Source: Candidatus Krumholzibacteriota bacterium
GTDB lineage: Bacteria > Krumholzibacteriota > Krumholzibacteriia > LZORAL124-64-63
Length of the DNA: 64,000 nucleotides
NCBI GenBank assembly: GCA_024275485.1
Contig: JAJRZA010000066.1
Span: 82,224-146,223 of the forward strand
Direction: 5' to 3'
The translations under genes were made by a program, and so were the position numbers. Under the pieces are notes generated by a model. The model searched no databases. It worked only from the letters and a program-made list of their open reading frames with translations, and was not told the origin of the DNA. Every line of letters begins with the position of its first letter. Position 1 is the first letter of the stretch. Shown piece after piece: positions 1-64,000 of the stretch.

Positions 1-347
1 AATTGCACCAATTGCCTTCCCCATCGCCACCAGGTAGAAGACAGGGGTTCCAGGGAAGGGGCTGTTCGCAGGCCGAAACCGGAGACAAGAACAACCAAAA
101 GGCTTCCAAGAAAGAAGGCGGTTAATGAAAGTGGGATTGATTGCAGGTCCCGGTATTTCCAGGCAGGACGGGCCGAAAAAAAATTCTGTGCAAAAGCGGC
201 CAGCAGGGCCAAGGCAAGCAAGGCCCAAGCTGGCTGCAGTCCACTACCTGGATCTATCCCGGATAGAAAATGAACCAGGCCCACTCCCACCCAGGGTAAG
301 GTCAAGAGGCTGCCTCCATAGAGCATCTCCGCCGTGGTCATGCGCAT
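1..347 (-). CDS. Partial membrane protein, truncated by window edge
   Basis: Hand translation of the minus strand from ATG at 347 stays open to base 1 (MRMTTAEMLYGGSLLTLPWVGVGLVHFLSGIDPG...AWALLALALLAAFAQNFF...) with hydrophobic segments; starts 4 nt after the stop of the 352..891 gene. Confidence 0.6.
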   Translation of the reverse strand, partial: MRMTTAEMLYGGSLLTLPWVGVGLVHFLSGIDPGSGLQPAWALLALALLAAFAQNFFSARPAWKYRDLQSIPLSLTAFFLGSLLVVLVSGFGLRTAPSLEPLSSTWWRWGRQLVQ

Positions 348-351
348 GGAG

Positions 352-891
352 TCAGGCTCTCTTTCGCAAGATTTGCCGAGCCCGGCGAAGCAAGACCCCG
401 ATCAAAAGCAACAACCCGGCTATAAGAAGAAAGTTGGCTTTGGGCTCGTCTAAAGTCTTTTTTCCCGAACTAGTGTACCGAAATCGCGGACCGTGGATTT
501 CCAGTTCCCCAACTGAAACGACCAACTGTACCACTCCATCGCTCATGACCAGGTTCTCCAGTATGGGATAAACCCCATCGTCAAAAACCAGTGGGCCCTC
601 TTCAAGATTTCCGGAGAAGCCGGCCAGCAGAGGAACACCCAGATCGAGGTCGGGATAAGCCTCCATGGCCAGGGTGCCCGGCACACTGAGGACGCCTCCC
701 TGCCACACCAGGGAAATCCGTCCACTTCCAGGGCCGGGCCGCCATTCAAAGCCAGCGGTGGTATCGCGTGCAGCAGTGATGATCAGAACGCCTGGCTGGT
801 GGAGAGCAAACTGTGAAAATTCGCTGCTCTGGCCCAGAACGTTACCCGGCAGGCCAATCAGAACCAGTGGGATCAAGAATCGCAGTGACAT
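352..891 (-). CDS. Hypothetical protein with signal peptide and C-terminal TM anchor
   Basis: N-term MSLRFLIPLVLIGLPGNVLGQ; C-term ANFLLIAGLLLLIGVLLRRARQ. Confidence 0.6.
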   Translation of the reverse strand: MSLRFLIPLVLIGLPGNVLGQSSEFSQFALHQPGVLIITAARDTTAGFEWRPGPGSGRISLVWQGGVLSVPGTLAMEAYPDLDLGVPLLAGFSGNLEEGPLVFDDGVYPILENLVMSDGVVQLVVSVGELEIHGPRFRYTSSGKKTLDEPKANFLLIAGLLLLIGVLLRRARQILRKRA

Positions 892-1043
892 TCCGGTTCG
901 CCCCTCGGAATCCAGGTCCGGTTTTTCAGGACCGCCTGGTGCCTCTCACCCGCACGGTGACAGTTTGCTGTGAATGGAAAACAAAATAGTGGCAGGGCAA
1001 GGTCCGGGTCCACTCAAAAAAAATCAGAATCCGGATCCGGTTG

Positions 1044-1919
1044 CTACGACAAAGACATTTGCCGAGCCAGTGAACACAATTGAAAACTCCGCTCCTCGGC
1101 TGAAACCGCCATGAAACGGGAATCAACGGCAACCCCGCCGGCAACATATTCCAACAACCGTTGGCTCTTTTCCAGGGCCAAACTCCGGGCCTGATGCGAA
1201 AGCTCGGCCTGGGTCTTGTTCCTGCCATGACCCGGACCACCAAATACCAACAAATGGATTTCCCGGGGTTGGACCACCCGAAGCAGTCTGCCGAATCGTC
1301 CGGTCAAGGCCAAGCTGACGGCTGCAGTTGCCCGAACACACCAAAGCAACGCATCGGTGCCGTCATTGGCCAAACTTGTTGGATGACCCGCCAGAACGCG
1401 TGTTTCAAGAGCCTGGAGTTCCGCTTCGGTCGGCAGGTCCAAATGGCGAATATAGAATGTTCCATCACTCAGCCCGCCGGAGAAATCTTCACTGGGAACT
1501 GAACCGGGAAAAAGTCGCAGGACAGGTCCGGGGGCCACCTTTTGCCTTGCCCAGGGCACCGCCTCGTCGGCCATGGGCAGACGATAGGTGCTCTTCTGCA
1601 AATGGGAAAGAGCAGAAAAACAAACTGGGGAAGGCTCACCCAAGTAAACCTGGCGGGTGGGCACAGCAGCAGCCGTCAGTCCGCGATCCTTGAGTTTGGC
1701 GGATTGATCCAAAAGGTGATGACCAAGGCCGGCCGCAGTGTAGGGAGCGCAGGTATCGCGTCCGGTCCCCACAACCATGATATGGCGCTCCAAGGTCTTG
1801 GATGGCGGAACAACCGTATCGGCTTTGTTGTCGAAAAACAGATGGGCGATGGCAGAAATGTGTTGATTGGGACGGGCTTTCGCTCGAACCCGACGGGATT
1901 CATCCGCACCTTGGGACAT
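1044..1919 (-). CDS. Hypothetical protein downstream of ParA-like gene
   Basis: 291 aa ORF co-directional with and 38 nt downstream of the ParA-like gene; no family recognised. Confidence 0.55.
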   Translation of the reverse strand: MSQGADESRRVRAKARPNQHISAIAHLFFDNKADTVVPPSKTLERHIMVVGTGRDTCAPYTAAGLGHHLLDQSAKLKDRGLTAAAVPTRQVYLGEPSPVCFSALSHLQKSTYRLPMADEAVPWARQKVAPGPVLRLFPGSVPSEDFSGGLSDGTFYIRHLDLPTEAELQALETRVLAGHPTSLANDGTDALLWCVRATAAVSLALTGRFGRLLRVVQPREIHLLVFGGPGHGRNKTQAELSHQARSLALEKSQRLLEYVAGGVAVDSRFMAVSAEERSFQLCSLARQMSLS

Positions 1920-1957
1920 ATGATACCTGTCTCCGATTGCCGGTTCCGAGGCGCTGG

Positions 1958-3031
1958 TCAGGAAACCACCACCAGGCTGTTGGCGCCACCAAATTCATTG
2001 GGAGCGGTTTTAGAATTGTGAGGATCAGGCAGCCAGGATCCGTCCACTATGAAACGGTATTCATAGTTGCCTTCATCCAGGTCCAGGTGACATTCCCAAA
2101 TCCCGTCTTCCCTACATTTCAGGGGCATGCCCTTGGCCGACCAATTGCAGAAAGACCCAGTGATGCGAACTGTCTTGGCCCTGGGGAAATCGGCCTCAAA
2201 GACCACTCCCGCCTGGGTCACCTGGGGGCCGTGCAGCAAGGCCACCCAATGATCCAGGGCTGTCACATTGACTTCAACTTCCTGATCGGTCAGCTCGATG
2301 GCCAGGTTGCGAAAGTCCAGGGATCCCCGGGATTCGGGATCGTATTGAACAACCGGCAAGCCTGCCCCCGCCGCCTCCTTGAAGCGAACCGTATGATGAA
2401 TGATGGTATCGAGGAGCTCTCCATCATAAAGATCGTCCAACTCTTCCATTATCTTTCGCACAAACCTTGGCCGTGTATCAAAATCCGCCATAAGAATGTG
2501 TGGTACGATGTCATGGCCCTTCTTTTCCCTTAATACCGACAATGTTTCCCGCATTTTCCGCACCGCCTGCAGACTGTAGTAACTGGGATCCACAGGAATG
2601 ATGATCTCATTGGAAGCCAGCAGAGCGTTGAAGGTCAGCAAACTGACGCTCGGTGGGCAATCGATCAGTACGTAATCGTAGGGCATGGCACTGCGGCGCA
2701 GGTTATTTCGCAACCGGTATTCTTTTTCGGACTCCCGGGCCAGTGTTTGCTCCACGGCACTCAGTTCTATGCCCGCCGGAACAAGATGCAAATTGGGGTT
2801 GATGTCCAGGAAAGCATCTTCCACAAGAATATCCGTGGTCAGGTACAAATCGTAGGTGCTGAGGCTGAAGTCTCTCTCACGGAACCCATATGCCAAGGTG
2901 GCATGGCCCTGGGGATCATTGTCAATGAGGAGAACTTTTTTATCCAGGCGGGAAAGGGAAGCGGCCAGATTGGTCGCAGAGGTGGTTTTTCCGCAACCAC
3001 CTTTCTGGTTGGCCAATGCAATGACTCTCAT
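1958..3031 (-). CDS. ParA/MinD-family ATPase with C-terminal CBM48/AMPK-type glycogen-binding domain
   Basis: MRVIALANQKGGCGKTTSATNLAASLSRLDKKVLLIDNDPQGHATLAYG (deviant Walker A); C-term VRITGSFCNWSAKGMPLKCREDGIWECHLDLDEGNYEYRFIVDGSWLPDPHN is typical of E-set/CBM48. Start moved to internal Met (3031). Confidence 0.9.
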   Translation of the reverse strand: MRVIALANQKGGCGKTTSATNLAASLSRLDKKVLLIDNDPQGHATLAYGFRERDFSLSTYDLYLTTDILVEDAFLDINPNLHLVPAGIELSAVEQTLARESEKEYRLRNNLRRSAMPYDYVLIDCPPSVSLLTFNALLASNEIIIPVDPSYYSLQAVRKMRETLSVLREKKGHDIVPHILMADFDTRPRFVRKIMEELDDLYDGELLDTIIHHTVRFKEAAGAGLPVVQYDPESRGSLDFRNLAIELTDQEVEVNVTALDHWVALLHGPQVTQAGVVFEADFPRAKTVRITGSFCNWSAKGMPLKCREDGIWECHLDLDEGNYEYRFIVDGSWLPDPHNSKTAPNEFGGANSLVVVS

Positions 3032-3215
3032 CTCGACTCCTTTCGACCAAAAGTCTTTTGTGCAACCCGTTTCCGAAGTATTCAAAACATCGGACCTTGT
3101 CGCGAATCTATGTCGAAAGGCATAGTTGAACCAGCAGGAACAACTTTCCTGAAGACCGGATCATACCCTTCAAGAAGAGCATGTCAACATTTATTAAGGA
3201 TTACTTTAAGGTTTT

Positions 3216-3647
3216 TCAAACCCAAAAATAGAAGGCGGAACCAAAGGCGATGCCTCCGAAAACTTCAGCCCAGGTGTGACCAACCAATTCCCGAAGACGG
3301 CCCCCATCAAACTTTTCCCCATGCAGGGCACTGTCCATCAGTTCATTCAGGAGTTGAGCCTGTTGTCCTATTTCCTGCCGCAGACCGGTGGCTTCCATGA
3401 TGACAAACAAACCGAAAACAAGCACCAGGCTGAACAGGGAAGAATCAAATCCTTCCAATTGCCCAATTTTCAGGGTCAATGTGGCCACCGTAGCAGAATG
3501 GGAACTGGGCATGCCCCCATTGGAGACCAAAAGGGTGGGCCGCCAGCGGCGTCGCAAAACCAATTCCAGCAAAACCTTGAAAGCCTGGGCCGAAAGACCA
3601 CTCAAAAGGGCATAGACCCCCGGATTCATCATGATATCTCTCTTCAC
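3216..3647 (-). CDS. Divergent PAP2 family (DUF212, YuiD-like) membrane protein
   Basis: LVSNGGMPSSHSATVATLTLKIG motif, multi-TM, HTWAEVFGGIAFG C-term. Confidence 0.85.
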   Translation of the reverse strand: MKRDIMMNPGVYALLSGLSAQAFKVLLELVLRRRWRPTLLVSNGGMPSSHSATVATLTLKIGQLEGFDSSLFSLVLVFGLFVIMEATGLRQEIGQQAQLLNELMDSALHGEKFDGGRLRELVGHTWAEVFGGIAFGSAFYFWV

Positions 3648-3828
3648 AACATTCAGTGATTTGATTCCCGTAGCGGTACCTTAACAAGATTCCTGGTTTC
3701 GTCAAACCTGTAACTTGTGGAATGGCCCACCACATACCATTTTATGGGCGTGCTTTTCGAATTGAGGAAACGCCGAACCTATCGGCGTGTCCTGTTGTTG
3801 TGTTTGCCTCCCACCAAGGGGATTACCC

Positions 3829-5637
3829 ATGTTCAAGATGCTTCGTTCACAGGCAAAGATCTTCTATTGGATCATTGCTGTCAGTTTTATTCTTTTTGGT
3901 GTTGTCTTCTCCTATGGTGGAGCCACCAGCGGCTGCCAGAAGAAAGGTCCCAATAACCGCAATCAATCCGGCCTGGTGGGCAAAATCAATGGCACGCCCT
4001 TGTCCGGGGCGCAGTTTGAGCGGACATACAGCCAGATCCTGAACTACTCTCGCGCCCAGAACCAGGGACGTGAAATGAACTCCAACCAGTATGCAAGCGC
4101 CCGTCAGCAGGCCTGGGACCAGATGCTGCGCCAGGCCCTTCTGGTTCAAGCCATCGCCGACCATAAGATTCAGGTCTCGGATACCGAATTGAAGGCCCGC
4201 TTCGAACAAAACCCTCCCCCAGCCCTGTTGACCCCATATCAAGACCAAGAGACCGGTTCCGTCAACATGGAAGCCTACTACGCAGACCTGCAAAACCCCG
4301 ATAACGATTGGTCCGCCGCCGAGGCCTATGTGCGTCAGATCATCCAAACTGAAAAGCTGCAGGCCATCATTGCCAACGATGTTGCCGTCAGTGATGCGGA
4401 TGTGCGCAGCAATTTCCTGGCCCAAAACGGCAAGGCCGTGGCGGAATACATCGGGGTCCTTTATGGGGACCTTGCTTCGGAATACCAACCCACCGACGAA
4501 GAAATCAACACCTGGTACCAGAGCCATGGTGACGACTACCTGCAGAAGGAAAAAGTCGAATGCAAGGTTGTCCGATTTTCCAAGGAAGCCAGCGATGCGG
4601 ATTGGGCCAGTGCCAGGACCGAAATGGACGAGATCAGGGCTGAGATTGAAAACGGCAGCATCAGCTTTGAAGATGCAGCCAGACGTTACAGCGAAGACGG
4701 CAGCGCCTCTCGCGGCGGCGACCTCGGAACCTTCGATCGCACCCGCATGGTCCCTGAATTCACCGAAGCAGCTTTCGGGCTTGCCGTAGGTGATATCAGC
4801 CAACCGGTGAAGACAAAATTTGGTTTCCATCTCATCGAGATCACCGAACAGCACATGGACGAAGAGACCAACGAGCTGTTCCAGGTCACCGCCCGTCACA
4901 TCCTACTCAAGGTTGTGCCCAGCAATGCCACTCTTGCCCTGATCAAAGACAGCGCCCAGGACTTTCTCGACCGTGTTGATGGAAACAACTTCGTCAGCAC
5001 CGCAGAGGCCGAAGCCATGGACCTGATCTCCCCTGCCGCCTTCATTGAAGGCCGCGACATTCCCGGTTTACCCATCTCTCTTTCCGGTGGCTTGTGGACT
5101 TTCAGGGCGGATGCCGGCGACGTCAGCCCGGTTTTTGAAAATCGTGAATTCTTCTATGTGGTTTTGGCAGGCGATCACCTTGCGGCTGGTCCTGCCGACC
5201 TGGATTCCGTCAGGAGCCAAGTCATCCTGGCCTTGCAGAAAGCAAACAACAGGAAGCTGGCTGCCGCCAAACTCGGCCCCGCCGTGGGTGAAATTCAAAT
5301 GGGTCGGACCATGGCCGAAGTGGCTGCCGGCTCCGATTTGAAACATGCCGTCACCGACACCTTCACCTACAACGGCAACGTTGCCGATGTGGGCTTCGGC
5401 ACGGACTTCAACAAGAAAGCCATCGAAGGCGAAGTTGGCCGTTTGATTCCCGAGGTCGAGACCCTACGCGGACTCTTTGCCCTGATTCCCCTGTGGATTG
5501 CTCCTTTCGACGAGGCTGAGTTTGACACCCGCAAAGCAGGAATCCAGGCCTTCCTGCTCAGCCAGGCCCAGAATGAGAAGGTGGAAGAATACTTCCAGAA
5601 ACTCATGGATGAGGCCGACATCGAGGACTACCGTTAG
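3829..5637 (+). CDS. Peptidylprolyl isomerase, PpiD/SurA-like, N-terminal TM anchor
   Basis: MFKMLRSQAKIFYWIIAVSFILFGVVFSYG anchor; SurA_N-like; parvulin segment FEDAARRYSEDGSASRGGDLGTFDRTRMVPEFTEAAFGLAVGDISQPVKTKFGFHLIEI. Confidence 0.9.
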   Translation: MFKMLRSQAKIFYWIIAVSFILFGVVFSYGGATSGCQKKGPNNRNQSGLVGKINGTPLSGAQFERTYSQILNYSRAQNQGREMNSNQYASARQQAWDQMLRQALLVQAIADHKIQVSDTELKARFEQNPPPALLTPYQDQETGSVNMEAYYADLQNPDNDWSAAEAYVRQIIQTEKLQAIIANDVAVSDADVRSNFLAQNGKAVAEYIGVLYGDLASEYQPTDEEINTWYQSHGDDYLQKEKVECKVVRFSKEASDADWASARTEMDEIRAEIENGSISFEDAARRYSEDGSASRGGDLGTFDRTRMVPEFTEAAFGLAVGDISQPVKTKFGFHLIEITEQHMDEETNELFQVTARHILLKVVPSNATLALIKDSAQDFLDRVDGNNFVSTAEAEAMDLISPAAFIEGRDIPGLPISLSGGLWTFRADAGDVSPVFENREFFYVVLAGDHLAAGPADLDSVRSQVILALQKANNRKLAAAKLGPAVGEIQMGRTMAEVAAGSDLKHAVTDTFTYNGNVADVGFGTDFNKKAIEGEVGRLIPEVETLRGLFALIPLWIAPFDEAEFDTRKAGIQAFLLSQAQNEKVEEYFQKLMDEADIEDYR

Positions 5638-5674
5638 ACTCTCCTTGCGGAGGCGCCGAAAGCACAATAGAAAA

Positions 5675-5705
5675 GCCCGGAACCTTGGCGGGTACCGGGC
5701 TTTTT
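5675..5705 (+). terminator. Rho-independent terminator after ppiD-like gene (between convergent genes)
   Basis: GCCCGG-AACCTTGGCGGGTA-CCGGGC-TTTTT. Confidence 0.75.
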
Positions 5706-5717
5706 CCGTGCATGAGA

Positions 5718-6149
5718 TCAATCTTCCCCAAAGGGATTGGGTGGTTTCCTTTTTTTGAAGTCCTCCAATTCCTGATCCATCCGATCGTGTCGTTCCTGTC
5801 GATTTTTTTCATGCTCACCTGATGCAAAGAGGTTGGCCATGCGCTCGGCCTCTTCCTCTTTTTCACGATCGAAAGCCGCCAGATCATCTGATATTTGCGG
5901 CCCCTCCTCCTGGTCCAGATCCTCCATCAGCAAATGGTTTTTGACCTCCGCATGGGTTTTGTAGGCACTTTCGACCATAACCACGATGCCCAGCTCAGCC
6001 AAGGCGTTCAGTTGCAGGCGCACCGCGCTTTCGCTGCGGCCCAACAGATCTGCAATCTCCAAAGGCGATGGAGGCCGTTCCTCCCGGTGGTCCAGCACCC
6101 TGATGGCCGCCACCACCAGATGGGCTTCATTGCGTGTCAGGCTAATCAT
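5718..6149 (-). CDS. Winged-helix DNA-binding protein
   Basis: MISLTRNEAHLVVAAIRVLDHREERPPSPLEIADLLGRSESAVRLQLNALAELGIVVMVES; internal ATG at 6149 overlaps the upstream gene's stop. Confidence 0.65.
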   Translation of the reverse strand: MISLTRNEAHLVVAAIRVLDHREERPPSPLEIADLLGRSESAVRLQLNALAELGIVVMVESAYKTHAEVKNHLLMEDLDQEEGPQISDDLAAFDREKEEEAERMANLFASGEHEKNRQERHDRMDQELEDFKKRKPPNPFGED

Positions 6150-7359
6150 GGTTCCCCTCAATTGTTGCAATCTTCTTTTCCAGACGCTGCACTCTGGACG
6201 ACTCGCCACACAGCTTCGCATGGGCCAAAGCCCGGCCAGGTTTCCTGAGCCGGTGTTCAAACAGAATGGCTGCTTCCCGATGCAGCCAAGGTTCATCCAG
6301 GCCATTGAGCAAAGCCTTGCTAATAACATTTTCCACCGGCAGCCAGGCCTTCTCCCGTTTCAACAGCCGAATGGAATCCTTCACAAAAGCAGCCTGCCGA
6401 AACCCCTGCTCCAACTCAATCGATTGGCAATGAATTGCCTTCAGCATCCATGTTGAAGCCTCTTGCCGCAGACGAGCTTTTTCCGCCACCCTTCCCAAAG
6501 CCCAGGCCTGCAACCAATGATCGGACCAAGTTTGATTATCTCGCAACAGGCGGGCCATGTCCAGCACCCGTGACAGAAGACCCACCATGCCCAGCAGATC
6601 CATGTGATTGTGATGCAAAACCCTGGACATCATTTCGCCGTCGCGATCGCGGATGAAATCAAACCAGGCTTGGGGAATCAGGGCACCATCGATATCATCG
6701 GGGCCCCGTTCCAAGTCCAAAAGCCCCTTTTCCAGGGTCTGTTGCCGACAATCAGAAAAATGACGGCCCCAAAGACGCCGGCCAGGCACCAACAGATCCC
6801 AGCTGACAAGCTCCCCGCAGGGGTCCGGCAGACGGTTCATCAGGGCTCGAGTTCGCAACAGCGGCAAATCAAATGATGCGCCATTGAAGGTCATCACCAC
6901 CTCGAAGCCCTTGGCCAGTTGGTGCAACTCCTCCAGCATATGGGTTTCGTGGGCAAAATCAGGCAGGAAGTATTGGCGCGAAACAAATTTCTCTTCGCTG
7001 ATCCATCCCACTCCCACGAGAAAAGCGATAGTGCCAGTGCCTCCAGCCAAACCGGTGGTTTCCGTATCCATAAAAAGGATGGTTCCGGGTTCAGGGTTGG
7101 CCTCGTGGGCCCTGGTAAAAAAGCCATCAAGGGAAGGAATCCCCCCCATGGTGACGGACAAATCTTTGGTAATATTCCGGACCCAGGCTGGCCAATTCCC
7201 CGGCCCGGCTGGGGCCAGGCCCAAATCGGTGAGACATTTTTCCGGTACTGGTTCGTGGGAGTCCGCCAAACCGGTTTGGCCAGAATTCATTTGATCCGAT
7301 GGGGATTTGTTTTTGCGAGTCAGACGATCCAGGTTGGCCAGTCGTTTGCTCAGATCCAT
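6142..7359 (-). CDS. RNase H-like exonuclease domain protein, YprB/MrfB-like
   Basis: TILFMDTETTGLAGGTGTIAFLVGVGW (exonuclease DxE), VVMTFNGASFDLPLLRTR; directly downstream of an MrfA-like helicase. Confidence 0.85.
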   Translation of the reverse strand: MDLSKRLANLDRLTRKNKSPSDQMNSGQTGLADSHEPVPEKCLTDLGLAPAGPGNWPAWVRNITKDLSVTMGGIPSLDGFFTRAHEANPEPGTILFMDTETTGLAGGTGTIAFLVGVGWISEEKFVSRQYFLPDFAHETHMLEELHQLAKGFEVVMTFNGASFDLPLLRTRALMNRLPDPCGELVSWDLLVPGRRLWGRHFSDCRQQTLEKGLLDLERGPDDIDGALIPQAWFDFIRDRDGEMMSRVLHHNHMDLLGMVGLLSRVLDMARLLRDNQTWSDHWLQAWALGRVAEKARLRQEASTWMLKAIHCQSIELEQGFRQAAFVKDSIRLLKREKAWLPVENVISKALLNGLDEPWLHREAAILFEHRLRKPGRALAHAKLCGESSRVQRLEKKIATIEGNHD

Positions 7360-7360
7360 C

Positions 7361-9691
7361 TCAACCCTCGGCGACGGCAGTGGCCGGCCGCATCAACAGC
7401 CAGGCAGCCGCTTGACGGGCGGTGCCACCGCTTTCAGCAGCGGGCCCCACGCAGGAAGGGCAACCCTTCTCGCAGGGGCAGGCATGAAGATGTTCGCGAG
7501 CCGAGTGACAGATTTCAGCGAACTGCTTGTGAATACGTCGTGCATAGCCTACCCCTCCAGGAAAGGCGTCGTAAATATAGAGGGTAGGCTTGCCGGTAAA
7601 AGGAGACTTCACCATGGCCGTGGAATGCAGATCCGAAGGATCGGCCATGATGAAAACAGGCGCCACCCGACTCAACAAATGTGCCAATCCCTTGAGGCCG
7701 TCGCCCAGATCCAAACCCTCGGCGGACATGATCTCCCCCACGTCTTCGGGAAGCTCCCACCAAAAACTCACCGTGTGCATTTCCATCTCAGGCAAATGCA
7801 CCCGTCCGGAACCAACATTCTCATGGGTCCCAAGTTTGATTTTCTTGTAGACGGTGACTTTGGCAACCAGCCCAACCTCCCCCACGACCAGATCGCCGTA
7901 GGTGAAAGGCACCGTTTCATCGGCAGTGAGAGTTTTCAGTTCGCTCTTGCGCTGGGCATCGGTGTAATATTCCACCTGGACAGGTTGCACATGGGCCTCC
8001 CGCCGTTGCCAGTCCAGGCGATCCACATGATACTGCTGGGCGCCGTGAATATAGACTGCGTCGTCGTGCAGCATTTCCTGGGCGCTGAACAGATCCATTT
8101 CCCCGATGATGAGTCCGCCGCGCACACTTTGGTCGATGATCACCACATTGTCCGGAGCGGCACTGCGCAGACTGACATCTTCGGCGGGATAGGTATCGGC
8201 CATCCAGTGATAACGATCACCACTGTGATGCAGCACTCCCTGCTCGGCCAGGTAGTCGAGTATCTCATCTACCCTCAGCTCTCCGTATCGCTCATCGGTG
8301 GTGAAAGGCAACTCAAAAGCGGCGCATTTAAGATGACTGATAAGGATAATCAGGTTATCAGGATCAAGAGTTGCGTGTTCGGGGCTGCGGCCAAAAAAAT
8401 AATCCGGGTTGTTGATGATGTATTGATCGGCCGGGCTGCTTGAAGCAACCAGGACCACTGCGCTGAGGTTTTGCCGGCGGCCCGCTCGGCCGGCTTGTTG
8501 CCAGGTGCTGGCCACAGTGCCCGCATAGCCAGCCATCACGCAAACGTCCAGCCGGCCAATATCGATGCCCAGCTCCAGGGCGTTGGTCGAGACCACGGTA
8601 CTCACATTGCCGTCTCTCAAACCCTGCTCGATTGCACGCCGTTCACTAGGCAGGTACCCACCGCGATACCCCCGGACCTCACCACTTTTGATGCCGACCC
8701 GACGGCCCGCTTTTTCCAGATAAGTCAACAACAGTTCCACCCTCATGCGGCTCCGGGCAAATATAATTTGCTGAGCCCCGCTGGACATGAATCGTTCGGC
8801 AATGCGTCGGGTCGTCTTGATCACCGACTGCCGAATTCCCAACTCCTGATTGACTACAGGGGGGTTGTAGAAAATGAAGTGTTTTTCACCTCTTGGTGCA
8901 CCGTTGTCCGCCACTTCCTGCATGGACAGCCCCGTCAGGCGCTCGGCCAGTTCACGGGGATTGGCAATAGTCGCCGAGCAGCATATAAACTGCGGATTCG
9001 AACCGTAAAATTCCGCCACCCGACGCAACCGTCGCAAGACATTGGCCACGTGACTGCCAAAAACACCGCGGTACTGGTGAACCTCGTCCAACACCACGTA
9101 TTTCAAATTTTCAAAGAGTTTTACCCACAAAGTATGGTGCGGCAGAATACCCTGGTGCAGCATGTCGGGGTTGGTCACCACAATGTGTCCGCTGCTGCGA
9201 ATGGCCCGTCGGGCGGTTTCGGGAGTATCGCCGTCGAAGGTGAAGGTCTTGATGTCCACCCCGAGGTCGCCAACGATACCGTGAACTTCGTGCATCTGAT
9301 CCTGGCTCAGGGCCTTGGTGGGAAAAAGATACAACGCCCGGGCCTGTGGATCCTCCAGGATGGTGTTCAACACCGGAAGGTTATAACAAAGGGTTTTACC
9401 GCTGGCGGTGGGTGTGGGAACCACAAAAGAATGGCCATTGGCAGCCAGTTTCACCGATTCTGCCTGATGGCTGTACAGCTCTTCAACACCACGTCCCCGC
9501 ATCACCTCCACCAACCGGCTGTCGAGAAAGTCTGGAAAGGGGGCAAAGTGCGCAGGTTCCGGTGGCAAGACTTGCCAACGGGTCACCTGGCGAGTGAATC
9601 GATCATCAGCTTTCAGTTGTTCCAGAAGTTGTGCCAGGTTCAACGGTGCCTCCAGTGGCAGTGGTTGCCAACCCGCAGGACTGTGGCACAT
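7361..9691 (-). CDS. mrfA: DEAD/DEAH-box helicase with C-terminal Cys cluster (DUF1998), YprA/MrfA-like
   Basis: VVPTPTASGKTLCYNLPVLN (Walker A), VVLDEVHQYRG, SATIANPRELAERLTG, QAGRAGRR; C-term HLHACPCEKGCPSCVGP. Confidence 0.9.
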   Translation of the reverse strand: MCHSPAGWQPLPLEAPLNLAQLLEQLKADDRFTRQVTRWQVLPPEPAHFAPFPDFLDSRLVEVMRGRGVEELYSHQAESVKLAANGHSFVVPTPTASGKTLCYNLPVLNTILEDPQARALYLFPTKALSQDQMHEVHGIVGDLGVDIKTFTFDGDTPETARRAIRSSGHIVVTNPDMLHQGILPHHTLWVKLFENLKYVVLDEVHQYRGVFGSHVANVLRRLRRVAEFYGSNPQFICCSATIANPRELAERLTGLSMQEVADNGAPRGEKHFIFYNPPVVNQELGIRQSVIKTTRRIAERFMSSGAQQIIFARSRMRVELLLTYLEKAGRRVGIKSGEVRGYRGGYLPSERRAIEQGLRDGNVSTVVSTNALELGIDIGRLDVCVMAGYAGTVASTWQQAGRAGRRQNLSAVVLVASSSPADQYIINNPDYFFGRSPEHATLDPDNLIILISHLKCAAFELPFTTDERYGELRVDEILDYLAEQGVLHHSGDRYHWMADTYPAEDVSLRSAAPDNVVIIDQSVRGGLIIGEMDLFSAQEMLHDDAVYIHGAQQYHVDRLDWQRREAHVQPVQVEYYTDAQRKSELKTLTADETVPFTYGDLVVGEVGLVAKVTVYKKIKLGTHENVGSGRVHLPEMEMHTVSFWWELPEDVGEIMSAEGLDLGDGLKGLAHLLSRVAPVFIMADPSDLHSTAMVKSPFTGKPTLYIYDAFPGGVGYARRIHKQFAEICHSAREHLHACPCEKGCPSCVGPAAESGGTARQAAAWLLMRPATAVAEG

Positions 9692-9720
9692 GGTGCTCTA
9701 CCAACCCAAGAAACAGGTTG

Positions 9721-9951
9721 TCAGTCGCCTTTGGGATCATCCTTGATCTCACGATTGACTTCGTCCAGTTCGCGTTTGACTTCATCCGAAGCTTCTCGCG
9801 TTGCCGATTTGAATTTCTTGAGTGATTTGCCCACTGCTTCAGCCAGTTCCGGCAACCTTTTGGGGCCGAAAAAGATAAGAACCAGGACCAGAATCACTAC
9901 GATTTCAGGCCAGCCGAGGCCACCGAAAGGCATCGCCACAAAGGGAATCAT
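9721..9951 (-). CDS. tatA: Sec-independent protein translocase TatA/TatE
   Basis: GLGWPEIVVILVLVLIFFGPKRLPELAEAVGKSLKKFKSATREA. Confidence 0.93.
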   Translation of the reverse strand: MIPFVAMPFGGLGWPEIVVILVLVLIFFGPKRLPELAEAVGKSLKKFKSATREASDEVKRELDEVNREIKDDPKGD

Positions 9952-9970
9952 TGAAAGCCTCCTTGGGCTG

Positions 9971-10234
9971 TTAGCGGTACCAGCGAAGCATTTGCGAAGC
10001 TACAAATACGCCGATGACACTCATCAGATTGAAATGAATCTGGAATCCGAAGGTCAAATCGATGATCACCAGATTCAAATGCACGACATCGGGACCAAAG
10101 GTAATATATCGAACAAAGAGTTGTTCGGCTACGGTGCCCTCATTCAGGAATAGCCCTATCACCTCGCTGATGGTGGCGCCTATCAAAACACCCAAAACCA
10201 ACGTGAGCACCACCGCGCCCAGGGATTTTTTCAT
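9971..10234 (-). CDS. DUF4321-type small membrane protein
   Basis: MKKSLGAVVLTLVLGVLIGATISEVIGLFL...DLTFGFQIHFNLMSVIGVFVASQMLRWYR. Confidence 0.7.
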   Translation of the reverse strand: MKKSLGAVVLTLVLGVLIGATISEVIGLFLNEGTVAEQLFVRYITFGPDVVHLNLVIIDLTFGFQIHFNLMSVIGVFVASQMLRWYR

Positions 10235-10362
10235 GGATCAAGCTTCTTTCCACATCAGGTTACGTCAGTTGCATTATTTCTTTCGGCAAGTATAGTCAGC
10301 GCCCGCTCCCGGAACCACCCTTTTGTCTAGAAAAATCCCCGCCCTTTTGGTAAACCCGCTAG

Positions 10363-10812
10363 TTAGGGAGCCAAGGCGCTCCGCAATTTTTCAAAGTCTT
10401 CACCCAGGATAAGGACAGCATCTTCAGTCAAGCGTCCATCCCATTGGCGGATCACCTCCACCATTCCAAATTTCCGCGCCAGAACCTGGGCGTCTTCCGG
10501 AGCCAGTCGACGATTGATCAACAGGCTTTTCGGCCAGGACCCAGCCGCATTGCCCACACCTTCAACCACACACCCCCGACTGGCCACCAACAAGCTGAAG
10601 TCCCGGGCCAACCCACTGGTTTGGGTTCCGTTGAGAATCCTCAGATGAACCGACTGCTGCCGGGTCTCTTCGGTCCAGTTGTCGTTGGACCCTGCAGTGG
10701 AATCCTCGAACTTCATACCTGCGGGCAATGGAGTACCGGATGCCACCCAGAATGAAACACCACAGATCATCATCACCAGAAAGAGCCAGAAATTCAGTGA
10801 TCGCAGCATCAC
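10363..10812 (-). CDS. LytR C-terminal domain-containing protein
   Basis: VHLRILNGTQTSGLARDFSLLVASRGCVVEGVGNA resembles LytR_C; N-terminal TM. Confidence 0.7.
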   Translation of the reverse strand: MMLRSLNFWLFLVMMICGVSFWVASGTPLPAGMKFEDSTAGSNDNWTEETRQQSVHLRILNGTQTSGLARDFSLLVASRGCVVEGVGNAAGSWPKSLLINRRLAPEDAQVLARKFGMVEVIRQWDGRLTEDAVLILGEDFEKLRSALAP

Positions 10813-11309
10813 AATCCGGCCGTCAGCCGCTGCACAACAGGAAGCAACGTTTCATAACTCTGATCTAGGGTTTGCGGCATCACCCTGGTTTCACCAATTG
10901 TGCTCATGAAATTGGTATCGCCGGCCCAGCGGGGCAGCATGTGCAAATGCAAATGATTGGGAATTCCGGCGCCGGCGCTTTGGCCGCCATTGTAACCACA
11001 ATTGATACCATCGGGCCGAAACACCTCGGTCAAGGAGTTTTCCATCACCTTCAACAGGATGCCCATTTCAGCCAGTTCCTCCGGTGTGCAATCTCCCAGC
11101 ATGGGTTGGTGCCGGTTGCTGATCAGCAGGATGTGTCCGCTGTTGTAGGGATAGAGATTCAAAAGCAGGTACCAGTGTTGGCCCCGGTATAGGACGAAAT
11201 GCTCCCGTTCATCGCAGATCAAACGATTGCAAAAGACACATCCTTCTTCTTTATCCTTTCCAGTCACGTAGTCAAACCTCCAGGGTGTGCAAAGTCTTTC
11301 CATGGACAA
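10809..11309 (-). CDS. HIT family protein (diadenosine tetraphosphate hydrolase/phosphorylase-like)
   Basis: GCVFCNRL..., YPYNSGHILLISNRHQ, AGAGIPNHLHLHMLPRW (HxHxH motif). Confidence 0.9.
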   Translation of the reverse strand: MSMERLCTPWRFDYVTGKDKEEGCVFCNRLICDEREHFVLYRGQHWYLLLNLYPYNSGHILLISNRHQPMLGDCTPEELAEMGILLKVMENSLTEVFRPDGINCGYNGGQSAGAGIPNHLHLHMLPRWAGDTNFMSTIGETRVMPQTLDQSYETLLPVVQRLTAGL

Positions 11310-11320
11310 CTCATACTTGG

Positions 11321-12061
11321 TTATGCATTTCGGCGAGCCAAAAGTTCGGCCGCCGCTGCCAATTCGTCAACAGTGTTGATGCCCACCACCTCATCAGGAT
11401 CCTTGGTCATGACTGCTTCGACCCGATGGCCCTGATCCACCAGCCAGGCCACCGTATCGGTCAAATAGTACTCACCCTGCTGGTTGTCCGTGGTCAGGTT
11501 GTCAAGGGCTTCAATGAGCCGTTCGGTGCGAAAACAGAAAACACCCGTGTTGTATTCACCCACTGCCAATTCGTCGAGTGTGGCATCCACGGCCTCGACG
11601 ATTTTGCAGATTTTCCCATCTTCATCCTTGATGATGCGGCCATAGGATGTGGCATCGTCCACCACACAAGTCAGGACCACGGCGGCCGCCTCCGATTCGA
11701 CCGTTCCCTGCACCAGACGCTTCAGCGTATTGATGCGCAGCAGTGGCACGTCACCGGCCAGGACCACGCAGAAACCACCCTCACGCAGGGCGGGCACGGC
11801 CATTTGAACCGCATGACCGGTTCCCAACTGGGGCTCCTGAAGGATAAATTCAATACCTTCACGGTGACAGGTCTCTTCCACCAGCGAGGCCATGTGCCCC
11901 ACCACCACCACCATGCGATCAATGCCTGCGGCGGCCGACGTATCCAGCACGTGATCCAGTAAGGGACGTCCGGAAATCTTGTGCAAAACCTTGGGCAGAT
12001 CCGATTTCATGCGAGTTCCCTTGCCGGCGGCCAGGATCACTGCGTCGATGGTATGGCTCAT
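11321..12061 (-). CDS. NTP transferase similar to GlmU N-terminal pyrophosphorylase domain (no LbH acetyltransferase domain)
   Basis: AVILAAGKGTRMKSDLPKVLHKISGRPLLDHVLD, EPQLGTGHAVQMA, VLAGDVPLL; only 246 aa. Confidence 0.85.
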   Translation of the reverse strand: MSHTIDAVILAAGKGTRMKSDLPKVLHKISGRPLLDHVLDTSAAAGIDRMVVVVGHMASLVEETCHREGIEFILQEPQLGTGHAVQMAVPALREGGFCVVLAGDVPLLRINTLKRLVQGTVESEAAAVVLTCVVDDATSYGRIIKDEDGKICKIVEAVDATLDELAVGEYNTGVFCFRTERLIEALDNLTTDNQQGEYYLTDTVAWLVDQGHRVEAVMTKDPDEVVGINTVDELAAAAELLARRNA

Positions 12062-12939
12062 GATTTCCTTTCCGTGCCCAACAAATAACTGTCGGACACC
12101 TGTTTGTCGTCCACTTGCAGGACAAGATTGTCGATCAGGCGGGCTGGTCCCACCCTGGCGGCCACCGCCAAAAGAGTTTTCCCGAAAATGTCTTCGGACC
12201 GGCCCAAATCGGGCACCTGGCGAACGTCGGCATAATCAATGGAATCGGCCTTTTGAAGCCATGCCTCCATGGCCGCTAAAACTACCGAACGCTTCCGGCA
12301 CCCTTGTTCCAGAAGAAGCCGTCCCTCGGTCAGGGCCTGAAAAAGGCACAGTGCCTGCTGTCGTTGGGAATCGGACAAATAACGATTTCTGGAAGACAAA
12401 GCCAAACCATCTTTTTCGCGCAAGGTGGGTGCGTCCACCAACTTGATCGGCATCTTGAGATCTTCGACCATCTGGCTTATGACCAAACACTGCTGGGCGT
12501 CCTTGCGCCCGAAAATTGCGACATCAGGACGAACCAAGCCGAAAAGTTTGGCCACCACCGTGAGCACACCGGCAAAATGATCAGGCCGGTCTCCCCCGCA
12601 TAGCCCTTGGGCACGATGTCCAGGCCGAACAGAAGTTTCCAAACCTTCACCATAGATTTCGCCCACATCAGGAGCGAACACCCCGGCCACAGGCAATGCT
12701 TTCAGCAAATCAAGATCCTTGGCCATGGTGCGGGGATAGGAGCCATAATCTTCATTGGGCCCAAACTGCGTCGGATTGACGAAGATGCTCACCACCACCG
12801 GTCCTATTTCAGCGCCGCAGCGCACCAGGCTGAGATGCCCTTCATGCAGAGCCCCCATGGTGGGAACCAGAACCAGGGGTCCTTGTTCACGAAACCGATT
12901 CATGCGGAGCAAGTCGTCTGTTGTTTGCCAGACTTCCAA
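12058..12939 (-). CDS. panC: Pantothenate synthetase
   Basis: VPTMGALHEGHLSLVR, VVSIFVNPTQFGPNEDYGSYPRT, FGRKDAQQCLVI; next to panB. Confidence 0.95.
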   Translation of the reverse strand: MEVWQTTDDLLRMNRFREQGPLVLVPTMGALHEGHLSLVRCGAEIGPVVVSIFVNPTQFGPNEDYGSYPRTMAKDLDLLKALPVAGVFAPDVGEIYGEGLETSVRPGHRAQGLCGGDRPDHFAGVLTVVAKLFGLVRPDVAIFGRKDAQQCLVISQMVEDLKMPIKLVDAPTLREKDGLALSSRNRYLSDSQRQQALCLFQALTEGRLLLEQGCRKRSVVLAAMEAWLQKADSIDYADVRQVPDLGRSEDIFGKTLLAVAARVGPARLIDNLVLQVDDKQVSDSYLLGTERKS

Positions 12940-12942
12940 GGA

Positions 12943-13881
12943 TCAGTCCTTCCCGTTTTCCACATCAGCCAGGTAGCCCTGACCATCTTCATGGGAGACA
13001 TCCCCGTCATTCCTACCGGAACCAGGTTGTCCTGCCTGATTCAACCCCTGGCCCTGTGCCGAGACTTGTGAACCATAAACATGCTCCTGTCCTGGAAAAA
13101 CCCCTTGTCTCACCTCTTCCACAAAGCAACTGATGGCCTTGCGGGCCTGCTCGCCAAGATTGGCATATCGCTTTACGAACCTTGGCCGTATACCATCAAA
13201 GAGACCCAGCATGTCGTGAAAAACCAGCACTTGGCCATCACAGCCGGCACCTGCACCGATACCGATGGTGGGGATGGGGATGGCCCCACTGATGCGTGAA
13301 GCCAAATCACTGGGTACACATTCCAAAACCATTGAGAAACAACCGGCCTTGGCCAACATCCGGGCCTCATCCAACATCCGGGCGGCGGCCTTTTCGCCAC
13401 GACCTTGAACCCGGTAGCCCCCCAGTCGATTCACCGATTGCGGGGTAAGGCCAAGGTGACCCATGACAGGAATTTCCGCACTAATCAAGGCTTCGATGAC
13501 TTCAAGGCGCTGGCGCCCGCCTTCAATCTTGACGGCAGTCACTCCGGCATCCTTGACAAGCCTCAAGGCGTTGCGCACAGACTCCTCTATGGAGACATGA
13601 AAACTGCCATAGGGCATATCGGCAATAACCGGAATTTGGGGTCGGGCTCTCACCACGGATCGGCAATGGTGCACCATGTCATCCATGGTCACCGGAAGGG
13701 TGTTTTCATGACCCAGGATTACCATTCCCAGGGAATCTCCCACCAGAATGGCGTCGGCACCGCCGGCGGAGACGATCATGGCGCTGGTCAGATCGTAAGC
13801 CGTAACCACGGCCAGTTTTTGGCCAAGACGCTTGTTCTTGGCGAAGATACGAAGATTCAGGGGTTTTTCCTGCCTCTGCAT
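12943..13881 (-). CDS. panB: 3-methyl-2-oxobutanoate hydroxymethyltransferase
   Basis: VVTAYDLTSAMIVSAGGADAILVGDSLGMVILGHENTLPVTMDDMVHHCRSV, VMGHLGLTPQSV. Confidence 0.95.
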   Translation of the reverse strand: MQRQEKPLNLRIFAKNKRLGQKLAVVTAYDLTSAMIVSAGGADAILVGDSLGMVILGHENTLPVTMDDMVHHCRSVVRARPQIPVIADMPYGSFHVSIEESVRNALRLVKDAGVTAVKIEGGRQRLEVIEALISAEIPVMGHLGLTPQSVNRLGGYRVQGRGEKAAARMLDEARMLAKAGCFSMVLECVPSDLASRISGAIPIPTIGIGAGAGCDGQVLVFHDMLGLFDGIRPRFVKRYANLGEQARKAISCFVEEVRQGVFPGQEHVYGSQVSAQGQGLNQAGQPGSGRNDGDVSHEDGQGYLADVENGKD

Positions 13882-13960
13882 GAGAGGGCCCTTTCATTGC
13901 CGGCAGCACCGGGCGAGTTTCCAAGGTTGAGAGAGCCTCGCTCTCTGTCAATCAGCAAAT

Positions 13961-14653
13961 TTAAAGGCCGGTGCTGGAATCGGGAGCAAAGTAGCGGGTT
14001 CCCGCAAATTCTTCGGCGATCTGCTCATACAGCAGGTCAAAATCCCGAGGAACGTTCACGAAGTCCAAATTGTCGGTATTGACCACCAGCAGGGGTGCAT
14101 CCTTGTAGTGATGAAAAAAATAACTATAAGCACCATTAAGCGCATCCAAATAACCGGCATCCATGTTTTGTTCGTAACTGCGACCGCGCCAGTTGATGCG
14201 TTGCATTAGCACATCGGTTCGGGCCTGCAGGTAAATAACCAGATCAGGAATGCGAACCCGTTGTTCCAGGATGGACGCCAACTGGTTATAGAGGACCAGT
14301 TCGTCATCCCCGAGGTTAAGATTGGCAAAAATCTTATCCTTGGCAAAAAGGTAGTCTGAGATCAGGGTGTCGCTGAACAGTTCATTCTGGAAAAGCTCCT
14401 GCTGCTGGCGAAAGCGGCTCAGCAGAAAGAATATCTGGGTTTGAAAGGCGTAAGTGGAACGATCCAGGTAGAAACTGGAGAGGAATGGGTTTTCTTCCAC
14501 CACTTCCAGATTCAACCGGCCCTCGGTCCGGGTGGACAAAAGTTTGCTGAGGCTGGTTTTGCCGACGCCGATAACACCTTCAACAACAATGTAACGCCAG
14601 GGAAGCACTTCAATCCTCCATGAACCGGTCGGAAAGCCCCGACTCCAATACAA
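13961..14653 (-). CDS. Deoxynucleoside kinase (dGK/dCK family)
   Basis: YIVVEGVIGVGKTSLSKLL, Arg-rich LID RINWRGRSYEQNMDAGYLDALNGAY; true start probably inside the ORF near 14605. Confidence 0.88.
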   Translation of the reverse strand: MYWSRGFPTGSWRIEVLPWRYIVVEGVIGVGKTSLSKLLSTRTEGRLNLEVVEENPFLSSFYLDRSTYAFQTQIFFLLSRFRQQQELFQNELFSDTLISDYLFAKDKIFANLNLGDDELVLYNQLASILEQRVRIPDLVIYLQARTDVLMQRINWRGRSYEQNMDAGYLDALNGAYSYFFHHYKDAPLLVVNTDNLDFVNVPRDFDLLYEQIAEEFAGTRYFAPDSSTGL

Positions 14654-15149
14654 GGTCCTGACGCAGCGTCACCGCCGGGCCGTCTTTACGCCTTATTTTC
14701 GCACACTGGTCAGCCACTGTCTCCCCAAATTTGGGAATAATTTTCCCGGAGGCAATGTCGCATAAAGGAATCAGGACAAATAGACGTTCCGCAAGGCTCG
14801 TATGGGGTACCGTCAGCCGGGAATGTGTCATTTCCAGGTCATCCACCAAAAGAATGTCCACATCCAGTGGGCGGGGCTTCAGATGCCCATCGGGAGCCCT
14901 ACCCAAATCTTGCTCCAGGGCCTGAAACAGGTCAAGCAGATGCAAAAGAGGAACACCCGAACTTATTTTCAAGCAGTAATTCAAGTATTTGTCCTGTTGC
15001 CCGGGACCCACATAGTCGGTTTCATAGACACGGCTGCAGGCAAGCAGTTGCATATCCGTGTGTTTGAGCACCAAATCCACGGCCCGATTGAGATGCTTCA
15101 AACGATCCCCCTGATTGCTGCCCAGGCCAAGCCAGATTTCCTGTTCCAT
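14610..15149 (-). CDS. folK: 2-amino-4-hydroxy-6-hydroxymethyldihydropteridine diphosphokinase
   Basis: MEQEIWLGLGSNQGDRLKHLNRAVDLV; DLGRAPDGHLKPRPLDVDILLVDDLE; start moved to Met at 15149. Confidence 0.93.
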   Translation of the reverse strand: MEQEIWLGLGSNQGDRLKHLNRAVDLVLKHTDMQLLACSRVYETDYVGPGQQDKYLNYCLKISSGVPLLHLLDLFQALEQDLGRAPDGHLKPRPLDVDILLVDDLEMTHSRLTVPHTSLAERLFVLIPLCDIASGKIIPKFGETVADQCAKIRRKDGPAVTLRQDLVLESGLSDRFMED

Positions 15150-15529
15150 CACTCGTCCAACCAACTGCGGTCCCTGTGCAGAGTCACAGCAGCCTGACCA
15201 GTAAATCCTGGAATAGGTGGGTTGGTCTTTTCCACCGTTACTTCCACCGAATCGATATTCAAGGAATCCAGCAGGACAGCACACAAGCGACCAGCAGCTT
15301 TTTCGATCAAATCAAAACTACCCTCTTCCATGGCTTCGCATACCAGGGTATGAACCTGGGAATAGTCCACCGCGTCATCACGGAAATCGCTGCGGACAGC
15401 CTTGGAAAAATCACCGAACAGAATCACATCCACCAAAAAACGCTGGCCGAGCTGTTTCTCCGCCGGCAGCACACCGTGGTATCCATAGACCTGAATCCCC
15501 CGCAAAAAGAGGCGGTCCTTCATATCCAT
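15149..15529 (-). CDS. folB: Dihydroneopterin aldolase
   Basis: DRLFLRGIQVYGYHGVLPAEKQLGQRFLVDVILFGDFSKA, TVEKTNPPIPG. Confidence 0.93.
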   Translation of the reverse strand: MDMKDRLFLRGIQVYGYHGVLPAEKQLGQRFLVDVILFGDFSKAVRSDFRDDAVDYSQVHTLVCEAMEEGSFDLIEKAAGRLCAVLLDSLNIDSVEVTVEKTNPPIPGFTGQAAVTLHRDRSWLDE

Positions 15530-16674
15530 TCCCCCAGTCGGCGGGCACCTTCATTGATGTCTTCGTCACTGGCTGTCAAACTGATGCGAAACCAACCCTC
15601 GCCACCGGTTCCAAACCCCAGTCCGGGGGTGATGACGGTGCCGATTTCTCTGAGGGCCCGACCACAAAAATCGATGGACGACTCATCAGTGGGAACCTTG
15701 GCCCAAACATAGAATGTGGCCGCAGAAGCAAAGACCTCCACACCCATTTTACCCAGGGCATTGTTGATGACTCGTCGTCGCTGGGGATAAGCCGCCATCA
15801 CCCCTTTCAACAAGTCATCAAACATTTCACCCAGGGCATGGGTTGCTGTTTCCTGAACGGCAGCAAAAACCCCGCTGTCCATACTCTCCTTGACCCTGGC
15901 CAGATCACCGATCAGCTGCGGATGGCCTGCGGCAAACGCAATGCGCCAACCGGTCATGTTGAACATTTTGGAAAGGCTGTGCAATTCGATGACCCGATCC
16001 CGGGTAGGATCCGCTACCGAAAGCAGGCTGAGAGCGGCACGACCACCGGGCACAACTTCCAGATATGCAGCATCGTTCACCAGGCGGATGTCCCGTTCAG
16101 TGGTGAAGGCGACCATGCGTTGCCAAAAAGCTTTGTCCGCCACGGCGCCCGAGGGGTTGTTTGGGTAATTCAGGAAAATCAATCTGGTGCGATCATCGGC
16201 CAAACGACCCAACTCGGCGATATCAGGCAAAAAGCCCCGCTCGGCAACCAGGGAAAAGAGCCGGGGTTCGCCTCCAGCCAACAGGGTGGCTTGGCCATAA
16301 ACAGGATACCCCAAATCAGGAACCAGGACGTTGTCGCCTTCTTCAACGCAAGTAGTGGGTAAATGGCCCAATCCCTCCTTGCTGCCAATCAGAACCAGTA
16401 CCTGGGTTTCAGGATCAACGGTGACCTGATGTCGCTGGAACAACCAAGCGGAAATAGCCTGGCGCAGGGCGGCGCTACCCCGCTGGGCCGGGTAGCGATG
16501 AAAGTCAGGGTCGGCCACTGCGGCGGCCATGATTTCAACCAGTGCTGCAGGAGTTGGCCGATCAGGATCACCAATGCCCAAATCAACCACCTCAACACCC
16601 ATGGCTAGAGCTTCTGCCTTGGCTTTGTCCATGGCCGAAAACAAATAGGGTGGCAATTTATTCAAACGTCCCAA
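15520..16674 (-). CDS. Class I/II aminotransferase, LL-diaminopimelate aminotransferase-like
   Basis: GVEVVDLGIGDPDRPTP, PNNPSGAVADKAF, ELHSLSKMFNMTGWRIAFAAGHP. Confidence 0.9.
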   Translation of the reverse strand: MGRLNKLPPYLFSAMDKAKAEALAMGVEVVDLGIGDPDRPTPAALVEIMAAAVADPDFHRYPAQRGSAALRQAISAWLFQRHQVTVDPETQVLVLIGSKEGLGHLPTTCVEEGDNVLVPDLGYPVYGQATLLAGGEPRLFSLVAERGFLPDIAELGRLADDRTRLIFLNYPNNPSGAVADKAFWQRMVAFTTERDIRLVNDAAYLEVVPGGRAALSLLSVADPTRDRVIELHSLSKMFNMTGWRIAFAAGHPQLIGDLARVKESMDSGVFAAVQETATHALGEMFDDLLKGVMAAYPQRRRVINNALGKMGVEVFASAATFYVWAKVPTDESSIDFCGRALREIGTVITPGLGFGTGGEGWFRISLTASDEDINEGARRLGEWI

Positions 16675-16755
16675 CGGTCAACCTTTCGCAGGGCGGAGCA
16701 ACCGCATTTTTTTGATTTACAGGTGGCCAACAGGTACCAATCAGGTACTCAACTT

Positions 16756-16790
16756 AAAAAAAACCCGCGGATCCGGTGAGAATCCGCGAG
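16756..16790 (-). terminator. Rho-independent terminator downstream of TPR gene
   Basis: Minus-strand stem CGCGGAT/ATCCGCG followed by T-run (A8 on plus at 16756-16763). Confidence 0.75.
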
Positions 16791-16831
16791 TCCAAATATG
16801 GCACATCGGGTAGCAATCAGCTACCCATTCA

Positions 16832-17992
16832 TTAATGCTGAGCAGCTTTTCTGCGCTGGGCGGAAGTCATTTTCATGAAATCCTCCATACGACCAACCTG
16901 TGTGGCAGCAGGACCGGAGTACCTGCGGTTACCGCTGTTGGCTGCTTTCTGGAACTGAACTTTGGCACCTTCGTAGTCTTCCTGGCACTCGAGAGCAAGA
17001 CCCCATGAATAGTAAAGACCGGCAAGGGAATCGCGCCCCTGCGAAGCGAAGCGATTGACCCCGGCAGCCGCTTTGGCAGCAGCTTCTGAACACTGCTTTG
17101 CCTCCACCATCACCTGCACCATGGCACCGTAGTTTTTGGCATCATTGGGTTTGATCTCAAAGTACTTGTTGTAGGCATTGATGCTGCCTGCCATGTCTCC
17201 GGCGCTATCGCTGGCCCTGGCCAGTGTCAGCCAGGCGTTGGGTTGGTTGGGATCCTTGGCCAGCATTTGTTTGAGCAGAACCGTGGCTTCGCTGTACTTT
17301 TTATCAGCCATCTTCTTTTTGACCAGGTCGTAGGTGGTAGAACCACCGGCTTCCCCACTGTACTGATTAATCAGGTCAGTGAAATACTGGGCCTTGGCAT
17401 TGTTACCGTTCTGCTTTTGTTGCTTGGCCGCAGCCGTTGCGGATTTGCTCAACTGCTTGAGGATGGCGTCCCGGTATTGGGGGCATTGCTCCAAGGCGCG
17501 TTGCAGGGTTTCCACCGACATGACATAATATTTAGATGCGTAGTGCATGACTCCGAGATTGAAAAGAACACCACAGTCATTGGGTTCCAGTTTTTCGGCT
17601 TTCATGTATTCGGCACGGGCTTCCTTGTATTTCTTCAGTTTGGCGTAGGATTTGGCCAGGTTGGCAAAATCTCCGGCTTCCACTTGACTGCCGCGCAGGT
17701 TGATGACCTTGGAGAACCAGGACAGAGCATTGGCATAATCACCTTTGCCGGCAAAGGCAGTGCCCAGACCACGGGTAGCCTCTATATGTTCCGGACAGAC
17801 CTCGACGATGGAGTTCAGGCGGGCAATGGCCTGATCCCATTGTTTGACAGTCAGAAACTGGGCTGCCGATTGGTAAGCCAGGTTAGCTTCCTGCATTTGA
17901 CCCGGCTGGCAAACGGCATGAACCTGGGCCAAAGGAACAGTAATGCCTAAGAGCAATGCCACGGCAAAGAAGGCAGACACACTGGTGGTCAT
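16832..17992 (-). CDS. Secreted TPR-repeat protein
   Basis: Signal peptide MTTSVSAFFAVALLLGITVPLAQVHA; repeated TPR signatures (AWLTLARASDSAGDMAGSINAYNKYFEIKPND). Confidence 0.85.
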   Translation of the reverse strand: MTTSVSAFFAVALLLGITVPLAQVHAVCQPGQMQEANLAYQSAAQFLTVKQWDQAIARLNSIVEVCPEHIEATRGLGTAFAGKGDYANALSWFSKVINLRGSQVEAGDFANLAKSYAKLKKYKEARAEYMKAEKLEPNDCGVLFNLGVMHYASKYYVMSVETLQRALEQCPQYRDAILKQLSKSATAAAKQQKQNGNNAKAQYFTDLINQYSGEAGGSTTYDLVKKKMADKKYSEATVLLKQMLAKDPNQPNAWLTLARASDSAGDMAGSINAYNKYFEIKPNDAKNYGAMVQVMVEAKQCSEAAAKAAAGVNRFASQGRDSLAGLYYSWGLALECQEDYEGAKVQFQKAANSGNRRYSGPAATQVGRMEDFMKMTSAQRRKAAQH

Positions 17993-18153
17993 CTTGAATC
18001 GAGACACTGAATGAACCTCCAAAGGGGGAAAAATGGGCCGCGAACCCAGAGCCAGGGTGAGATCCCTGTTTAGTAAACAAAAAAGCCCCAAGCGGGTGGG
18101 ACGCCTAATTAGAGTAAGCAATTACCCCCATGCTTGTCAATGACGGGTCACAT

Positions 18154-18957
18154 TCAACATTCTTGCCTGGGCAAAATACCGGCACCCAAGAGGGCCTCCA
18201 AGACTCCCCCGGCAATGGCCAGGGCTTTGTCGGTGACCAGTGCGGGATCGACCAGGTGGCCCCGGGGATCCACATCTGCAACCTTTTCTCCGGCAGAAAG
18301 TTCCGCCGCGGGGTGCACCAACCCCCTGACCATTCCATCAAGATTGCTGACAACAGGCAAGCCGGCCACCCTACCCAGGCATTGTCCCTCGATCACCAAA
18401 TCTCCGATTCTTACTTCAGGAACCAGGTGGCCTGCCTCTGGAGAGTAAACAACACGCCGATCGGATTGACCGGCAACCACACCAGGAACTCCCGTATTGG
18501 GGAAAGCTGTCCCTCGGTGCAGGACCTCGCCCAAGCGCGCGCCACGGTGGGTTTCAATCACCACATCAGCATCCCTTCCGCAAACAAAACCCGGCCCCAG
18601 GCCAATGAGCATTTGTCCGTCAATTGGCAGCAGCACGGGCTGAACCTTGGTCATTCGGGCATCGATCACGGCTGCCACCCGGCACGATGACATCAGTTCA
18701 GCTTGGGGATCCACAACAATACGCACTTGGCCATCAACTTTTGACTCATTCAGGCCATCCACCAGAACCCCCAGGGTACCCTCGACCATGGACCGACTTT
18801 CATAAACAGCCTCACTGAAGGAGACCAACCGGCGAACAGCCAAGGGGTTGGCAATTTCGGCCATGACAAGATGGTACCCTGATCTGGCCAAACGCAAAGC
18901 AACCCCGGATGCCAATTCGCCGGCACCCTGAACCCAGATCAGTCCAGAAACTCTCAC
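18154..18957 (-). CDS. yqeB: Selenium-dependent molybdenum hydroxylase accessory protein, YqeB/EF2563-like
   Basis: VQGAGELASGVALRLARSGYHLVMAEIANPLAVRRLVSFSEAVYE; C-term VDPRGHLVDPALVTDKALAIAGGVLEALL. Confidence 0.85.
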   Translation of the reverse strand: MRVSGLIWVQGAGELASGVALRLARSGYHLVMAEIANPLAVRRLVSFSEAVYESRSMVEGTLGVLVDGLNESKVDGQVRIVVDPQAELMSSCRVAAVIDARMTKVQPVLLPIDGQMLIGLGPGFVCGRDADVVIETHRGARLGEVLHRGTAFPNTGVPGVVAGQSDRRVVYSPEAGHLVPEVRIGDLVIEGQCLGRVAGLPVVSNLDGMVRGLVHPAAELSAGEKVADVDPRGHLVDPALVTDKALAIAGGVLEALLGAGILPRQEC

Positions 18958-19856
18958 GACGATCCCCCGGTGGAGTCAGGAGTGGTTTTTGGTTTCCGCA
19001 GGGAATGCAGGGGAATTCCCACCGGCTCATTCTTGTCGTTGCGCAGAGGCTCCACTCCTCGCAGGACAGCCTGGGCTTCGGCCAGAATGCTGAGGGCTAT
19101 TTCCTGGGGGGTTTCAGCAGCGATATCCAACCCGACCGGCATTCGCACATCCCTCATGCGGGCAGTAAACTCCGGGCCCATTTTGTCGATGAGGCCTCTG
19201 ACTCGCAAAGCTTTGGAACGGCTGCCCAACACCCCCAGAAAGGGAAACCTGCAGGAGCCGGCCATCTCCGCTCGCAACGATGCTTCGAGATACGCGGTAT
19301 CCAGTTCATGATTTCGACTGGCTAGAAGCAGGGCCGTTCGATCCGTCACTTCGATCTTCTGGACCAGATCTTCAGGCCCTGCAAGGATGGTCTGAACTCC
19401 CGGTTTACCCTGCCAGGATTCCAGAAACTCCGGGCGATCATCCACCAGGATAAAATGGAAAGGGAGGGCACATCCCACCTCGACCATGGCCCGGCCCACA
19501 TGGCCCGCACCAATGACAATGAAGGGAGCCGACCGCAGAACCGGTTCCAAAAACACTTGCATGCTGCCTCCACAAACCCCCAATCCTTTGGTAAGGTCCA
19601 GATCCAACAACCTGCAGTGACGATCCTTGAACACCAATCCAGCCTCTTCGATCACCCGAGCCTCGCTGCGGCCACCACCCACGCTGCCGGTCACGGCTCC
19701 ATCGGCATGAACCACCATCTTGCTGCCTTCGTGGCGGGGGGTGGAAAGCCTGGTTTGAACCACGGTTACCAAAACGCCATCATGGCCGGTAGCTGTCATT
19801 TCAGCCAGGGTCTCATAGATTTCACGGTCAGAAATGGGCTGCCTGGGACTAGTCAT
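18954..19856 (-). CDS. XdhC/CoxI family molybdenum hydroxylase maturation protein
   Basis: GHDGVLVTVVQTRLSTPRHEGSKMVVHADGAVTGSVGGGRSEARVI; FIVIGAGHVGRAMVEVGCALPF. Confidence 0.9.
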   Translation of the reverse strand: MTSPRQPISDREIYETLAEMTATGHDGVLVTVVQTRLSTPRHEGSKMVVHADGAVTGSVGGGRSEARVIEEAGLVFKDRHCRLLDLDLTKGLGVCGGSMQVFLEPVLRSAPFIVIGAGHVGRAMVEVGCALPFHFILVDDRPEFLESWQGKPGVQTILAGPEDLVQKIEVTDRTALLLASRNHELDTAYLEASLRAEMAGSCRFPFLGVLGSRSKALRVRGLIDKMGPEFTARMRDVRMPVGLDIAAETPQEIALSILAEAQAVLRGVEPLRNDKNEPVGIPLHSLRKPKTTPDSTGGSS

Positions 19857-20494
19857 GATCCTGGTTCTTTCTTTTTCCGGTAGCTGGGTAATTGTTCCGG
19901 GCGATCAAAATCGTCCACGATGCCCGGATCATCGGTTGGAATTTTGATAACAGGCCGGGCCACTCCTTGGGAAACGGCGATTTCCCAGGTTGCCGCCATG
20001 GTAAGCGGGGCACATCCGACAGCCAGAACCTGGGCCAGTACCCTGCCTGGAAACAGCACAGGATGACCGGGGGTGGCATCAAACCAGGGCCTCATGGCTT
20101 TGCTGTCTTCCTGGTTGAAGGCCGCCAGCAATTGGCTGATAGTATGAGGGCGAACCAAAGGTAGATCCACTGGATGGGCCCAGAAACAGACTTCACAAAG
20201 CTTCCTAGAAGTGGCCCAGTCCAAGGCCAGCCTCATGGTTTGGGCGGTGTCTCCACCCCCAGGGGCAGACAGGATTTCCACCTCGATGCCTGCCAGACAT
20301 TCCCGATAGGAGGATTCATCTTCTGGTCGAACAACCAACAATACAGGAAAACCCAGGTCCAAATACAAACGACTGACCTGAGCCACAAAAGGCAAATCCC
20401 CGGAACTCAAACGGCACAAGCCCTTGGGAGCTCCCATGCGCCGACTTTCCCCCCGGGCCATGATCACCACCAGATGTTGCTTCAGCAAGCTCAT
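19853..20494 (-). CDS. MobA-like NTP transferase / molybdenum cofactor cytidylyltransferase-like
   Basis: VVIMARGESRRMGAPKGLCRL; FWAHPVDLPLVRPHTISQLL. Confidence 0.85.
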   Translation of the reverse strand: MSLLKQHLVVIMARGESRRMGAPKGLCRLSSGDLPFVAQVSRLYLDLGFPVLLVVRPEDESSYRECLAGIEVEILSAPGGGDTAQTMRLALDWATSRKLCEVCFWAHPVDLPLVRPHTISQLLAAFNQEDSKAMRPWFDATPGHPVLFPGRVLAQVLAVGCAPLTMAATWEIAVSQGVARPVIKIPTDDPGIVDDFDRPEQLPSYRKKKEPGS

Positions 20495-21288
20495 TTTTCG
20501 CTTCCATCAATCGGTTCTTCATTTTCCAGACGGCAGGCGGTGCGGAAGCAGGGGGTTTCTCCAGTGGTTTCACAAAAAACAACCAGGGGCAGACGTTCTT
20601 CTTTCATGGCCTCGGCCACAAATTCGAACAGGCCGATGCTGTCCTCTTGATCGCCCATACAGGTCAGGGCCAGAACTCTGGGAACATCGGGGGGAACCTG
20701 GTCAAGATACCCCCCGACCGCCGTCAGCAAAATATGGCTGTGTTCCCACATCCAAACCGAGTCGGCCCGCAACTCATCAAAAGGTTCAAATCTTTGCCGA
20801 CCAAATCGGTGCACCACTGCACCCGTTTTCTCGCCAACCGCTCCCTGACTCATAACCACCACAGCCAGCGAGGTTCGGCTGGGCCAAACCGGTTCTCCCG
20901 GACGATAGAGCTTCAAGGGCATTCCGGCGGAGCCGTCAACTTCGGCCAGAATCACCCGGTCGGGAAAATGCTTTCCCAGGTTATCCACATTGTCGGCTGA
21001 TACGCCTCGCCACTTGCCGCCACTGGTTAAACCATTTCGGAGGAAAAAGAGTAATGGCAGAGCAGAGGGGGGTGTTTTCTGGAGATCCGCCAAATTCCAG
21101 ACTTCAAATTCATCCAGGGCCTCGGTGCAGGTGGTACTGGTAAGAATGGTCGGCACGCCTTCGGACTCCAGGATTCGGCCCATGGCTCGCAAAAGGCTGG
21201 TTTTGCCCCCGGACCCACATATTCCCACCACGTGACCACCTTCCCGGGGCAAAAACAAATGCCAGGGATCGACGAAGGTAAAATTCAC
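20491..21288 (-). CDS. yqeC: Selenium-dependent hydroxylase accessory protein YqeC-like
   Basis: HVVGICGSGGKTSLLRAMGRILESEGVPTILTSTTCTE; VILAEVDGSAGMPLKLYRPGEPVWP. Confidence 0.85.
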   Translation of the reverse strand: MNFTFVDPWHLFLPREGGHVVGICGSGGKTSLLRAMGRILESEGVPTILTSTTCTEALDEFEVWNLADLQKTPPSALPLLFFLRNGLTSGGKWRGVSADNVDNLGKHFPDRVILAEVDGSAGMPLKLYRPGEPVWPSRTSLAVVVMSQGAVGEKTGAVVHRFGRQRFEPFDELRADSVWMWEHSHILLTAVGGYLDQVPPDVPRVLALTCMGDQEDSIGLFEFVAEAMKEERLPLVVFCETTGETPCFRTACRLENEEPIDGSEK

Positions 21289-22433
21289 GACATGCCTTTC
21301 GAGGAATCGGTTTTCAACAGTGTTTCGTACCAGGTCAGGACCCGGCTGGTCATTGTTTGGCGGGTGAATTTGTCAGCAAAACGCCCCCTCGCCGCCTTAC
21401 CCAAACGGTCGGCCAATTGGTCGTCTTCCAAAATTCTTTTCACGGCGCCAGCCAGGGCATTGACATCTCCCGGGGCAACCAGGAGACAAGTCTCACCGTC
21501 CAGCCCCACCTCCGATACTCCGGACGGAAGGTTGCTGGCGATGACTGGAATACCCGAGGCCATGGCTTCGAGCTGGACCAGGCCAAAGGTTTCACTCTGA
21601 TCCAGGCTGGGCAAGACCAAAGCCCGGGCATTGGCCATCAATTTTGCCAGCCGGGTTGCATCACAGGGTCCGTGAAAAACTACCCGGTCGGCCAATCCAT
21701 CCCGTTTGATTTCTCGGACCAGCGTTTTTTTCATGGGGCCCTGACCAACCACATCCAAGCTCGAACCAGGCACTCTTTTGAGGGCGGCGAACAACACAGA
21801 CAAGCCCTTGTAAGGAACTAGGCGTCCCACAAAGAGGAATGGACCACGGCGGCTGGGCTGAATTTCCCCCCAGATATTATCATCAATTCCAAAAGGGATG
21901 ACTTCCACTTCCGGGGAAAATTTCTGCAACAGGGGCGAAATTCCCGCCAAAGCTTTGGACGAAGCACAGACCCCGGCGCTGTGCCGATAACAATGCCCAA
22001 GAAGAGGTCGCACCAGTTGTCCGGCAAGTTTTTGGCGCGTGATGTCGGCATGGTGCCAGATGGCAAGAGGCGGCATCCGGGAGCCAAAGATCCGCCCCAA
22101 TATAGACCAGGCCAGCACAGCCAATGGGTTGGGCAAATGCAAATGGACAAGGTCGGGTTGAAAGGTGACCAGTTGCCGTCGCATCAGGGAAACCAGGGTC
22201 GTGTTCATGGGTTGGGATTGGAATTGCCCGAAGCGGGCAGCGCGCACCAGTTGCCCCACTTGGCCACTGGCGGGTCCGCGAACGACTTCGTGGCGATCAT
22301 GGGGGATCTGGCCTGAAACAAGGGTATTGACCTGAATCCCGGCGTCCAGGAGGCCTTCAACGAGGTTTTTCAACACTGTCTCCATGCCTCCGTGATACGG
22401 AGGATAATATTTGCCAACCTGCAGGATTTTCAT
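21285..22433 (-). CDS. Glycosyltransferase family 4
   Basis: MKILQVGKYYPPYHGGMETVLKNLVEGLLDAG; FVGRLVPYKGL; LPSLDQSETFGLVQLEAMASGIPVIAS; start at internal Met 22433. Confidence 0.92.
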   Translation of the reverse strand: MKILQVGKYYPPYHGGMETVLKNLVEGLLDAGIQVNTLVSGQIPHDRHEVVRGPASGQVGQLVRAARFGQFQSQPMNTTLVSLMRRQLVTFQPDLVHLHLPNPLAVLAWSILGRIFGSRMPPLAIWHHADITRQKLAGQLVRPLLGHCYRHSAGVCASSKALAGISPLLQKFSPEVEVIPFGIDDNIWGEIQPSRRGPFLFVGRLVPYKGLSVLFAALKRVPGSSLDVVGQGPMKKTLVREIKRDGLADRVVFHGPCDATRLAKLMANARALVLPSLDQSETFGLVQLEAMASGIPVIASNLPSGVSEVGLDGETCLLVAPGDVNALAGAVKRILEDDQLADRLGKAARGRFADKFTRQTMTSRVLTWYETLLKTDSSKGMS

Positions 22434-22493
22434 GGGCCAATTGTAATGCCTGGAAGCCTGTCGGTAAACCTTCGACCTGGTCGGATTTCCGCA

Positions 22494-22526
22494 TAAAAAA
22501 AAACGACCCCTCCGAAGAAGGGCCGT
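22494..22526 (-). terminator. Rho-independent terminator downstream of groEL
   Basis: Minus strand ACGGCCCTTC-TTCG-GAGGGGTCGT followed by T-run. Confidence 0.75.
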
Positions 22527-22597
22527 CAATGTTCCAGAACGCTCGACTCAAAAGAACAGTGTTTCCAGGAACGTGGTCACTTGCGACCAGACGCTGG

Positions 22598-24265
<1,668 letters not shown>

Positions 24266-24328
24266 TCAGAGAAACCGGTGTAAAACCGGGAGATTTTCAA
24301 AACTTGTGATCGTTGCTTTGCCTGCGCT

Positions 24329-24619
24329 TTAGCCAAGAATGGCCAGCACATCGCTTTCCCTCAGGATCAGGTATTCGTCACCGTCAACGGTGACCTCGGT
24401 GCCTGAATATTTGCCGTACATGACGATGTCTCCCACGCTGACTTCCAGGGCCACCCGGTCGCCATTTTCGCGCACGATACCAGGACCGGCAGCAATGATT
24501 TTACCCTGTTGGGGTTTTTCCTTGGCGGTATCGGGAATGATGATTCCGCCTTTCATAGTTTCCTGCTCCATGGGAGCGATGATCACTCGGTCAGCCAGGG
24601 GCTTGATTTTCAGAGCCAT
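24329..24619 (-). CDS. groES: Co-chaperonin GroES
   Basis: [43 protein letters not shown]. Confidence 0.99.
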
Positions 24620-24683
24620 TGTCTTCCTCCATCCTTGAAATCAGGCAGGGAAAAATTCCCCACCATAACAATGTCGAAACCCA

Positions 24684-24710
24684 TTAGCAGTCTCGACCTT
24701 CGATTGCTAA
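24684..24710. promoter_or_regulatory. CIRCE-type operator (HrcA site) upstream of groES
   Basis: TTAGCAGTC-N9-GATTGCTAA versus consensus TTAGCACTC-N9-GAGTGCTAA; correct spacer and position. Confidence 0.85.
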
Positions 24711-24875
24711 TTGCAGGCAATATACAGAACGCATCAACGCCCGCAAGGGAAATCAGGTATTTTGGGAAGAATAATTAGTTAGCGCTGACATGAGTGACAA
24801 AATGACAGGCATGTCTCAAGGGAATAGATGTTTTTTTGCAAATATGGCAGATATGGGCTGATGATCCAGCAGGAT

Positions 24876-25496
24876 CTAGGATTCCACCTCGGGCCCAATC
24901 ACCGTGAACGGCTCTTCAAGCAACAAACCACGATCCAAGTAAACACGGAAATGGTACAAACCAGGCTCCCGGGCCTTCTTTTCCGAAATGTTGAAACGGG
25001 ATTCGAGTAAAAACTCAGGTGCGCCGCTCAACAGGGTATCGGCCTTCATATAATGCAGATCCTCTGCTTTGAGCCAATTGATGACTGTACGGTACTCATC
25101 CTCAGCCATACGGATTTGCCTCACTTCGGCAAATTTACGAAACATCTCCCGGCCGTCAGGACGAATCCAGGCCAGGTGAACGGTGTAGGGACGCCCCGCT
25201 TGAACATTGGCGAAATCAACCAGGGCTCGCACACTCGATTTTTTCCCGACCTTGAACTCATGGCCGACACCAATGCGACGACCACTTTTGCGGCTCACCT
25301 TGCGGCAGAGGGTAGCTTCGACGGAGAAAGGGTCATCAGGCAGGAGTTCACCCCGCTGGGTGGCTCGCACCTGCTTCATCTCATCACTGGAACAACCTGA
25401 CATCAACAGAAGACAACAAAAAACAGGAAGTATCAGAAAGCGGGTTTTCAAGAATTTCCCCTGGCGACAAGGACTGGACCCGGACCACAGACCCAA
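24876..25496 (-). CDS. Hypothetical lipoprotein
   Basis: FLILPVFCCLLLMSGCSSDE lipobox; beta-rich C-terminal half. Confidence 0.65.
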   Translation of the reverse strand: MGLWSGSSPCRQGKFLKTRFLILPVFCCLLLMSGCSSDEMKQVRATQRGELLPDDPFSVEATLCRKVSRKSGRRIGVGHEFKVGKKSSVRALVDFANVQAGRPYTVHLAWIRPDGREMFRKFAEVRQIRMAEDEYRTVINWLKAEDLHYMKADTLLSGAPEFLLESRFNISEKKAREPGLYHFRVYLDRGLLLEEPFTVIGPEVES

Positions 25497-25530
25497 GGCC
25501 GGCGATCCGGATCCGCTATTCGGTCAGACC

Positions 25531-28500
25531 CTATTTGAGCAAGGTCATTTTGCGAGTCAGGGTGCCACTATCGGTGATCAACCGATAGAAGTACAGCCCG
25601 GAAGCGACGCGGCCACCCTGGTCGTTTTGACCACTCCAGGCCACTGTGTGGGTTCCAGCGGTTTGACGACCCTGCAACAGGGTGCGCACCAACCGGCCCT
25701 CCACATTGTAAATGCGCAGGGTCACGTCCTGGCGCGAAGGCAGGGAGAATTTGATCTCCGTGCGCGGGTTGAACGGGTTGGGCGCATTCTGGGCCAGCAG
25801 CAACTGACCGAACGGCAGATCGCCCACACCACTGGTTCCACCGATGGTGAAGCTGGCGGCGGAAACCGCCTCGGTGCTGTTGGCGGCCGAATCGTGAACG
25901 ATGATCTTCACCAGGTTGGCGGTACCCGGCAGTGCCGGCACCGTCCAGTCGTAGGAACCATTCATGGCGCCTTCGGCAATGACCTCGTCGTAGCTGGACC
26001 CATTATTGGTGCTCAGAAGAATCTGAACATGGACCACGCCGATGTCATCGCCATGATCCCAGGTGATGGCGGTTGTTGAGCCAATGCCATAATTTTCGCC
26101 GCCATTGGGGCTCAAGAGGTTGACCTGTGGAGCTTCATCGTCGGCAACCATGGCGAAACTGGAAAGCTGGAAATCGTCCACCCCGGCTTCCACCACCGAA
26201 CCGGATCCATAATCACTGGCTTGGAAACGGAGCTGCAGGTTGTCCCCCAGGTCGAGATAGTCGGCCAGAACGAAAGTCATTTTCTGCCAGGTGCGATTGC
26301 TGGCGTTGGTATTTTCCAGGTTGACCCAGGTACCATCCTGAGCCTGGGCCTGCACCACCCAACTGTCCTCATTGGGACTGAATCCGGTATCGTTGGTGTA
26401 CCAGCGATAATACTGGACTTCCAGGCCGCTGTAATTGCTGACGTCGAACACGGGAGACTGCAAGGTCGTCACACCACCATCGACGTCGTTTACACCCTGT
26501 TCACCGCCAACGGGGTCCTGACCCGTGATCCAGCACATTGTGCCGGGGTCACTGTGGTCATCCTCGGGGGAAACTTCGGTGCTCCCGTTGAACACGCCAA
26601 TGGGATCCACGTTGGTCCAGATACCGGTGCTGGCGGTATCTCCGGCCATGCCACCGGTCCAGTCGCTGGCATTCTCCATTTCAGTGGAATAAACCACCGC
26701 CGTTTGAGCAACCACAAAGCTGTAGGGGCTGTAGGGAGCACCCTCAGGTTCGATGCTGCTGTAGGCCAACAGGTCGGTTGCGGTCAGCCAATACTGCACC
26801 ATGGTACCATCGGGTTGTCCGGGAATGGAAACACGCCAGGTGTCGGTGGGACCTTCGGGCTGAGGTGTCAACTCGAAAGGACCGCCGGTGGCGCTGGAAG
26901 TATAATAGAAATGGGCTTCCTGAACACCACTGTAATCGCTGACCTTGTAGACCACGTCGTAAGGTCCAACCGTGTCGCCGGAGCTTTCGGGCATGATCAG
27001 CATTTCGAAAGCAGGCCCGGCAATGTCAACCAGTGCAAAGTCCACCACGGTTTCCATATCTTCCTCAATGACCACGCCGAAGGTGGTATCGGGAGCGAAA
27101 GAGGGATGGTGAACGGCCACATTGTAGGTGCCGATGGTGACGACGCTCTGGTACAAACCGTCCACGGTGGTCAGCAGGCTCAGGCCGGTGCCCAGAATGC
27201 TGACCGAAGCGCCGTCGATGGGAGTTCCGTCCGCCACATTGGTCACGCTGCCGCGCAAAGTGCCCTGGGCCTGGGGAATGACGGTTCGGTAGGTGATGCT
27301 GCGACCATCAACGAGGCTGGCAGCGCCATCAGGATACATCAGGTAGTAGGAGTAAAGGACCGCATCATTGCGATCTTCATTCTGGATTCCCACCGTGCCG
27401 TAACCGGTTTGCGAATCGGTGTGATTCACATCCTGGTAGTTCATGGTGATGATACCGTCACCAGTGTCGCCCGCGTTGTAGGCAGGGTCCTGAAGAATCA
27501 CTTCAAAGGTTTCGGAAACACCATAGTTAACCGAGTTGGCAACGTTGTCCCACTGGATGATGAGGCGGTGGTTGGCCACGTCGTACCACCAGTAGATGCC
27601 GCTTTCGCCACCCTGCTCGTGCAGATCATCCCAGTACACGGCAATCATGTTGTCGGGAGTACCGGGGCTGGGCAGGGTCCAGTTGCGATAACTTCGAATA
27701 TCGGTCCCACCCATGCTGATCCAGCCGTTGGAGCAGACGGTCATCTTGGTGAAAGTCTGACCGTAGTAGGTGAAAGGGAAAGGCAGGTCCACGATGACAA
27801 CATCATCTTGGTAGCGGTCAAAATCCTGCAGGCCCAGGCTGGTGCCCAAACCGCCGGAGGTGGGAGCGATTTCAACCCAGTCGTAGGCGGGAGCGAATTC
27901 GTAACCGGTGTCGGTGTTGTCGAAGGCAAAATAACCGTGATTATCAGGACCAACGGGATCAGTGCTGACAGCGCTTCCAACGGTGACCAGGATGGGCAAA
28001 CTTGCGGTGCCGCCTTCGTCAAATACCAGGTCCAGAGTCAAGGTGGCCACATGGCCGGGATAACATTCGATGCCGGCATTGAGCGCAAAGCTGTTGAAGG
28101 TGTTGGTGGCTTGGCCGCCGACGGAGATGGCGCCAAAAGTTCCGCTTCCGTCGGTGACGGTCAGCCAGCGACTGTTGGAACTGAGGGAACCGGTCACCCC
28201 GGAAGTGGCCAGATCACCAATATTATTGATGGTCACAGTCAAAGTGGCCGACTCACCGGGGTCGATGGAGCCGCCGGACAGGGCGAAGCCCTGAACTTCA
28301 CCCGAAGGACCACTGACAACCAAATCCACCAGGGAAGTCCAGGTTTCATTTCCATCGGTGGCCAGCAGTTCCAGGGGAACGACAGTGCCGCCGGCCACGG
28401 AAGCATCCAGCCGAACAACATAACTCTGTTGACTGCTTGCAGTGGCCCCACTGCCGATGAAGCCAAAGTCGGCCGATGCCTGGTCCACCGAGACCAAGGG

Positions 28501-30681
28501 GTTCTCGCTGGTCAGATCAGCAGAGACATTGTTGACCCCGCCGGTGCCATTGTTGGTCAGATTGATGACCAGTTCCAGGGTTTCACCCGGATTGATGGTG
28601 CCGTCGTTGTTACCCTCGCTGGAGCCGTTACTGTCGTCGTCCACAATCATGGATGCAAAATTCACCGAAGCGGCAAGGTTGCCTACATTGAAGCCCCCGA
28701 GGTGGGGTTTCAAATTGCGACCGGTTATAGTGACCAGATAGGAACCGTCAATCAGGCCACTGAGAGGCAGATTCACACGGCCGTAACTGTCGGTCACTGC
28801 ACTGACCTGGATAACATCCTTGCGGAAAACAGTGACCAAGGCATCGGCCTGGGGCATTCCGCTGTTGGTAACGACCACCGGCAGGCTGTTGGCACCGGCT
28901 GTGATGGTGGAAGGATAATCAGCGACCACAGTTCGGGGAATTCCTGACCAGATGGCCGTGGCAGGATCGCCCATCAGGTTGTTCCAGGTGGACCAGATCT
29001 CCACTTTGGTAGGCTCTTGGTCATAATAGTTCTGAAACAGGTGAAGCTTGCCGAGGGTCAGGGCTGGTCCCACCCGGGAGTCGCCACTGTTCAACACGCC
29101 TTCAGAAATACCCTGAAAAACACAGTTGTTGTAGCGGGTATGGGTTCCGATGGTGGCAGTTCCCATCGCTGCCACCGCACCACCATTGGCATTGCGGAAA
29201 AAGGCTTCGGACTGGCAGGTTTCATCATTCTTGAAACTACCGGTGTCGCAGGTGACGATCAGGGCAAAAGGCAGTTTTTCACCGTTGGTGAGGGCGCCGA
29301 TATAAGAACTGCTCAGTCCACTCATCCCCCAGTAGCCCCGATAGGTGAAAATGCTTTCACCTGCGTTGATGGTGGCCATCATTAGGTTGCGGAAGTTGCC
29401 GCTCCAAATGGTATCCACAGAAGTGTAATTCAGCTCCAAAAGCTGTTGTTTGACCCATTGGTTGATCCAGATGCAGGAATAGCCGGATGCAGACGGATCT
29501 CCTGTCAGCCCTGCCCTGGTGAACCAGGCAGCATCGTTGGCCAGATAGGGATCGCTTTCATAATTCACGATCTTGCCTACCACGGTAGCCAGCATGCTGG
29601 TGCTGGATACCGATATGCGGCCAATGTGCACATCGGCCAACAGGTCGCCACCTTCGAGCATGGTGTAGGCATGATCTCCCTCTCCATTGTATCCGGAAAG
29701 GCTTTCGTTGTAGGTAGGTATGGCAACCGCGCCGTTGGCGTCACCGACCAGGGTAACGAATTCCAGGGGAATGCTCAGAGAGTCATACTGGTTCTGAATG
29801 TAGTTTTTGATGCTGGAGGTAGAAGTTCCGGTTTCAGCTGTGCTGGCCAAAACAACGTTATAACCCTGCCGCTGGCGCCAGTTGATCAATGGTTCGAGGT
29901 TGGACCGCACCGTGGCGTTGTCCGGATAAATAAGCAGGTAGGTGCCCGGCCCTTCCATCACTTCACCATTGAGCTCATAACCGATGATTTGGTCTTGATA
30001 CATGGAAGCAAAAGATTCGGGCACCGGACGGCCGTCTCTCCTGCTGTCGTTGCCATCGCTGGAAGCAACCAATTCGAAAGTGACGTCGATTTCGTTCGAA
30101 ACAGTGAGCTTGCCGTCAGCGGGATTCCAGTTCACGGGCCGAAAACTGACCGGAACAACGCGCTCGCCGCGCAGCAGGGCAGGCTGTCCCACCGTAACCA
30201 AGGGCGGGGTTTCGGAACTCTTGTTACCCAGATATAAGGCGCTGTCCCATTGGAAACTGTCATCAGTGTTGGACTTCAGTCCCTGGGCAGGCCAAGGCCG
30301 AAAAGAACCATCAACAGTGGTCTCCTGGCTCTCAATATTCTTTATGCGCAGGGTTTGACCATTGGGGATGGAGACCAGGCGGGTCAGCAGTGGCAAGGCC
30401 GGTTGGCCGTCGGCACCATCGCTCTCGGTGCCGGGCATGCCGATCAGCTGAAAGTTCTCATCACCTTTTTGCTGTTGGGCCAACTCAAGATAAGGAGTCT
30501 GAAAGCGCAGGGATATTCCGGTGGAAGACTTATCTCCCAAAACCACCATGGCTTTCGTAGCGGAACTGTCGTTTCCCAGAGGGATAATATCCGCGGCTTC
30601 TGCAACCAGAACCATGGATCCTGCTAGCAAAAGACTCAAGGTGATGATGGACAGCAAAGTGACCCGGCGCCACTGATACAT
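25531..30681 (-). CDS. Large secreted gingipain-like (peptidase C25) multidomain protein with FlgD-like C-terminal domain
   Basis: Signal peptide MYQWRRVTLLSIITLSLLLAGSMVLVAEA; PFALIVTCDTGSFKNDETCQSEAFFRN; carboxypeptidase-regulatory-like segment LRGSVTNVADGTPIDGASVSILG; C-term NPFNPRTEIKFSLP...GLYFYRLITDSGTLTRKMTLLK; start at internal Met 30681. Confidence 0.85.
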   Translation of the reverse strand: MYQWRRVTLLSIITLSLLLAGSMVLVAEAADIIPLGNDSSATKAMVVLGDKSSTGISLRFQTPYLELAQQQKGDENFQLIGMPGTESDGADGQPALPLLTRLVSIPNGQTLRIKNIESQETTVDGSFRPWPAQGLKSNTDDSFQWDSALYLGNKSSETPPLVTVGQPALLRGERVVPVSFRPVNWNPADGKLTVSNEIDVTFELVASSDGNDSRRDGRPVPESFASMYQDQIIGYELNGEVMEGPGTYLLIYPDNATVRSNLEPLINWRQRQGYNVVLASTAETGTSTSSIKNYIQNQYDSLSIPLEFVTLVGDANGAVAIPTYNESLSGYNGEGDHAYTMLEGGDLLADVHIGRISVSSTSMLATVVGKIVNYESDPYLANDAAWFTRAGLTGDPSASGYSCIWINQWVKQQLLELNYTSVDTIWSGNFRNLMMATINAGESIFTYRGYWGMSGLSSSYIGALTNGEKLPFALIVTCDTGSFKNDETCQSEAFFRNANGGAVAAMGTATIGTHTRYNNCVFQGISEGVLNSGDSRVGPALTLGKLHLFQNYYDQEPTKVEIWSTWNNLMGDPATAIWSGIPRTVVADYPSTITAGANSLPVVVTNSGMPQADALVTVFRKDVIQVSAVTDSYGRVNLPLSGLIDGSYLVTITGRNLKPHLGGFNVGNLAASVNFASMIVDDDSNGSSEGNNDGTINPGETLELVINLTNNGTGGVNNVSADLTSENPLVSVDQASADFGFIGSGATASSQQSYVVRLDASVAGGTVVPLELLATDGNETWTSLVDLVVSGPSGEVQGFALSGGSIDPGESATLTVTINNIGDLATSGVTGSLSSNSRWLTVTDGSGTFGAISVGGQATNTFNSFALNAGIECYPGHVATLTLDLVFDEGGTASLPILVTVGSAVSTDPVGPDNHGYFAFDNTDTGYEFAPAYDWVEIAPTSGGLGTSLGLQDFDRYQDDVVIVDLPFPFTYYGQTFTKMTVCSNGWISMGGTDIRSYRNWTLPSPGTPDNMIAVYWDDLHEQGGESGIYWWYDVANHRLIIQWDNVANSVNYGVSETFEVILQDPAYNAGDTGDGIITMNYQDVNHTDSQTGYGTVGIQNEDRNDAVLYSYYLMYPDGAASLVDGRSITYRTVIPQAQGTLRGSVTNVADGTPIDGASVSILGTGLSLLTTVDGLYQSVVTIGTYNVAVHHPSFAPDTTFGVVIEEDMETVVDFALVDIAGPAFEMLIMPESSGDTVGPYDVVYKVSDYSGVQEAHFYYTSSATGGPFELTPQPEGPTDTWRVSIPGQPDGTMVQYWLTATDLLAYSSIEPEGAPYSPYSFVVAQTAVVYSTEMENASDWTGGMAGDTASTGIWTNVDPIGVFNGSTEVSPEDDHSDPGTMCWITGQDPVGGEQGVNDVDGGVTTLQSPVFDVSNYSGLEVQYYRWYTNDTGFSPNEDSWVVQAQAQDGTWVNLENTNASNRTWQKMTFVLADYLDLGDNLQLRFQASDYGSGSVVEAGVDDFQLSSFAMVADDEAPQVNLLSPNGGENYGIGSTTAITWDHGDDIGVVHVQILLSTNNGSSYDEVIAEGAMNGSYDWTVPALPGTANLVKIIVHDSAANSTEAVSAASFTIGGTSGVGDLPFGQLLLAQNAPNPFNPRTEIKFSLPSRQDVTLRIYNVEGRLVRTLLQGRQTAGTHTVAWSGQNDQGGRVASGLYFYRLITDSGTLTRKMTLLK

Positions 30682-31096
30682 AACGGCCTCCAATCCGGAT
30701 GGAATCCTGTTCAGGGGAAACCAATTCCGGTTTGAGCAAAATGTGAATGGAATTGGTTGACTCCAACTCCATGCAAGTGGCACCCATATTGATTTTAGAA
30801 AACCAAAAACCACCTATAGTCATTATATTATACCAGATGTCCATAGCAATTTGTCTTAGTTTATCTTCACATTTCTGCCACAATTCAGGAATTATTGACT
30901 CATAAAATAAGTATCCATAATATTTTATCACGCAAACGTTAACAATTAGCCCTAGAAGGGAACATTGATATTTTGGTATAATAAGGGTAACTAAACAATA
31001 GCGTGCAACATCCCGTTCGCTCATACGGAATGATTAATGTGGTTTGCCAGTAGACCGCAGGCAGCCGTTTTTTGCAGGAATATGAAAGGATCGATC

Positions 31097-32734
31097 ATGA
31101 AACAATTGTTCACCCTTGTCCTGGTCAGTGGACTTCTTTGCACCGGCTTCGCCTTTGCCGGTGTTTTGCATGTTCCTGGAGACTATGACCAAATCCATGA
31201 CGCCGTTCAGGCTTGTGCCGATGGCGATACCGTTTTAGTTGCAGCCGGGACCTACTACGACTGCACCCATCCCACCGAAGGCCCCGAGTCCACTCCCGCC
31301 TGCGTGATCATGAAATCCGGGGTAACCCTGCGCGGTGCCGGACAGGACCAGACCATCATTGACGCCCAGGTCCTCGGTCGTGGTATCTTTATCGAGAATG
31401 TCGCCAATTGCCGGGTGGAAAATTTGCGGATTACCCATGCTTTCGCCGACATTTACGGTGCCGGCATCCTGATGCGCCAAGTTGGGCCCACTGTTGAAAT
31501 CAACGATGTTCAGGTTACCGCCTGCACCGATGGCGGCATCATCTGCATCAACAACAGCAGCCCCACCTTGCGGCGGGTGACCATGGACAACAATGAAGCC
31601 AAACATGGCGGCGGATTGGCCATAGAGGAGAGCAGCAGTCCCCAGATCATCGACTGTATGGTGGACAACAATCAGGCTCCCGTCGGGGCCGGGGTTTTCA
31701 TTCGTCAGGATTGTGCTCCCATCTTCAGCGGCACCACCGTGCAAAACAACACCATCAATGCCGACTGGGGAAATGGTGGCGGAATCTCTGTTCAGAGCAG
31801 CACCCCTACCATCACCAACTGTATGATTATTAACAACACCGGCCTGGGATATGGTGGCGGAATCGCATTTTTGGATAATGCAGCCGGTCTGGTGGAAGAT
31901 AGCCTTATCAAGGGCAACAACGCAGCTTATACCTATAGCCAGGGCGGTGGTATTGCATCCAGCGCCAGCAACCCCACCCTGCGGCGTCTGGTGATTGTTG
32001 ATAACAGCGCCAGCGGCTTCTTTGCCGAAGGCGGCGGATTGGACATCAGCTTTACCCCTGCGCCCACTTTGGAGAACTGCACCATCGTCGGTAACTCGAC
32101 CAGTGGCAATGGATTTGGTGGCGGGATGTCCATCCAGTGGGGCGCCAATCCCATCATTGACAAATGCATCATTTCCGGTTCCACTGCCGGACAGGGTATC
32201 TATTGTACCAGTTCCACTCCGGTGGTCAGTTGCACCAACATTCATGGTAATGCCGGAGGAGACGAAATCTGCGGATCCGACAACGGTGGGAATTTTTCTG
32301 CTGATCCTTTGTTCTGCGGGACCGAAGGCCTTGAGTACAACCTCACCTCGGCGAGCCCCTGTGCTCCGGGGAACCATCCGAGTGGTGAGTGCAATGGCGA
32401 ATTGATCGGTGCACTGGCTGCCGGCTGTGGAGAATCTCCCACGCCGATGCCCGAGCTTGAAGGGTTGACCCTGGGCAATCACCCCAATCCCTTCAACCCC
32501 CGAACCACCATTTTCTTTGAAATGCCCCAGGCGGGCCCGGCCACCTTGCGCATCTACGACCTGGCCGGTCGATTGATTGAAACAAAAACCTGGGACAGTC
32601 TGCCCCAGGGACGCACTGAAATCCGATGGAACGGTCTCGATCGCCAGGGTCGTGCTCTTTCCAGTGGTGTCTACCTTTACCGGCTGGACACCCGTGACCA
32701 CTCCCTCAGTCGAAGGATGAGTCTGATCAGATGA
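31097..32734 (+). CDS. Secreted right-handed beta-helix protein with FlgD-like C-terminal domain
   Basis: Signal peptide MKQLFTLVLVSGLLCTGFAFA; repeated NNxAxxGGGLxI-type beta-helix coils; C-term NPFNPRTTIFFEMP...GVYLYRLDTRDHSLSRRMSLIR. Confidence 0.88.
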   Translation: MKQLFTLVLVSGLLCTGFAFAGVLHVPGDYDQIHDAVQACADGDTVLVAAGTYYDCTHPTEGPESTPACVIMKSGVTLRGAGQDQTIIDAQVLGRGIFIENVANCRVENLRITHAFADIYGAGILMRQVGPTVEINDVQVTACTDGGIICINNSSPTLRRVTMDNNEAKHGGGLAIEESSSPQIIDCMVDNNQAPVGAGVFIRQDCAPIFSGTTVQNNTINADWGNGGGISVQSSTPTITNCMIINNTGLGYGGGIAFLDNAAGLVEDSLIKGNNAAYTYSQGGGIASSASNPTLRRLVIVDNSASGFFAEGGGLDISFTPAPTLENCTIVGNSTSGNGFGGGMSIQWGANPIIDKCIISGSTAGQGIYCTSSTPVVSCTNIHGNAGGDEICGSDNGGNFSADPLFCGTEGLEYNLTSASPCAPGNHPSGECNGELIGALAAGCGESPTPMPELEGLTLGNHPNPFNPRTTIFFEMPQAGPATLRIYDLAGRLIETKTWDSLPQGRTEIRWNGLDRQGRALSSGVYLYRLDTRDHSLSRRMSLIR

Positions 32735-35700
32735 TGCAACGCAAAACTTTCGACCGCGCTCTGCAAGCGATTCTCATTCCGGCTGCCTTCCTGGCGGCCG
32801 GGGTGGGTTCCATTTTCGCTGAAGAACTCTCTATTGAAACACCCCAGAAAAAAGCCGCCAAAATTCTTCAGGCCAGAATCCAGGATGGCCAAAGCCATTT
32901 TACGATTTCGGCTACTGAACGGGATAACAGCCCCGCTGCTTCGGGTTTTAATTCCACTGCCAATTCTCGAAGTGTTTTGGTGGCTTTGCCTAAAAATGCC
33001 ACTGCATTCCAACTGCAGATCAACAATGCGGCAGGAATGGAAATTTCAGCTCCAGACGGTTTGATGATCATGCGCGGGCAACCTGTGGTGAGGGTTCAAA
33101 CCACAGGCTCATCCGACCAGAATGTGAATCTCACCGTCATTCACAACGGATCCTGGAATGCCGATTCTCTGGACCGACGTTTGACTTCATCGGCCATGAA
33201 CGCGGTGCTGGGTGGAACCCTTCCCCAACCGGCCATGACCACGGCAATTTCGGGTGGTTCCTACCTTGTTATTTATGCACCACCTTTTGCCGACGCCATT
33301 GCTCCGCTTGTGCAGTGGAAAACCCTCAAGGGCTTCAACGTGATCACAGTTTCGACCAGCGAGACGGGATCAACTCTCGAAGGAATAAAAAATTTCCTGC
33401 AAAATGCATACGATACCTGGGAGTCGCCACCGGAATATGTTTTGCTTGTGGGCGATGTGGATGAAATCCCAACCTACAATTTTTATAGCAATCCTTCCGA
33501 TCAACCGTATGTGCACCTGGATGGCGATGATTGGCTCCAGGATGCCATGATCGGCCGCCTGCCGGTGGAAAATGACTTTCAGGCACGCACCATGGTCAAC
33601 AAAATCATCAACTATGAGCGTTATCCCAATCTGGCAGATGATACCTGGCAGACCCGTACCTTGATGGTAGCCGGTTTATCCGGCTCCACCACTCCTGATC
33701 ACACTGTTGAATTCTGCAGCGATATACTGCAGGGCATTGGGTTTCAACCACCCACTAACGTTTTTTGCCCCCCTACTCCGGGTTTGATTGGAGCGGAATA
33801 TGTCACCGCCGCTCTTGATGCCGGAGTGGCCATGTTGGTTTACCGGGGTTGGGCTCAAGGCACTGGCGGCTGGGATCCCCCCGTTTACAATGTCGCAAAC
33901 ATACCCTCAAGCATTACCAACAACATGACACCGATAGTCATGAGTTTCGTTTGTCTCAATGGTGACTATTCCCTCAATGGCGTTGATTGTTTCGGAGAAG
34001 TTTTCGTTCGCCAGGGCACACCCGATGAACCTGGCAAAGGAGCGGTTGCTTTCATCGGCAACGGCGAGCACTGGTCCCACACCCGATATAATGATGCCAT
34101 GGCCATCAGTGTATTCGAGCGCATTTCCACCGGCGAGATCACCGATCTGGGTACCCTGCTGACCGCCGGCATGATTCGATTCATGGATTACTTCCCCAAC
34201 GAGATCAATGCCGGAGACAGTTCTTCCGGTGATTTGGAAGAATCGGTGGAATTCTACTTCCACATCTACAATCTCCTGGGTGATCCGAGCATGAAAATCT
34301 GGTTCCAGCTACCTGAAGATATCCAGGTAACCCATGCTTCAAATCTGGCAGCCGGAACAAACAGCCTCACCGTTTCAGTGGTAAGCGCCAACGATGCAAC
34401 TCCCATTGCCAACGCCCGGGTGGGCATTGTTCAAGGAGGAGTCCTGATTGGTAGCGGTATCACCCAGGATGACGGCTCCGCGGATCTGATGCTTACCCCA
34501 GTGGTTGCTGGCGCAGATATCTCGGTCACCGTCTCGGAAGCCGGTGTTGTACCTTATGAAGGTTCCATCAGTACCGGAACGGCCCCTGTTTTCTTGAGCG
34601 CCACGGGCTTGACTTTTGACGATGCCAACGGAAACAACGACCAAATCATCAATCCCGGCGAAGCCCTGGCCCTGACAGCAACTGTTCACAACAACGGCAG
34701 TATCTCCAGCGGTGAATTCAACCTGGCCATTTCCGAGGTCCGTGGTCCAGCCACCGCCGATCCGGGACAAATTGTCTTTGCCGATCTGGCTGGTGGAGCT
34801 TCAGGCACTGCTTCGTCAACTCTCGGTTTGACTATCGACGCTGATGCGCCCGATGGTGCGATTATCACCTTGCAGATGGAGGCCACCCGCACTGGTGACC
34901 AGCATGACTATTCTCTGGTACCCCTGACTGTTGCCGGTCCCGCCTGGGAAATTGTTGGCTTTGCCTCTGGTGACGGTTCAGCTCCCCGGTCCGGTCAGAC
35001 CACTGATCTGGCGCTAACTTTGCGCAACATCGGGAGCGTGGCTTCAGCCAGTTCATCCATCGATTTGACCCTTTTGACCGCAGGCGGCAGTCTCGGCACC
35101 CAAATTGCCAGTCTGCCCGCTTGTCCAGTTGGTGAGATGGTAACCACCGGAACTGTCTTTGACTTGACCATTGATGCGAACACGGCCACCAATACCAACC
35201 TGACTTTCGAACTTTCATTGGTGACCGCCGCCGGTTATGAAACCAATACCAACTGCGCCACCGTTGCTGGACCGGTTGATGTTTCCGCCCCGGTTGGACC
35301 CGATGGCTACGGGTATTATGCCTACGACAGTGCTGATTTCGACTATCCGGCCAGTCGCCCAGTTTATTCCTGGACCGATATATCGACGGAATTGGGTGGT
35401 TCTGGTACCAAACTGGACTTCCCAGTCGAAAATGAAGTTGTCTGGATGGTCGTCAACCTGCCGTTTGCCTTCCAATATTATGGTGAGTCATACACACAAA
35501 TGCGGGTTAGCGACAATGGCTGGATCAGTTTTGACCTTGGCTTTGATTTTGATTTCTATAACTGGACCATCCCGACACAGTACGGAGTTGACGCTTTGGT
35601 GGCGCCTTTTTGGGATAACCTGAATCCCGCGCCAGCTGATACCGTCAACGGCAGGGAGCCTGACGGTATTTATACTTTCAACGACGTGGACAACGGCTCT

Positions 35701-36561
35701 TTCGTCGTGGAGTGGAGTCGTCTTCCTCACTACAAGCCACAGATTCTGGGTTTCCAGACATTTCAACTGGTTCTTTTCAATCCTTTGGAGCACCCCACCG
35801 TCAGCGGCGACGGTGAAATGCTGTTTCTGTACCGGCAGGTGAACAACAATGACCACCTACGCATGTATGCAACCGTGGGCATCGAATCTCCCGACGGCAC
35901 CGACGGTTTGCAATTGAGCTACGGCAACATCAACGCTCCCGGCATGGCTCCATTGCAACCAGGCTTAGCCGTACGAGTGACCACCGAGCCCCCCGTAAGA
36001 GTTCCTTTTGCAGTTTCTGCCTTCACGGCAACCAAGGCAGATGGCCAAGTCACTTTTGAATGGCAAACCACCGACACTCGACCTGTGCTGGGATGGCACG
36101 TGGACAGATTCAGCAATGGCCAGCGTCAACGCCTGACTTCTTCAGCATTGCCTGCGGACAGCCGTAGCTTCACTTCTTCAGTTACCAATGATGAGGGTGA
36201 CTCCCGCTATCTGCTCACTGCCTTGCATCCCTTTGGCGTGACCAGCGAGCCTGGCGAAACAGTAGTGACGGCCTCTGGCGCCTTGCGCCTTGCCTTGCAT
36301 CCAGCCCACCCCAACCCAACAAGCGGCTCTACCACCATCGGGTTTTCCCTGCCCAGGGAAGCCAATGTTCGCCTGCGCGTTTATGACGTGGCCGGCCGAC
36401 TGGTGCGTACCCTGGTTGATGGTCGGGTTGGTTCGGGTGAAGGCATCAAAATTTGGGATGGCCGGCATGAGGGTGGCGGACAGGCTGCCGGTGGTGTCTA
36501 TTTCTATCGTTTGGAAACAGGCGGCCAGACTTTGACCCGAAAGATGATTCTGGTTCGATAG
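32731..36561 (+). CDS. Secreted gingipain-like (peptidase C25) protein with FlgD-like C-terminal domain
   Basis: YLVIYAPPFADAIAPLVQWKTLKGFNVITVSTSETGS; MSFVCLNGDYSLNGVDCFGEVFVRQG; C-term TIGFSLPREANVRLRVYDVAGRLVRTLVDG...GGVYFYRLETGGQTLTRKMILVR; ATGA overlap with previous gene. Confidence 0.85.
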   Translation: MMQRKTFDRALQAILIPAAFLAAGVGSIFAEELSIETPQKKAAKILQARIQDGQSHFTISATERDNSPAASGFNSTANSRSVLVALPKNATAFQLQINNAAGMEISAPDGLMIMRGQPVVRVQTTGSSDQNVNLTVIHNGSWNADSLDRRLTSSAMNAVLGGTLPQPAMTTAISGGSYLVIYAPPFADAIAPLVQWKTLKGFNVITVSTSETGSTLEGIKNFLQNAYDTWESPPEYVLLVGDVDEIPTYNFYSNPSDQPYVHLDGDDWLQDAMIGRLPVENDFQARTMVNKIINYERYPNLADDTWQTRTLMVAGLSGSTTPDHTVEFCSDILQGIGFQPPTNVFCPPTPGLIGAEYVTAALDAGVAMLVYRGWAQGTGGWDPPVYNVANIPSSITNNMTPIVMSFVCLNGDYSLNGVDCFGEVFVRQGTPDEPGKGAVAFIGNGEHWSHTRYNDAMAISVFERISTGEITDLGTLLTAGMIRFMDYFPNEINAGDSSSGDLEESVEFYFHIYNLLGDPSMKIWFQLPEDIQVTHASNLAAGTNSLTVSVVSANDATPIANARVGIVQGGVLIGSGITQDDGSADLMLTPVVAGADISVTVSEAGVVPYEGSISTGTAPVFLSATGLTFDDANGNNDQIINPGEALALTATVHNNGSISSGEFNLAISEVRGPATADPGQIVFADLAGGASGTASSTLGLTIDADAPDGAIITLQMEATRTGDQHDYSLVPLTVAGPAWEIVGFASGDGSAPRSGQTTDLALTLRNIGSVASASSSIDLTLLTAGGSLGTQIASLPACPVGEMVTTGTVFDLTIDANTATNTNLTFELSLVTAAGYETNTNCATVAGPVDVSAPVGPDGYGYYAYDSADFDYPASRPVYSWTDISTELGGSGTKLDFPVENEVVWMVVNLPFAFQYYGESYTQMRVSDNGWISFDLGFDFDFYNWTIPTQYGVDALVAPFWDNLNPAPADTVNGREPDGIYTFNDVDNGSFVVEWSRLPHYKPQILGFQTFQLVLFNPLEHPTVSGDGEMLFLYRQVNNNDHLRMYATVGIESPDGTDGLQLSYGNINAPGMAPLQPGLAVRVTTEPPVRVPFAVSAFTATKADGQVTFEWQTTDTRPVLGWHVDRFSNGQRQRLTSSALPADSRSFTSSVTNDEGDSRYLLTALHPFGVTSEPGETVVTASGALRLALHPAHPNPTSGSTTIGFSLPREANVRLRVYDVAGRLVRTLVDGRVGSGEGIKIWDGRHEGGGQAAGGVYFYRLETGGQTLTRKMILVR

Positions 36562-36595
36562 TTTAATCCTGAATCTGACCCGGGACAGGTGAGCC

Positions 36596-37777
36596 TTGCA
36601 ACTGGTACTGCTCTTATTGATGACGGTGACCGCCCTCGGTATGTGGGAGATGCTGCGACATTCCCGTCATCGCCGGCGGATTCCCATCCGAATCCATGTC
36701 AACGGCAGCCGGGGCAAATCTTCGGTGGCCAGGCTGATTGCCGCTGGATTGAAAGCCGGCGGAATTGCCGTGGTGGGGAAAACCACCGGCAGCGCGGCCT
36801 CGGTGATCAACACCGACGGCAGCGAAACCCTGGTTGAGCGTCGCGGTGGGCCCAACATCAAGGAGCAACTCGGCGTGTTTCGACAGGCAGCTCGACAAAA
36901 TCCCCAGGCTTTGGTCATCGAGTGCATGGCCGTGCGACCTGATTTGCAAATTGTCTGCGAACACTCCATCGTCAAGGCCACTCATGGCGTGATCACCAAT
37001 GTGCGGCCCGATCACCTGGAAGTGATGGGCCCCACCATGGATGATGTTGCCGCCAGTCTGGCGGGAACCGTACCGAAACGCAGTCATCTTTTCACGGCCG
37101 AAGATGTTTACAATGACTACCTGGCAAAATGTGCCCGCAAGGCCCGCAGCCAATTCACCTTCAGCCTGGCCAATGCTGTTTCGGACGAAGAGATGAGTCA
37201 CTTCTCCTACGAAGAATTCCCTGAGAATGTCAGCCTTGCCCTGGATGTTTGCCAGGCCATCGGCGTGCAACGAGATGAAGCCCTGGAGGGTATGTGGCAG
37301 GTCACTCCCGACGTTGGTGCCATGACCCGCTGGCGGTACAAGGAAAAGGTCCCGGGTCAGGGAATGCGGCAGGTGGAATTCATTAATGGTTTCGCCGCCA
37401 ACGACCCGGACAGTTACATCCGGGTTTGGAAGCGTCTTGAGCTGGACAAGCACCCGGAAAAGGTGATTTTGCTGATGAATATTCGCTCGGACCGGCAACG
37501 TCGTAGCAAGGATCTGGCACCCCTTTTCGGTCGAGAGTTGAAAGCAGCCTGCTACGTTTTGATCGGTGGAGAAACGGCTCTTTTTGCGGACATGATCAAA
37601 CGCGGCGGCGTGCCCGGCAATACGATCTACAATTTCAGTCACCTGGAAGCACCCGAACTCTGGGAGCGTTTGGTGGCCCTGGGACCTGACGGCTCACAGA
37701 TCATTGGTGTGGGCAACATCGCCAACATCGGTAGTCGTCTTCTGGACTATTTGCGGGGTAAGGAGACCGTGGTATGA
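36596..37777 (+). CDS. pgsB: Poly-gamma-glutamate synthase-type ligase PgsB/CapB
   Basis: IPIRIHVNGSRGKSSVARLIAAGLKAGGIAVVGKTTGSAASVI...RRGGPNIKEQ...ALVIECMAVRPDLQIVCE...GVITNVRPDHLEVMGPTMDDVA, Mur ligase-like; TTG start. Confidence 0.93.
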   Translation: MQLVLLLLMTVTALGMWEMLRHSRHRRRIPIRIHVNGSRGKSSVARLIAAGLKAGGIAVVGKTTGSAASVINTDGSETLVERRGGPNIKEQLGVFRQAARQNPQALVIECMAVRPDLQIVCEHSIVKATHGVITNVRPDHLEVMGPTMDDVAASLAGTVPKRSHLFTAEDVYNDYLAKCARKARSQFTFSLANAVSDEEMSHFSYEEFPENVSLALDVCQAIGVQRDEALEGMWQVTPDVGAMTRWRYKEKVPGQGMRQVEFINGFAANDPDSYIRVWKRLELDKHPEKVILLMNIRSDRQRRSKDLAPLFGRELKAACYVLIGGETALFADMIKRGGVPGNTIYNFSHLEAPELWERLVALGPDGSQIIGVGNIANIGSRLLDYLRGKETVV

Positions 37778-38247
37778 TTTACCAAAGCATCGGTCTGGGC
37801 CTGGTGGTATCACTGGTCTTCTCGGAAATCCTCGGATTGGCGGCCGGTGGCCTGGTGGTGCCTGGTTACATTGCCTTGTATCTGGATCAGCCCTTGCGAA
37901 TTTTGGGCACGATCCTGGCTGCACTGGTGACCTACGGATTCATTCGTATTGTGGGACGGTTTGTTCTGCTTTATGGTCGCCGTACCATGGTTTTCTGCGT
38001 TCTTTCAGGCTTCCTTTTTGGTTATCTGACTCGCTACATTCTCGTCTTCAACGATGCCATCAATCTGGGAATAGATGCCAGTGTGGTCCAATCCATCGGG
38101 TACATCATACCCGGGCTGATCGCCTACTGGATGATCCGCCAAGGTGTGGTTGAAACCCTTTGCACCATGATCATGGCCTCGTTCATCGTACGCCTGGCTT
38201 TGGTCACAGCCTATGGGGGTAAGCTCATTGAGCTGGCGATTGGATAA
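37774..38247 (+). CDS. pgsC: Poly-gamma-glutamate biosynthesis membrane protein PgsC/CapC
   Basis: IGLGLVVSLVFSEILGLAAGGLVVPGYIALYLDQP, multi-TM; 4-nt overlap with pgsB. Confidence 0.92.
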   Translation: MIYQSIGLGLVVSLVFSEILGLAAGGLVVPGYIALYLDQPLRILGTILAALVTYGFIRIVGRFVLLYGRRTMVFCVLSGFLFGYLTRYILVFNDAINLGIDASVVQSIGYIIPGLIAYWMIRQGVVETLCTMIMASFIVRLALVTAYGGKLIELAIG

Positions 38248-40243
38248 TCGGCGCAGATTCATCCTGATGTGTTTGGCTGTCAGCGCCTTACTGATGCAGA
38301 TGGCCCTGGACATGACCCGCACTCCGACCAAGCAGTGGGATTACGACCTCAAGCTGGAGGCCGCAACCCTTGCCGCGCGGGCCTTTGCCGCAGTCAGGGA
38401 GCATCGTGGTCTCGAAGGGGCCGACCTCGACCTGGTCAACGATCCGGCCGGCACGGGATTGATCGGACCTGAAATCAGTCCGATAACCAACGCCGCAGGA
38501 AATCTCGATGCCAAACTGACCAGTTTGAACCCCAACTTCGCAGCAGTGCTGGTGCAATATTTTCGTCGGGCGAATCTGAATCCCGGTGACTCGGTTGCCG
38601 TGGCTGTCAGCGGGTCTTTTCCCGGTATGAACATTGCCCTCTATGCGGCCATGGAAACCATGAACCTTCGACCGGTGGTGATCACCTCGGTGGGTGCTTC
38701 CAACTGGGGAGCCAACAGCCCCGAGTTCACCTGGCTGGATATGGAGACATTGTTTTTTGACAAGGGTATTTTCCACACACGCAGCCAGGCAGCCACTTTT
38801 GGCGGTGGCAATGACATGGGCCGGGGTTTGAGCCCCATGGGTCGCCAACTGGCCATGGACAGCATCACCCGCAACGGGGTGCAATTCCTTGAGTCGGAAA
38901 ATATCGAAAAAGCCATTTCCGGTCGCATGAATTTTTACGAAAAAGTTTCCCGCAATCGCCCCTATCGACTTTACGTCAATGTGGGCGGAGGTGTGGCCAG
39001 CCTGGGCAGCAGCCACAACAAATCCCTTTTGCCTGCTGGCCTGAGCTTCGACCTCGGAGCTCATAACTGGCCCCGCAAGGGAACTCTTATTCTCTTCTCG
39101 GAAAAAGGCGTTCCGGTGGTGCATCTGCTGCGCATCGCCACCTTGGCCCGTGAATTCGGCCTGCCTGTGTCACCCGATTTCCTGCCACTGCCTGGTGAAG
39201 GGGAAATCTTCGTGCGGGATATGTACCGATGGCCTTTGGCTGCCTTGTTCCTGGTCATATATTGCCTTGCCTGCGTCCTTATTCTGGCACCTGAAATCAG
39301 ACGGGGACTATTCAGTCGTCTTGGCCACAGACGCCCTGAAACTGTTGCGTTGTTGTTCTTGCTATTCCCTTTGTTTCTCGTGCCTTCGCCGACTCAAGCT
39401 GCTAATCAGTGGCGTCAGGTCAAAGCAATTCAAAGCGCTGGAGAAGTTTGCCTTTTTGATGGCAACCAGCAGTTCAGCTACCTTTTGTTGAATCCTGGAC
39501 TGCCTGTCGAATTCAAGGTGAACGGTCCAAGACGGGTCAAATTAGTGAGCCGTTACATTGATGGCCCCGGTGATCCGGATCGACAGGGATTCAGCGTCAC
39601 CATCAAACTCGATGGCAATGAGTTGCTGCGTAAAAGTTTCCGGTCCAAGGACAATCCAACCATGACCGTATGCACTCAAGGAACTGGAGTTTCAACCTTG
39701 CGAAGAGCATATGTGGATGTTCCCAAAGGCGCCCACATCATTGGGATCACTGGGCGAAGCAATGGCAGTGGCGACGTGGTTTGCCGCCTTTTCCGAGCCC
39801 TCAAACGGAAATCCACCGGGACGGTTCCCTTCGCGCCCGAAGGATATCTGGAATTGGCAACCTTGCAGTTTGAAAGCGGCAAGCAAAGCACCTACTACCG
39901 TTTCGAAGCAAATACACCTTTAACTTTCAATGTGACCGGCCCCACGAGCCTGCAATTGTTTACCCGTTTGGATTTTAAAACCGGAATGCTGGGCAGCCAG
40001 AAATATATCCTGGAAATTCTGTGCGATGGCAACCTCTGGCGCACTTTCCATTACGATGTCACCCGCTTGTCCAACGGTTTTTATCCTGAGCACCTGGGTA
40101 TCCTGCCTGGAACCCGCAAGAAACTTAGAATCCCTGTTCCTGATGGACGGCACAGATACGAAATTCGCTGTTTGCGACCGGAGAACTGCGGCATTGCCGC
40201 CCAGATTCGCATACCAAGGAAGGACCTGGAAAATCGCCCATGA
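38213..40243 (+). CDS. pgsW: PgsW-like poly-gamma-glutamate system protein with extra C-terminal beta-domain duplication
   Basis: N-term TM then AAATLAARAFAAVREHRG, PGDSVAVAVSGSFPGMNIALYAAMETMNLRPVVITSVGASNWGANSPEFTW; TM WPLAALFLVIYCLACVLILAPEI; two related C-terminal domains. Confidence 0.82.
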   Translation: MGVSSLSWRLDNRRRFILMCLAVSALLMQMALDMTRTPTKQWDYDLKLEAATLAARAFAAVREHRGLEGADLDLVNDPAGTGLIGPEISPITNAAGNLDAKLTSLNPNFAAVLVQYFRRANLNPGDSVAVAVSGSFPGMNIALYAAMETMNLRPVVITSVGASNWGANSPEFTWLDMETLFFDKGIFHTRSQAATFGGGNDMGRGLSPMGRQLAMDSITRNGVQFLESENIEKAISGRMNFYEKVSRNRPYRLYVNVGGGVASLGSSHNKSLLPAGLSFDLGAHNWPRKGTLILFSEKGVPVVHLLRIATLAREFGLPVSPDFLPLPGEGEIFVRDMYRWPLAALFLVIYCLACVLILAPEIRRGLFSRLGHRRPETVALLFLLFPLFLVPSPTQAANQWRQVKAIQSAGEVCLFDGNQQFSYLLLNPGLPVEFKVNGPRRVKLVSRYIDGPGDPDRQGFSVTIKLDGNELLRKSFRSKDNPTMTVCTQGTGVSTLRRAYVDVPKGAHIIGITGRSNGSGDVVCRLFRALKRKSTGTVPFAPEGYLELATLQFESGKQSTYYRFEANTPLTFNVTGPTSLQLFTRLDFKTGMLGSQKYILEILCDGNLWRTFHYDVTRLSNGFYPEHLGILPGTRKKLRIPVPDGRHRYEIRCLRPENCGIAAQIRIPRKDLENRP

Positions 40244-41802
40244 GTAAACCCTACGCGGCACCCAACAATCTGAAGGCCTTGGTTCTGGCTTTGCTGGTCC
40301 TGATGGTCCCGGGTCTGCTTAATGCTGCCGAACTGACGGCCCTGCGCCCACTGGGCCAAGTTGAGTTGGTGCCCATTGGTAAAAAGCAGAGAATCTACCT
40401 GACCGTTGGTGCCAAAACCGTCAAGATCCCCATCACCGGCCCCGGAGTCATCACCGGTTATGCACGGGTGCCCATGCCCACGGATGCACCAGTTGAGATT
40501 TCCGGCACTTTGAGCATGGTTGGTTTCCCCGGTGCACCCAATTCATTGCCTTTCAAATTCAAGCCATCGCGCCGAGCCTCATGGGGCGATAGCCGTTCCG
40601 GAGCCCCCAGTGGCGGCCGCAAGTTCACCGTGGATGTGCCCGATGGCGGTTTCACGCTTTCCCTCAGCAGCAGGGTTTCCACGGGCGATCCGATGCTGGT
40701 CATTTTGTATTACGAAGGTCCTGCACAGCCCAAAATGCCGGGTCTGGTTCCAACCGTAGCCTTGACTGCATCTCAGCCAAAAAAGAAGAAGAAAAAACCC
40801 GTATCCTTCCGCGGCAGTGGCAGTCTGGATGTCATCTACAACGACAACATCTTGAGCAACAGTCCCGGTTACAACGATGATTTCATTGGTGGCTTCTATC
40901 CCTGGAAATTTCTCAATGAGACCAAAGACGACATGATCATCGCCCCCGCTTTTGATATCGAAGCAAGAGCCAATTTCATCAGTTGGGGACAGTCCCGCCT
41001 CAAGTTCAAGGTCAAACGCTGGATGTACGCGCGCAACCCCATCAAGACCAACACCGACTTCCATTTCTATTATCGCCAGTACTTCGGCAAGAGGCAAAGC
41101 CTGGAGCTCTATTTTCATTTTGCTCCCGAGCAGTACATTCGGCAGCTGTCCGACCGCTCCCCCCTGGACGACCCCGACGCCCCCATCAACTGGACCCAAT
41201 TTCGTTTCCAGCGCAATGTCTGGAACGCAACTTGGCGCCAGAAAATCAGCAAAAAACTAAGCGCCAAGATTTTGTACGAAGAGAACTACCGCTACTACAA
41301 CCAACCGTTCATCGAGAACGATATTTCGGCCTGGGAAATCCGTGGCAATGTGACCTACAAAATGAGCCGGATCCTGACCTGGAACTTTGACTACAGCTAC
41401 GAAGATGCCCAGGCTCGCGCCATTGATGCATGGGATGAATTGCCCATCAACTCAAACAATTCGGATGCATCCTATGCCCGTGATTTATATCGCATCGGCG
41501 TGGATATCAGACACAAATCCCTGAAGAAAATAGTGGACAGGGTGAGCCTCAGTTTCCTGTTCATGGATTATTACTACACCACAAACAAGACCCTGGCGGA
41601 TGATCCTTATCACGCCGGGCGTCGAGACATGTTCTACAAGGGCACAGTGGAAGTCCGGCGCAAGCTGGCCGAGCCATTGACCCTGAAGCTGGCCGTGCGG
41701 CGCACCGAGCGCGTCGTCGACTCCCCCTGGGAGGGCGACATCACCACGGACAAGGATTTCACCCAATGGCTGTACTGGTTCAGCCTGAACTATCGGTTCT
41801 AA
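40240..41802 (+). CDS. Outer-membrane beta-barrel protein with N-terminal periplasmic beta domain
   Basis: Signal peptide ALVLALLVLMVPGLLNAAE; alternating-polarity strands with many aromatics; C-terminal Phe (FTQWLYWFSLNYRF); ATGA overlap with pgsW. Confidence 0.75.
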   Translation: MSKPYAAPNNLKALVLALLVLMVPGLLNAAELTALRPLGQVELVPIGKKQRIYLTVGAKTVKIPITGPGVITGYARVPMPTDAPVEISGTLSMVGFPGAPNSLPFKFKPSRRASWGDSRSGAPSGGRKFTVDVPDGGFTLSLSSRVSTGDPMLVILYYEGPAQPKMPGLVPTVALTASQPKKKKKKPVSFRGSGSLDVIYNDNILSNSPGYNDDFIGGFYPWKFLNETKDDMIIAPAFDIEARANFISWGQSRLKFKVKRWMYARNPIKTNTDFHFYYRQYFGKRQSLELYFHFAPEQYIRQLSDRSPLDDPDAPINWTQFRFQRNVWNATWRQKISKKLSAKILYEENYRYYNQPFIENDISAWEIRGNVTYKMSRILTWNFDYSYEDAQARAIDAWDELPINSNNSDASYARDLYRIGVDIRHKSLKKIVDRVSLSFLFMDYYYTTNKTLADDPYHAGRRDMFYKGTVEVRRKLAEPLTLKLAVRRTERVVDSPWEGDITTDKDFTQWLYWFSLNYRF

Positions 41803-41811
41803 GGAGTTCCC

Positions 41812-44265
41812 ATGCGTTCGCGCCGTATTGACCTGAAAATAATGCTCTTCGCCCTGTTGGCCCTTTTAGCCTGGGCTGGTTGTGCCCAACAAGATCTTTA
41901 TGAGCCACCGGGAGCCACCTTCACTCGGGTTGGCAGTGTTCCTTTGCCCAGTGAAAACGAAGGTGTGGCCATCATGGGCCGGTACGCTTTTGTTGCCGGC
42001 GGCCAGGCTGGTTTGCACGCTATCGACTTCACCGACCCAACTCATCCTGTGCTCTTGCAAACCCTCAATACTCTCAAGTACAGCGAGAGTGTCGAAGTGG
42101 TGCGCACCTTTGTGGACCACCAGTTGCAGGACATCGCCCTGGTTGTCGAAGGCACTGAAGGCATCACCAGTTACGACATCACCAATCCCTCGGACATGGT
42201 CGATTTCAACAGCGGAACCACCGCCGTTTTTGGCAATCGGGTTTTTGTGGAACAGCCTGAAGATCCGGAAGAACCGTTCATTGCCTTCCTGGCCGAGAGT
42301 TGGAAAGGCGTCCGCATTTTTGAGTCCATCCCCGCCCAACCCGGTATCCTGGCCTACAACGGAGTCTTTGTCGAAACCCAGGGCTATGCCGAAGGAATAG
42401 AGGTGCGCAACGGTTTTGCTTATGTGGCTGATGATGAAATGGGTCTTGCCGTTTTGGACGTACGCATCCTAGACCTGGACGCCGTAGAACTGGTCAGCTG
42501 GGCAGACAGCCCGGGCGAAGCCCTGGACGTGGTACTTGAAGGCGACTACGCCTATGTGGCGGACGGGTACGAAGGCCTGGCGATTTTCCGGATCAACGGG
42601 CCGGATATTCCGGTCCGTTTGACCAACCTTGACCTCGATGGCAAATGTAGGGCGGTGGCTGTGCGGGACAACCTCTGCGTCCTGGCCGCCCAGGGTAGCG
42701 GAGTGCACTTTGTGGATGTCCGGAATCCCGCGGAACCGGTTTTTCTGGGTCGCATCCTCACCGAATACGCCATGGATCTGGCCATCAGCAGCGAGGGTTT
42801 CATCCTGGTCGCGGATCGTGACGAAGGTCTTGTCATCCTCCAGGGTCCCCGTGAATTTATCGATAATACTCCCCCTGCTCCCGTGCTGAGTCTTTTCAGC
42901 GAAAGCTTCGGTGTCGGCGCAGTTCGCCTGAGTTGGTATGCCACAGGTGATGACCGCATGGAAGGTATTGCCAGCAGTTTTGAAATACGCTATGCAGAGT
43001 CACCCATCATTGACGAGACTACCTGGGATGCAGCCACGGTGATCCCCGATATTCCGGCACCCGAATTGCCCGGTACAGCCATGAGCTTTGTCGTCACCGA
43101 TATGACCTCTGGCGTGAAACACTTTGCCATTCGTTGCAGTGACAACGCCGGCCATATTTCCTCACTCAGCAATCCCGTCAGCGCCGCACCCGGTGAAGGT
43201 ATCCTGCTCCTGGAACCCAACCTCGATATTCAAGGTGGCACCACCAACGACATCTACACCTACGAAGTGACTTACATTTTCTCCGATGATCCCACCGTGT
43301 ATCAGGTTCTCATCGATGGAAACCCTTTTGACCTGAGTGTGGTGGAAACCAAATTCGGTGAAATCCTTTATCGATACCAAACCCAATTGCCCTCGGGCAC
43401 TCATACCTACTCCTTCAACTTTGAAGTGGAAGATCCCGGAGTTTCCCCCGCTACAACTGAACAGGCCAGTGGGCCGGTGGTAGGCAGCATCGTTTTTGTC
43501 ATGGGCAGTTCCGACACCGACGATATTGATAACCCGGATTTCGAACCTGGACGGCAAAGTGACGAATGGCAGCACACTGTTGTCTTTACCGACAGTTTGG
43601 TAGCCGCCGTAACAGAAGTTACCCAGGGCCAATGGGCCGACCTCGGGCTGACCGACCCAAGCCATTTCAATGGCACCAATCGGCCTGTGGAAACGCTCAC
43701 CTGGCACCAGGCTGTGCAATACTGCAATGCCCTTTCAGCTGCGGAAGGCCTTACCAGCGCTTACAGTATCAACGGGGATCAAGTCACCTGGGACCATGAT
43801 GCCGATGGTTGGCGGCTGCCCACGGAAGCCGAATGGGAATGGCTGTGTCGCAGCGGGGCCGGCACAACCTTTGCCGGAGGACCCTTGACCGGCCGAGTCT
43901 GCAACTTGGACCCCGTACTGGATGCCATGGGTTGGTACTGCGGAAGCACCTTCGACGGGAATCCATCCACCAGCGACACCGGGCTGAAAAACCCCAACAG
44001 CCGCGGCTTGTTGGACATGCACGGCAATGTCTGGGAATGGTGCTGGGATTGGTACGGCGATTATCGCACCATCGACACCGATGGTGACGGCGTCGTGCTC
44101 GACCCCATGGGCTCCATCAGCGGCACACAGCGCGTGATTCGCGGCGGAAGCTGGTACGGAGGCAGCGAAGATTGCCGCAGTGCCAACCGTGAATCGCGAA
44201 TCACCGATTCGGCCGACGATGTTGTGGGAATGCGGGTCGTTCGCACCATTTTCATCACGGATTAA
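41812..44265 (+). CDS. Lipoprotein with LVIVD-type repeats and C-terminal formylglycine-generating-enzyme-like (SUMF1) domain
   Basis: Lipobox ALLAWAGC; repeats GFAYVADDEMGLAVLDVR / DYAYVADGYEGLAIFRI; SUMF1-like VTQGQWADLG...RLPTEAEWEWLCRSG...LDMHGNVWEWCWDWYGDY...RVIRGGSWYGG. Confidence 0.88.
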   Translation: MRSRRIDLKIMLFALLALLAWAGCAQQDLYEPPGATFTRVGSVPLPSENEGVAIMGRYAFVAGGQAGLHAIDFTDPTHPVLLQTLNTLKYSESVEVVRTFVDHQLQDIALVVEGTEGITSYDITNPSDMVDFNSGTTAVFGNRVFVEQPEDPEEPFIAFLAESWKGVRIFESIPAQPGILAYNGVFVETQGYAEGIEVRNGFAYVADDEMGLAVLDVRILDLDAVELVSWADSPGEALDVVLEGDYAYVADGYEGLAIFRINGPDIPVRLTNLDLDGKCRAVAVRDNLCVLAAQGSGVHFVDVRNPAEPVFLGRILTEYAMDLAISSEGFILVADRDEGLVILQGPREFIDNTPPAPVLSLFSESFGVGAVRLSWYATGDDRMEGIASSFEIRYAESPIIDETTWDAATVIPDIPAPELPGTAMSFVVTDMTSGVKHFAIRCSDNAGHISSLSNPVSAAPGEGILLLEPNLDIQGGTTNDIYTYEVTYIFSDDPTVYQVLIDGNPFDLSVVETKFGEILYRYQTQLPSGTHTYSFNFEVEDPGVSPATTEQASGPVVGSIVFVMGSSDTDDIDNPDFEPGRQSDEWQHTVVFTDSLVAAVTEVTQGQWADLGLTDPSHFNGTNRPVETLTWHQAVQYCNALSAAEGLTSAYSINGDQVTWDHDADGWRLPTEAEWEWLCRSGAGTTFAGGPLTGRVCNLDPVLDAMGWYCGSTFDGNPSTSDTGLKNPNSRGLLDMHGNVWEWCWDWYGDYRTIDTDGDGVVLDPMGSISGTQRVIRGGSWYGGSEDCRSANRESRITDSADDVVGMRVVRTIFITD

Positions 44266-44293
44266 TCTGGTTAGTCCCAGAAAAAGGACGACA

Positions 44294-45388
44294 ATGGCAG
44301 AGAAGAAACGCTTCACCTTCATCGACGAATTCCGGGGCCTCATCGGCGTGATGATGGCCCTCGGGCACAGCAACTACTATTTCAATTCGGCCTGGCTGAG
44401 CCTGGACCCGCTGGACCCGTTTTTTGACAATCTGCCCCAGTTCCTGCTGCGGTACATGGGTTACCTGTGTGCGCCTGGCTTTCTGATGATGAACGGAGCC
44501 ATGATCTACTACGTCTTTTGGCGACGTTTGAAAAATGGGGAATCGACTTGGTCCGCCCGGTGGGGATTTATCCAACGTGGATTGTTCCTGATTGTGGTGC
44601 AACTGGTCTGGGTCAACGCATCCTGGAGTGGCTTCTCCCGATTACGATTGGGTCACTTCGGCATCATCGCCACCATCGGCACCAGCATGTTGATTCTGAT
44701 CTGGATTATCACCTGGAAATGGCAATGGCGGGCCTTGACCGCCGCGGTACTCTTCCTGGTTCATCCCTTGTTGTTGAAGATTCCTTACGACATGGACGGA
44801 CCCGCCCACTATTTGATGCAGTTCTTCGTGGACTCGGGGAACTTCAACAAATACCCGGTATTGCCCTGGCTGGCCCTGGCCATTGTCGGCAGCGTCATGG
44901 CCCACTTCTGGTTTGAAGCCTGGTCGGATCCCGACAAGCGTGCCCGCAACACCGTGCTGACAGGCCTAAGCCTTATCGGCCTGGCCTATTTGGTGCGCTT
45001 CGGGCAGGGATTCGGCAATATATTTGCCTGGGATACTTTCTTCAGTTATTCCTTCTTCCTGGTTCAGAAATACCCACCCAGCCTGGCCCATCAACTTTGG
45101 CTCTCCGGCACGGTCATTTTCCTGGTTGGAGTATTCAGTTATGTCGATCAGCGCAGCCCGATTCTGCGCCCCCTGGCCAAAGTTGGACGGGTGCCGTTGT
45201 TCTTTTATGCCGTTCACATTCCCATCTTGGCCATTTTCTCCAAACGCCTTGGGTTCTTCTACCATGAAGGGGGCGTGAAGGAGTCGCTCATCGGCTGGGT
45301 GGTTTTGCTGGCCGTGATGTACCCGCTGGCCATTTGGTTTGGTGGAATCAAAAAACGTTCTCGCGCCTGGATTATCCGCATGATATAG
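44294..45388 (+). CDS. Multi-TM acyltransferase-like membrane protein (DUF1624/HGSNAT or acyltransferase-3-like)
   Basis: FTFIDEFRGLIGVMMALGHSNYYFN N-term; about 10 hydrophobic segments; VGRVPLFFYAVHIPILAIFSKRLGFFY. Confidence 0.75.
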   Translation: MAEKKRFTFIDEFRGLIGVMMALGHSNYYFNSAWLSLDPLDPFFDNLPQFLLRYMGYLCAPGFLMMNGAMIYYVFWRRLKNGESTWSARWGFIQRGLFLIVVQLVWVNASWSGFSRLRLGHFGIIATIGTSMLILIWIITWKWQWRALTAAVLFLVHPLLLKIPYDMDGPAHYLMQFFVDSGNFNKYPVLPWLALAIVGSVMAHFWFEAWSDPDKRARNTVLTGLSLIGLAYLVRFGQGFGNIFAWDTFFSYSFFLVQKYPPSLAHQLWLSGTVIFLVGVFSYVDQRSPILRPLAKVGRVPLFFYAVHIPILAIFSKRLGFFYHEGGVKESLIGWVVLLAVMYPLAIWFGGIKKRSRAWIIRMI

Positions 45389-45474
45389 GGTTGCGCTATA
45401 TAGGGTGGCGCTCTTGTCAAATTATGATGACGGTGGTAGCCTCCGGATGTTCATTAATTCTGGAGGGTTCCTTT

Positions 45475-45534
45475 ATGAAAATCGAAGTTATTTGTCGCGA
45501 CAAAAAACAATTGAAGCCGGTTACCAAGGGCTGA
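45475..45534 (+). CDS. Candidate 19-aa small ORF / leader peptide
   Basis: GGAGGG SD then ATG...TGA encoding MKIEVICRDKKQLKPVTKG. Confidence 0.3.
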   Translation: MKIEVICRDKKQLKPVTKG

Positions 45535-45591
45535 TGCAGCCTTGGGTGGGATTGTCAGAACCTGGCAGAACCGCAGTAGAGAAGGTTGGCT

Positions 45592-46881
45592 GTGAAAAAA
45601 ATTGTCCTTGGATTCCTGATCATTTCCCTTGCTTTTGGGATTTGGATTAAGGTTTTTTCACCGAAGGAAAACCAAGCCATGTCCAGTTCCAAGGCCCTGC
45701 GTATTATTTCTCACGAGCAGTTGCTGACCCGGGTCAACCACAAGGAGGAACCTCTGCGCCTGCGCACCGCAACCGATGTTTTGCCGGGTGGCTACGCCGC
45801 AGCCATGATCCCTCTGATGATTGACTGGCAAGCCAGCGACATGAGCTCTGATAACGGCTTCGTGATCATCCACAACCTTAATCACGGCGGCAATCCCGTG
45901 GACGGCACCACCGTCTTGTGTTCTGCCAAGGTTCCTCTCGATGGAGTTGAAGCAGTTGAGTTCACCTTTTTGCCGCTGGATAAAATCGGCAAACAGGGTT
46001 TGATCCAACATGGACAGCTGCGTTTTATTTTTGCCGAGGATAGTCCGGTGTTGCTGCTGAATTATGGCGATGAATCCATGGGCAGCGATTGCAACATCCA
46101 GGACCTTGTTTTCAGCTGGGAAGCCTGGCGGGCTCCCGACGCCGGATACGATGTGAAAACCGGCATGAATCCCGCAGCCTATTTATTGAGTCCCCGTGTT
46201 TTTTCGGGACCCACCCGTTTTTTGGATGACGCCCTTGGAAAACGTGATTGGTTCAGCTACCGCCTGCGCCTGCCTGATGGTCGGCGGGGACTGGCAGAAT
46301 TATTGCGCACAAACCTGGCCCTGTGCGATGGAGTAGCCCGTCACACCGTGTCCAAAATTCTGGAGCAGAGTGAAGAACAATGGGTCAGTCAAGCACCTGC
46401 TGGCGTGCTGCACAACGAGGAAGCCCTTGCGGATTGGCAAACCCTGCGGAATGTCGTCGCTCCCCACCCTGATACGGGCGATAGCCTGATCAATCTTCCC
46501 GATGAAAACCTGGCCTATCAAACTCTCCTACGTTCCTGCGCCACCATGGCCCTTTACACCATCAACGTGGCAGTGGACCGGCTGGTGGCCTCGGGCCATA
46601 CCGACGGCTTGAACCCCGACTACCGGATGTTGCCTGATCTTGGTCAGCAGGAGCAGTGGATGACCGATCTGGCCGAGACCGACCTGAAAGGAATTTTCTT
46701 GAGGGCACCCGTCATCATGCGCTACCTGCGCGCCAATCCCCAGGCCTTTCCCAAAAATATTCCTCATCAATTGGAAAAGGCTGGACTTTTGGCCATTGTC
46801 CATGGCAAGCCCCATAAGCTGCACTACCAACTTGAAGGTACTACCCCTTATGGAACCCTTCAGGAAAACCTGATCAAATAA
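45592..46881 (+). CDS. Hypothetical membrane-anchored protein
   Basis: GTG start; N-terminal anchor VKKIVLGFLIISLAFGIWIKVF; no family recognised. Confidence 0.65.
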   Translation: MKKIVLGFLIISLAFGIWIKVFSPKENQAMSSSKALRIISHEQLLTRVNHKEEPLRLRTATDVLPGGYAAAMIPLMIDWQASDMSSDNGFVIIHNLNHGGNPVDGTTVLCSAKVPLDGVEAVEFTFLPLDKIGKQGLIQHGQLRFIFAEDSPVLLLNYGDESMGSDCNIQDLVFSWEAWRAPDAGYDVKTGMNPAAYLLSPRVFSGPTRFLDDALGKRDWFSYRLRLPDGRRGLAELLRTNLALCDGVARHTVSKILEQSEEQWVSQAPAGVLHNEEALADWQTLRNVVAPHPDTGDSLINLPDENLAYQTLLRSCATMALYTINVAVDRLVASGHTDGLNPDYRMLPDLGQQEQWMTDLAETDLKGIFLRAPVIMRYLRANPQAFPKNIPHQLEKAGLLAIVHGKPHKLHYQLEGTTPYGTLQENLIK

Positions 46882-46980
46882 GTTTCGCCATCCGGATCGT
46901 ATTCTGCAGGCAATCCTGACTCCCAGGCAGCCAGGGACGGTTTTGGTTATGCAGGAGGGCCAAGTTCCATGACCTGGAGG

Positions 46981-47757
46981 TTACTGCCCCAATCCTGCCA
47001 GGAAGGCAGCACCCCTGAGGGTCCAATGAGGGGCCAAGAACCTGCCTTCAGCAGCCAGTTTGGCGGCCAGTCCTCCAGTGAGGACCACCGGCACCGGTCC
47101 ATAGGTTTCAAGCAATCGGGCCAGGGTCCATTCCACTCCCCCAAACCCCGTCAACCAGGCACCACCCATCATGGCTGCACGGGTATCTTTGCCCACGACA
47201 GGCGGCCGAGGTTCAAAGATCGTTTCCGAAAGCATGGCACCCTTTAGAGCCATCTGACGGGCGGCAAATTCCATTCCGGGAGCAATCAAGCCACCCTTGA
47301 ATACTCCATCGAGAAGTAGGTCAAAGGTTGTGGCCGTGCCCGCATCGACCACCAGGGCGGAAGTCATTCCCGATGCCACCGCACAGGCCATGTTGCAGAA
47401 ACGATCCGGCCCAACGGTTTCGGGCTGCTTGATCTCATGGGCAAAAGGCAATTTTTCGCTAAGCCCCACCACCTTAAACTCGGGCCAAATTTCACCCAAT
47501 AATTTTTCAACGCCTGGCACCACGGAAACCAGAACCACCTGCTCGTCCTTGTTGCCACTAAATTCAAGAATACGATCAAGAAATTCCCGAGGGTTTTCGA
47601 CATGCAGATCCGTGGGAACGACACCCAGTTCAGCGGGGTGGTTATCGGCCAGGGCAGGAACGAATCTTCCTTTGGAAAATCGGCAAAAAGAGACCGGACA
47701 ATCCCAGCGAACAATTTTGACCGAGGTATTGCCGGCATCAAGGATCAAGGCAGTCAT
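46981..47757 (-). CDS. coaX: Type III pantothenate kinase
   Basis: ALILDAGNTSVKIVRWD; TVGPDRFCNMACAVA; LVVDAGTATTFDLLLDGVFKGGLIAPGM. Confidence 0.93.
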   Translation of the reverse strand: MTALILDAGNTSVKIVRWDCPVSFCRFSKGRFVPALADNHPAELGVVPTDLHVENPREFLDRILEFSGNKDEQVVLVSVVPGVEKLLGEIWPEFKVVGLSEKLPFAHEIKQPETVGPDRFCNMACAVASGMTSALVVDAGTATTFDLLLDGVFKGGLIAPGMEFAARQMALKGAMLSETIFEPRPPVVGKDTRAAMMGGAWLTGFGGVEWTLARLLETYGPVPVVLTGGLAAKLAAEGRFLAPHWTLRGAAFLAGLGQ

Positions 47758-47759
47758 AT

Positions 47760-48659
47760 TCAGGATTCCTCCTTGCCCGCCGGCAATAGATGGACGTCGC
47801 CAGCATAGAACAGATTGGTCTGGTTGTTGTTGTCCACAACCAGCAAGGCTCCTTCGGGCCCAATGCCAAGGGATCGACCTTCAAAGACCTTACCTCCGGA
47901 ACGGATTCTAATATGACGCCCCAGCAAACAGTCTAGAGCCGACAAGGAAGACTGCCAAGGCAACCACCCTTCCCTGGCAAAGCGATCAAATTCGTCTTCC
48001 ACCCGACGCACAATACAGCCGGCAATGGATCCGGCCCTGTGCCTGCGTCCGGTTTCCATAAAAATGCTGGTGGCGGTGTTTCGCAATTCCCTGGGGAAGT
48101 CTTCTTTTCGGGTCAGGATATTCATCCCCATGCCGGCAATCAGGTTACCGCCAAAGCTGGTATTCTCCAACAACAGTCCACCAAGTTTGAACTCGCCAAC
48201 CATGATGTCGTTGGGCCACTTCAGGCGGGCGTCAAGATTGAATTCCTCCCGCAGGGCCAATACAACCATCAACCCCAGCCAAACCGAAAACCCCTTCTGA
48301 TGGGATGCCGGATGATCGGGAATGACCACCGAGAGATGCAATCCGCCACAATCAACCCAAGCGCGTCCCTGCCGGCCGCGACCGGCTGATTGATGGCGGG
48401 ATACCACCACCGTCCCTCGTTGGAAGACCTTGACCGGTGCCAATTCCATCAGGTCGGAAGCACGCCAGCCCCAATCCTCCCACTGGCAAATCCGGCCCTG
48501 GGCGGAAGGCCCACGCCCCAACAGAAACTCATTGGTGCTCGGCACATCCTCCAATAGAAAAAGGCGTGCGCCCCGGCGCCTGAAACGCACCCCAGACTCG
48601 AAGACATCCAGGCCAAACCAATCCCGGCTGACAGCGTTGTTACCACGGGGATCAATCAT
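47760..48659 (-). CDS. birA: Biotin--[acetyl-CoA-carboxylase] ligase
   Basis: VVSRHQSAGRGRQGRAWVDCGGLHLSVVIPD; RLKWPNDIMVGEFKLGGLLLE; GMGMNIL. Confidence 0.92.
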   Translation of the reverse strand: MIDPRGNNAVSRDWFGLDVFESGVRFRRRGARLFLLEDVPSTNEFLLGRGPSAQGRICQWEDWGWRASDLMELAPVKVFQRGTVVVSRHQSAGRGRQGRAWVDCGGLHLSVVIPDHPASHQKGFSVWLGLMVVLALREEFNLDARLKWPNDIMVGEFKLGGLLLENTSFGGNLIAGMGMNILTRKEDFPRELRNTATSIFMETGRRHRAGSIAGCIVRRVEDEFDRFAREGWLPWQSSLSALDCLLGRHIRIRSGGKVFEGRSLGIGPEGALLVVDNNNQTNLFYAGDVHLLPAGKEES

Positions 48660-48668
48660 TGTCAGGGT

Positions 48669-49541
48669 TCATTTCCATGGCTCCATGTCCAATCCCAAAT
48701 CCAGGGCGGGTACCGAATGAGTCAATCGTCCCACAGATACGGCATCCACTCCTGCCCTGGCGTAGGATGCGATGGTTTGCAAGGTGACTCTGCCGGAGCT
48801 CTCCAACAAGCTTGAGGAGTTTGCCTCATCCCTCCTCTTGACTGCCTGTTCGGTATCGGCAAAAGAAAAGTTGTCCAGCATGATCCACTCCACGCCCAGG
48901 TCCAGGACCCGCTTGAATTGATCCATGGTATCGACTTCAACCTCAATGGCCAGACCAGGGAATTGTCGTCGCCCCCTGCTCACCAAGTCACCGATTTCCC
49001 CTTGGGCTGCTGCCCAATGGTTATCCTTCAGCATTATCCTGTCAAAAAGTCCCATGCGATGGTTGTGGCCTCCCCCGCAACGAACCGCGTACTTGGCCAG
49101 ATGACGGAAGCCAGGCAAGGTTTTGCGCGTATCGAGTACCTTGCACCGGGTTCCCTGGACCTGCTCCACATAGTCGGCAGTGAGAGATGCGATGCCGCTC
49201 AGGTTTTGTAGAAAATTAAGCATGATGCGTTCACCGGTGAGAATAGCCGCAGCGGGACCACTCAAAACAGCCACCACTGATCCCTCTTCAACCCGGCCGC
49301 CATCTGGAATCAGGGCCTGCAACTTCACCCTCGAATCAAGTTTGTCAAACAGGACATCCACCAGGGGCAAACCCGCTATCACCCCAGGCTGACGCGCCAC
49401 AATGGATGCTTCAATAAATTTGTCAACCGCCACGGTAATCCGGGTGGTGGCGTCGCCAGTGCCGATGTCCTCGGTCAAACTCATTTCCACAAGTTCCCGC
49501 ACCTGATCGCCATGGGGAAATTTGAAATCTACAGCTTTCAC
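48669..49541 (-). CDS. nadC: Nicotinate-nucleotide pyrophosphorylase (carboxylating)
   Basis: LTEDIGTGDATTRI; LNFLQNLSGIASLTADYVE; DTRKTLPGFRHLAKYAVRCGGGHNHRMGLFDRIMLKDNH; GTG start at 49541 with GGAGG SD. Confidence 0.95.
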   Translation of the reverse strand: MKAVDFKFPHGDQVRELVEMSLTEDIGTGDATTRITVAVDKFIEASIVARQPGVIAGLPLVDVLFDKLDSRVKLQALIPDGGRVEEGSVVAVLSGPAAAILTGERIMLNFLQNLSGIASLTADYVEQVQGTRCKVLDTRKTLPGFRHLAKYAVRCGGGHNHRMGLFDRIMLKDNHWAAAQGEIGDLVSRGRRQFPGLAIEVEVDTMDQFKRVLDLGVEWIMLDNFSFADTEQAVKRRDEANSSSLLESSGRVTLQTIASYARAGVDAVSVGRLTHSVPALDLGLDMEPWK

Positions 49542-49579
49542 TTGGCCCTCCTTGGCAACATCGAAGTTGCCGAAAACAA

Positions 49580-51589
49580 CTAGTCGCCGCCAATACCCCA
49601 CTGGGCCTTCAGATCATCCATACGGTCGCGAAGAGCCGCCGCTTTCTCAAATTGAAGGGCCTTGGCCGCCTCCTGCATGGCTTGGTGTAGCATGTCGATG
49701 GTTTCCCGGGGAGAAAACTCACCCGCCAGGACTTTTTCCCACGGCATCTCTTCGGCACTGCTGTCTGGAGTATCCGGCCGTTCCGATGCCGCCAGCGTTG
49801 CCTGCATAATTTCCTCGCGGGTTTTGGTGATGGTGCGCGGAACAATACCGTGTTCCTCATTGTAGGCCAGCTGGCGTCCGCGGCGACGGTTGGTCTCGCG
49901 GATGGCCCGGTCCATGGAGCGGGTCACATTATCCGCATACATGAGCACCTCACCATCGGCATTCCTGGCCGCCCGGCCCGCCGTTTGAATCAGGCTGCGT
50001 TCAGAACGCAGAAAACCTTCCCGATCAGCGTCAAGAATGGCCACCAGTGAGACTTCAGGCAAATCAAGTCCCTCGCGAAGAAGGTTCACACCCACCAGCA
50101 CATCAATATCACCAAGTCGAAGACTTAGCAAAATCCCGATGCGATCAAGGGCGGTGATATCGGAATGAAGGTAGGACACCTTGACGCCGGCCGTCGCCAG
50201 GTATTCACTCAAATCCTCGCTCATTTTTTTGGTCAGGGTGGTCACCAGAACCCGTTGGCTGCGGCCCACGACAATGCGAATCCTTTCAAGCAAATCATCC
50301 ACCTGATTTTCCACCGGCAGCACCGTGATGGGAGGATCGAGCAACCCGGTGGGCCGAATCACCTGCTCCACAATAAGCCCCTCACACTTGTCCAGTTCGT
50401 AGTCGCCTGGTGTGGCCGAGACAAAAACCGTTGTGGGCATCACCATCTCGAATTCCTCGAACAAAAGTGGCCGGTTGTCCAGGGCGCTGGGCAAACGGAA
50501 CCCGTGCTCCACCAAATTCATTTTCCTCGAGCGGTCTCCGTAGTACATGGCGCCAATTTGCGGAATGGTGGCATGGCTCTCGTCAATGAACATGAGAAAA
50601 TCCCTGGGAAAATAGTCCAGCAGGCATGCCGGCCTGGTTCCCGGTTCACGCCTGTCGAAATAGCGTGAATAGTTCTCCACCCCGGCGCAATGGCCGATCT
50701 GGGTGATCATCTCCATGTCATAACGGGTTCGCGAGGCCAGGCGGTGCGCCTCAAGGGGTTTTCCCAACTCATCCAATTCTCCCAGCCGGACTTCAAGATC
50801 CTTGCCGATGGCATCGACAATAGCGCCGACTCCGCCTCTTTCGGTCACAAACTGGGTGGCGGGATAAATCATGGCGTTGTTGGCCTCACCCATACTCTTG
50901 CCAGTGAGAGGATCGATCCAGCTGAGAGCTTCGATATCGTCGCCGAAGAGTTGAACCCGCAGCACTCGTTCTTCAAACGCCGAACGAATTTCAACCGTGT
51001 CGCCCCGGACCCGAAAAGTCCCGTAGGTGGGATCCACGTCATGACGCGAATACTGGATATCAACCAGGTGACTCAGCAGATCATCACGATCGATCTGCTG
51101 CCCCACTTCCAGGTTGATCATGCTGCTGCGAAAAGCATCCGGGTTGCCCACGCCGTAAATGGCCGAGACACTGGCCACCACAATGACATCCCGCCGGGCC
51201 AGCAGACTGCTGGTGGCTCGCAGGCGCAGGCGCTCGATCTCGTCGTTGATACTGGTGTCTTTTTCTATGTAGGTATTGGTCGCGGGAATGAAAGCTTCGG
51301 GTTGATAATAGTCGTAATACGAAATGAAGAACTCCACCGCGTTCCTCGGGAAGAAACCTTTCAGTTCACCATAGAGCTGGGCCGCCAAGGTTTTGTTGTG
51401 ACTGAAAATCAAAGCCGGACGACTCAATTGCTCAATCATGTTGGCAATTGTGAAAGTTTTGCCGGATCCGGTCACTCCCAGAAGAGTCTGGTAGCGTTTG
51501 TTGTCCTTGGCCCCCTGCACCAGTTGCCTGATGGCCGTCGGCTGGTCTCCGGTGGGCTCAAACGGCGATACCAATTGAAAAAGCCCCAT
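49580..51589 (-). CDS. uvrB: Excinuclease ABC subunit B
   Basis: FEPTGDQPTAIRQLVQG, LLGVTGSGKTFTIANMI, QAEAFIPATNTYIEKD-type beta-hairpin region, C-terminal UvrB/UvrC motif. Confidence 0.97.
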   Translation of the reverse strand: MGLFQLVSPFEPTGDQPTAIRQLVQGAKDNKRYQTLLGVTGSGKTFTIANMIEQLSRPALIFSHNKTLAAQLYGELKGFFPRNAVEFFISYYDYYQPEAFIPATNTYIEKDTSINDEIERLRLRATSSLLARRDVIVVASVSAIYGVGNPDAFRSSMINLEVGQQIDRDDLLSHLVDIQYSRHDVDPTYGTFRVRGDTVEIRSAFEERVLRVQLFGDDIEALSWIDPLTGKSMGEANNAMIYPATQFVTERGGVGAIVDAIGKDLEVRLGELDELGKPLEAHRLASRTRYDMEMITQIGHCAGVENYSRYFDRREPGTRPACLLDYFPRDFLMFIDESHATIPQIGAMYYGDRSRKMNLVEHGFRLPSALDNRPLLFEEFEMVMPTTVFVSATPGDYELDKCEGLIVEQVIRPTGLLDPPITVLPVENQVDDLLERIRIVVGRSQRVLVTTLTKKMSEDLSEYLATAGVKVSYLHSDITALDRIGILLSLRLGDIDVLVGVNLLREGLDLPEVSLVAILDADREGFLRSERSLIQTAGRAARNADGEVLMYADNVTRSMDRAIRETNRRRGRQLAYNEEHGIVPRTITKTREEIMQATLAASERPDTPDSSAEEMPWEKVLAGEFSPRETIDMLHQAMQEAAKALQFEKAAALRDRMDDLKAQWGIGGD

Positions 51590-51596
51590 AACCCGC

Positions 51597-52622
51597 TCAG
51601 TTCCCCTCGCCATTATTCAACAGGGACATGTCCAGAAGAATCTCCTGACCAGGGTTGAACCTGGCCAGATCCTGTGCCTTGGCGTTGAAGCTCAGCTCAA
51701 CCCCAAGAATATGGCCGAGGCGAAGACTCAAGTGATCGTCAGCGCCCCAGTAGACGACATAACCCCGCTGCACCGCGTAGGCGCGGCCGGCAACCAGGTT
51801 TTCTGCGGGCAACGGTTGTGCTTGCGCCAAACTGGAGGGAAAGTCGGCAGCCGTGAACTTCTTCTCCGCATCCTTCATGACTTCGAACCGACCAGGTCGT
51901 TCGCTGATCAGGCGAATCACATAGGGCCATTTTTTACCCTCTTCAAAAATCACCTGGGATGTACCTGCGAAGGCCTGGGGAAGATGAGACTTGCCGGTGC
52001 CCGATGGCGGAGTTTCAATAACGGGTGGCGGAGTTTCGATTACCGCTGGTGCGCTCATTTGCCAGCCAAGAGCAAGTGTATCCGGAAGAGTTTTTTCAGC
52101 GTTCTGGTCCCCAATAGCAGACAGTTCGACACCTGGCAATTCCGTTGTGTTGCTGGATTCAGCATGGCCGGTATCCTGTTTTTCAACCACTTCATTTTCC
52201 AAAGCACCATCATCAGATTCTCTCCCTGAAAACCAGAAAAACGCCCCGCCACCCACCACCAGTACCAATGCGGCGGTGGTGATCAAACCCCAGGGCAAGC
52301 CCACCCTTTTTATTTCCACGTCACGTTCATCCCAGGCCCCACTTGCAGCGGCATCCAGGGCATCAACCGCGGACCCGGTGAAAACGTGGTAGGCATCAAT
52401 CATTTCTTCCGGGTCGAGGCCCACTTCCTCGGCATAGGATCGCAGAAAGCTTTTGACATACAAATCGCCGGAAACCTTGTGGTATTCATCCATTTCAATG
52501 GCCAGCAGCATATTAGCCGGAATTTTGGTGTCTTCCGCCAGTTGCTCCAGGCTAAGTTCGGCCTTGCTGCGAGCAGCTGCCAACATTTCCCCAGGCGTCA
52601 GGTTTTCCCCGTTGGTTGTCAT
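51597..52622 (-). CDS. RodZ-like helix-turn-helix/TM protein
   Basis: GEMLAAARSKAELSLEQLAEDTKIPANMLLAIEMDEYHKVSGDLYVKSFLRSYAEEVGLDPEEMI; TM WGLITTAALVLVVGGGAFFWF. Confidence 0.82.
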   Translation of the reverse strand: MTTNGENLTPGEMLAAARSKAELSLEQLAEDTKIPANMLLAIEMDEYHKVSGDLYVKSFLRSYAEEVGLDPEEMIDAYHVFTGSAVDALDAAASGAWDERDVEIKRVGLPWGLITTAALVLVVGGGAFFWFSGRESDDGALENEVVEKQDTGHAESSNTTELPGVELSAIGDQNAEKTLPDTLALGWQMSAPAVIETPPPVIETPPSGTGKSHLPQAFAGTSQVIFEEGKKWPYVIRLISERPGRFEVMKDAEKKFTAADFPSSLAQAQPLPAENLVAGRAYAVQRGYVVYWGADDHLSLRLGHILGVELSFNAKAQDLARFNPGQEILLDMSLLNNGEGN

Positions 52623-52647
52623 GAGATCCTTTCGTGATCAACCGAAA

Positions 52648-55422
52648 TCAACTTTCCAGGGCCTTGATTCGTTCCACCAGTGTAGCGGCCTTGTCCTCAT
52701 TTTCAGCCAGCAAATCCTGCTGTTGCTGCACCACGTGACCGGGGGCGTTGGCGGTGAATTTCTCGTTGGCGAGTTTCGCCCGGCAACCTTTCATCCAACC
52801 TTCAAGTTTGCCCAGTTCCTTTTCAAGTCTAGCTTTTTCCTTTTCCAGATCCACCAGCCCTTTCATGGGCAGGAAAATCTCCACGGTGCCGGCCACGCCA
52901 ACTCCGGCGGGCGAGGGGTCTTCACCACCACACACCACTTCCACATTTTCCATCTTGGCCAGCAGAGCAACCAGATCACCGATATTCTTCAGCGCGCCCA
53001 TCTTGTCCTGTTCGGCAACCCGGAGCATGGCCGTCCCCCGTTTTCCCGGTGGAACACCCAGCTCGTTGCGCACGTTGCGAACCACATTCACAATTTCCTT
53101 CACCTGCTCAAATTCAGCAAACTCGGCGGCAAAAGGCGCCTCGGTCCGCATTGCAGGATAAGAAGAGATCATCAGGTAACCTTTGCTCGCAGGAAGCCAA
53201 CTCCAGAGCTCTTCAGTGATGAAAGGCATCATCGGGTGCAGCAGTTTATAGCTGACGGCCAGGTTCAGCACTGCAACACTCAGGGCCACGCCCTGTTGAT
53301 CGGTATCCCGCAAACGCGGCTTGACCGCTTCCAGGTACCAATCGCAGAACTCATGGCGGAAAAAGTTGAAAACGTTGTAGGCGGCATCATTCAAACGTCG
53401 TTTTTCCAGGTTCTGGCCGGCTGATTTCACCGTTTGAAGCAAACGCGATAGAATCCAGCGATCAGCCAGGGTGATATCTTCATCGGAAACAGCCAAAGGC
53501 GGATTCCCACCAAACACTCCTGCCCACATATCATTGACCAGGCGCCCTGCATCTTCACTGATGTCGTAGGCATCGCCCATGTCGGTCAGGTCCAGGGTCC
53601 GGGGAGGTTGGTCCGTGGACCAGGCTTCCTGCGGCAATCCGGCTTCGTCCCACATTCCCAGAACCAATTTGGTGGCCTGGAAAATTTTGTTGCAGAAGTT
53701 GCGCCCCACTTCGAGGGTGCTTTCGGTGAAGAATATATCCTGGCCCGTTGGCGTGAGCATTACCAGGCTGCAGCGCAGGGCATCTGCACCGTAGTCATCA
53801 ATCAAATCAATGGGATCGGGACTGTTACCCAAGGACTTGCTCATCTTGCGGCCCTTTTCATCCCGGACAATGCCCGTGAACAGCACCTCGCTGAAAGGCT
53901 TCTCTCCCAGAAATTCGTAACTGGCCATGATCATGCGGGCCACCCAGAAGAAAATGATATCCGCTGCGGTGACCAGAACCGATGTTGGATGGTACTTTTT
54001 CACCTCTTCATCATTTTGCGGCCAACCTAAAGGCGAGAAGGTCCACAACCAGGAGCTGAACCAGGTATCAAGCACATCGTCATCCTGGGTCAGCTTGCTG
54101 CAGTTGCATTCCGGACATGAAGAAGGTGTTTCGGAAGCGGCAATTTCCTGGCCGCATTCGTCACAATACCAAACAGGAATACGATGGCCCCACCACAATT
54201 GCCTACTGATGCACCAGTCCCGGATGTTGTTCATCCAGTTGTTGTAGACACCAACCCAGCGTTCAGGCTGCAAGACAATATCACCATGGCGCACTGCAGC
54301 CCGGGCAGGCTCGGCCAATTCCTCCATGCGCAGAAACCACTGTTTGGACAAATATGGTTCAATGACGTGACCACAACGATCGTGGTGCCCCACCTGGTGG
54401 GTATTTTTTTCGATTTTATCCAGCAACCCCAACTCGTCGAGAGCAGCCACAACGGCCTGGCGACACTCGTAACGATCCAGCCCTGAAAAGCGGCCGGCTT
54501 CATCATTCATTTTGGCTTGGGGAGTCATGCAAACTACCTGGGGAAGATTGTGGCGGCGTCCCACCTCAAAATCATTGGGGTCGTGGGCTGGAGTGATCTT
54601 CACAAAACCGGTTCCCTTTTCAGGGTCTGCGTGATAGTCGCCGATGATGGGTATGGTACGCCCGGTCAAAGGCAACTGAACCAGACGGCCTATGAGGTGT
54701 TTACGATCAGGATCATCAGGATGCACGGCAACGGCAACATCCCCGAACATGGTTTCGGGACGGGTGGTGGCCACCGTAAGGTAACCGTCACCATCGTCAA
54801 ACCCATAGCGCAAATGCCAAAGGTTGCCTTCGACCTCTTTGTGCTCCACTTCGTCATCACTGATGGCGGTTTGGTCGTGAGGGCACCAATTGACAAGATA
54901 GACATCGCGGTAAATCAGTCCCTTTTCCTTGAGTGAAATAAACGCCTGGGTCACGGCTTCATTGCGGGCCTCGTCCATTGTGAAGGCTTCCCGCTCCCAA
55001 TCCAGGGAACAACCCAAACGGCGGATTTGTTGAGCAATGCGATGATGGGTATGGTCTTTCCACTGCCAGGCCCTCTCCAGGAATTTTTCCCGTCCAGCGT
55101 CATGTTTGGAGATGCCTTCTTCAGCCATTTGCCGGCTGACCACCTGCTCGGTGGCAATGCTGGCGTGATCCATGCCGGGAACCCAGACAGTGGGACGGCC
55201 CTGCATGCGGGACCAGCGAATAAGAACATCCTGAATGGCGTTGCCCAGGCAATGTCCCATGTGCAAAATGCCAGTAACATTTGGCGGGGGTAAAGTGATC
55301 ACAAAGGGTTCGGCCTTGAGGGTCTCGTCGGGGGCGAACAACCCGTCCTTCTCCCAGGCTTCATACCACTTTTTTTCGATACCCTCGGGGGAATACTGGG
55401 ACAATTTCCTGATATCTTCCAA
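52648..55422 (-). CDS. valS: Valyl-tRNA synthetase
   Basis: ITLPPPNVTGILHMGHCLGNAIQD (HIGH-like), GRKMSKSLGNSPDP (KMSKS), C-terminal coiled coil; TTG start at 55422 preceded by GGGAG SD. Confidence 0.95.
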   Translation of the reverse strand: MEDIRKLSQYSPEGIEKKWYEAWEKDGLFAPDETLKAEPFVITLPPPNVTGILHMGHCLGNAIQDVLIRWSRMQGRPTVWVPGMDHASIATEQVVSRQMAEEGISKHDAGREKFLERAWQWKDHTHHRIAQQIRRLGCSLDWEREAFTMDEARNEAVTQAFISLKEKGLIYRDVYLVNWCPHDQTAISDDEVEHKEVEGNLWHLRYGFDDGDGYLTVATTRPETMFGDVAVAVHPDDPDRKHLIGRLVQLPLTGRTIPIIGDYHADPEKGTGFVKITPAHDPNDFEVGRRHNLPQVVCMTPQAKMNDEAGRFSGLDRYECRQAVVAALDELGLLDKIEKNTHQVGHHDRCGHVIEPYLSKQWFLRMEELAEPARAAVRHGDIVLQPERWVGVYNNWMNNIRDWCISRQLWWGHRIPVWYCDECGQEIAASETPSSCPECNCSKLTQDDDVLDTWFSSWLWTFSPLGWPQNDEEVKKYHPTSVLVTAADIIFFWVARMIMASYEFLGEKPFSEVLFTGIVRDEKGRKMSKSLGNSPDPIDLIDDYGADALRCSLVMLTPTGQDIFFTESTLEVGRNFCNKIFQATKLVLGMWDEAGLPQEAWSTDQPPRTLDLTDMGDAYDISEDAGRLVNDMWAGVFGGNPPLAVSDEDITLADRWILSRLLQTVKSAGQNLEKRRLNDAAYNVFNFFRHEFCDWYLEAVKPRLRDTDQQGVALSVAVLNLAVSYKLLHPMMPFITEELWSWLPASKGYLMISSYPAMRTEAPFAAEFAEFEQVKEIVNVVRNVRNELGVPPGKRGTAMLRVAEQDKMGALKNIGDLVALLAKMENVEVVCGGEDPSPAGVGVAGTVEIFLPMKGLVDLEKEKARLEKELGKLEGWMKGCRAKLANEKFTANAPGHVVQQQQDLLAENEDKAATLVERIKALES

Positions 55423-55446
55423 TGCACAACTCCCGGAAACAAGATC

Positions 55447-55470
55447 AACCCCGGGCTTGGTCCCGGGATT
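55447..55470 (-). promoter_or_regulatory. Stable hairpin in putative valS 5' leader
   Basis: Minus strand AATCCCGGG-ACCAAG-CCCGGGGTT (9-bp stem, 6-nt loop) about 25 nt upstream of the valS TTG start. Confidence 0.5.
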
Positions 55471-55775
55471 ACAACAGAAGGATTCCACCATAAAAAAACA
55501 AGGCACACAAACCAGTTCGTACCAGATGATGCAATTTAACACCTGAGAACGGTGTGAGCAATGGGTTTGCAAAAACCCAAGAGGGTAAATTTATCACAAC
55601 CAGACAAGCCGAGGGGTCAATTATTGTACCTATTATTCAAGACATAAAGAAAAGTAGGGAATTTTTTATGAAATTTACTAAAAAAAGGCTTTTCAAGGCT
55701 GTAAAAATCCTGTACGTTCCAAAAGACAAATGAAGTTCTCGCCCGAACTCTGGCCTCTTACATCGGGGGATTCCC

Positions 55776-56378
55776 ATGAAAAAGATTGCTTTCGCTCTTC
55801 TCCTCACTGTATTCCTCACCGGCAACGCTTTAGCTCAATTGGATCCCGATGATGATGGTATCGGCATCTACTTTGACCCATGCGCGTGCGTTAACTGCTT
55901 GGATCTGCCTGCGGGCGAACACCTGGGTTATGTAGTCATCACTCACCCCACCAGCGAAGAGGGTGTTCTTGGATGGGAAGCCTCCATCTGGGCTGAAGGA
56001 CCTGGCGTTATCCTCGAGTACGAATTCATGGGTGATGCTGTCAACTTTGCCACCCGCCCCAATGAGTTGATCGTTGGACTGGGCTCTCCCCTCATCAACC
56101 CTTACAGCTTCCCCGCTGTGGTTATGGCCATCGTTCACATCTTCATCTTCGACGAGACCGCGCCCCTTAACTTCTTCATCGATGAAGTGTATTTCAACTC
56201 CATCCCTGATGTCCATCAACCTGCATACCTTGATGGTTCCGACTACACCATCATCAAGCCTCTGCAGCAGATCCAGGGCGGTCCGCATCTTCCTGTTGCC
56301 ATCGTCAACGGAAACTGTGACGACGTCGTTGCCACCGAAAATACATCCTTCGACGGTTTGAAGGCTCTGTACCGGTAA
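55776..56378 (+). CDS. Secreted hypothetical protein
   Basis: Signal peptide MKKIAFALLLTVFLTGNALAQ; followed by a strong terminator. Confidence 0.7.
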   Translation: MKKIAFALLLTVFLTGNALAQLDPDDDGIGIYFDPCACVNCLDLPAGEHLGYVVITHPTSEEGVLGWEASIWAEGPGVILEYEFMGDAVNFATRPNELIVGLGSPLINPYSFPAVVMAIVHIFIFDETAPLNFFIDEVYFNSIPDVHQPAYLDGSDYTIIKPLQQIQGGPHLPVAIVNGNCDDVVATENTSFDGLKALYR

Positions 56379-56410
56379 GCATTACTGAATGGTTGTTTTT
56401 TCCGATTAAA

Positions 56411-56449
56411 AAAAGGTCGTGTCCATTGTGGATCACGACCTTTTTTTTT
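56411..56449 (+). terminator. Rho-independent terminator
   Basis: AAAAGGTCGTG-TCCATTGTGGAT-CACGACCTTTTTTTTT. Confidence 0.85.
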
Positions 56450-56544
56450 ATGTTAGTTGATGGAGGGATTATATAACCTGTCGTTAAGTTTGCTTTTTCT
56501 CGCCCGATTGAAGCAATACAACCTTTACTTCTGTCTTAAAGGAC

Positions 56545-57744
56545 ATGCCCATGTTTGCTTTTTTATCAGCGGTCAATGAGGGCACTGTTTCCAATTCGCT
56601 GCACACCTGGATCATAACCCTCACTTTTTGTTTGTTTATGGGGGTACCGCTCTCCCAAGGCAAAACACTTTCGGTTCCCGAGTCTGCTCCCACCATCAAA
56701 GGAGCCCTCATCAAAGCAAAACCTGGAGACATCGTCCTGGTCACCTGCGGAACCTACTATGAATACGATATCAGAATGAAGCCAGGGGTCGCCCTCTGGT
56801 CCGGCACCCTGCAACCCGGTTGCGTGACAATTGATGCGCAGGGCAAAGGGCGTCATTTCATCATGGCCGACGTAGATTCCAACACCGCCCTTGTGGGTTT
56901 CACCTTGCGTGGGGGAAACGTCACCAGTGCCGAACTAAACCAGGGAGGATCGATACTCTTCCGCAACTCGTCGCCTCGTGTTTCCAATTGTGTCTTCAAG
57001 GACAACATTGCCCAGTCCGGCGGAGCCATTTCCACCGACCAGACCAGCAATCCACTTTTTGCCAATTGTCTCTTTGAAAACAACAATGCCCTGACCGGCG
57101 GCGGCGCTGCACTGTGCTTCGGCAAGGCGATTTTCCGACAATGTACCTTTGAAAACAACATTGCTTTGATGGGTGGTGGCCTGGCTCTGATGCCCGGGTC
57201 CGATGTCCTGATCAAGGAGTGTTCACTGAAAAACAATTCAGCCGGCAACACGGGAGGAGGCCTGTTTTTGAAGAAAGCACGCTGCGAAGTTGCCAATACG
57301 ACTTTTGCCGGCAACTGGGGCGGGCTGGGTGGAAGCGTCCTGGGCGTTTTCGATGCTGAACTGAGCCTCAGCCGCAGCACGTTGTATAAGAACCAGGCTG
57401 ATACCGAAGGTGCCACCATGGCCATTCACGGCCAAAGTCCCGAAGTGAGCAATTGCATCATTGCCTTCAGCAATGGGACGGTTCTGCGGAAGGACAGTGA
57501 AGTCCCCAACTTCCGTGGTTGCAATCTTTATGGCAATAAAGGCGGCGACTGGGTGGCCAATCTCCTGTCACAGGGCAGCAAATTCCAAAACATCTCCATT
57601 GATCCCATGTTTTGCGCCCCGGATTTTGGAAATTTCAACCTCAACAATTCTTCCGCCTGCCTGCCAGCCAACAATCCTTCCGGGAACAAGGGCATAGTTG
57701 GCGCCTTTGGGCAAGGTTGCGTCAACGCCGACATCATCCCTTGA
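56545..57744 (+). CDS. Secreted right-handed beta-helix protein (no FlgD-like C-terminus)
   Basis: LSVPESAPTIKGALIKAKPGDIVLVTCGTYYE; repeated NNxAxxGGGxxL coils; C-term IDPMFCAPDFGNFNLNNSSACLPANNPSG. Confidence 0.8.
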   Translation: MPMFAFLSAVNEGTVSNSLHTWIITLTFCLFMGVPLSQGKTLSVPESAPTIKGALIKAKPGDIVLVTCGTYYEYDIRMKPGVALWSGTLQPGCVTIDAQGKGRHFIMADVDSNTALVGFTLRGGNVTSAELNQGGSILFRNSSPRVSNCVFKDNIAQSGGAISTDQTSNPLFANCLFENNNALTGGGAALCFGKAIFRQCTFENNIALMGGGLALMPGSDVLIKECSLKNNSAGNTGGGLFLKKARCEVANTTFAGNWGGLGGSVLGVFDAELSLSRSTLYKNQADTEGATMAIHGQSPEVSNCIIAFSNGTVLRKDSEVPNFRGCNLYGNKGGDWVANLLSQGSKFQNISIDPMFCAPDFGNFNLNNSSACLPANNPSGNKGIVGAFGQGCVNADIIP

Positions 57745-57894
57745 CGGACACGCCGGACAGGAACCGGAATCTAGGCGGTGCCGGAGAGTCTCTGAACATT
57801 CTAAAATCACACCTGAAAACCAGTCTTTGAGTCGGGCCCCAACCTGTGTTAAGGTGCGGCCATCAACAGGACCAGCCGGCTTCAGGGGGTTCGG

Positions 57895-60414
57895 GTGAAC
57901 GACTACACTGTCAACAAACAAACACCATTTGAAAAAATAACACGCCTGTTGGGGCTGGCCCTGATAGCCCCTTTGCTGGCTTTGGCCACCATCCCGGTGG
58001 CGGTTCATATCAGCCAAAAACCGGATTTTGGATTTACGGTGCATCAACTGGAAGTCCGTTCCCTGGTAAAAGCCGGCCCTGCCGACCTGGCCGGACTCCA
58101 GGCGGGAGATAAGATTCTCCAGGTCAATGGGCAGCCCATTGCAGACATGGTCCACTGGTTTGCCGCCATGGCCGGCAACTACGAACTTACTCCTGTCAAT
58201 TTCATGATCAACCGAACCGGTCTCATCTCCACGGTAACAGTTTCACCGCGCCTACCTCAACAACTGGGCATGATCCGGGATTTCAGCATGTGGGTGGCGG
58301 GCCTGGCATTTCTGGTCATCGGCTGGTGGGTTTTCTCACTGCGAAAGGATCTTGTTGCCAGGAATTTTTTCGCCTTGTGCATCATGTTTGCCTTTCTCCT
58401 GATGGATATCCCGGACCTGCCACGAGTAGATTATATGTTGGCCAAGGAGTATCTGCGCGCCTTGCTGCAATTGCTCATGCCTGCCTACTTCCTGCGCTTT
58501 TTTCTGCAGTTCCCCAGTCCCCGGTTCAGGCAGAGCGGATCTTTGCGTCGCTGGCGCATTGTGCTTTGGCCGGGGTGGATCATTTTCGCCCTGATGGTTT
58601 TTCTGCATTTGGCCTTCCCCAGTGAAAAAGTAATGGTCCTCATGCCAGGACTAGAGTTGGTGGCCATGATCTATTCCATCATTTTCTTCCTGGCCGGATT
58701 GGTGGTTTTCACCAAAAGAATCCTGCGCAGGGATCGTCCCATACAGAGGACCAAAATGCTGGTCATTCTGGGGGGACTTCTGGCTGGATTACTACCCTTC
58801 ATGGCGGCCATGATCATTGCCACCCTGAATCCTGAAGCCAGTCTTCCCCAGTGGCAATATTTGGCTTTCAGCCTCTTGTTGGTTCCTGTCAGTTTCGCCT
58901 TATCGATCATGCGCTATGGGGCCCTGGACAAATCCTTTGTTTTGCGCATCAGCCTCATTTACGGACTGTTGACGGTGTTCGTACTGCTGGTCTACTTTGT
59001 GATCGTGGTTGGTTTGGGTCAACTTTTGGCAGGACTTTTCAGTGTTTCCACCTATCCGGTCCTGCTGCTGGTGGTGGCAGCCACCAGCTTGACCATCCTT
59101 CCCCTGCGACGTTTCATTCAAGGCTGGATTGATGATACATTTTATCCGGGACGAAGGGCCAACCGCCAGGCGATCAGTCATCTGGGACAGGATCTGACCT
59201 CCCTCATTGATGCCGATGAAGTGATTCAGGCCTTGCTGGGAGGCTTGAAAAATCTATTTTGTCCGGCCGGATTGACACTATATATCCATTCCGGAACCGA
59301 TTCAGCGAATTTCAATCCCTACCAGCTTCGCAGTGGAGCCCGTACCCCCGAGTCCACTGAAACCCTGCCTCCGGGCAGCAGTTTGGTTCTTTTGTTGAAT
59401 CGTTTGCGTCGGCCCATCTTTTCTGAAGAAATGGAAGACCTGCTCTTCGCGGGTGATACTGATCCTGGTTCTCTGGGCCTGTTGACCAGACTGAACGTCA
59501 ACCTCCTGGTTCCCCTGATCTCCGCCAACCGCCTCCTGGGTTTTTTGGCATTTGCAACCAAGAGCAGTGGTGCCCTCTATACCCAGGAAGATTTGAGCCA
59601 TCTGAGTAATTTTGCCGTGCAGGCGGGGTCTCTTCTGGAAAGCCGATTGTTGTATCAAGAAAGCCTGGAACGAAAGCGAACCGAGACCGAACTGGAACTG
59701 GCTCGGACTATCCAGCATGGCTTGCTGCCAGGAGAACCCCTGGAAACCGATTATTTTGTCATTGCCGGTCATCAGGAATCGTGCCGCAAAGTTGGTGGAG
59801 ATTATTTTGACTACTTCATGCGTTCCGACGAAACCGTGGGATTTGCCCTGGCAGATGTCTCTGGTAAAGGTATTCCAGCCGCTCTGCACATGACTTCCCT
59901 GCGGGTGGCATTTCGGCAGGAAGCAGAAGCCGAAGAGTTGCCCCACCTGGTGATCAAACGTTTGAACAACACGGTTTACAACCTGGTTGCCTCAGGACAA
60001 TTCATTTGTTTCTTCTATGGAATCTGGGAGCCAAAGTCGGGGATTTTGACCTACTGCAATGCAGGCTGCGAATTGCCGATCCTGATGAGCCCCCACCGGA
60101 GTTACAATCAAAGCCTGCGCAAGGGTGGTCCGGTATTGGGGGTGACGGATGATTTTGACTACCTGCAGGGTACCATCCAACTCGAACCTCAGGACCGCCT
60201 GTTCCTGTACACTGACGGCTTGACCGACCAGCAGAATGAGGATGGGGAATTCTTCGGTTTAACCCGCCTGCAAGATCTTTTGGGAAAAAATGACGAAGAT
60301 ACGCCTGTCCACCTACTTGAAAGAATTTTCTCCAGTATCAACGCCTTTGGAGGTCCAGAAAGAACCGACGACATGACAGCTATTTGTATGGAAATAAAGA
60401 GATTATGTAATTAA
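57895..60414 (+). CDS. Membrane PDZ-GAF-PP2C (SpoIIE/RsbU-like) serine phosphatase
   Basis: PDZ segment VRSLVKAGPADLAGLQAGDKILQVNGQPIADMVHW; multi-TM; ELELARTIQHGLLPGEPLETDYFVIAGHQESCRKVGGDYFDYFM...FALADVSGKGIPAALHMTSLR. Confidence 0.9.
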   Translation: MNDYTVNKQTPFEKITRLLGLALIAPLLALATIPVAVHISQKPDFGFTVHQLEVRSLVKAGPADLAGLQAGDKILQVNGQPIADMVHWFAAMAGNYELTPVNFMINRTGLISTVTVSPRLPQQLGMIRDFSMWVAGLAFLVIGWWVFSLRKDLVARNFFALCIMFAFLLMDIPDLPRVDYMLAKEYLRALLQLLMPAYFLRFFLQFPSPRFRQSGSLRRWRIVLWPGWIIFALMVFLHLAFPSEKVMVLMPGLELVAMIYSIIFFLAGLVVFTKRILRRDRPIQRTKMLVILGGLLAGLLPFMAAMIIATLNPEASLPQWQYLAFSLLLVPVSFALSIMRYGALDKSFVLRISLIYGLLTVFVLLVYFVIVVGLGQLLAGLFSVSTYPVLLLVVAATSLTILPLRRFIQGWIDDTFYPGRRANRQAISHLGQDLTSLIDADEVIQALLGGLKNLFCPAGLTLYIHSGTDSANFNPYQLRSGARTPESTETLPPGSSLVLLLNRLRRPIFSEEMEDLLFAGDTDPGSLGLLTRLNVNLLVPLISANRLLGFLAFATKSSGALYTQEDLSHLSNFAVQAGSLLESRLLYQESLERKRTETELELARTIQHGLLPGEPLETDYFVIAGHQESCRKVGGDYFDYFMRSDETVGFALADVSGKGIPAALHMTSLRVAFRQEAEAEELPHLVIKRLNNTVYNLVASGQFICFFYGIWEPKSGILTYCNAGCELPILMSPHRSYNQSLRKGGPVLGVTDDFDYLQGTIQLEPQDRLFLYTDGLTDQQNEDGEFFGLTRLQDLLGKNDEDTPVHLLERIFSSINAFGGPERTDDMTAICMEIKRLCN

Positions 60415-60513
60415 TCACCCAGCGGCCCTCTTCTTGCTTAAGTCCTGTTGGCAGGTGCCGATCAGTTAGCGTTTTTCATTTTTCCAAAATCCTTATCTAA
60501 AGGAGAAATGGAA

Positions 60514-60552
60514 ATGAAACGAAAACTGATAGGTCCACGACAGTTCACCTAA
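60514..60552 (+). CDS. Candidate 12-aa micro-ORF
   Basis: AGGAG SD 8 nt upstream of ATG; MKRKLIGPRQFT. Confidence 0.3.
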   Translation: MKRKLIGPRQFT

Positions 60553-60573
60553 GCTATGGAAAGGGGGGGCACG

Positions 60574-60642
60574 ATGGGACCTGAAATCTATCTTATGATG
60601 GGTCTTTCTCTAATCGACCTCTGGTGGTGGTTGAGAAAATGA
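60574..60642 (+). CDS. Candidate 22-aa hydrophobic microprotein
   Basis: GGGGGG SD; MGPEIYLMMGLSLIDLWWWLRK; directly followed by a terminator. Confidence 0.4.
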   Translation: MGPEIYLMMGLSLIDLWWWLRK

Positions 60643-60654
60643 TCATATCTCTCA

Positions 60655-60700
60655 AGACCCCTGATTAGCGGATCGATTTCGCAGTCAGGGGTCTCTTTTA
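60655..60700 (+). terminator. Rho-independent terminator
   Basis: AGACCCCTGA...TCAGGGGTCT then CTTTTA. Confidence 0.75.
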
Positions 60701-60710
60701 TCCAACACGC

Positions 60711-61091
60711 CTATGCTGCAACCATCCTCGCCAGGACCCACCCCAGCCAGACCGCCAGCAATCCAAGCACCAAATTTGCCGCCACATTGACCAGGGCCAA
60801 GTAGTGAGAGCCATCATGCATGAATTTAAGAGTCTCAAAACCAAAGGTGGAAAAGGTCGTAAAAGCGCCAAGGAAACCTACCGCCAGATAAAGGCGAGCC
60901 GGAGCATCGACCCAATCGGTTTGCACCTCGAGTTCCAGGATAAATCCCAGAATGAGACAGCCCAGCACATTGACAATAAGGGTGCCAAATGCAAAATTGC
61001 TGCTCCACTGTCGTTGGGCCCAGACACTGACCCCGTAACGGGATATGGCTCCGGCGGCGCCAGCCATACCAATCAAAAAAATTGCTCGCAC
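60711..61091 (-). CDS. crcB: CrcB/FluC fluoride ion channel
   Basis: AGAAGAISRYGVSVWAQRQW...FGTLIVNVLGCLILGF...GFLGAFTTFSTFGFETL; GTG start 61091 with GGAGG SD. Confidence 0.93.
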   Translation of the reverse strand: MRAIFLIGMAGAAGAISRYGVSVWAQRQWSSNFAFGTLIVNVLGCLILGFILELEVQTDWVDAPARLYLAVGFLGAFTTFSTFGFETLKFMHDGSHYLALVNVAANLVLGLLAVWLGWVLARMVAA

Positions 61092-61104
61092 TGAATCCTC
61101 CAGG

Positions 61105-61127
61105 AAAAGGGGCGGTTCAGCCGCCCC
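61105..61127 (-). terminator. Hairpin/terminator downstream of TlpA-like gene
   Basis: GGGGCGG-CTGAA-CCGCCCC followed by TTTT on the minus strand. Confidence 0.55.
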
Positions 61128-61153
61128 CATTTCCGGTTTCTGGCCAATAGGCT

Positions 61154-61738
61154 CTAAGAGCCGATGACTTCCTTGACGGCATTCTCATATTCCTGACGGG
61201 AATGCCCACCCACCCATTTTTTGACGATGACCCCATTGGGGTCAACCAGAAAGGTTGTGGGAATGCTTTGCACGCCGCCAAAATCCTTGGTCACTTTGAA
61301 TTCAGGATCAGCCAGAACCATGGGGAAGGTGAGTTTGTTCTGGGCCACATATTGCTTCACCTTGTCTTCACCATCGCGACCAAAGGCTATCCCGACAACA
61401 ACAAGATCCTGGGAGTAGTCCTGGCTGATGGCTTCGAGGTGCGGCAGGGCTTTCCGGCAGGGAGGGCACCAGGTATCCCAAAAATCGATGATGACCACTT
61501 TTCCCCGCAAACTGGAAAGCTTCAGGGTCCCGCCGGCAATATTTTTCAGTTCAAAGTCAGGAGCCATGTTTCCTTTCTCCCCGCCTACGGGGACATTGGC
61601 CAGAGCATCCTGGACATCGTCACCGCCGCACCCTGCAAAGACAAGGGCAAAAAGGGACAATAGGATCAGCAGAGAGATACGCGGTTGGATGAAAGAATGA
61701 GCCACGGGAAAACCTACCTTGAAATTTTGGTGAATCAA
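61154..61738 (-). CDS. TlpA/ResA-like thioredoxin-fold lipoprotein
   Basis: ILLSLFALVFAGCGGD lipobox; APDFELKNIAGGTLKLSSLRGKVVIIDFWDTWCPPCRKALPHLE. Confidence 0.88.
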   Translation of the reverse strand: MIHQNFKVGFPVAHSFIQPRISLLILLSLFALVFAGCGGDDVQDALANVPVGGEKGNMAPDFELKNIAGGTLKLSSLRGKVVIIDFWDTWCPPCRKALPHLEAISQDYSQDLVVVGIAFGRDGEDKVKQYVAQNKLTFPMVLADPEFKVTKDFGGVQSIPTTFLVDPNGVIVKKWVGGHSRQEYENAVKEVIGS

Positions 61739-61957
61739 AGGACAGGTGCCCTTTGGAAAATCGAGTCGAATTCATCCTTAAATATGCAAAACTTGAATAT
61801 TTTCGCAACAATTGCTCCAAAATGGGTTAACTAGACAGTCAGCCCTTGTTTTCGTAGTCAATCTTCGTATAGTAAAAGGTTGAATGTTTTGCTGGCTGCT
61901 TTCACTGGTTTTTTAGGAAGCCTGCCATGGTTCAAACCCTCCCGAGGAACCTCTCAA

Positions 61958-63772
61958 ATGAAAAGAACCCCACTGTGCCTCCTGATGATGATTGTTTCGG
62001 TATCGATGCTGTTCAGTGCTTTTTCAGCGCATAGCGCCCAGGTGAATATTTCTCCGAAATCACTGCCTGAAAAAGTTGAGATAGGAAAAGAACTGGTCAT
62101 TCATTTTAACCTATCGCTTCCCACCGGAGCTGTTTTGGCCACCGATGGGCTGAGCCTGCAAACGGAGACTCCAGGTGGGGATTCTTTTTTCTCAACTCCT
62201 TATCCCGTCAAAGTCATCACTTCGAACCCCGGGTCAGCTGTTGTGGAATGGGCTGCTCCTCTTCCAGATGACCTAAAGCCGGCTGAACACCAACTGAAAA
62301 TCACCCTCCTGGCCAAGGACACAACCGGACAATCTCTGACCGGATCCTGGACCGGCCCCATCAACGTGGACTTTGGCGACGATTGGTCCGCCAACAAGAT
62401 CAGCAATTTTATTGAGCAACGCGGCAGGCTCCTCTTTTTCCTGCTTTTGTTCGGGTTTGGCCTTTTGATGAGCCTCTCCCCCTGCATCTACCCCATGATT
62501 CCCATCACTCTGGCGGTCATCGGAACCCAGAGCAAGGAGAAAGGGATCCTGCACGGTTTAATCATGTCCTTGACCTACGTCATCGGCATGGCCCTGGTTT
62601 ATGCCATTATAGGTTACCTGAGCGCAACCATCGCCAGTGGCATCATCGCTTTCATGCAGAGCCCGGTGGTTATGATCCCCATTGCCCTGCTGCTGATTGT
62701 TCTTTCCTTCAGCATGTTCGGTGCCTACGAACTGCAGGCTCCTCAATTCCTGCGGGACAAACTCGGTGGCCCTGGCGGTGGCAGCCGTTCCGGACTGGTT
62801 GGGGTGTTTCTCATGGGAATGGTGGCTGGTTTGATAGCCTCGCCCTGTGTGGGGCCATTCCTCGGTGGACTGCTGCTGATGCTGGCCACCACCGGTGATG
62901 GCCTGCTGGCCTTCACCAGTCTTTTCACCTTCGGTATGGGTATGGGTGTGCTGCTCATTGGTGTGGGAACCTTCCCCGCCCTGCTGGGAAGCCTTCCCGC
63001 GGCCGGTGGCTGGATGGAGACCCTCAACAAGGGCATGGGCCTTTTGTTGGTGGGCATGGCCCTTTATTTCCTGCGCCCAGGATCGGTTATTCCTGCCCCC
63101 TATTTTTATCCCCTGGTTGGGGGAATCATGGTTGTGGTGGGTGTATTCTTAGGTGCTTTCGATGCCATGGCCGCGGAAGCCACCTGGTGGGATCGTACCC
63201 GCAAAGCCCTGGGTATCCTGGCCCTGGTCAGTGGCTTGATCTTCTTTGTGGGCAGCAGCCTGCAGTATGGCTTCCTGGGCGAATCCTGGAAGAGCATTCT
63301 GCCCCATGATTCACCTGTATTGCAGGCAAGCAACACTCACCTCATGGGCAACGACAAAAGTGCCGTCATCAACAACACTCCGGAACCCTTGCCGGCAAAA
63401 GTCCCATGGGATAAAATCCATACAGGCGAGAATGTTCAGGCCTTCCTGGACCAAAAACTTGGCGCAGCCAAAGCTGCAGGCAAGCCGGTGATGATCGATT
63501 TTTGGGCCTCCTGGTGCGTGTATTGCAAAAAGTTGGACAAGGCGGTCTGGAATCAAGCCCCGGTGATTGAAGAAAGCCTGCGCTTTGTGACCATCAAAAT
63601 CGACGCCACCAAAACCGATGACGATGAAATGACAGCCATCAAGGAACTGTACCGGGTTCCAGGCTTGCCCCGGGTGATTTTTATAGACAGCCGAGGTGAG
63701 ATTCTCCATGGAAGGACCAGCGCCTTCAAGCCCGCCGACGAGATGCTGGCAGTGATGAAGGGCATTCGCTAG
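61958..63772 (+). CDS. dsbD: Thiol:disulfide interchange protein DsbD
   Basis: FGFGLLMSLSPCIYPMIPITLAVIGTQS; GLIASPCVGPFLGGLL; C-terminal thioredoxin VMIDFWASWCVYCKKLDKAVW. Confidence 0.92.
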   Translation: MKRTPLCLLMMIVSVSMLFSAFSAHSAQVNISPKSLPEKVEIGKELVIHFNLSLPTGAVLATDGLSLQTETPGGDSFFSTPYPVKVITSNPGSAVVEWAAPLPDDLKPAEHQLKITLLAKDTTGQSLTGSWTGPINVDFGDDWSANKISNFIEQRGRLLFFLLLFGFGLLMSLSPCIYPMIPITLAVIGTQSKEKGILHGLIMSLTYVIGMALVYAIIGYLSATIASGIIAFMQSPVVMIPIALLLIVLSFSMFGAYELQAPQFLRDKLGGPGGGSRSGLVGVFLMGMVAGLIASPCVGPFLGGLLLMLATTGDGLLAFTSLFTFGMGMGVLLIGVGTFPALLGSLPAAGGWMETLNKGMGLLLVGMALYFLRPGSVIPAPYFYPLVGGIMVVVGVFLGAFDAMAAEATWWDRTRKALGILALVSGLIFFVGSSLQYGFLGESWKSILPHDSPVLQASNTHLMGNDKSAVINNTPEPLPAKVPWDKIHTGENVQAFLDQKLGAAKAAGKPVMIDFWASWCVYCKKLDKAVWNQAPVIEESLRFVTIKIDATKTDDDEMTAIKELYRVPGLPRVIFIDSRGEILHGRTSAFKPADEMLAVMKGIR

Positions 63773-63807
63773 ATCCTTCTTTGGAATTTGACGGTGTTTG
63801 GAAAACT

Positions 63808-63845
63808 AAAGGGTCCACGGCTGAATTGCCGGGGACCCTTTTTAT
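63808..63845 (+). terminator. Rho-independent terminator downstream of dsbD
   Basis: AAAGGGTCC...GGACCCTTTTTAT. Confidence 0.8.
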
Positions 63846-63920
63846 CATCCCTTGAGTTTACCCCAACTATGCAAAACCACGTTGACCGAAACCACTTAAG
63901 TTGCTGCCATGGTACACCAT

Positions 63921-64000
63921 CAGCGGAAAAAGTCAGGATTTTCTGGACCTCATGTATCACGGATACACCACGGTCCAGAAAATCCTGACTTTTTCCACTG
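63921..64000. repeat. 29-bp near-perfect inverted repeat with 22-nt loop
   Basis: CAGCGGAAAAAGTCAGGATTTTCTGGACC ... GGTCCAGAAAATCCTGACTTTTTCCACTG (one mismatch); inner TGTATC-ACG-GATACA. Confidence 0.9.

Follow-up and report, generated by a model that had tools for sequence, protein, structure and literature searches.

A PgsB-PgsC-PgsW operon with a predicted outer-membrane barrel as a candidate polyglutamate exporter of diderm bacteria

An operon in a Krumholzibacteriota genome probably directs the synthesis of gamma-linked polyglutamate, or of a close amide-linked relative, and its export through both membranes, to judge from its genes and from predicted structures. PgsB, PgsC, and PgsW, jelly-roll domains, and a putative outer-membrane barrel together form a conserved cassette, which sequence comparison places in at least seven diderm groups, and the operon is, on the same grounds, a real, conserved, and diderm-specific extension of the PgsBC system. 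The initial annotation had proposed an operon for polymer export across two membranes; the gene identities, the cassette, and the predicted barrel speak for this proposal, but not for its treatment of the lipoprotein and the acyltransferase as core parts or for the suggested acylation of the polymer. Poly-gamma-glutamate is well studied in Bacillus, which has one membrane; the cassette probably shows how the polymer crosses a second, and its conserved barrel and bridge provide named genes for the study of two-membrane polyglutamate export.

The operon lies in a window (the whole stretch of 64,000 nucleotides that was analysed) that is part of a 3.98-Mb Krumholzibacteriota MAG. The nearest named relatives include the Krumholzibacteriia MAG L032, whose PgsW is 84% identical to that of the window. 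The host genome encodes a glutamate racemase, and a PHROGs search gave no useful match. The features of the operon and its upstream neighbour are:

32731-36561, + strand: C25 (gingipain-like) peptidase with a type IX sorting tail (PF01364, 184.8 bits; TIGR04183, 39.8 bits)
36596-37777, + strand: pgsB, Mur-ligase-type poly-gamma-glutamate synthase, TTG start (TIGR04012 equivalog, 418 bits; cut-off 222.7)
37774-38247, + strand: pgsC, inner-membrane partner (TIGR04011, 123.3 bits; cut-off 96.45; PF14102, 115 bits)
38213-40243, + strand: pgsW reading frame, 676 amino acids (TIGR04332, 315.9 bits; cut-off 100; model positions 3-306 of 307)
38228-39322, + strand: PgsW domain proper, predicted as transmembrane helix, periplasmic alpha/beta domain, and transmembrane helix (model residues 1-365, mostly pLDDT above 90)
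39416-39802 (approximate), + strand: predicted jelly-roll domain 1, fused to the PgsW C-terminus (Foldseek, CBM35/CBM6)
39845-40222 (approximate), + strand: predicted jelly-roll domain 2 (hhalign to domain 1, 99.4%; lower model confidence)
40240-41802, + strand: outer-membrane barrel gene, 520 amino acids (predicted signal peptide, N-terminal jelly-roll domain, and 14-stranded barrel)
40336-40734, + strand: N-terminal jelly-roll domain of the barrel (hhalign to the two copies in the pgsW frame, 98.2% and 98.5%)
41812-44265, + strand: lipoprotein with LVIVD repeats (PF08309, 94.9 bits) and an FGE-like domain (FGE-sulfatase, PF03781, 106.4 bits)
44294-45388, + strand: HGSNAT-type membrane acyltransferase (PF07786, HGSNAT_cat, 49.8 bits)

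In the raw sequence, pgsB and pgsC overlap by 4 nt, pgsC and the pgsW frame by 35 nt, and pgsW and the barrel gene by 4 nt (ATGA); gaps of 9 nt and 28 nt separate the barrel gene from the lipoprotein gene and the latter from the acyltransferase gene. The reading frames, overlaps, and gaps originally given for these six genes are exact to the base. This layout is not a product of chance, because the gene order is kept across phyla. PgsW has two candidate starts, ATG 38213 (35-nt overlap with pgsC) and TTG 38228 (20-nt overlap), of which the latter is likelier because a start of the LSWRLD type is common to its relatives. PgsA/CapA (PF09587) is absent from the operon, but a PF09587 protein is encoded elsewhere in the genome (contig 11); the earlier statement that no PgsA-like gene is recognised applies to the operon.

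PgsB, PgsC, and PgsW all exceed the curated NCBIfam cut-offs, in agreement with the families first assigned. The ligase active site of PgsB, chosen beforehand as a point on which the proposal could be refuted, is kept across its relatives: the P-loop residues G37, R39, G40, K41, and S42 (GxRGKS) as well as E109, D139, and H140 are invariant in 59 of 59 sequences, and K62, R297, D299, and R300 show little or no variation. Profile searches with PgsB, PgsW, and the barrel protein against solved structures returned nothing useful.

TIGR04332 spans only residues 18-324 of the product of the pgsW frame; what follows is another module, made of jelly-roll domains that neither Pfam nor NCBIfam recognises. 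A structure model built from 59 sequences (mean pLDDT 83) consists of a transmembrane helix, a confident periplasmic alpha/beta domain, a second transmembrane helix, and two beta domains, of which the latter is modelled with low confidence. Foldseek matched the beta domains to CBM35/CBM6 jelly-rolls (E about 1e-4) with modest TM-scores of 0.46-0.49 on the CBM; matches of the full model were mostly to jelly-roll domains, none naming the alpha/beta fold. The two copies in the pgsW frame and the one in the barrel protein are homologous, as judged by profile alignment. The periplasmic part postulated earlier is thus present in the predicted structures but had been misplaced, as it comprises the C-terminal half of the pgsW frame and the N-terminus of the barrel protein. 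The majority of relatives have the jelly-roll pair as a secreted protein of its own. In the genus of the window and in some further relatives the pair is joined to PgsW, and in two loci (L064 and L085) it is joined to the barrel. The occurrence of fusions in both directions suggests that PgsW, the jelly-roll protein, and the barrel work in physical contact.

The barrel protein matches no Pfam or NCBIfam family. Structure prediction, which had been recommended as a check, gave a porin-like 14-stranded barrel with a signal helix: the model of the 520 residues, built from 27 sequences (mean pLDDT 86.8), comprises a signal helix (9-22), the jelly-roll domain, and 14 strands, and the C-terminus reads NYRF. 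Signal peptide, even strand number, and C-terminal aromatic residue, the first two as predicted, are features of porins. The best fold matches are the monomeric 14-strand porins OmpG (E 1.3e-8) and CymA, from which the barrel differs by its low identity (about 11%), its additional N-terminal jelly-roll domain, and its operon linkage to pgsBCW; a further significant match is 4y25, which we take to be PgaA, the outer-membrane exporter of poly-N-acetylglucosamine. When inward faces are assigned from alternating hydrophobicity and charges are compared among 26 members of the family only, inward-facing residues have a mean net charge of +5.5 and the remainder of -11.7, with +10 inside the barrel of the window. 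A net-positive lumen, as predicted, might fit a polyanion channel, but the lumen charge is not positive in 4 of the 26 members, three of which are from Planctomycetota. Second, diverged barrel copies occur apart from the main locus in two genomes (G006:C28:10509-11423 and G096:C159:9513-10373).

Iterated HMM searches of six-frame translations from 46 loci of named genomes and 28 Krumholzibacteriota regions recovered the order pgsB-pgsC-pgsW-jelly-roll-barrel in Krumholzibacteriota, Cloacimonadota, Fermentibacteria, Eisenbacteria, and Zixibacteria. The cassette is partly seen in Omnitrophota, where the contig begins within PgsW, and in Neomarinimicrobiota, where the contig ends after the jelly-roll; it is rearranged in Planctomycetota (jelly-roll/barrel, B, C, W, jelly-roll). 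Across phyla, the surveyed loci keep no other outer-membrane gene in the cassette. The barrel is not universal among carriers of pgsBCW: it is absent next to these genes in loci of Myxococcales, Desulfobacterium, Negativicutes, Atribacteria, and KSB1, whose genomes contained no convincing copy when searched in full (one marginal match in Desulfobacterium, E 2e-4), and from the pgsBCW-carrying Krumholzibacteriota genera g2 and g5. The pgsBCW genes of these two genera (loci L097, L098, L099, and L100) are divergent, and the jelly-roll protein is likewise missing. A MAG labelled Verrucomicrobia (L033; QNAI01000148.1) has a pgs cluster near those of Krumholzibacteriota, with a PgsW 80% identical to that of the window, and is probably mislabelled.

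Among 80 Krumholzibacteriota genomes, PgsW is present in 28 and the barrel family (A3) in 26; 23 genomes have the two together, and 49 lack both (Fisher p 2.9e-12). Contig breaks plausibly explain the three genomes with the barrel only, because the matches there are incomplete: the jelly-roll by the barrel is truncated in G047 and G067 (at the start of the contig in G067), and in G052 the barrel itself is reduced to a short fragment. PgsW and the barrel are each encoded by 102 of the 118 Cloacimonadota genomes (both in 98, neither in 12) and lie on one contig in 94 of the 98 with both, with a median gap of 1.17 kb, which is room for the jelly-roll gene. The co-occurrence across two phyla rules out that the barrel is a mere neighbouring porin. 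For both phyla combined, the Fisher p of 5e-33 overstates independence, since the genomes within a phylum are related, and recurrence across phyla is a stronger argument for the link than the p-values.

The genes downstream of the barrel have a narrower distribution. Every Krumholzibacteriota barrel locus with enough contig continues with the lipoprotein bearing the FGE-like domain and then the acyltransferase, and in twelve loci the set is complete, with the C25 peptidase present as well. Both downstream genes are absent from the loci of Cloacimonadota, Zixibacteria, and Planctomycetota; exceptions outside Krumholzibacteriota are a lipoprotein in Eisenbacteria (L058) and its LVIVD half alone in Fermentibacteria (L036). 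Because they are missing from the loci of other phyla, the lipoprotein and the acyltransferase are lineage accessories and not core parts. Of the neighbourhood originally expected to be conserved, the barrel is indeed kept beside pgsBCW within and beyond the phylum, but the lipoprotein and the acyltransferase are all but restricted to Krumholzibacteriota, which rules out the whole 8.8-kb operon as a universal unit.

The lipoprotein and its relatives share a conserved lipobox cysteine followed by a DLYE-type segment. The motif of the FGE-like domain, GGSWYGGSEDC, contains only the second cysteine, a pattern also found in the relatives. As formylglycine-generating enzymes have two catalytic cysteines (as in human FGE), of which one is missing here, the lipoprotein is unlikely to be such an enzyme, and canonical FGE activity is unsupported. 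Poly-gamma-glutamate lacks hydroxyls, and its one amine is at the chain end, which weakens the polymer-modifying role initially given to the acyltransferase; acylation of polyglutamate is unsupported and chemically doubtful. The enzyme may cap the amine at the chain end, or its substrate may be a different molecule of the envelope. A PF07786 acyltransferase also follows pgsBCW in a barrel-less MAG labelled Pseudomonadota (L051: 10183-11301), apparently an independent link. Downstream of the acyltransferase, the window encodes a 431-residue protein of an unnamed family (45586-46881), which recurs only in a close relative (L032/L086).

The C25 peptidase gene ends 34 bp upstream of pgsB. In all Krumholzibacteriota barrel-type loci with both matches and in five Cloacimonadota loci (L040, L042, L045, L052, and L054), the C25 match ends 29-133 bp before the pgsB match; by this criterion of position, the peptidase gene is part of the conserved cluster. 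A second large C25-like protein with a type IX-type sorting tail lies on the flank of the cluster (25531-30813, - strand), and an SprA-like type IX secretion translocon is encoded elsewhere in the host genome (G000 contig 15: 13797-18860).

Association and predicted structure lend good support to the export reading. The analysis establishes the identity of the genes, the conservation of the cassette, the homology of the domains, and the predicted folds, and from these we infer polymer identity, docking, and transport. PgsB would join glutamate using ATP, and PgsC, going by its family, would pass the growing chain through the inner membrane. PgsW, which sits in the inner membrane with its alpha/beta domain in the periplasm, would fill the place of Bacillus PgsA/CapA, and its two periplasmic jelly-roll domains might dock on, or pass the polymer to, the homologous domain of the barrel, whose 14 strands would enclose the pore through which the polyanion leaves. 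The lipoprotein and the acyltransferase may serve as lineage-specific accessories in surface retention or envelope modification. Favouring export are the family scores of PgsB, PgsC, and PgsW and the intact PgsB active site, the recurrence of the cassette across phyla, the porin-like predicted fold with the polysaccharide exporter PgaA among its matches, the positive charge predicted to face into the barrel, the homology of the three jelly-roll copies and their fusions to PgsW and to the barrel, the co-occurrence of PgsW and barrel, the DAPI-stained PGA matrix reported around Cloacimonadota (PMC13082233), most of which carry the cassette, and the glutamate racemase; the diderms with B-C-W and no barrel, and the four family members with a non-positive lumen, count against it.

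It is possible, though not probable, that the lipoprotein, the acyltransferase, and the C25 peptidase constitute a surface-protein module of type IX secretion that merely shares a transcript with the pgs genes. The sorting tail of the peptidase, the SprA gene, and the lack of lipoprotein and acyltransferase in Cloacimonadota loci would fit such a module, but all three genes are present in every sufficiently long Krumholzibacteriota barrel locus, the peptidase precedes pgsB also in several Cloacimonadota loci, and a PF07786 gene follows pgsBCW in L051. We consider it rather unlikely that PgsB-C-W makes a different product, such as another gamma-glutamyl or amino-acid polymer or a polyglutamylated envelope component, which the barrel exports or inserts. 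PgsB is a relative of Mur ligases whose substrate is unreadable from sequence, and the acyltransferase would suit a product other than plain polyglutamate. The capBCA genes of Francisella, which are without a proven polymer, are not needed for the capsule of strain LVS, and are disputed as capsule genes (PMC4688374), point in the same direction and also weigh against the export reading. A different product is opposed by the equivalog-level scores of PgsB and PgsC and by the DAPI-stained PGA reported in Cloacimonadota (PMC13082233). That the barrel and jelly-roll domains only anchor or scaffold the polymer at the outer membrane while it exits elsewhere seems quite improbable: the resemblance of the jelly-rolls to carbohydrate-binding modules is consistent with polymer binding, and any export by barrel-less diderms with B-C-W has to take a different path, but the barrel is tied to PgsW, has a predicted 14-strand porin fold, and is the sole outer-membrane gene kept in the cassette across phyla.

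The preferred reading, export through the barrel, sets the operon between two kinds of known systems: it works like synthase-dependent polymer secretion but is, by descent, of the poly-gamma-glutamate synthase kind. It shares PgsB and PgsC with Bacillus PgsBCA(E)/CapBCA(DE) at equivalog level and in the same order, but PgsW replaces PgsA/CapA, a jelly-roll protein and an outer-membrane barrel are added, and the host has two membranes. Compared with the "poly-gamma-glutamate system protein" of TIGR04332 (PgsW), which matches the first ~325 residues, the reading frame of the window adds two jelly-roll domains and is coupled to the barrel. The synthase-dependent systems (AlgE/AlgK, PgaA, and BcsB-BcsC) have the same plan of inner-membrane synthase, periplasmic bridge, and dedicated outer-membrane barrel, and the CBM-like periplasmic domains recall BcsB; yet the window encodes an amino-acid ligase instead of a glycosyltransferase, and the likeness is functional, with no sequence relation shown. 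Pfam detected neither a glycosyltransferase nor a TPR scaffold domain in the operon proteins. Francisella is likewise a diderm with capB-capC and a third protein, CapA, annotated as a poly-gamma-glutamate system protein (PMC5362203).

Capsule surveys report poly-gamma-glutamate genes in most phyla, with no outer-membrane part modelled (PMC5542703). A 2026 study reports Cloacimonadota embedded in a matrix that was identified as PGA from DAPI staining in a mixed culture; it gives the operon as CapB, CapC, and CapA in the Gram-positive organisation (PMC13082233). In the Cloacimonadota loci surveyed here, which may not include the genome of that study, the gene after pgsC is instead PgsW, followed by the jelly-roll and barrel genes. 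The open-access literature searched names no outer-membrane exporter for poly-gamma-glutamate, and on this basis an outer-membrane part of the PgsBC system appears undescribed. The chances seem about even that at least seven diderm groups share a new class of exporter, which would carry an amino-acid polymer across the whole envelope by means of PgsB-C-W, a periplasm-spanning chain of CBM-like jelly-rolls, and a dedicated 14-stranded barrel whose periplasmic side bears a further such domain; if so, amino-acid polymers would have their own equivalent of the machines that secrete cellulose, alginate, and PNAG. Since most Cloacimonadota carry the cassette and the group abounds in anaerobic digesters, a large source of the polymer may have gone unrecognised. 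In two Negativicutes loci (L071: 6704-7225 and L073: 8862-9389), a small secreted protein of about 175 residues follows pgsBCW and may be an accessory part of their own.
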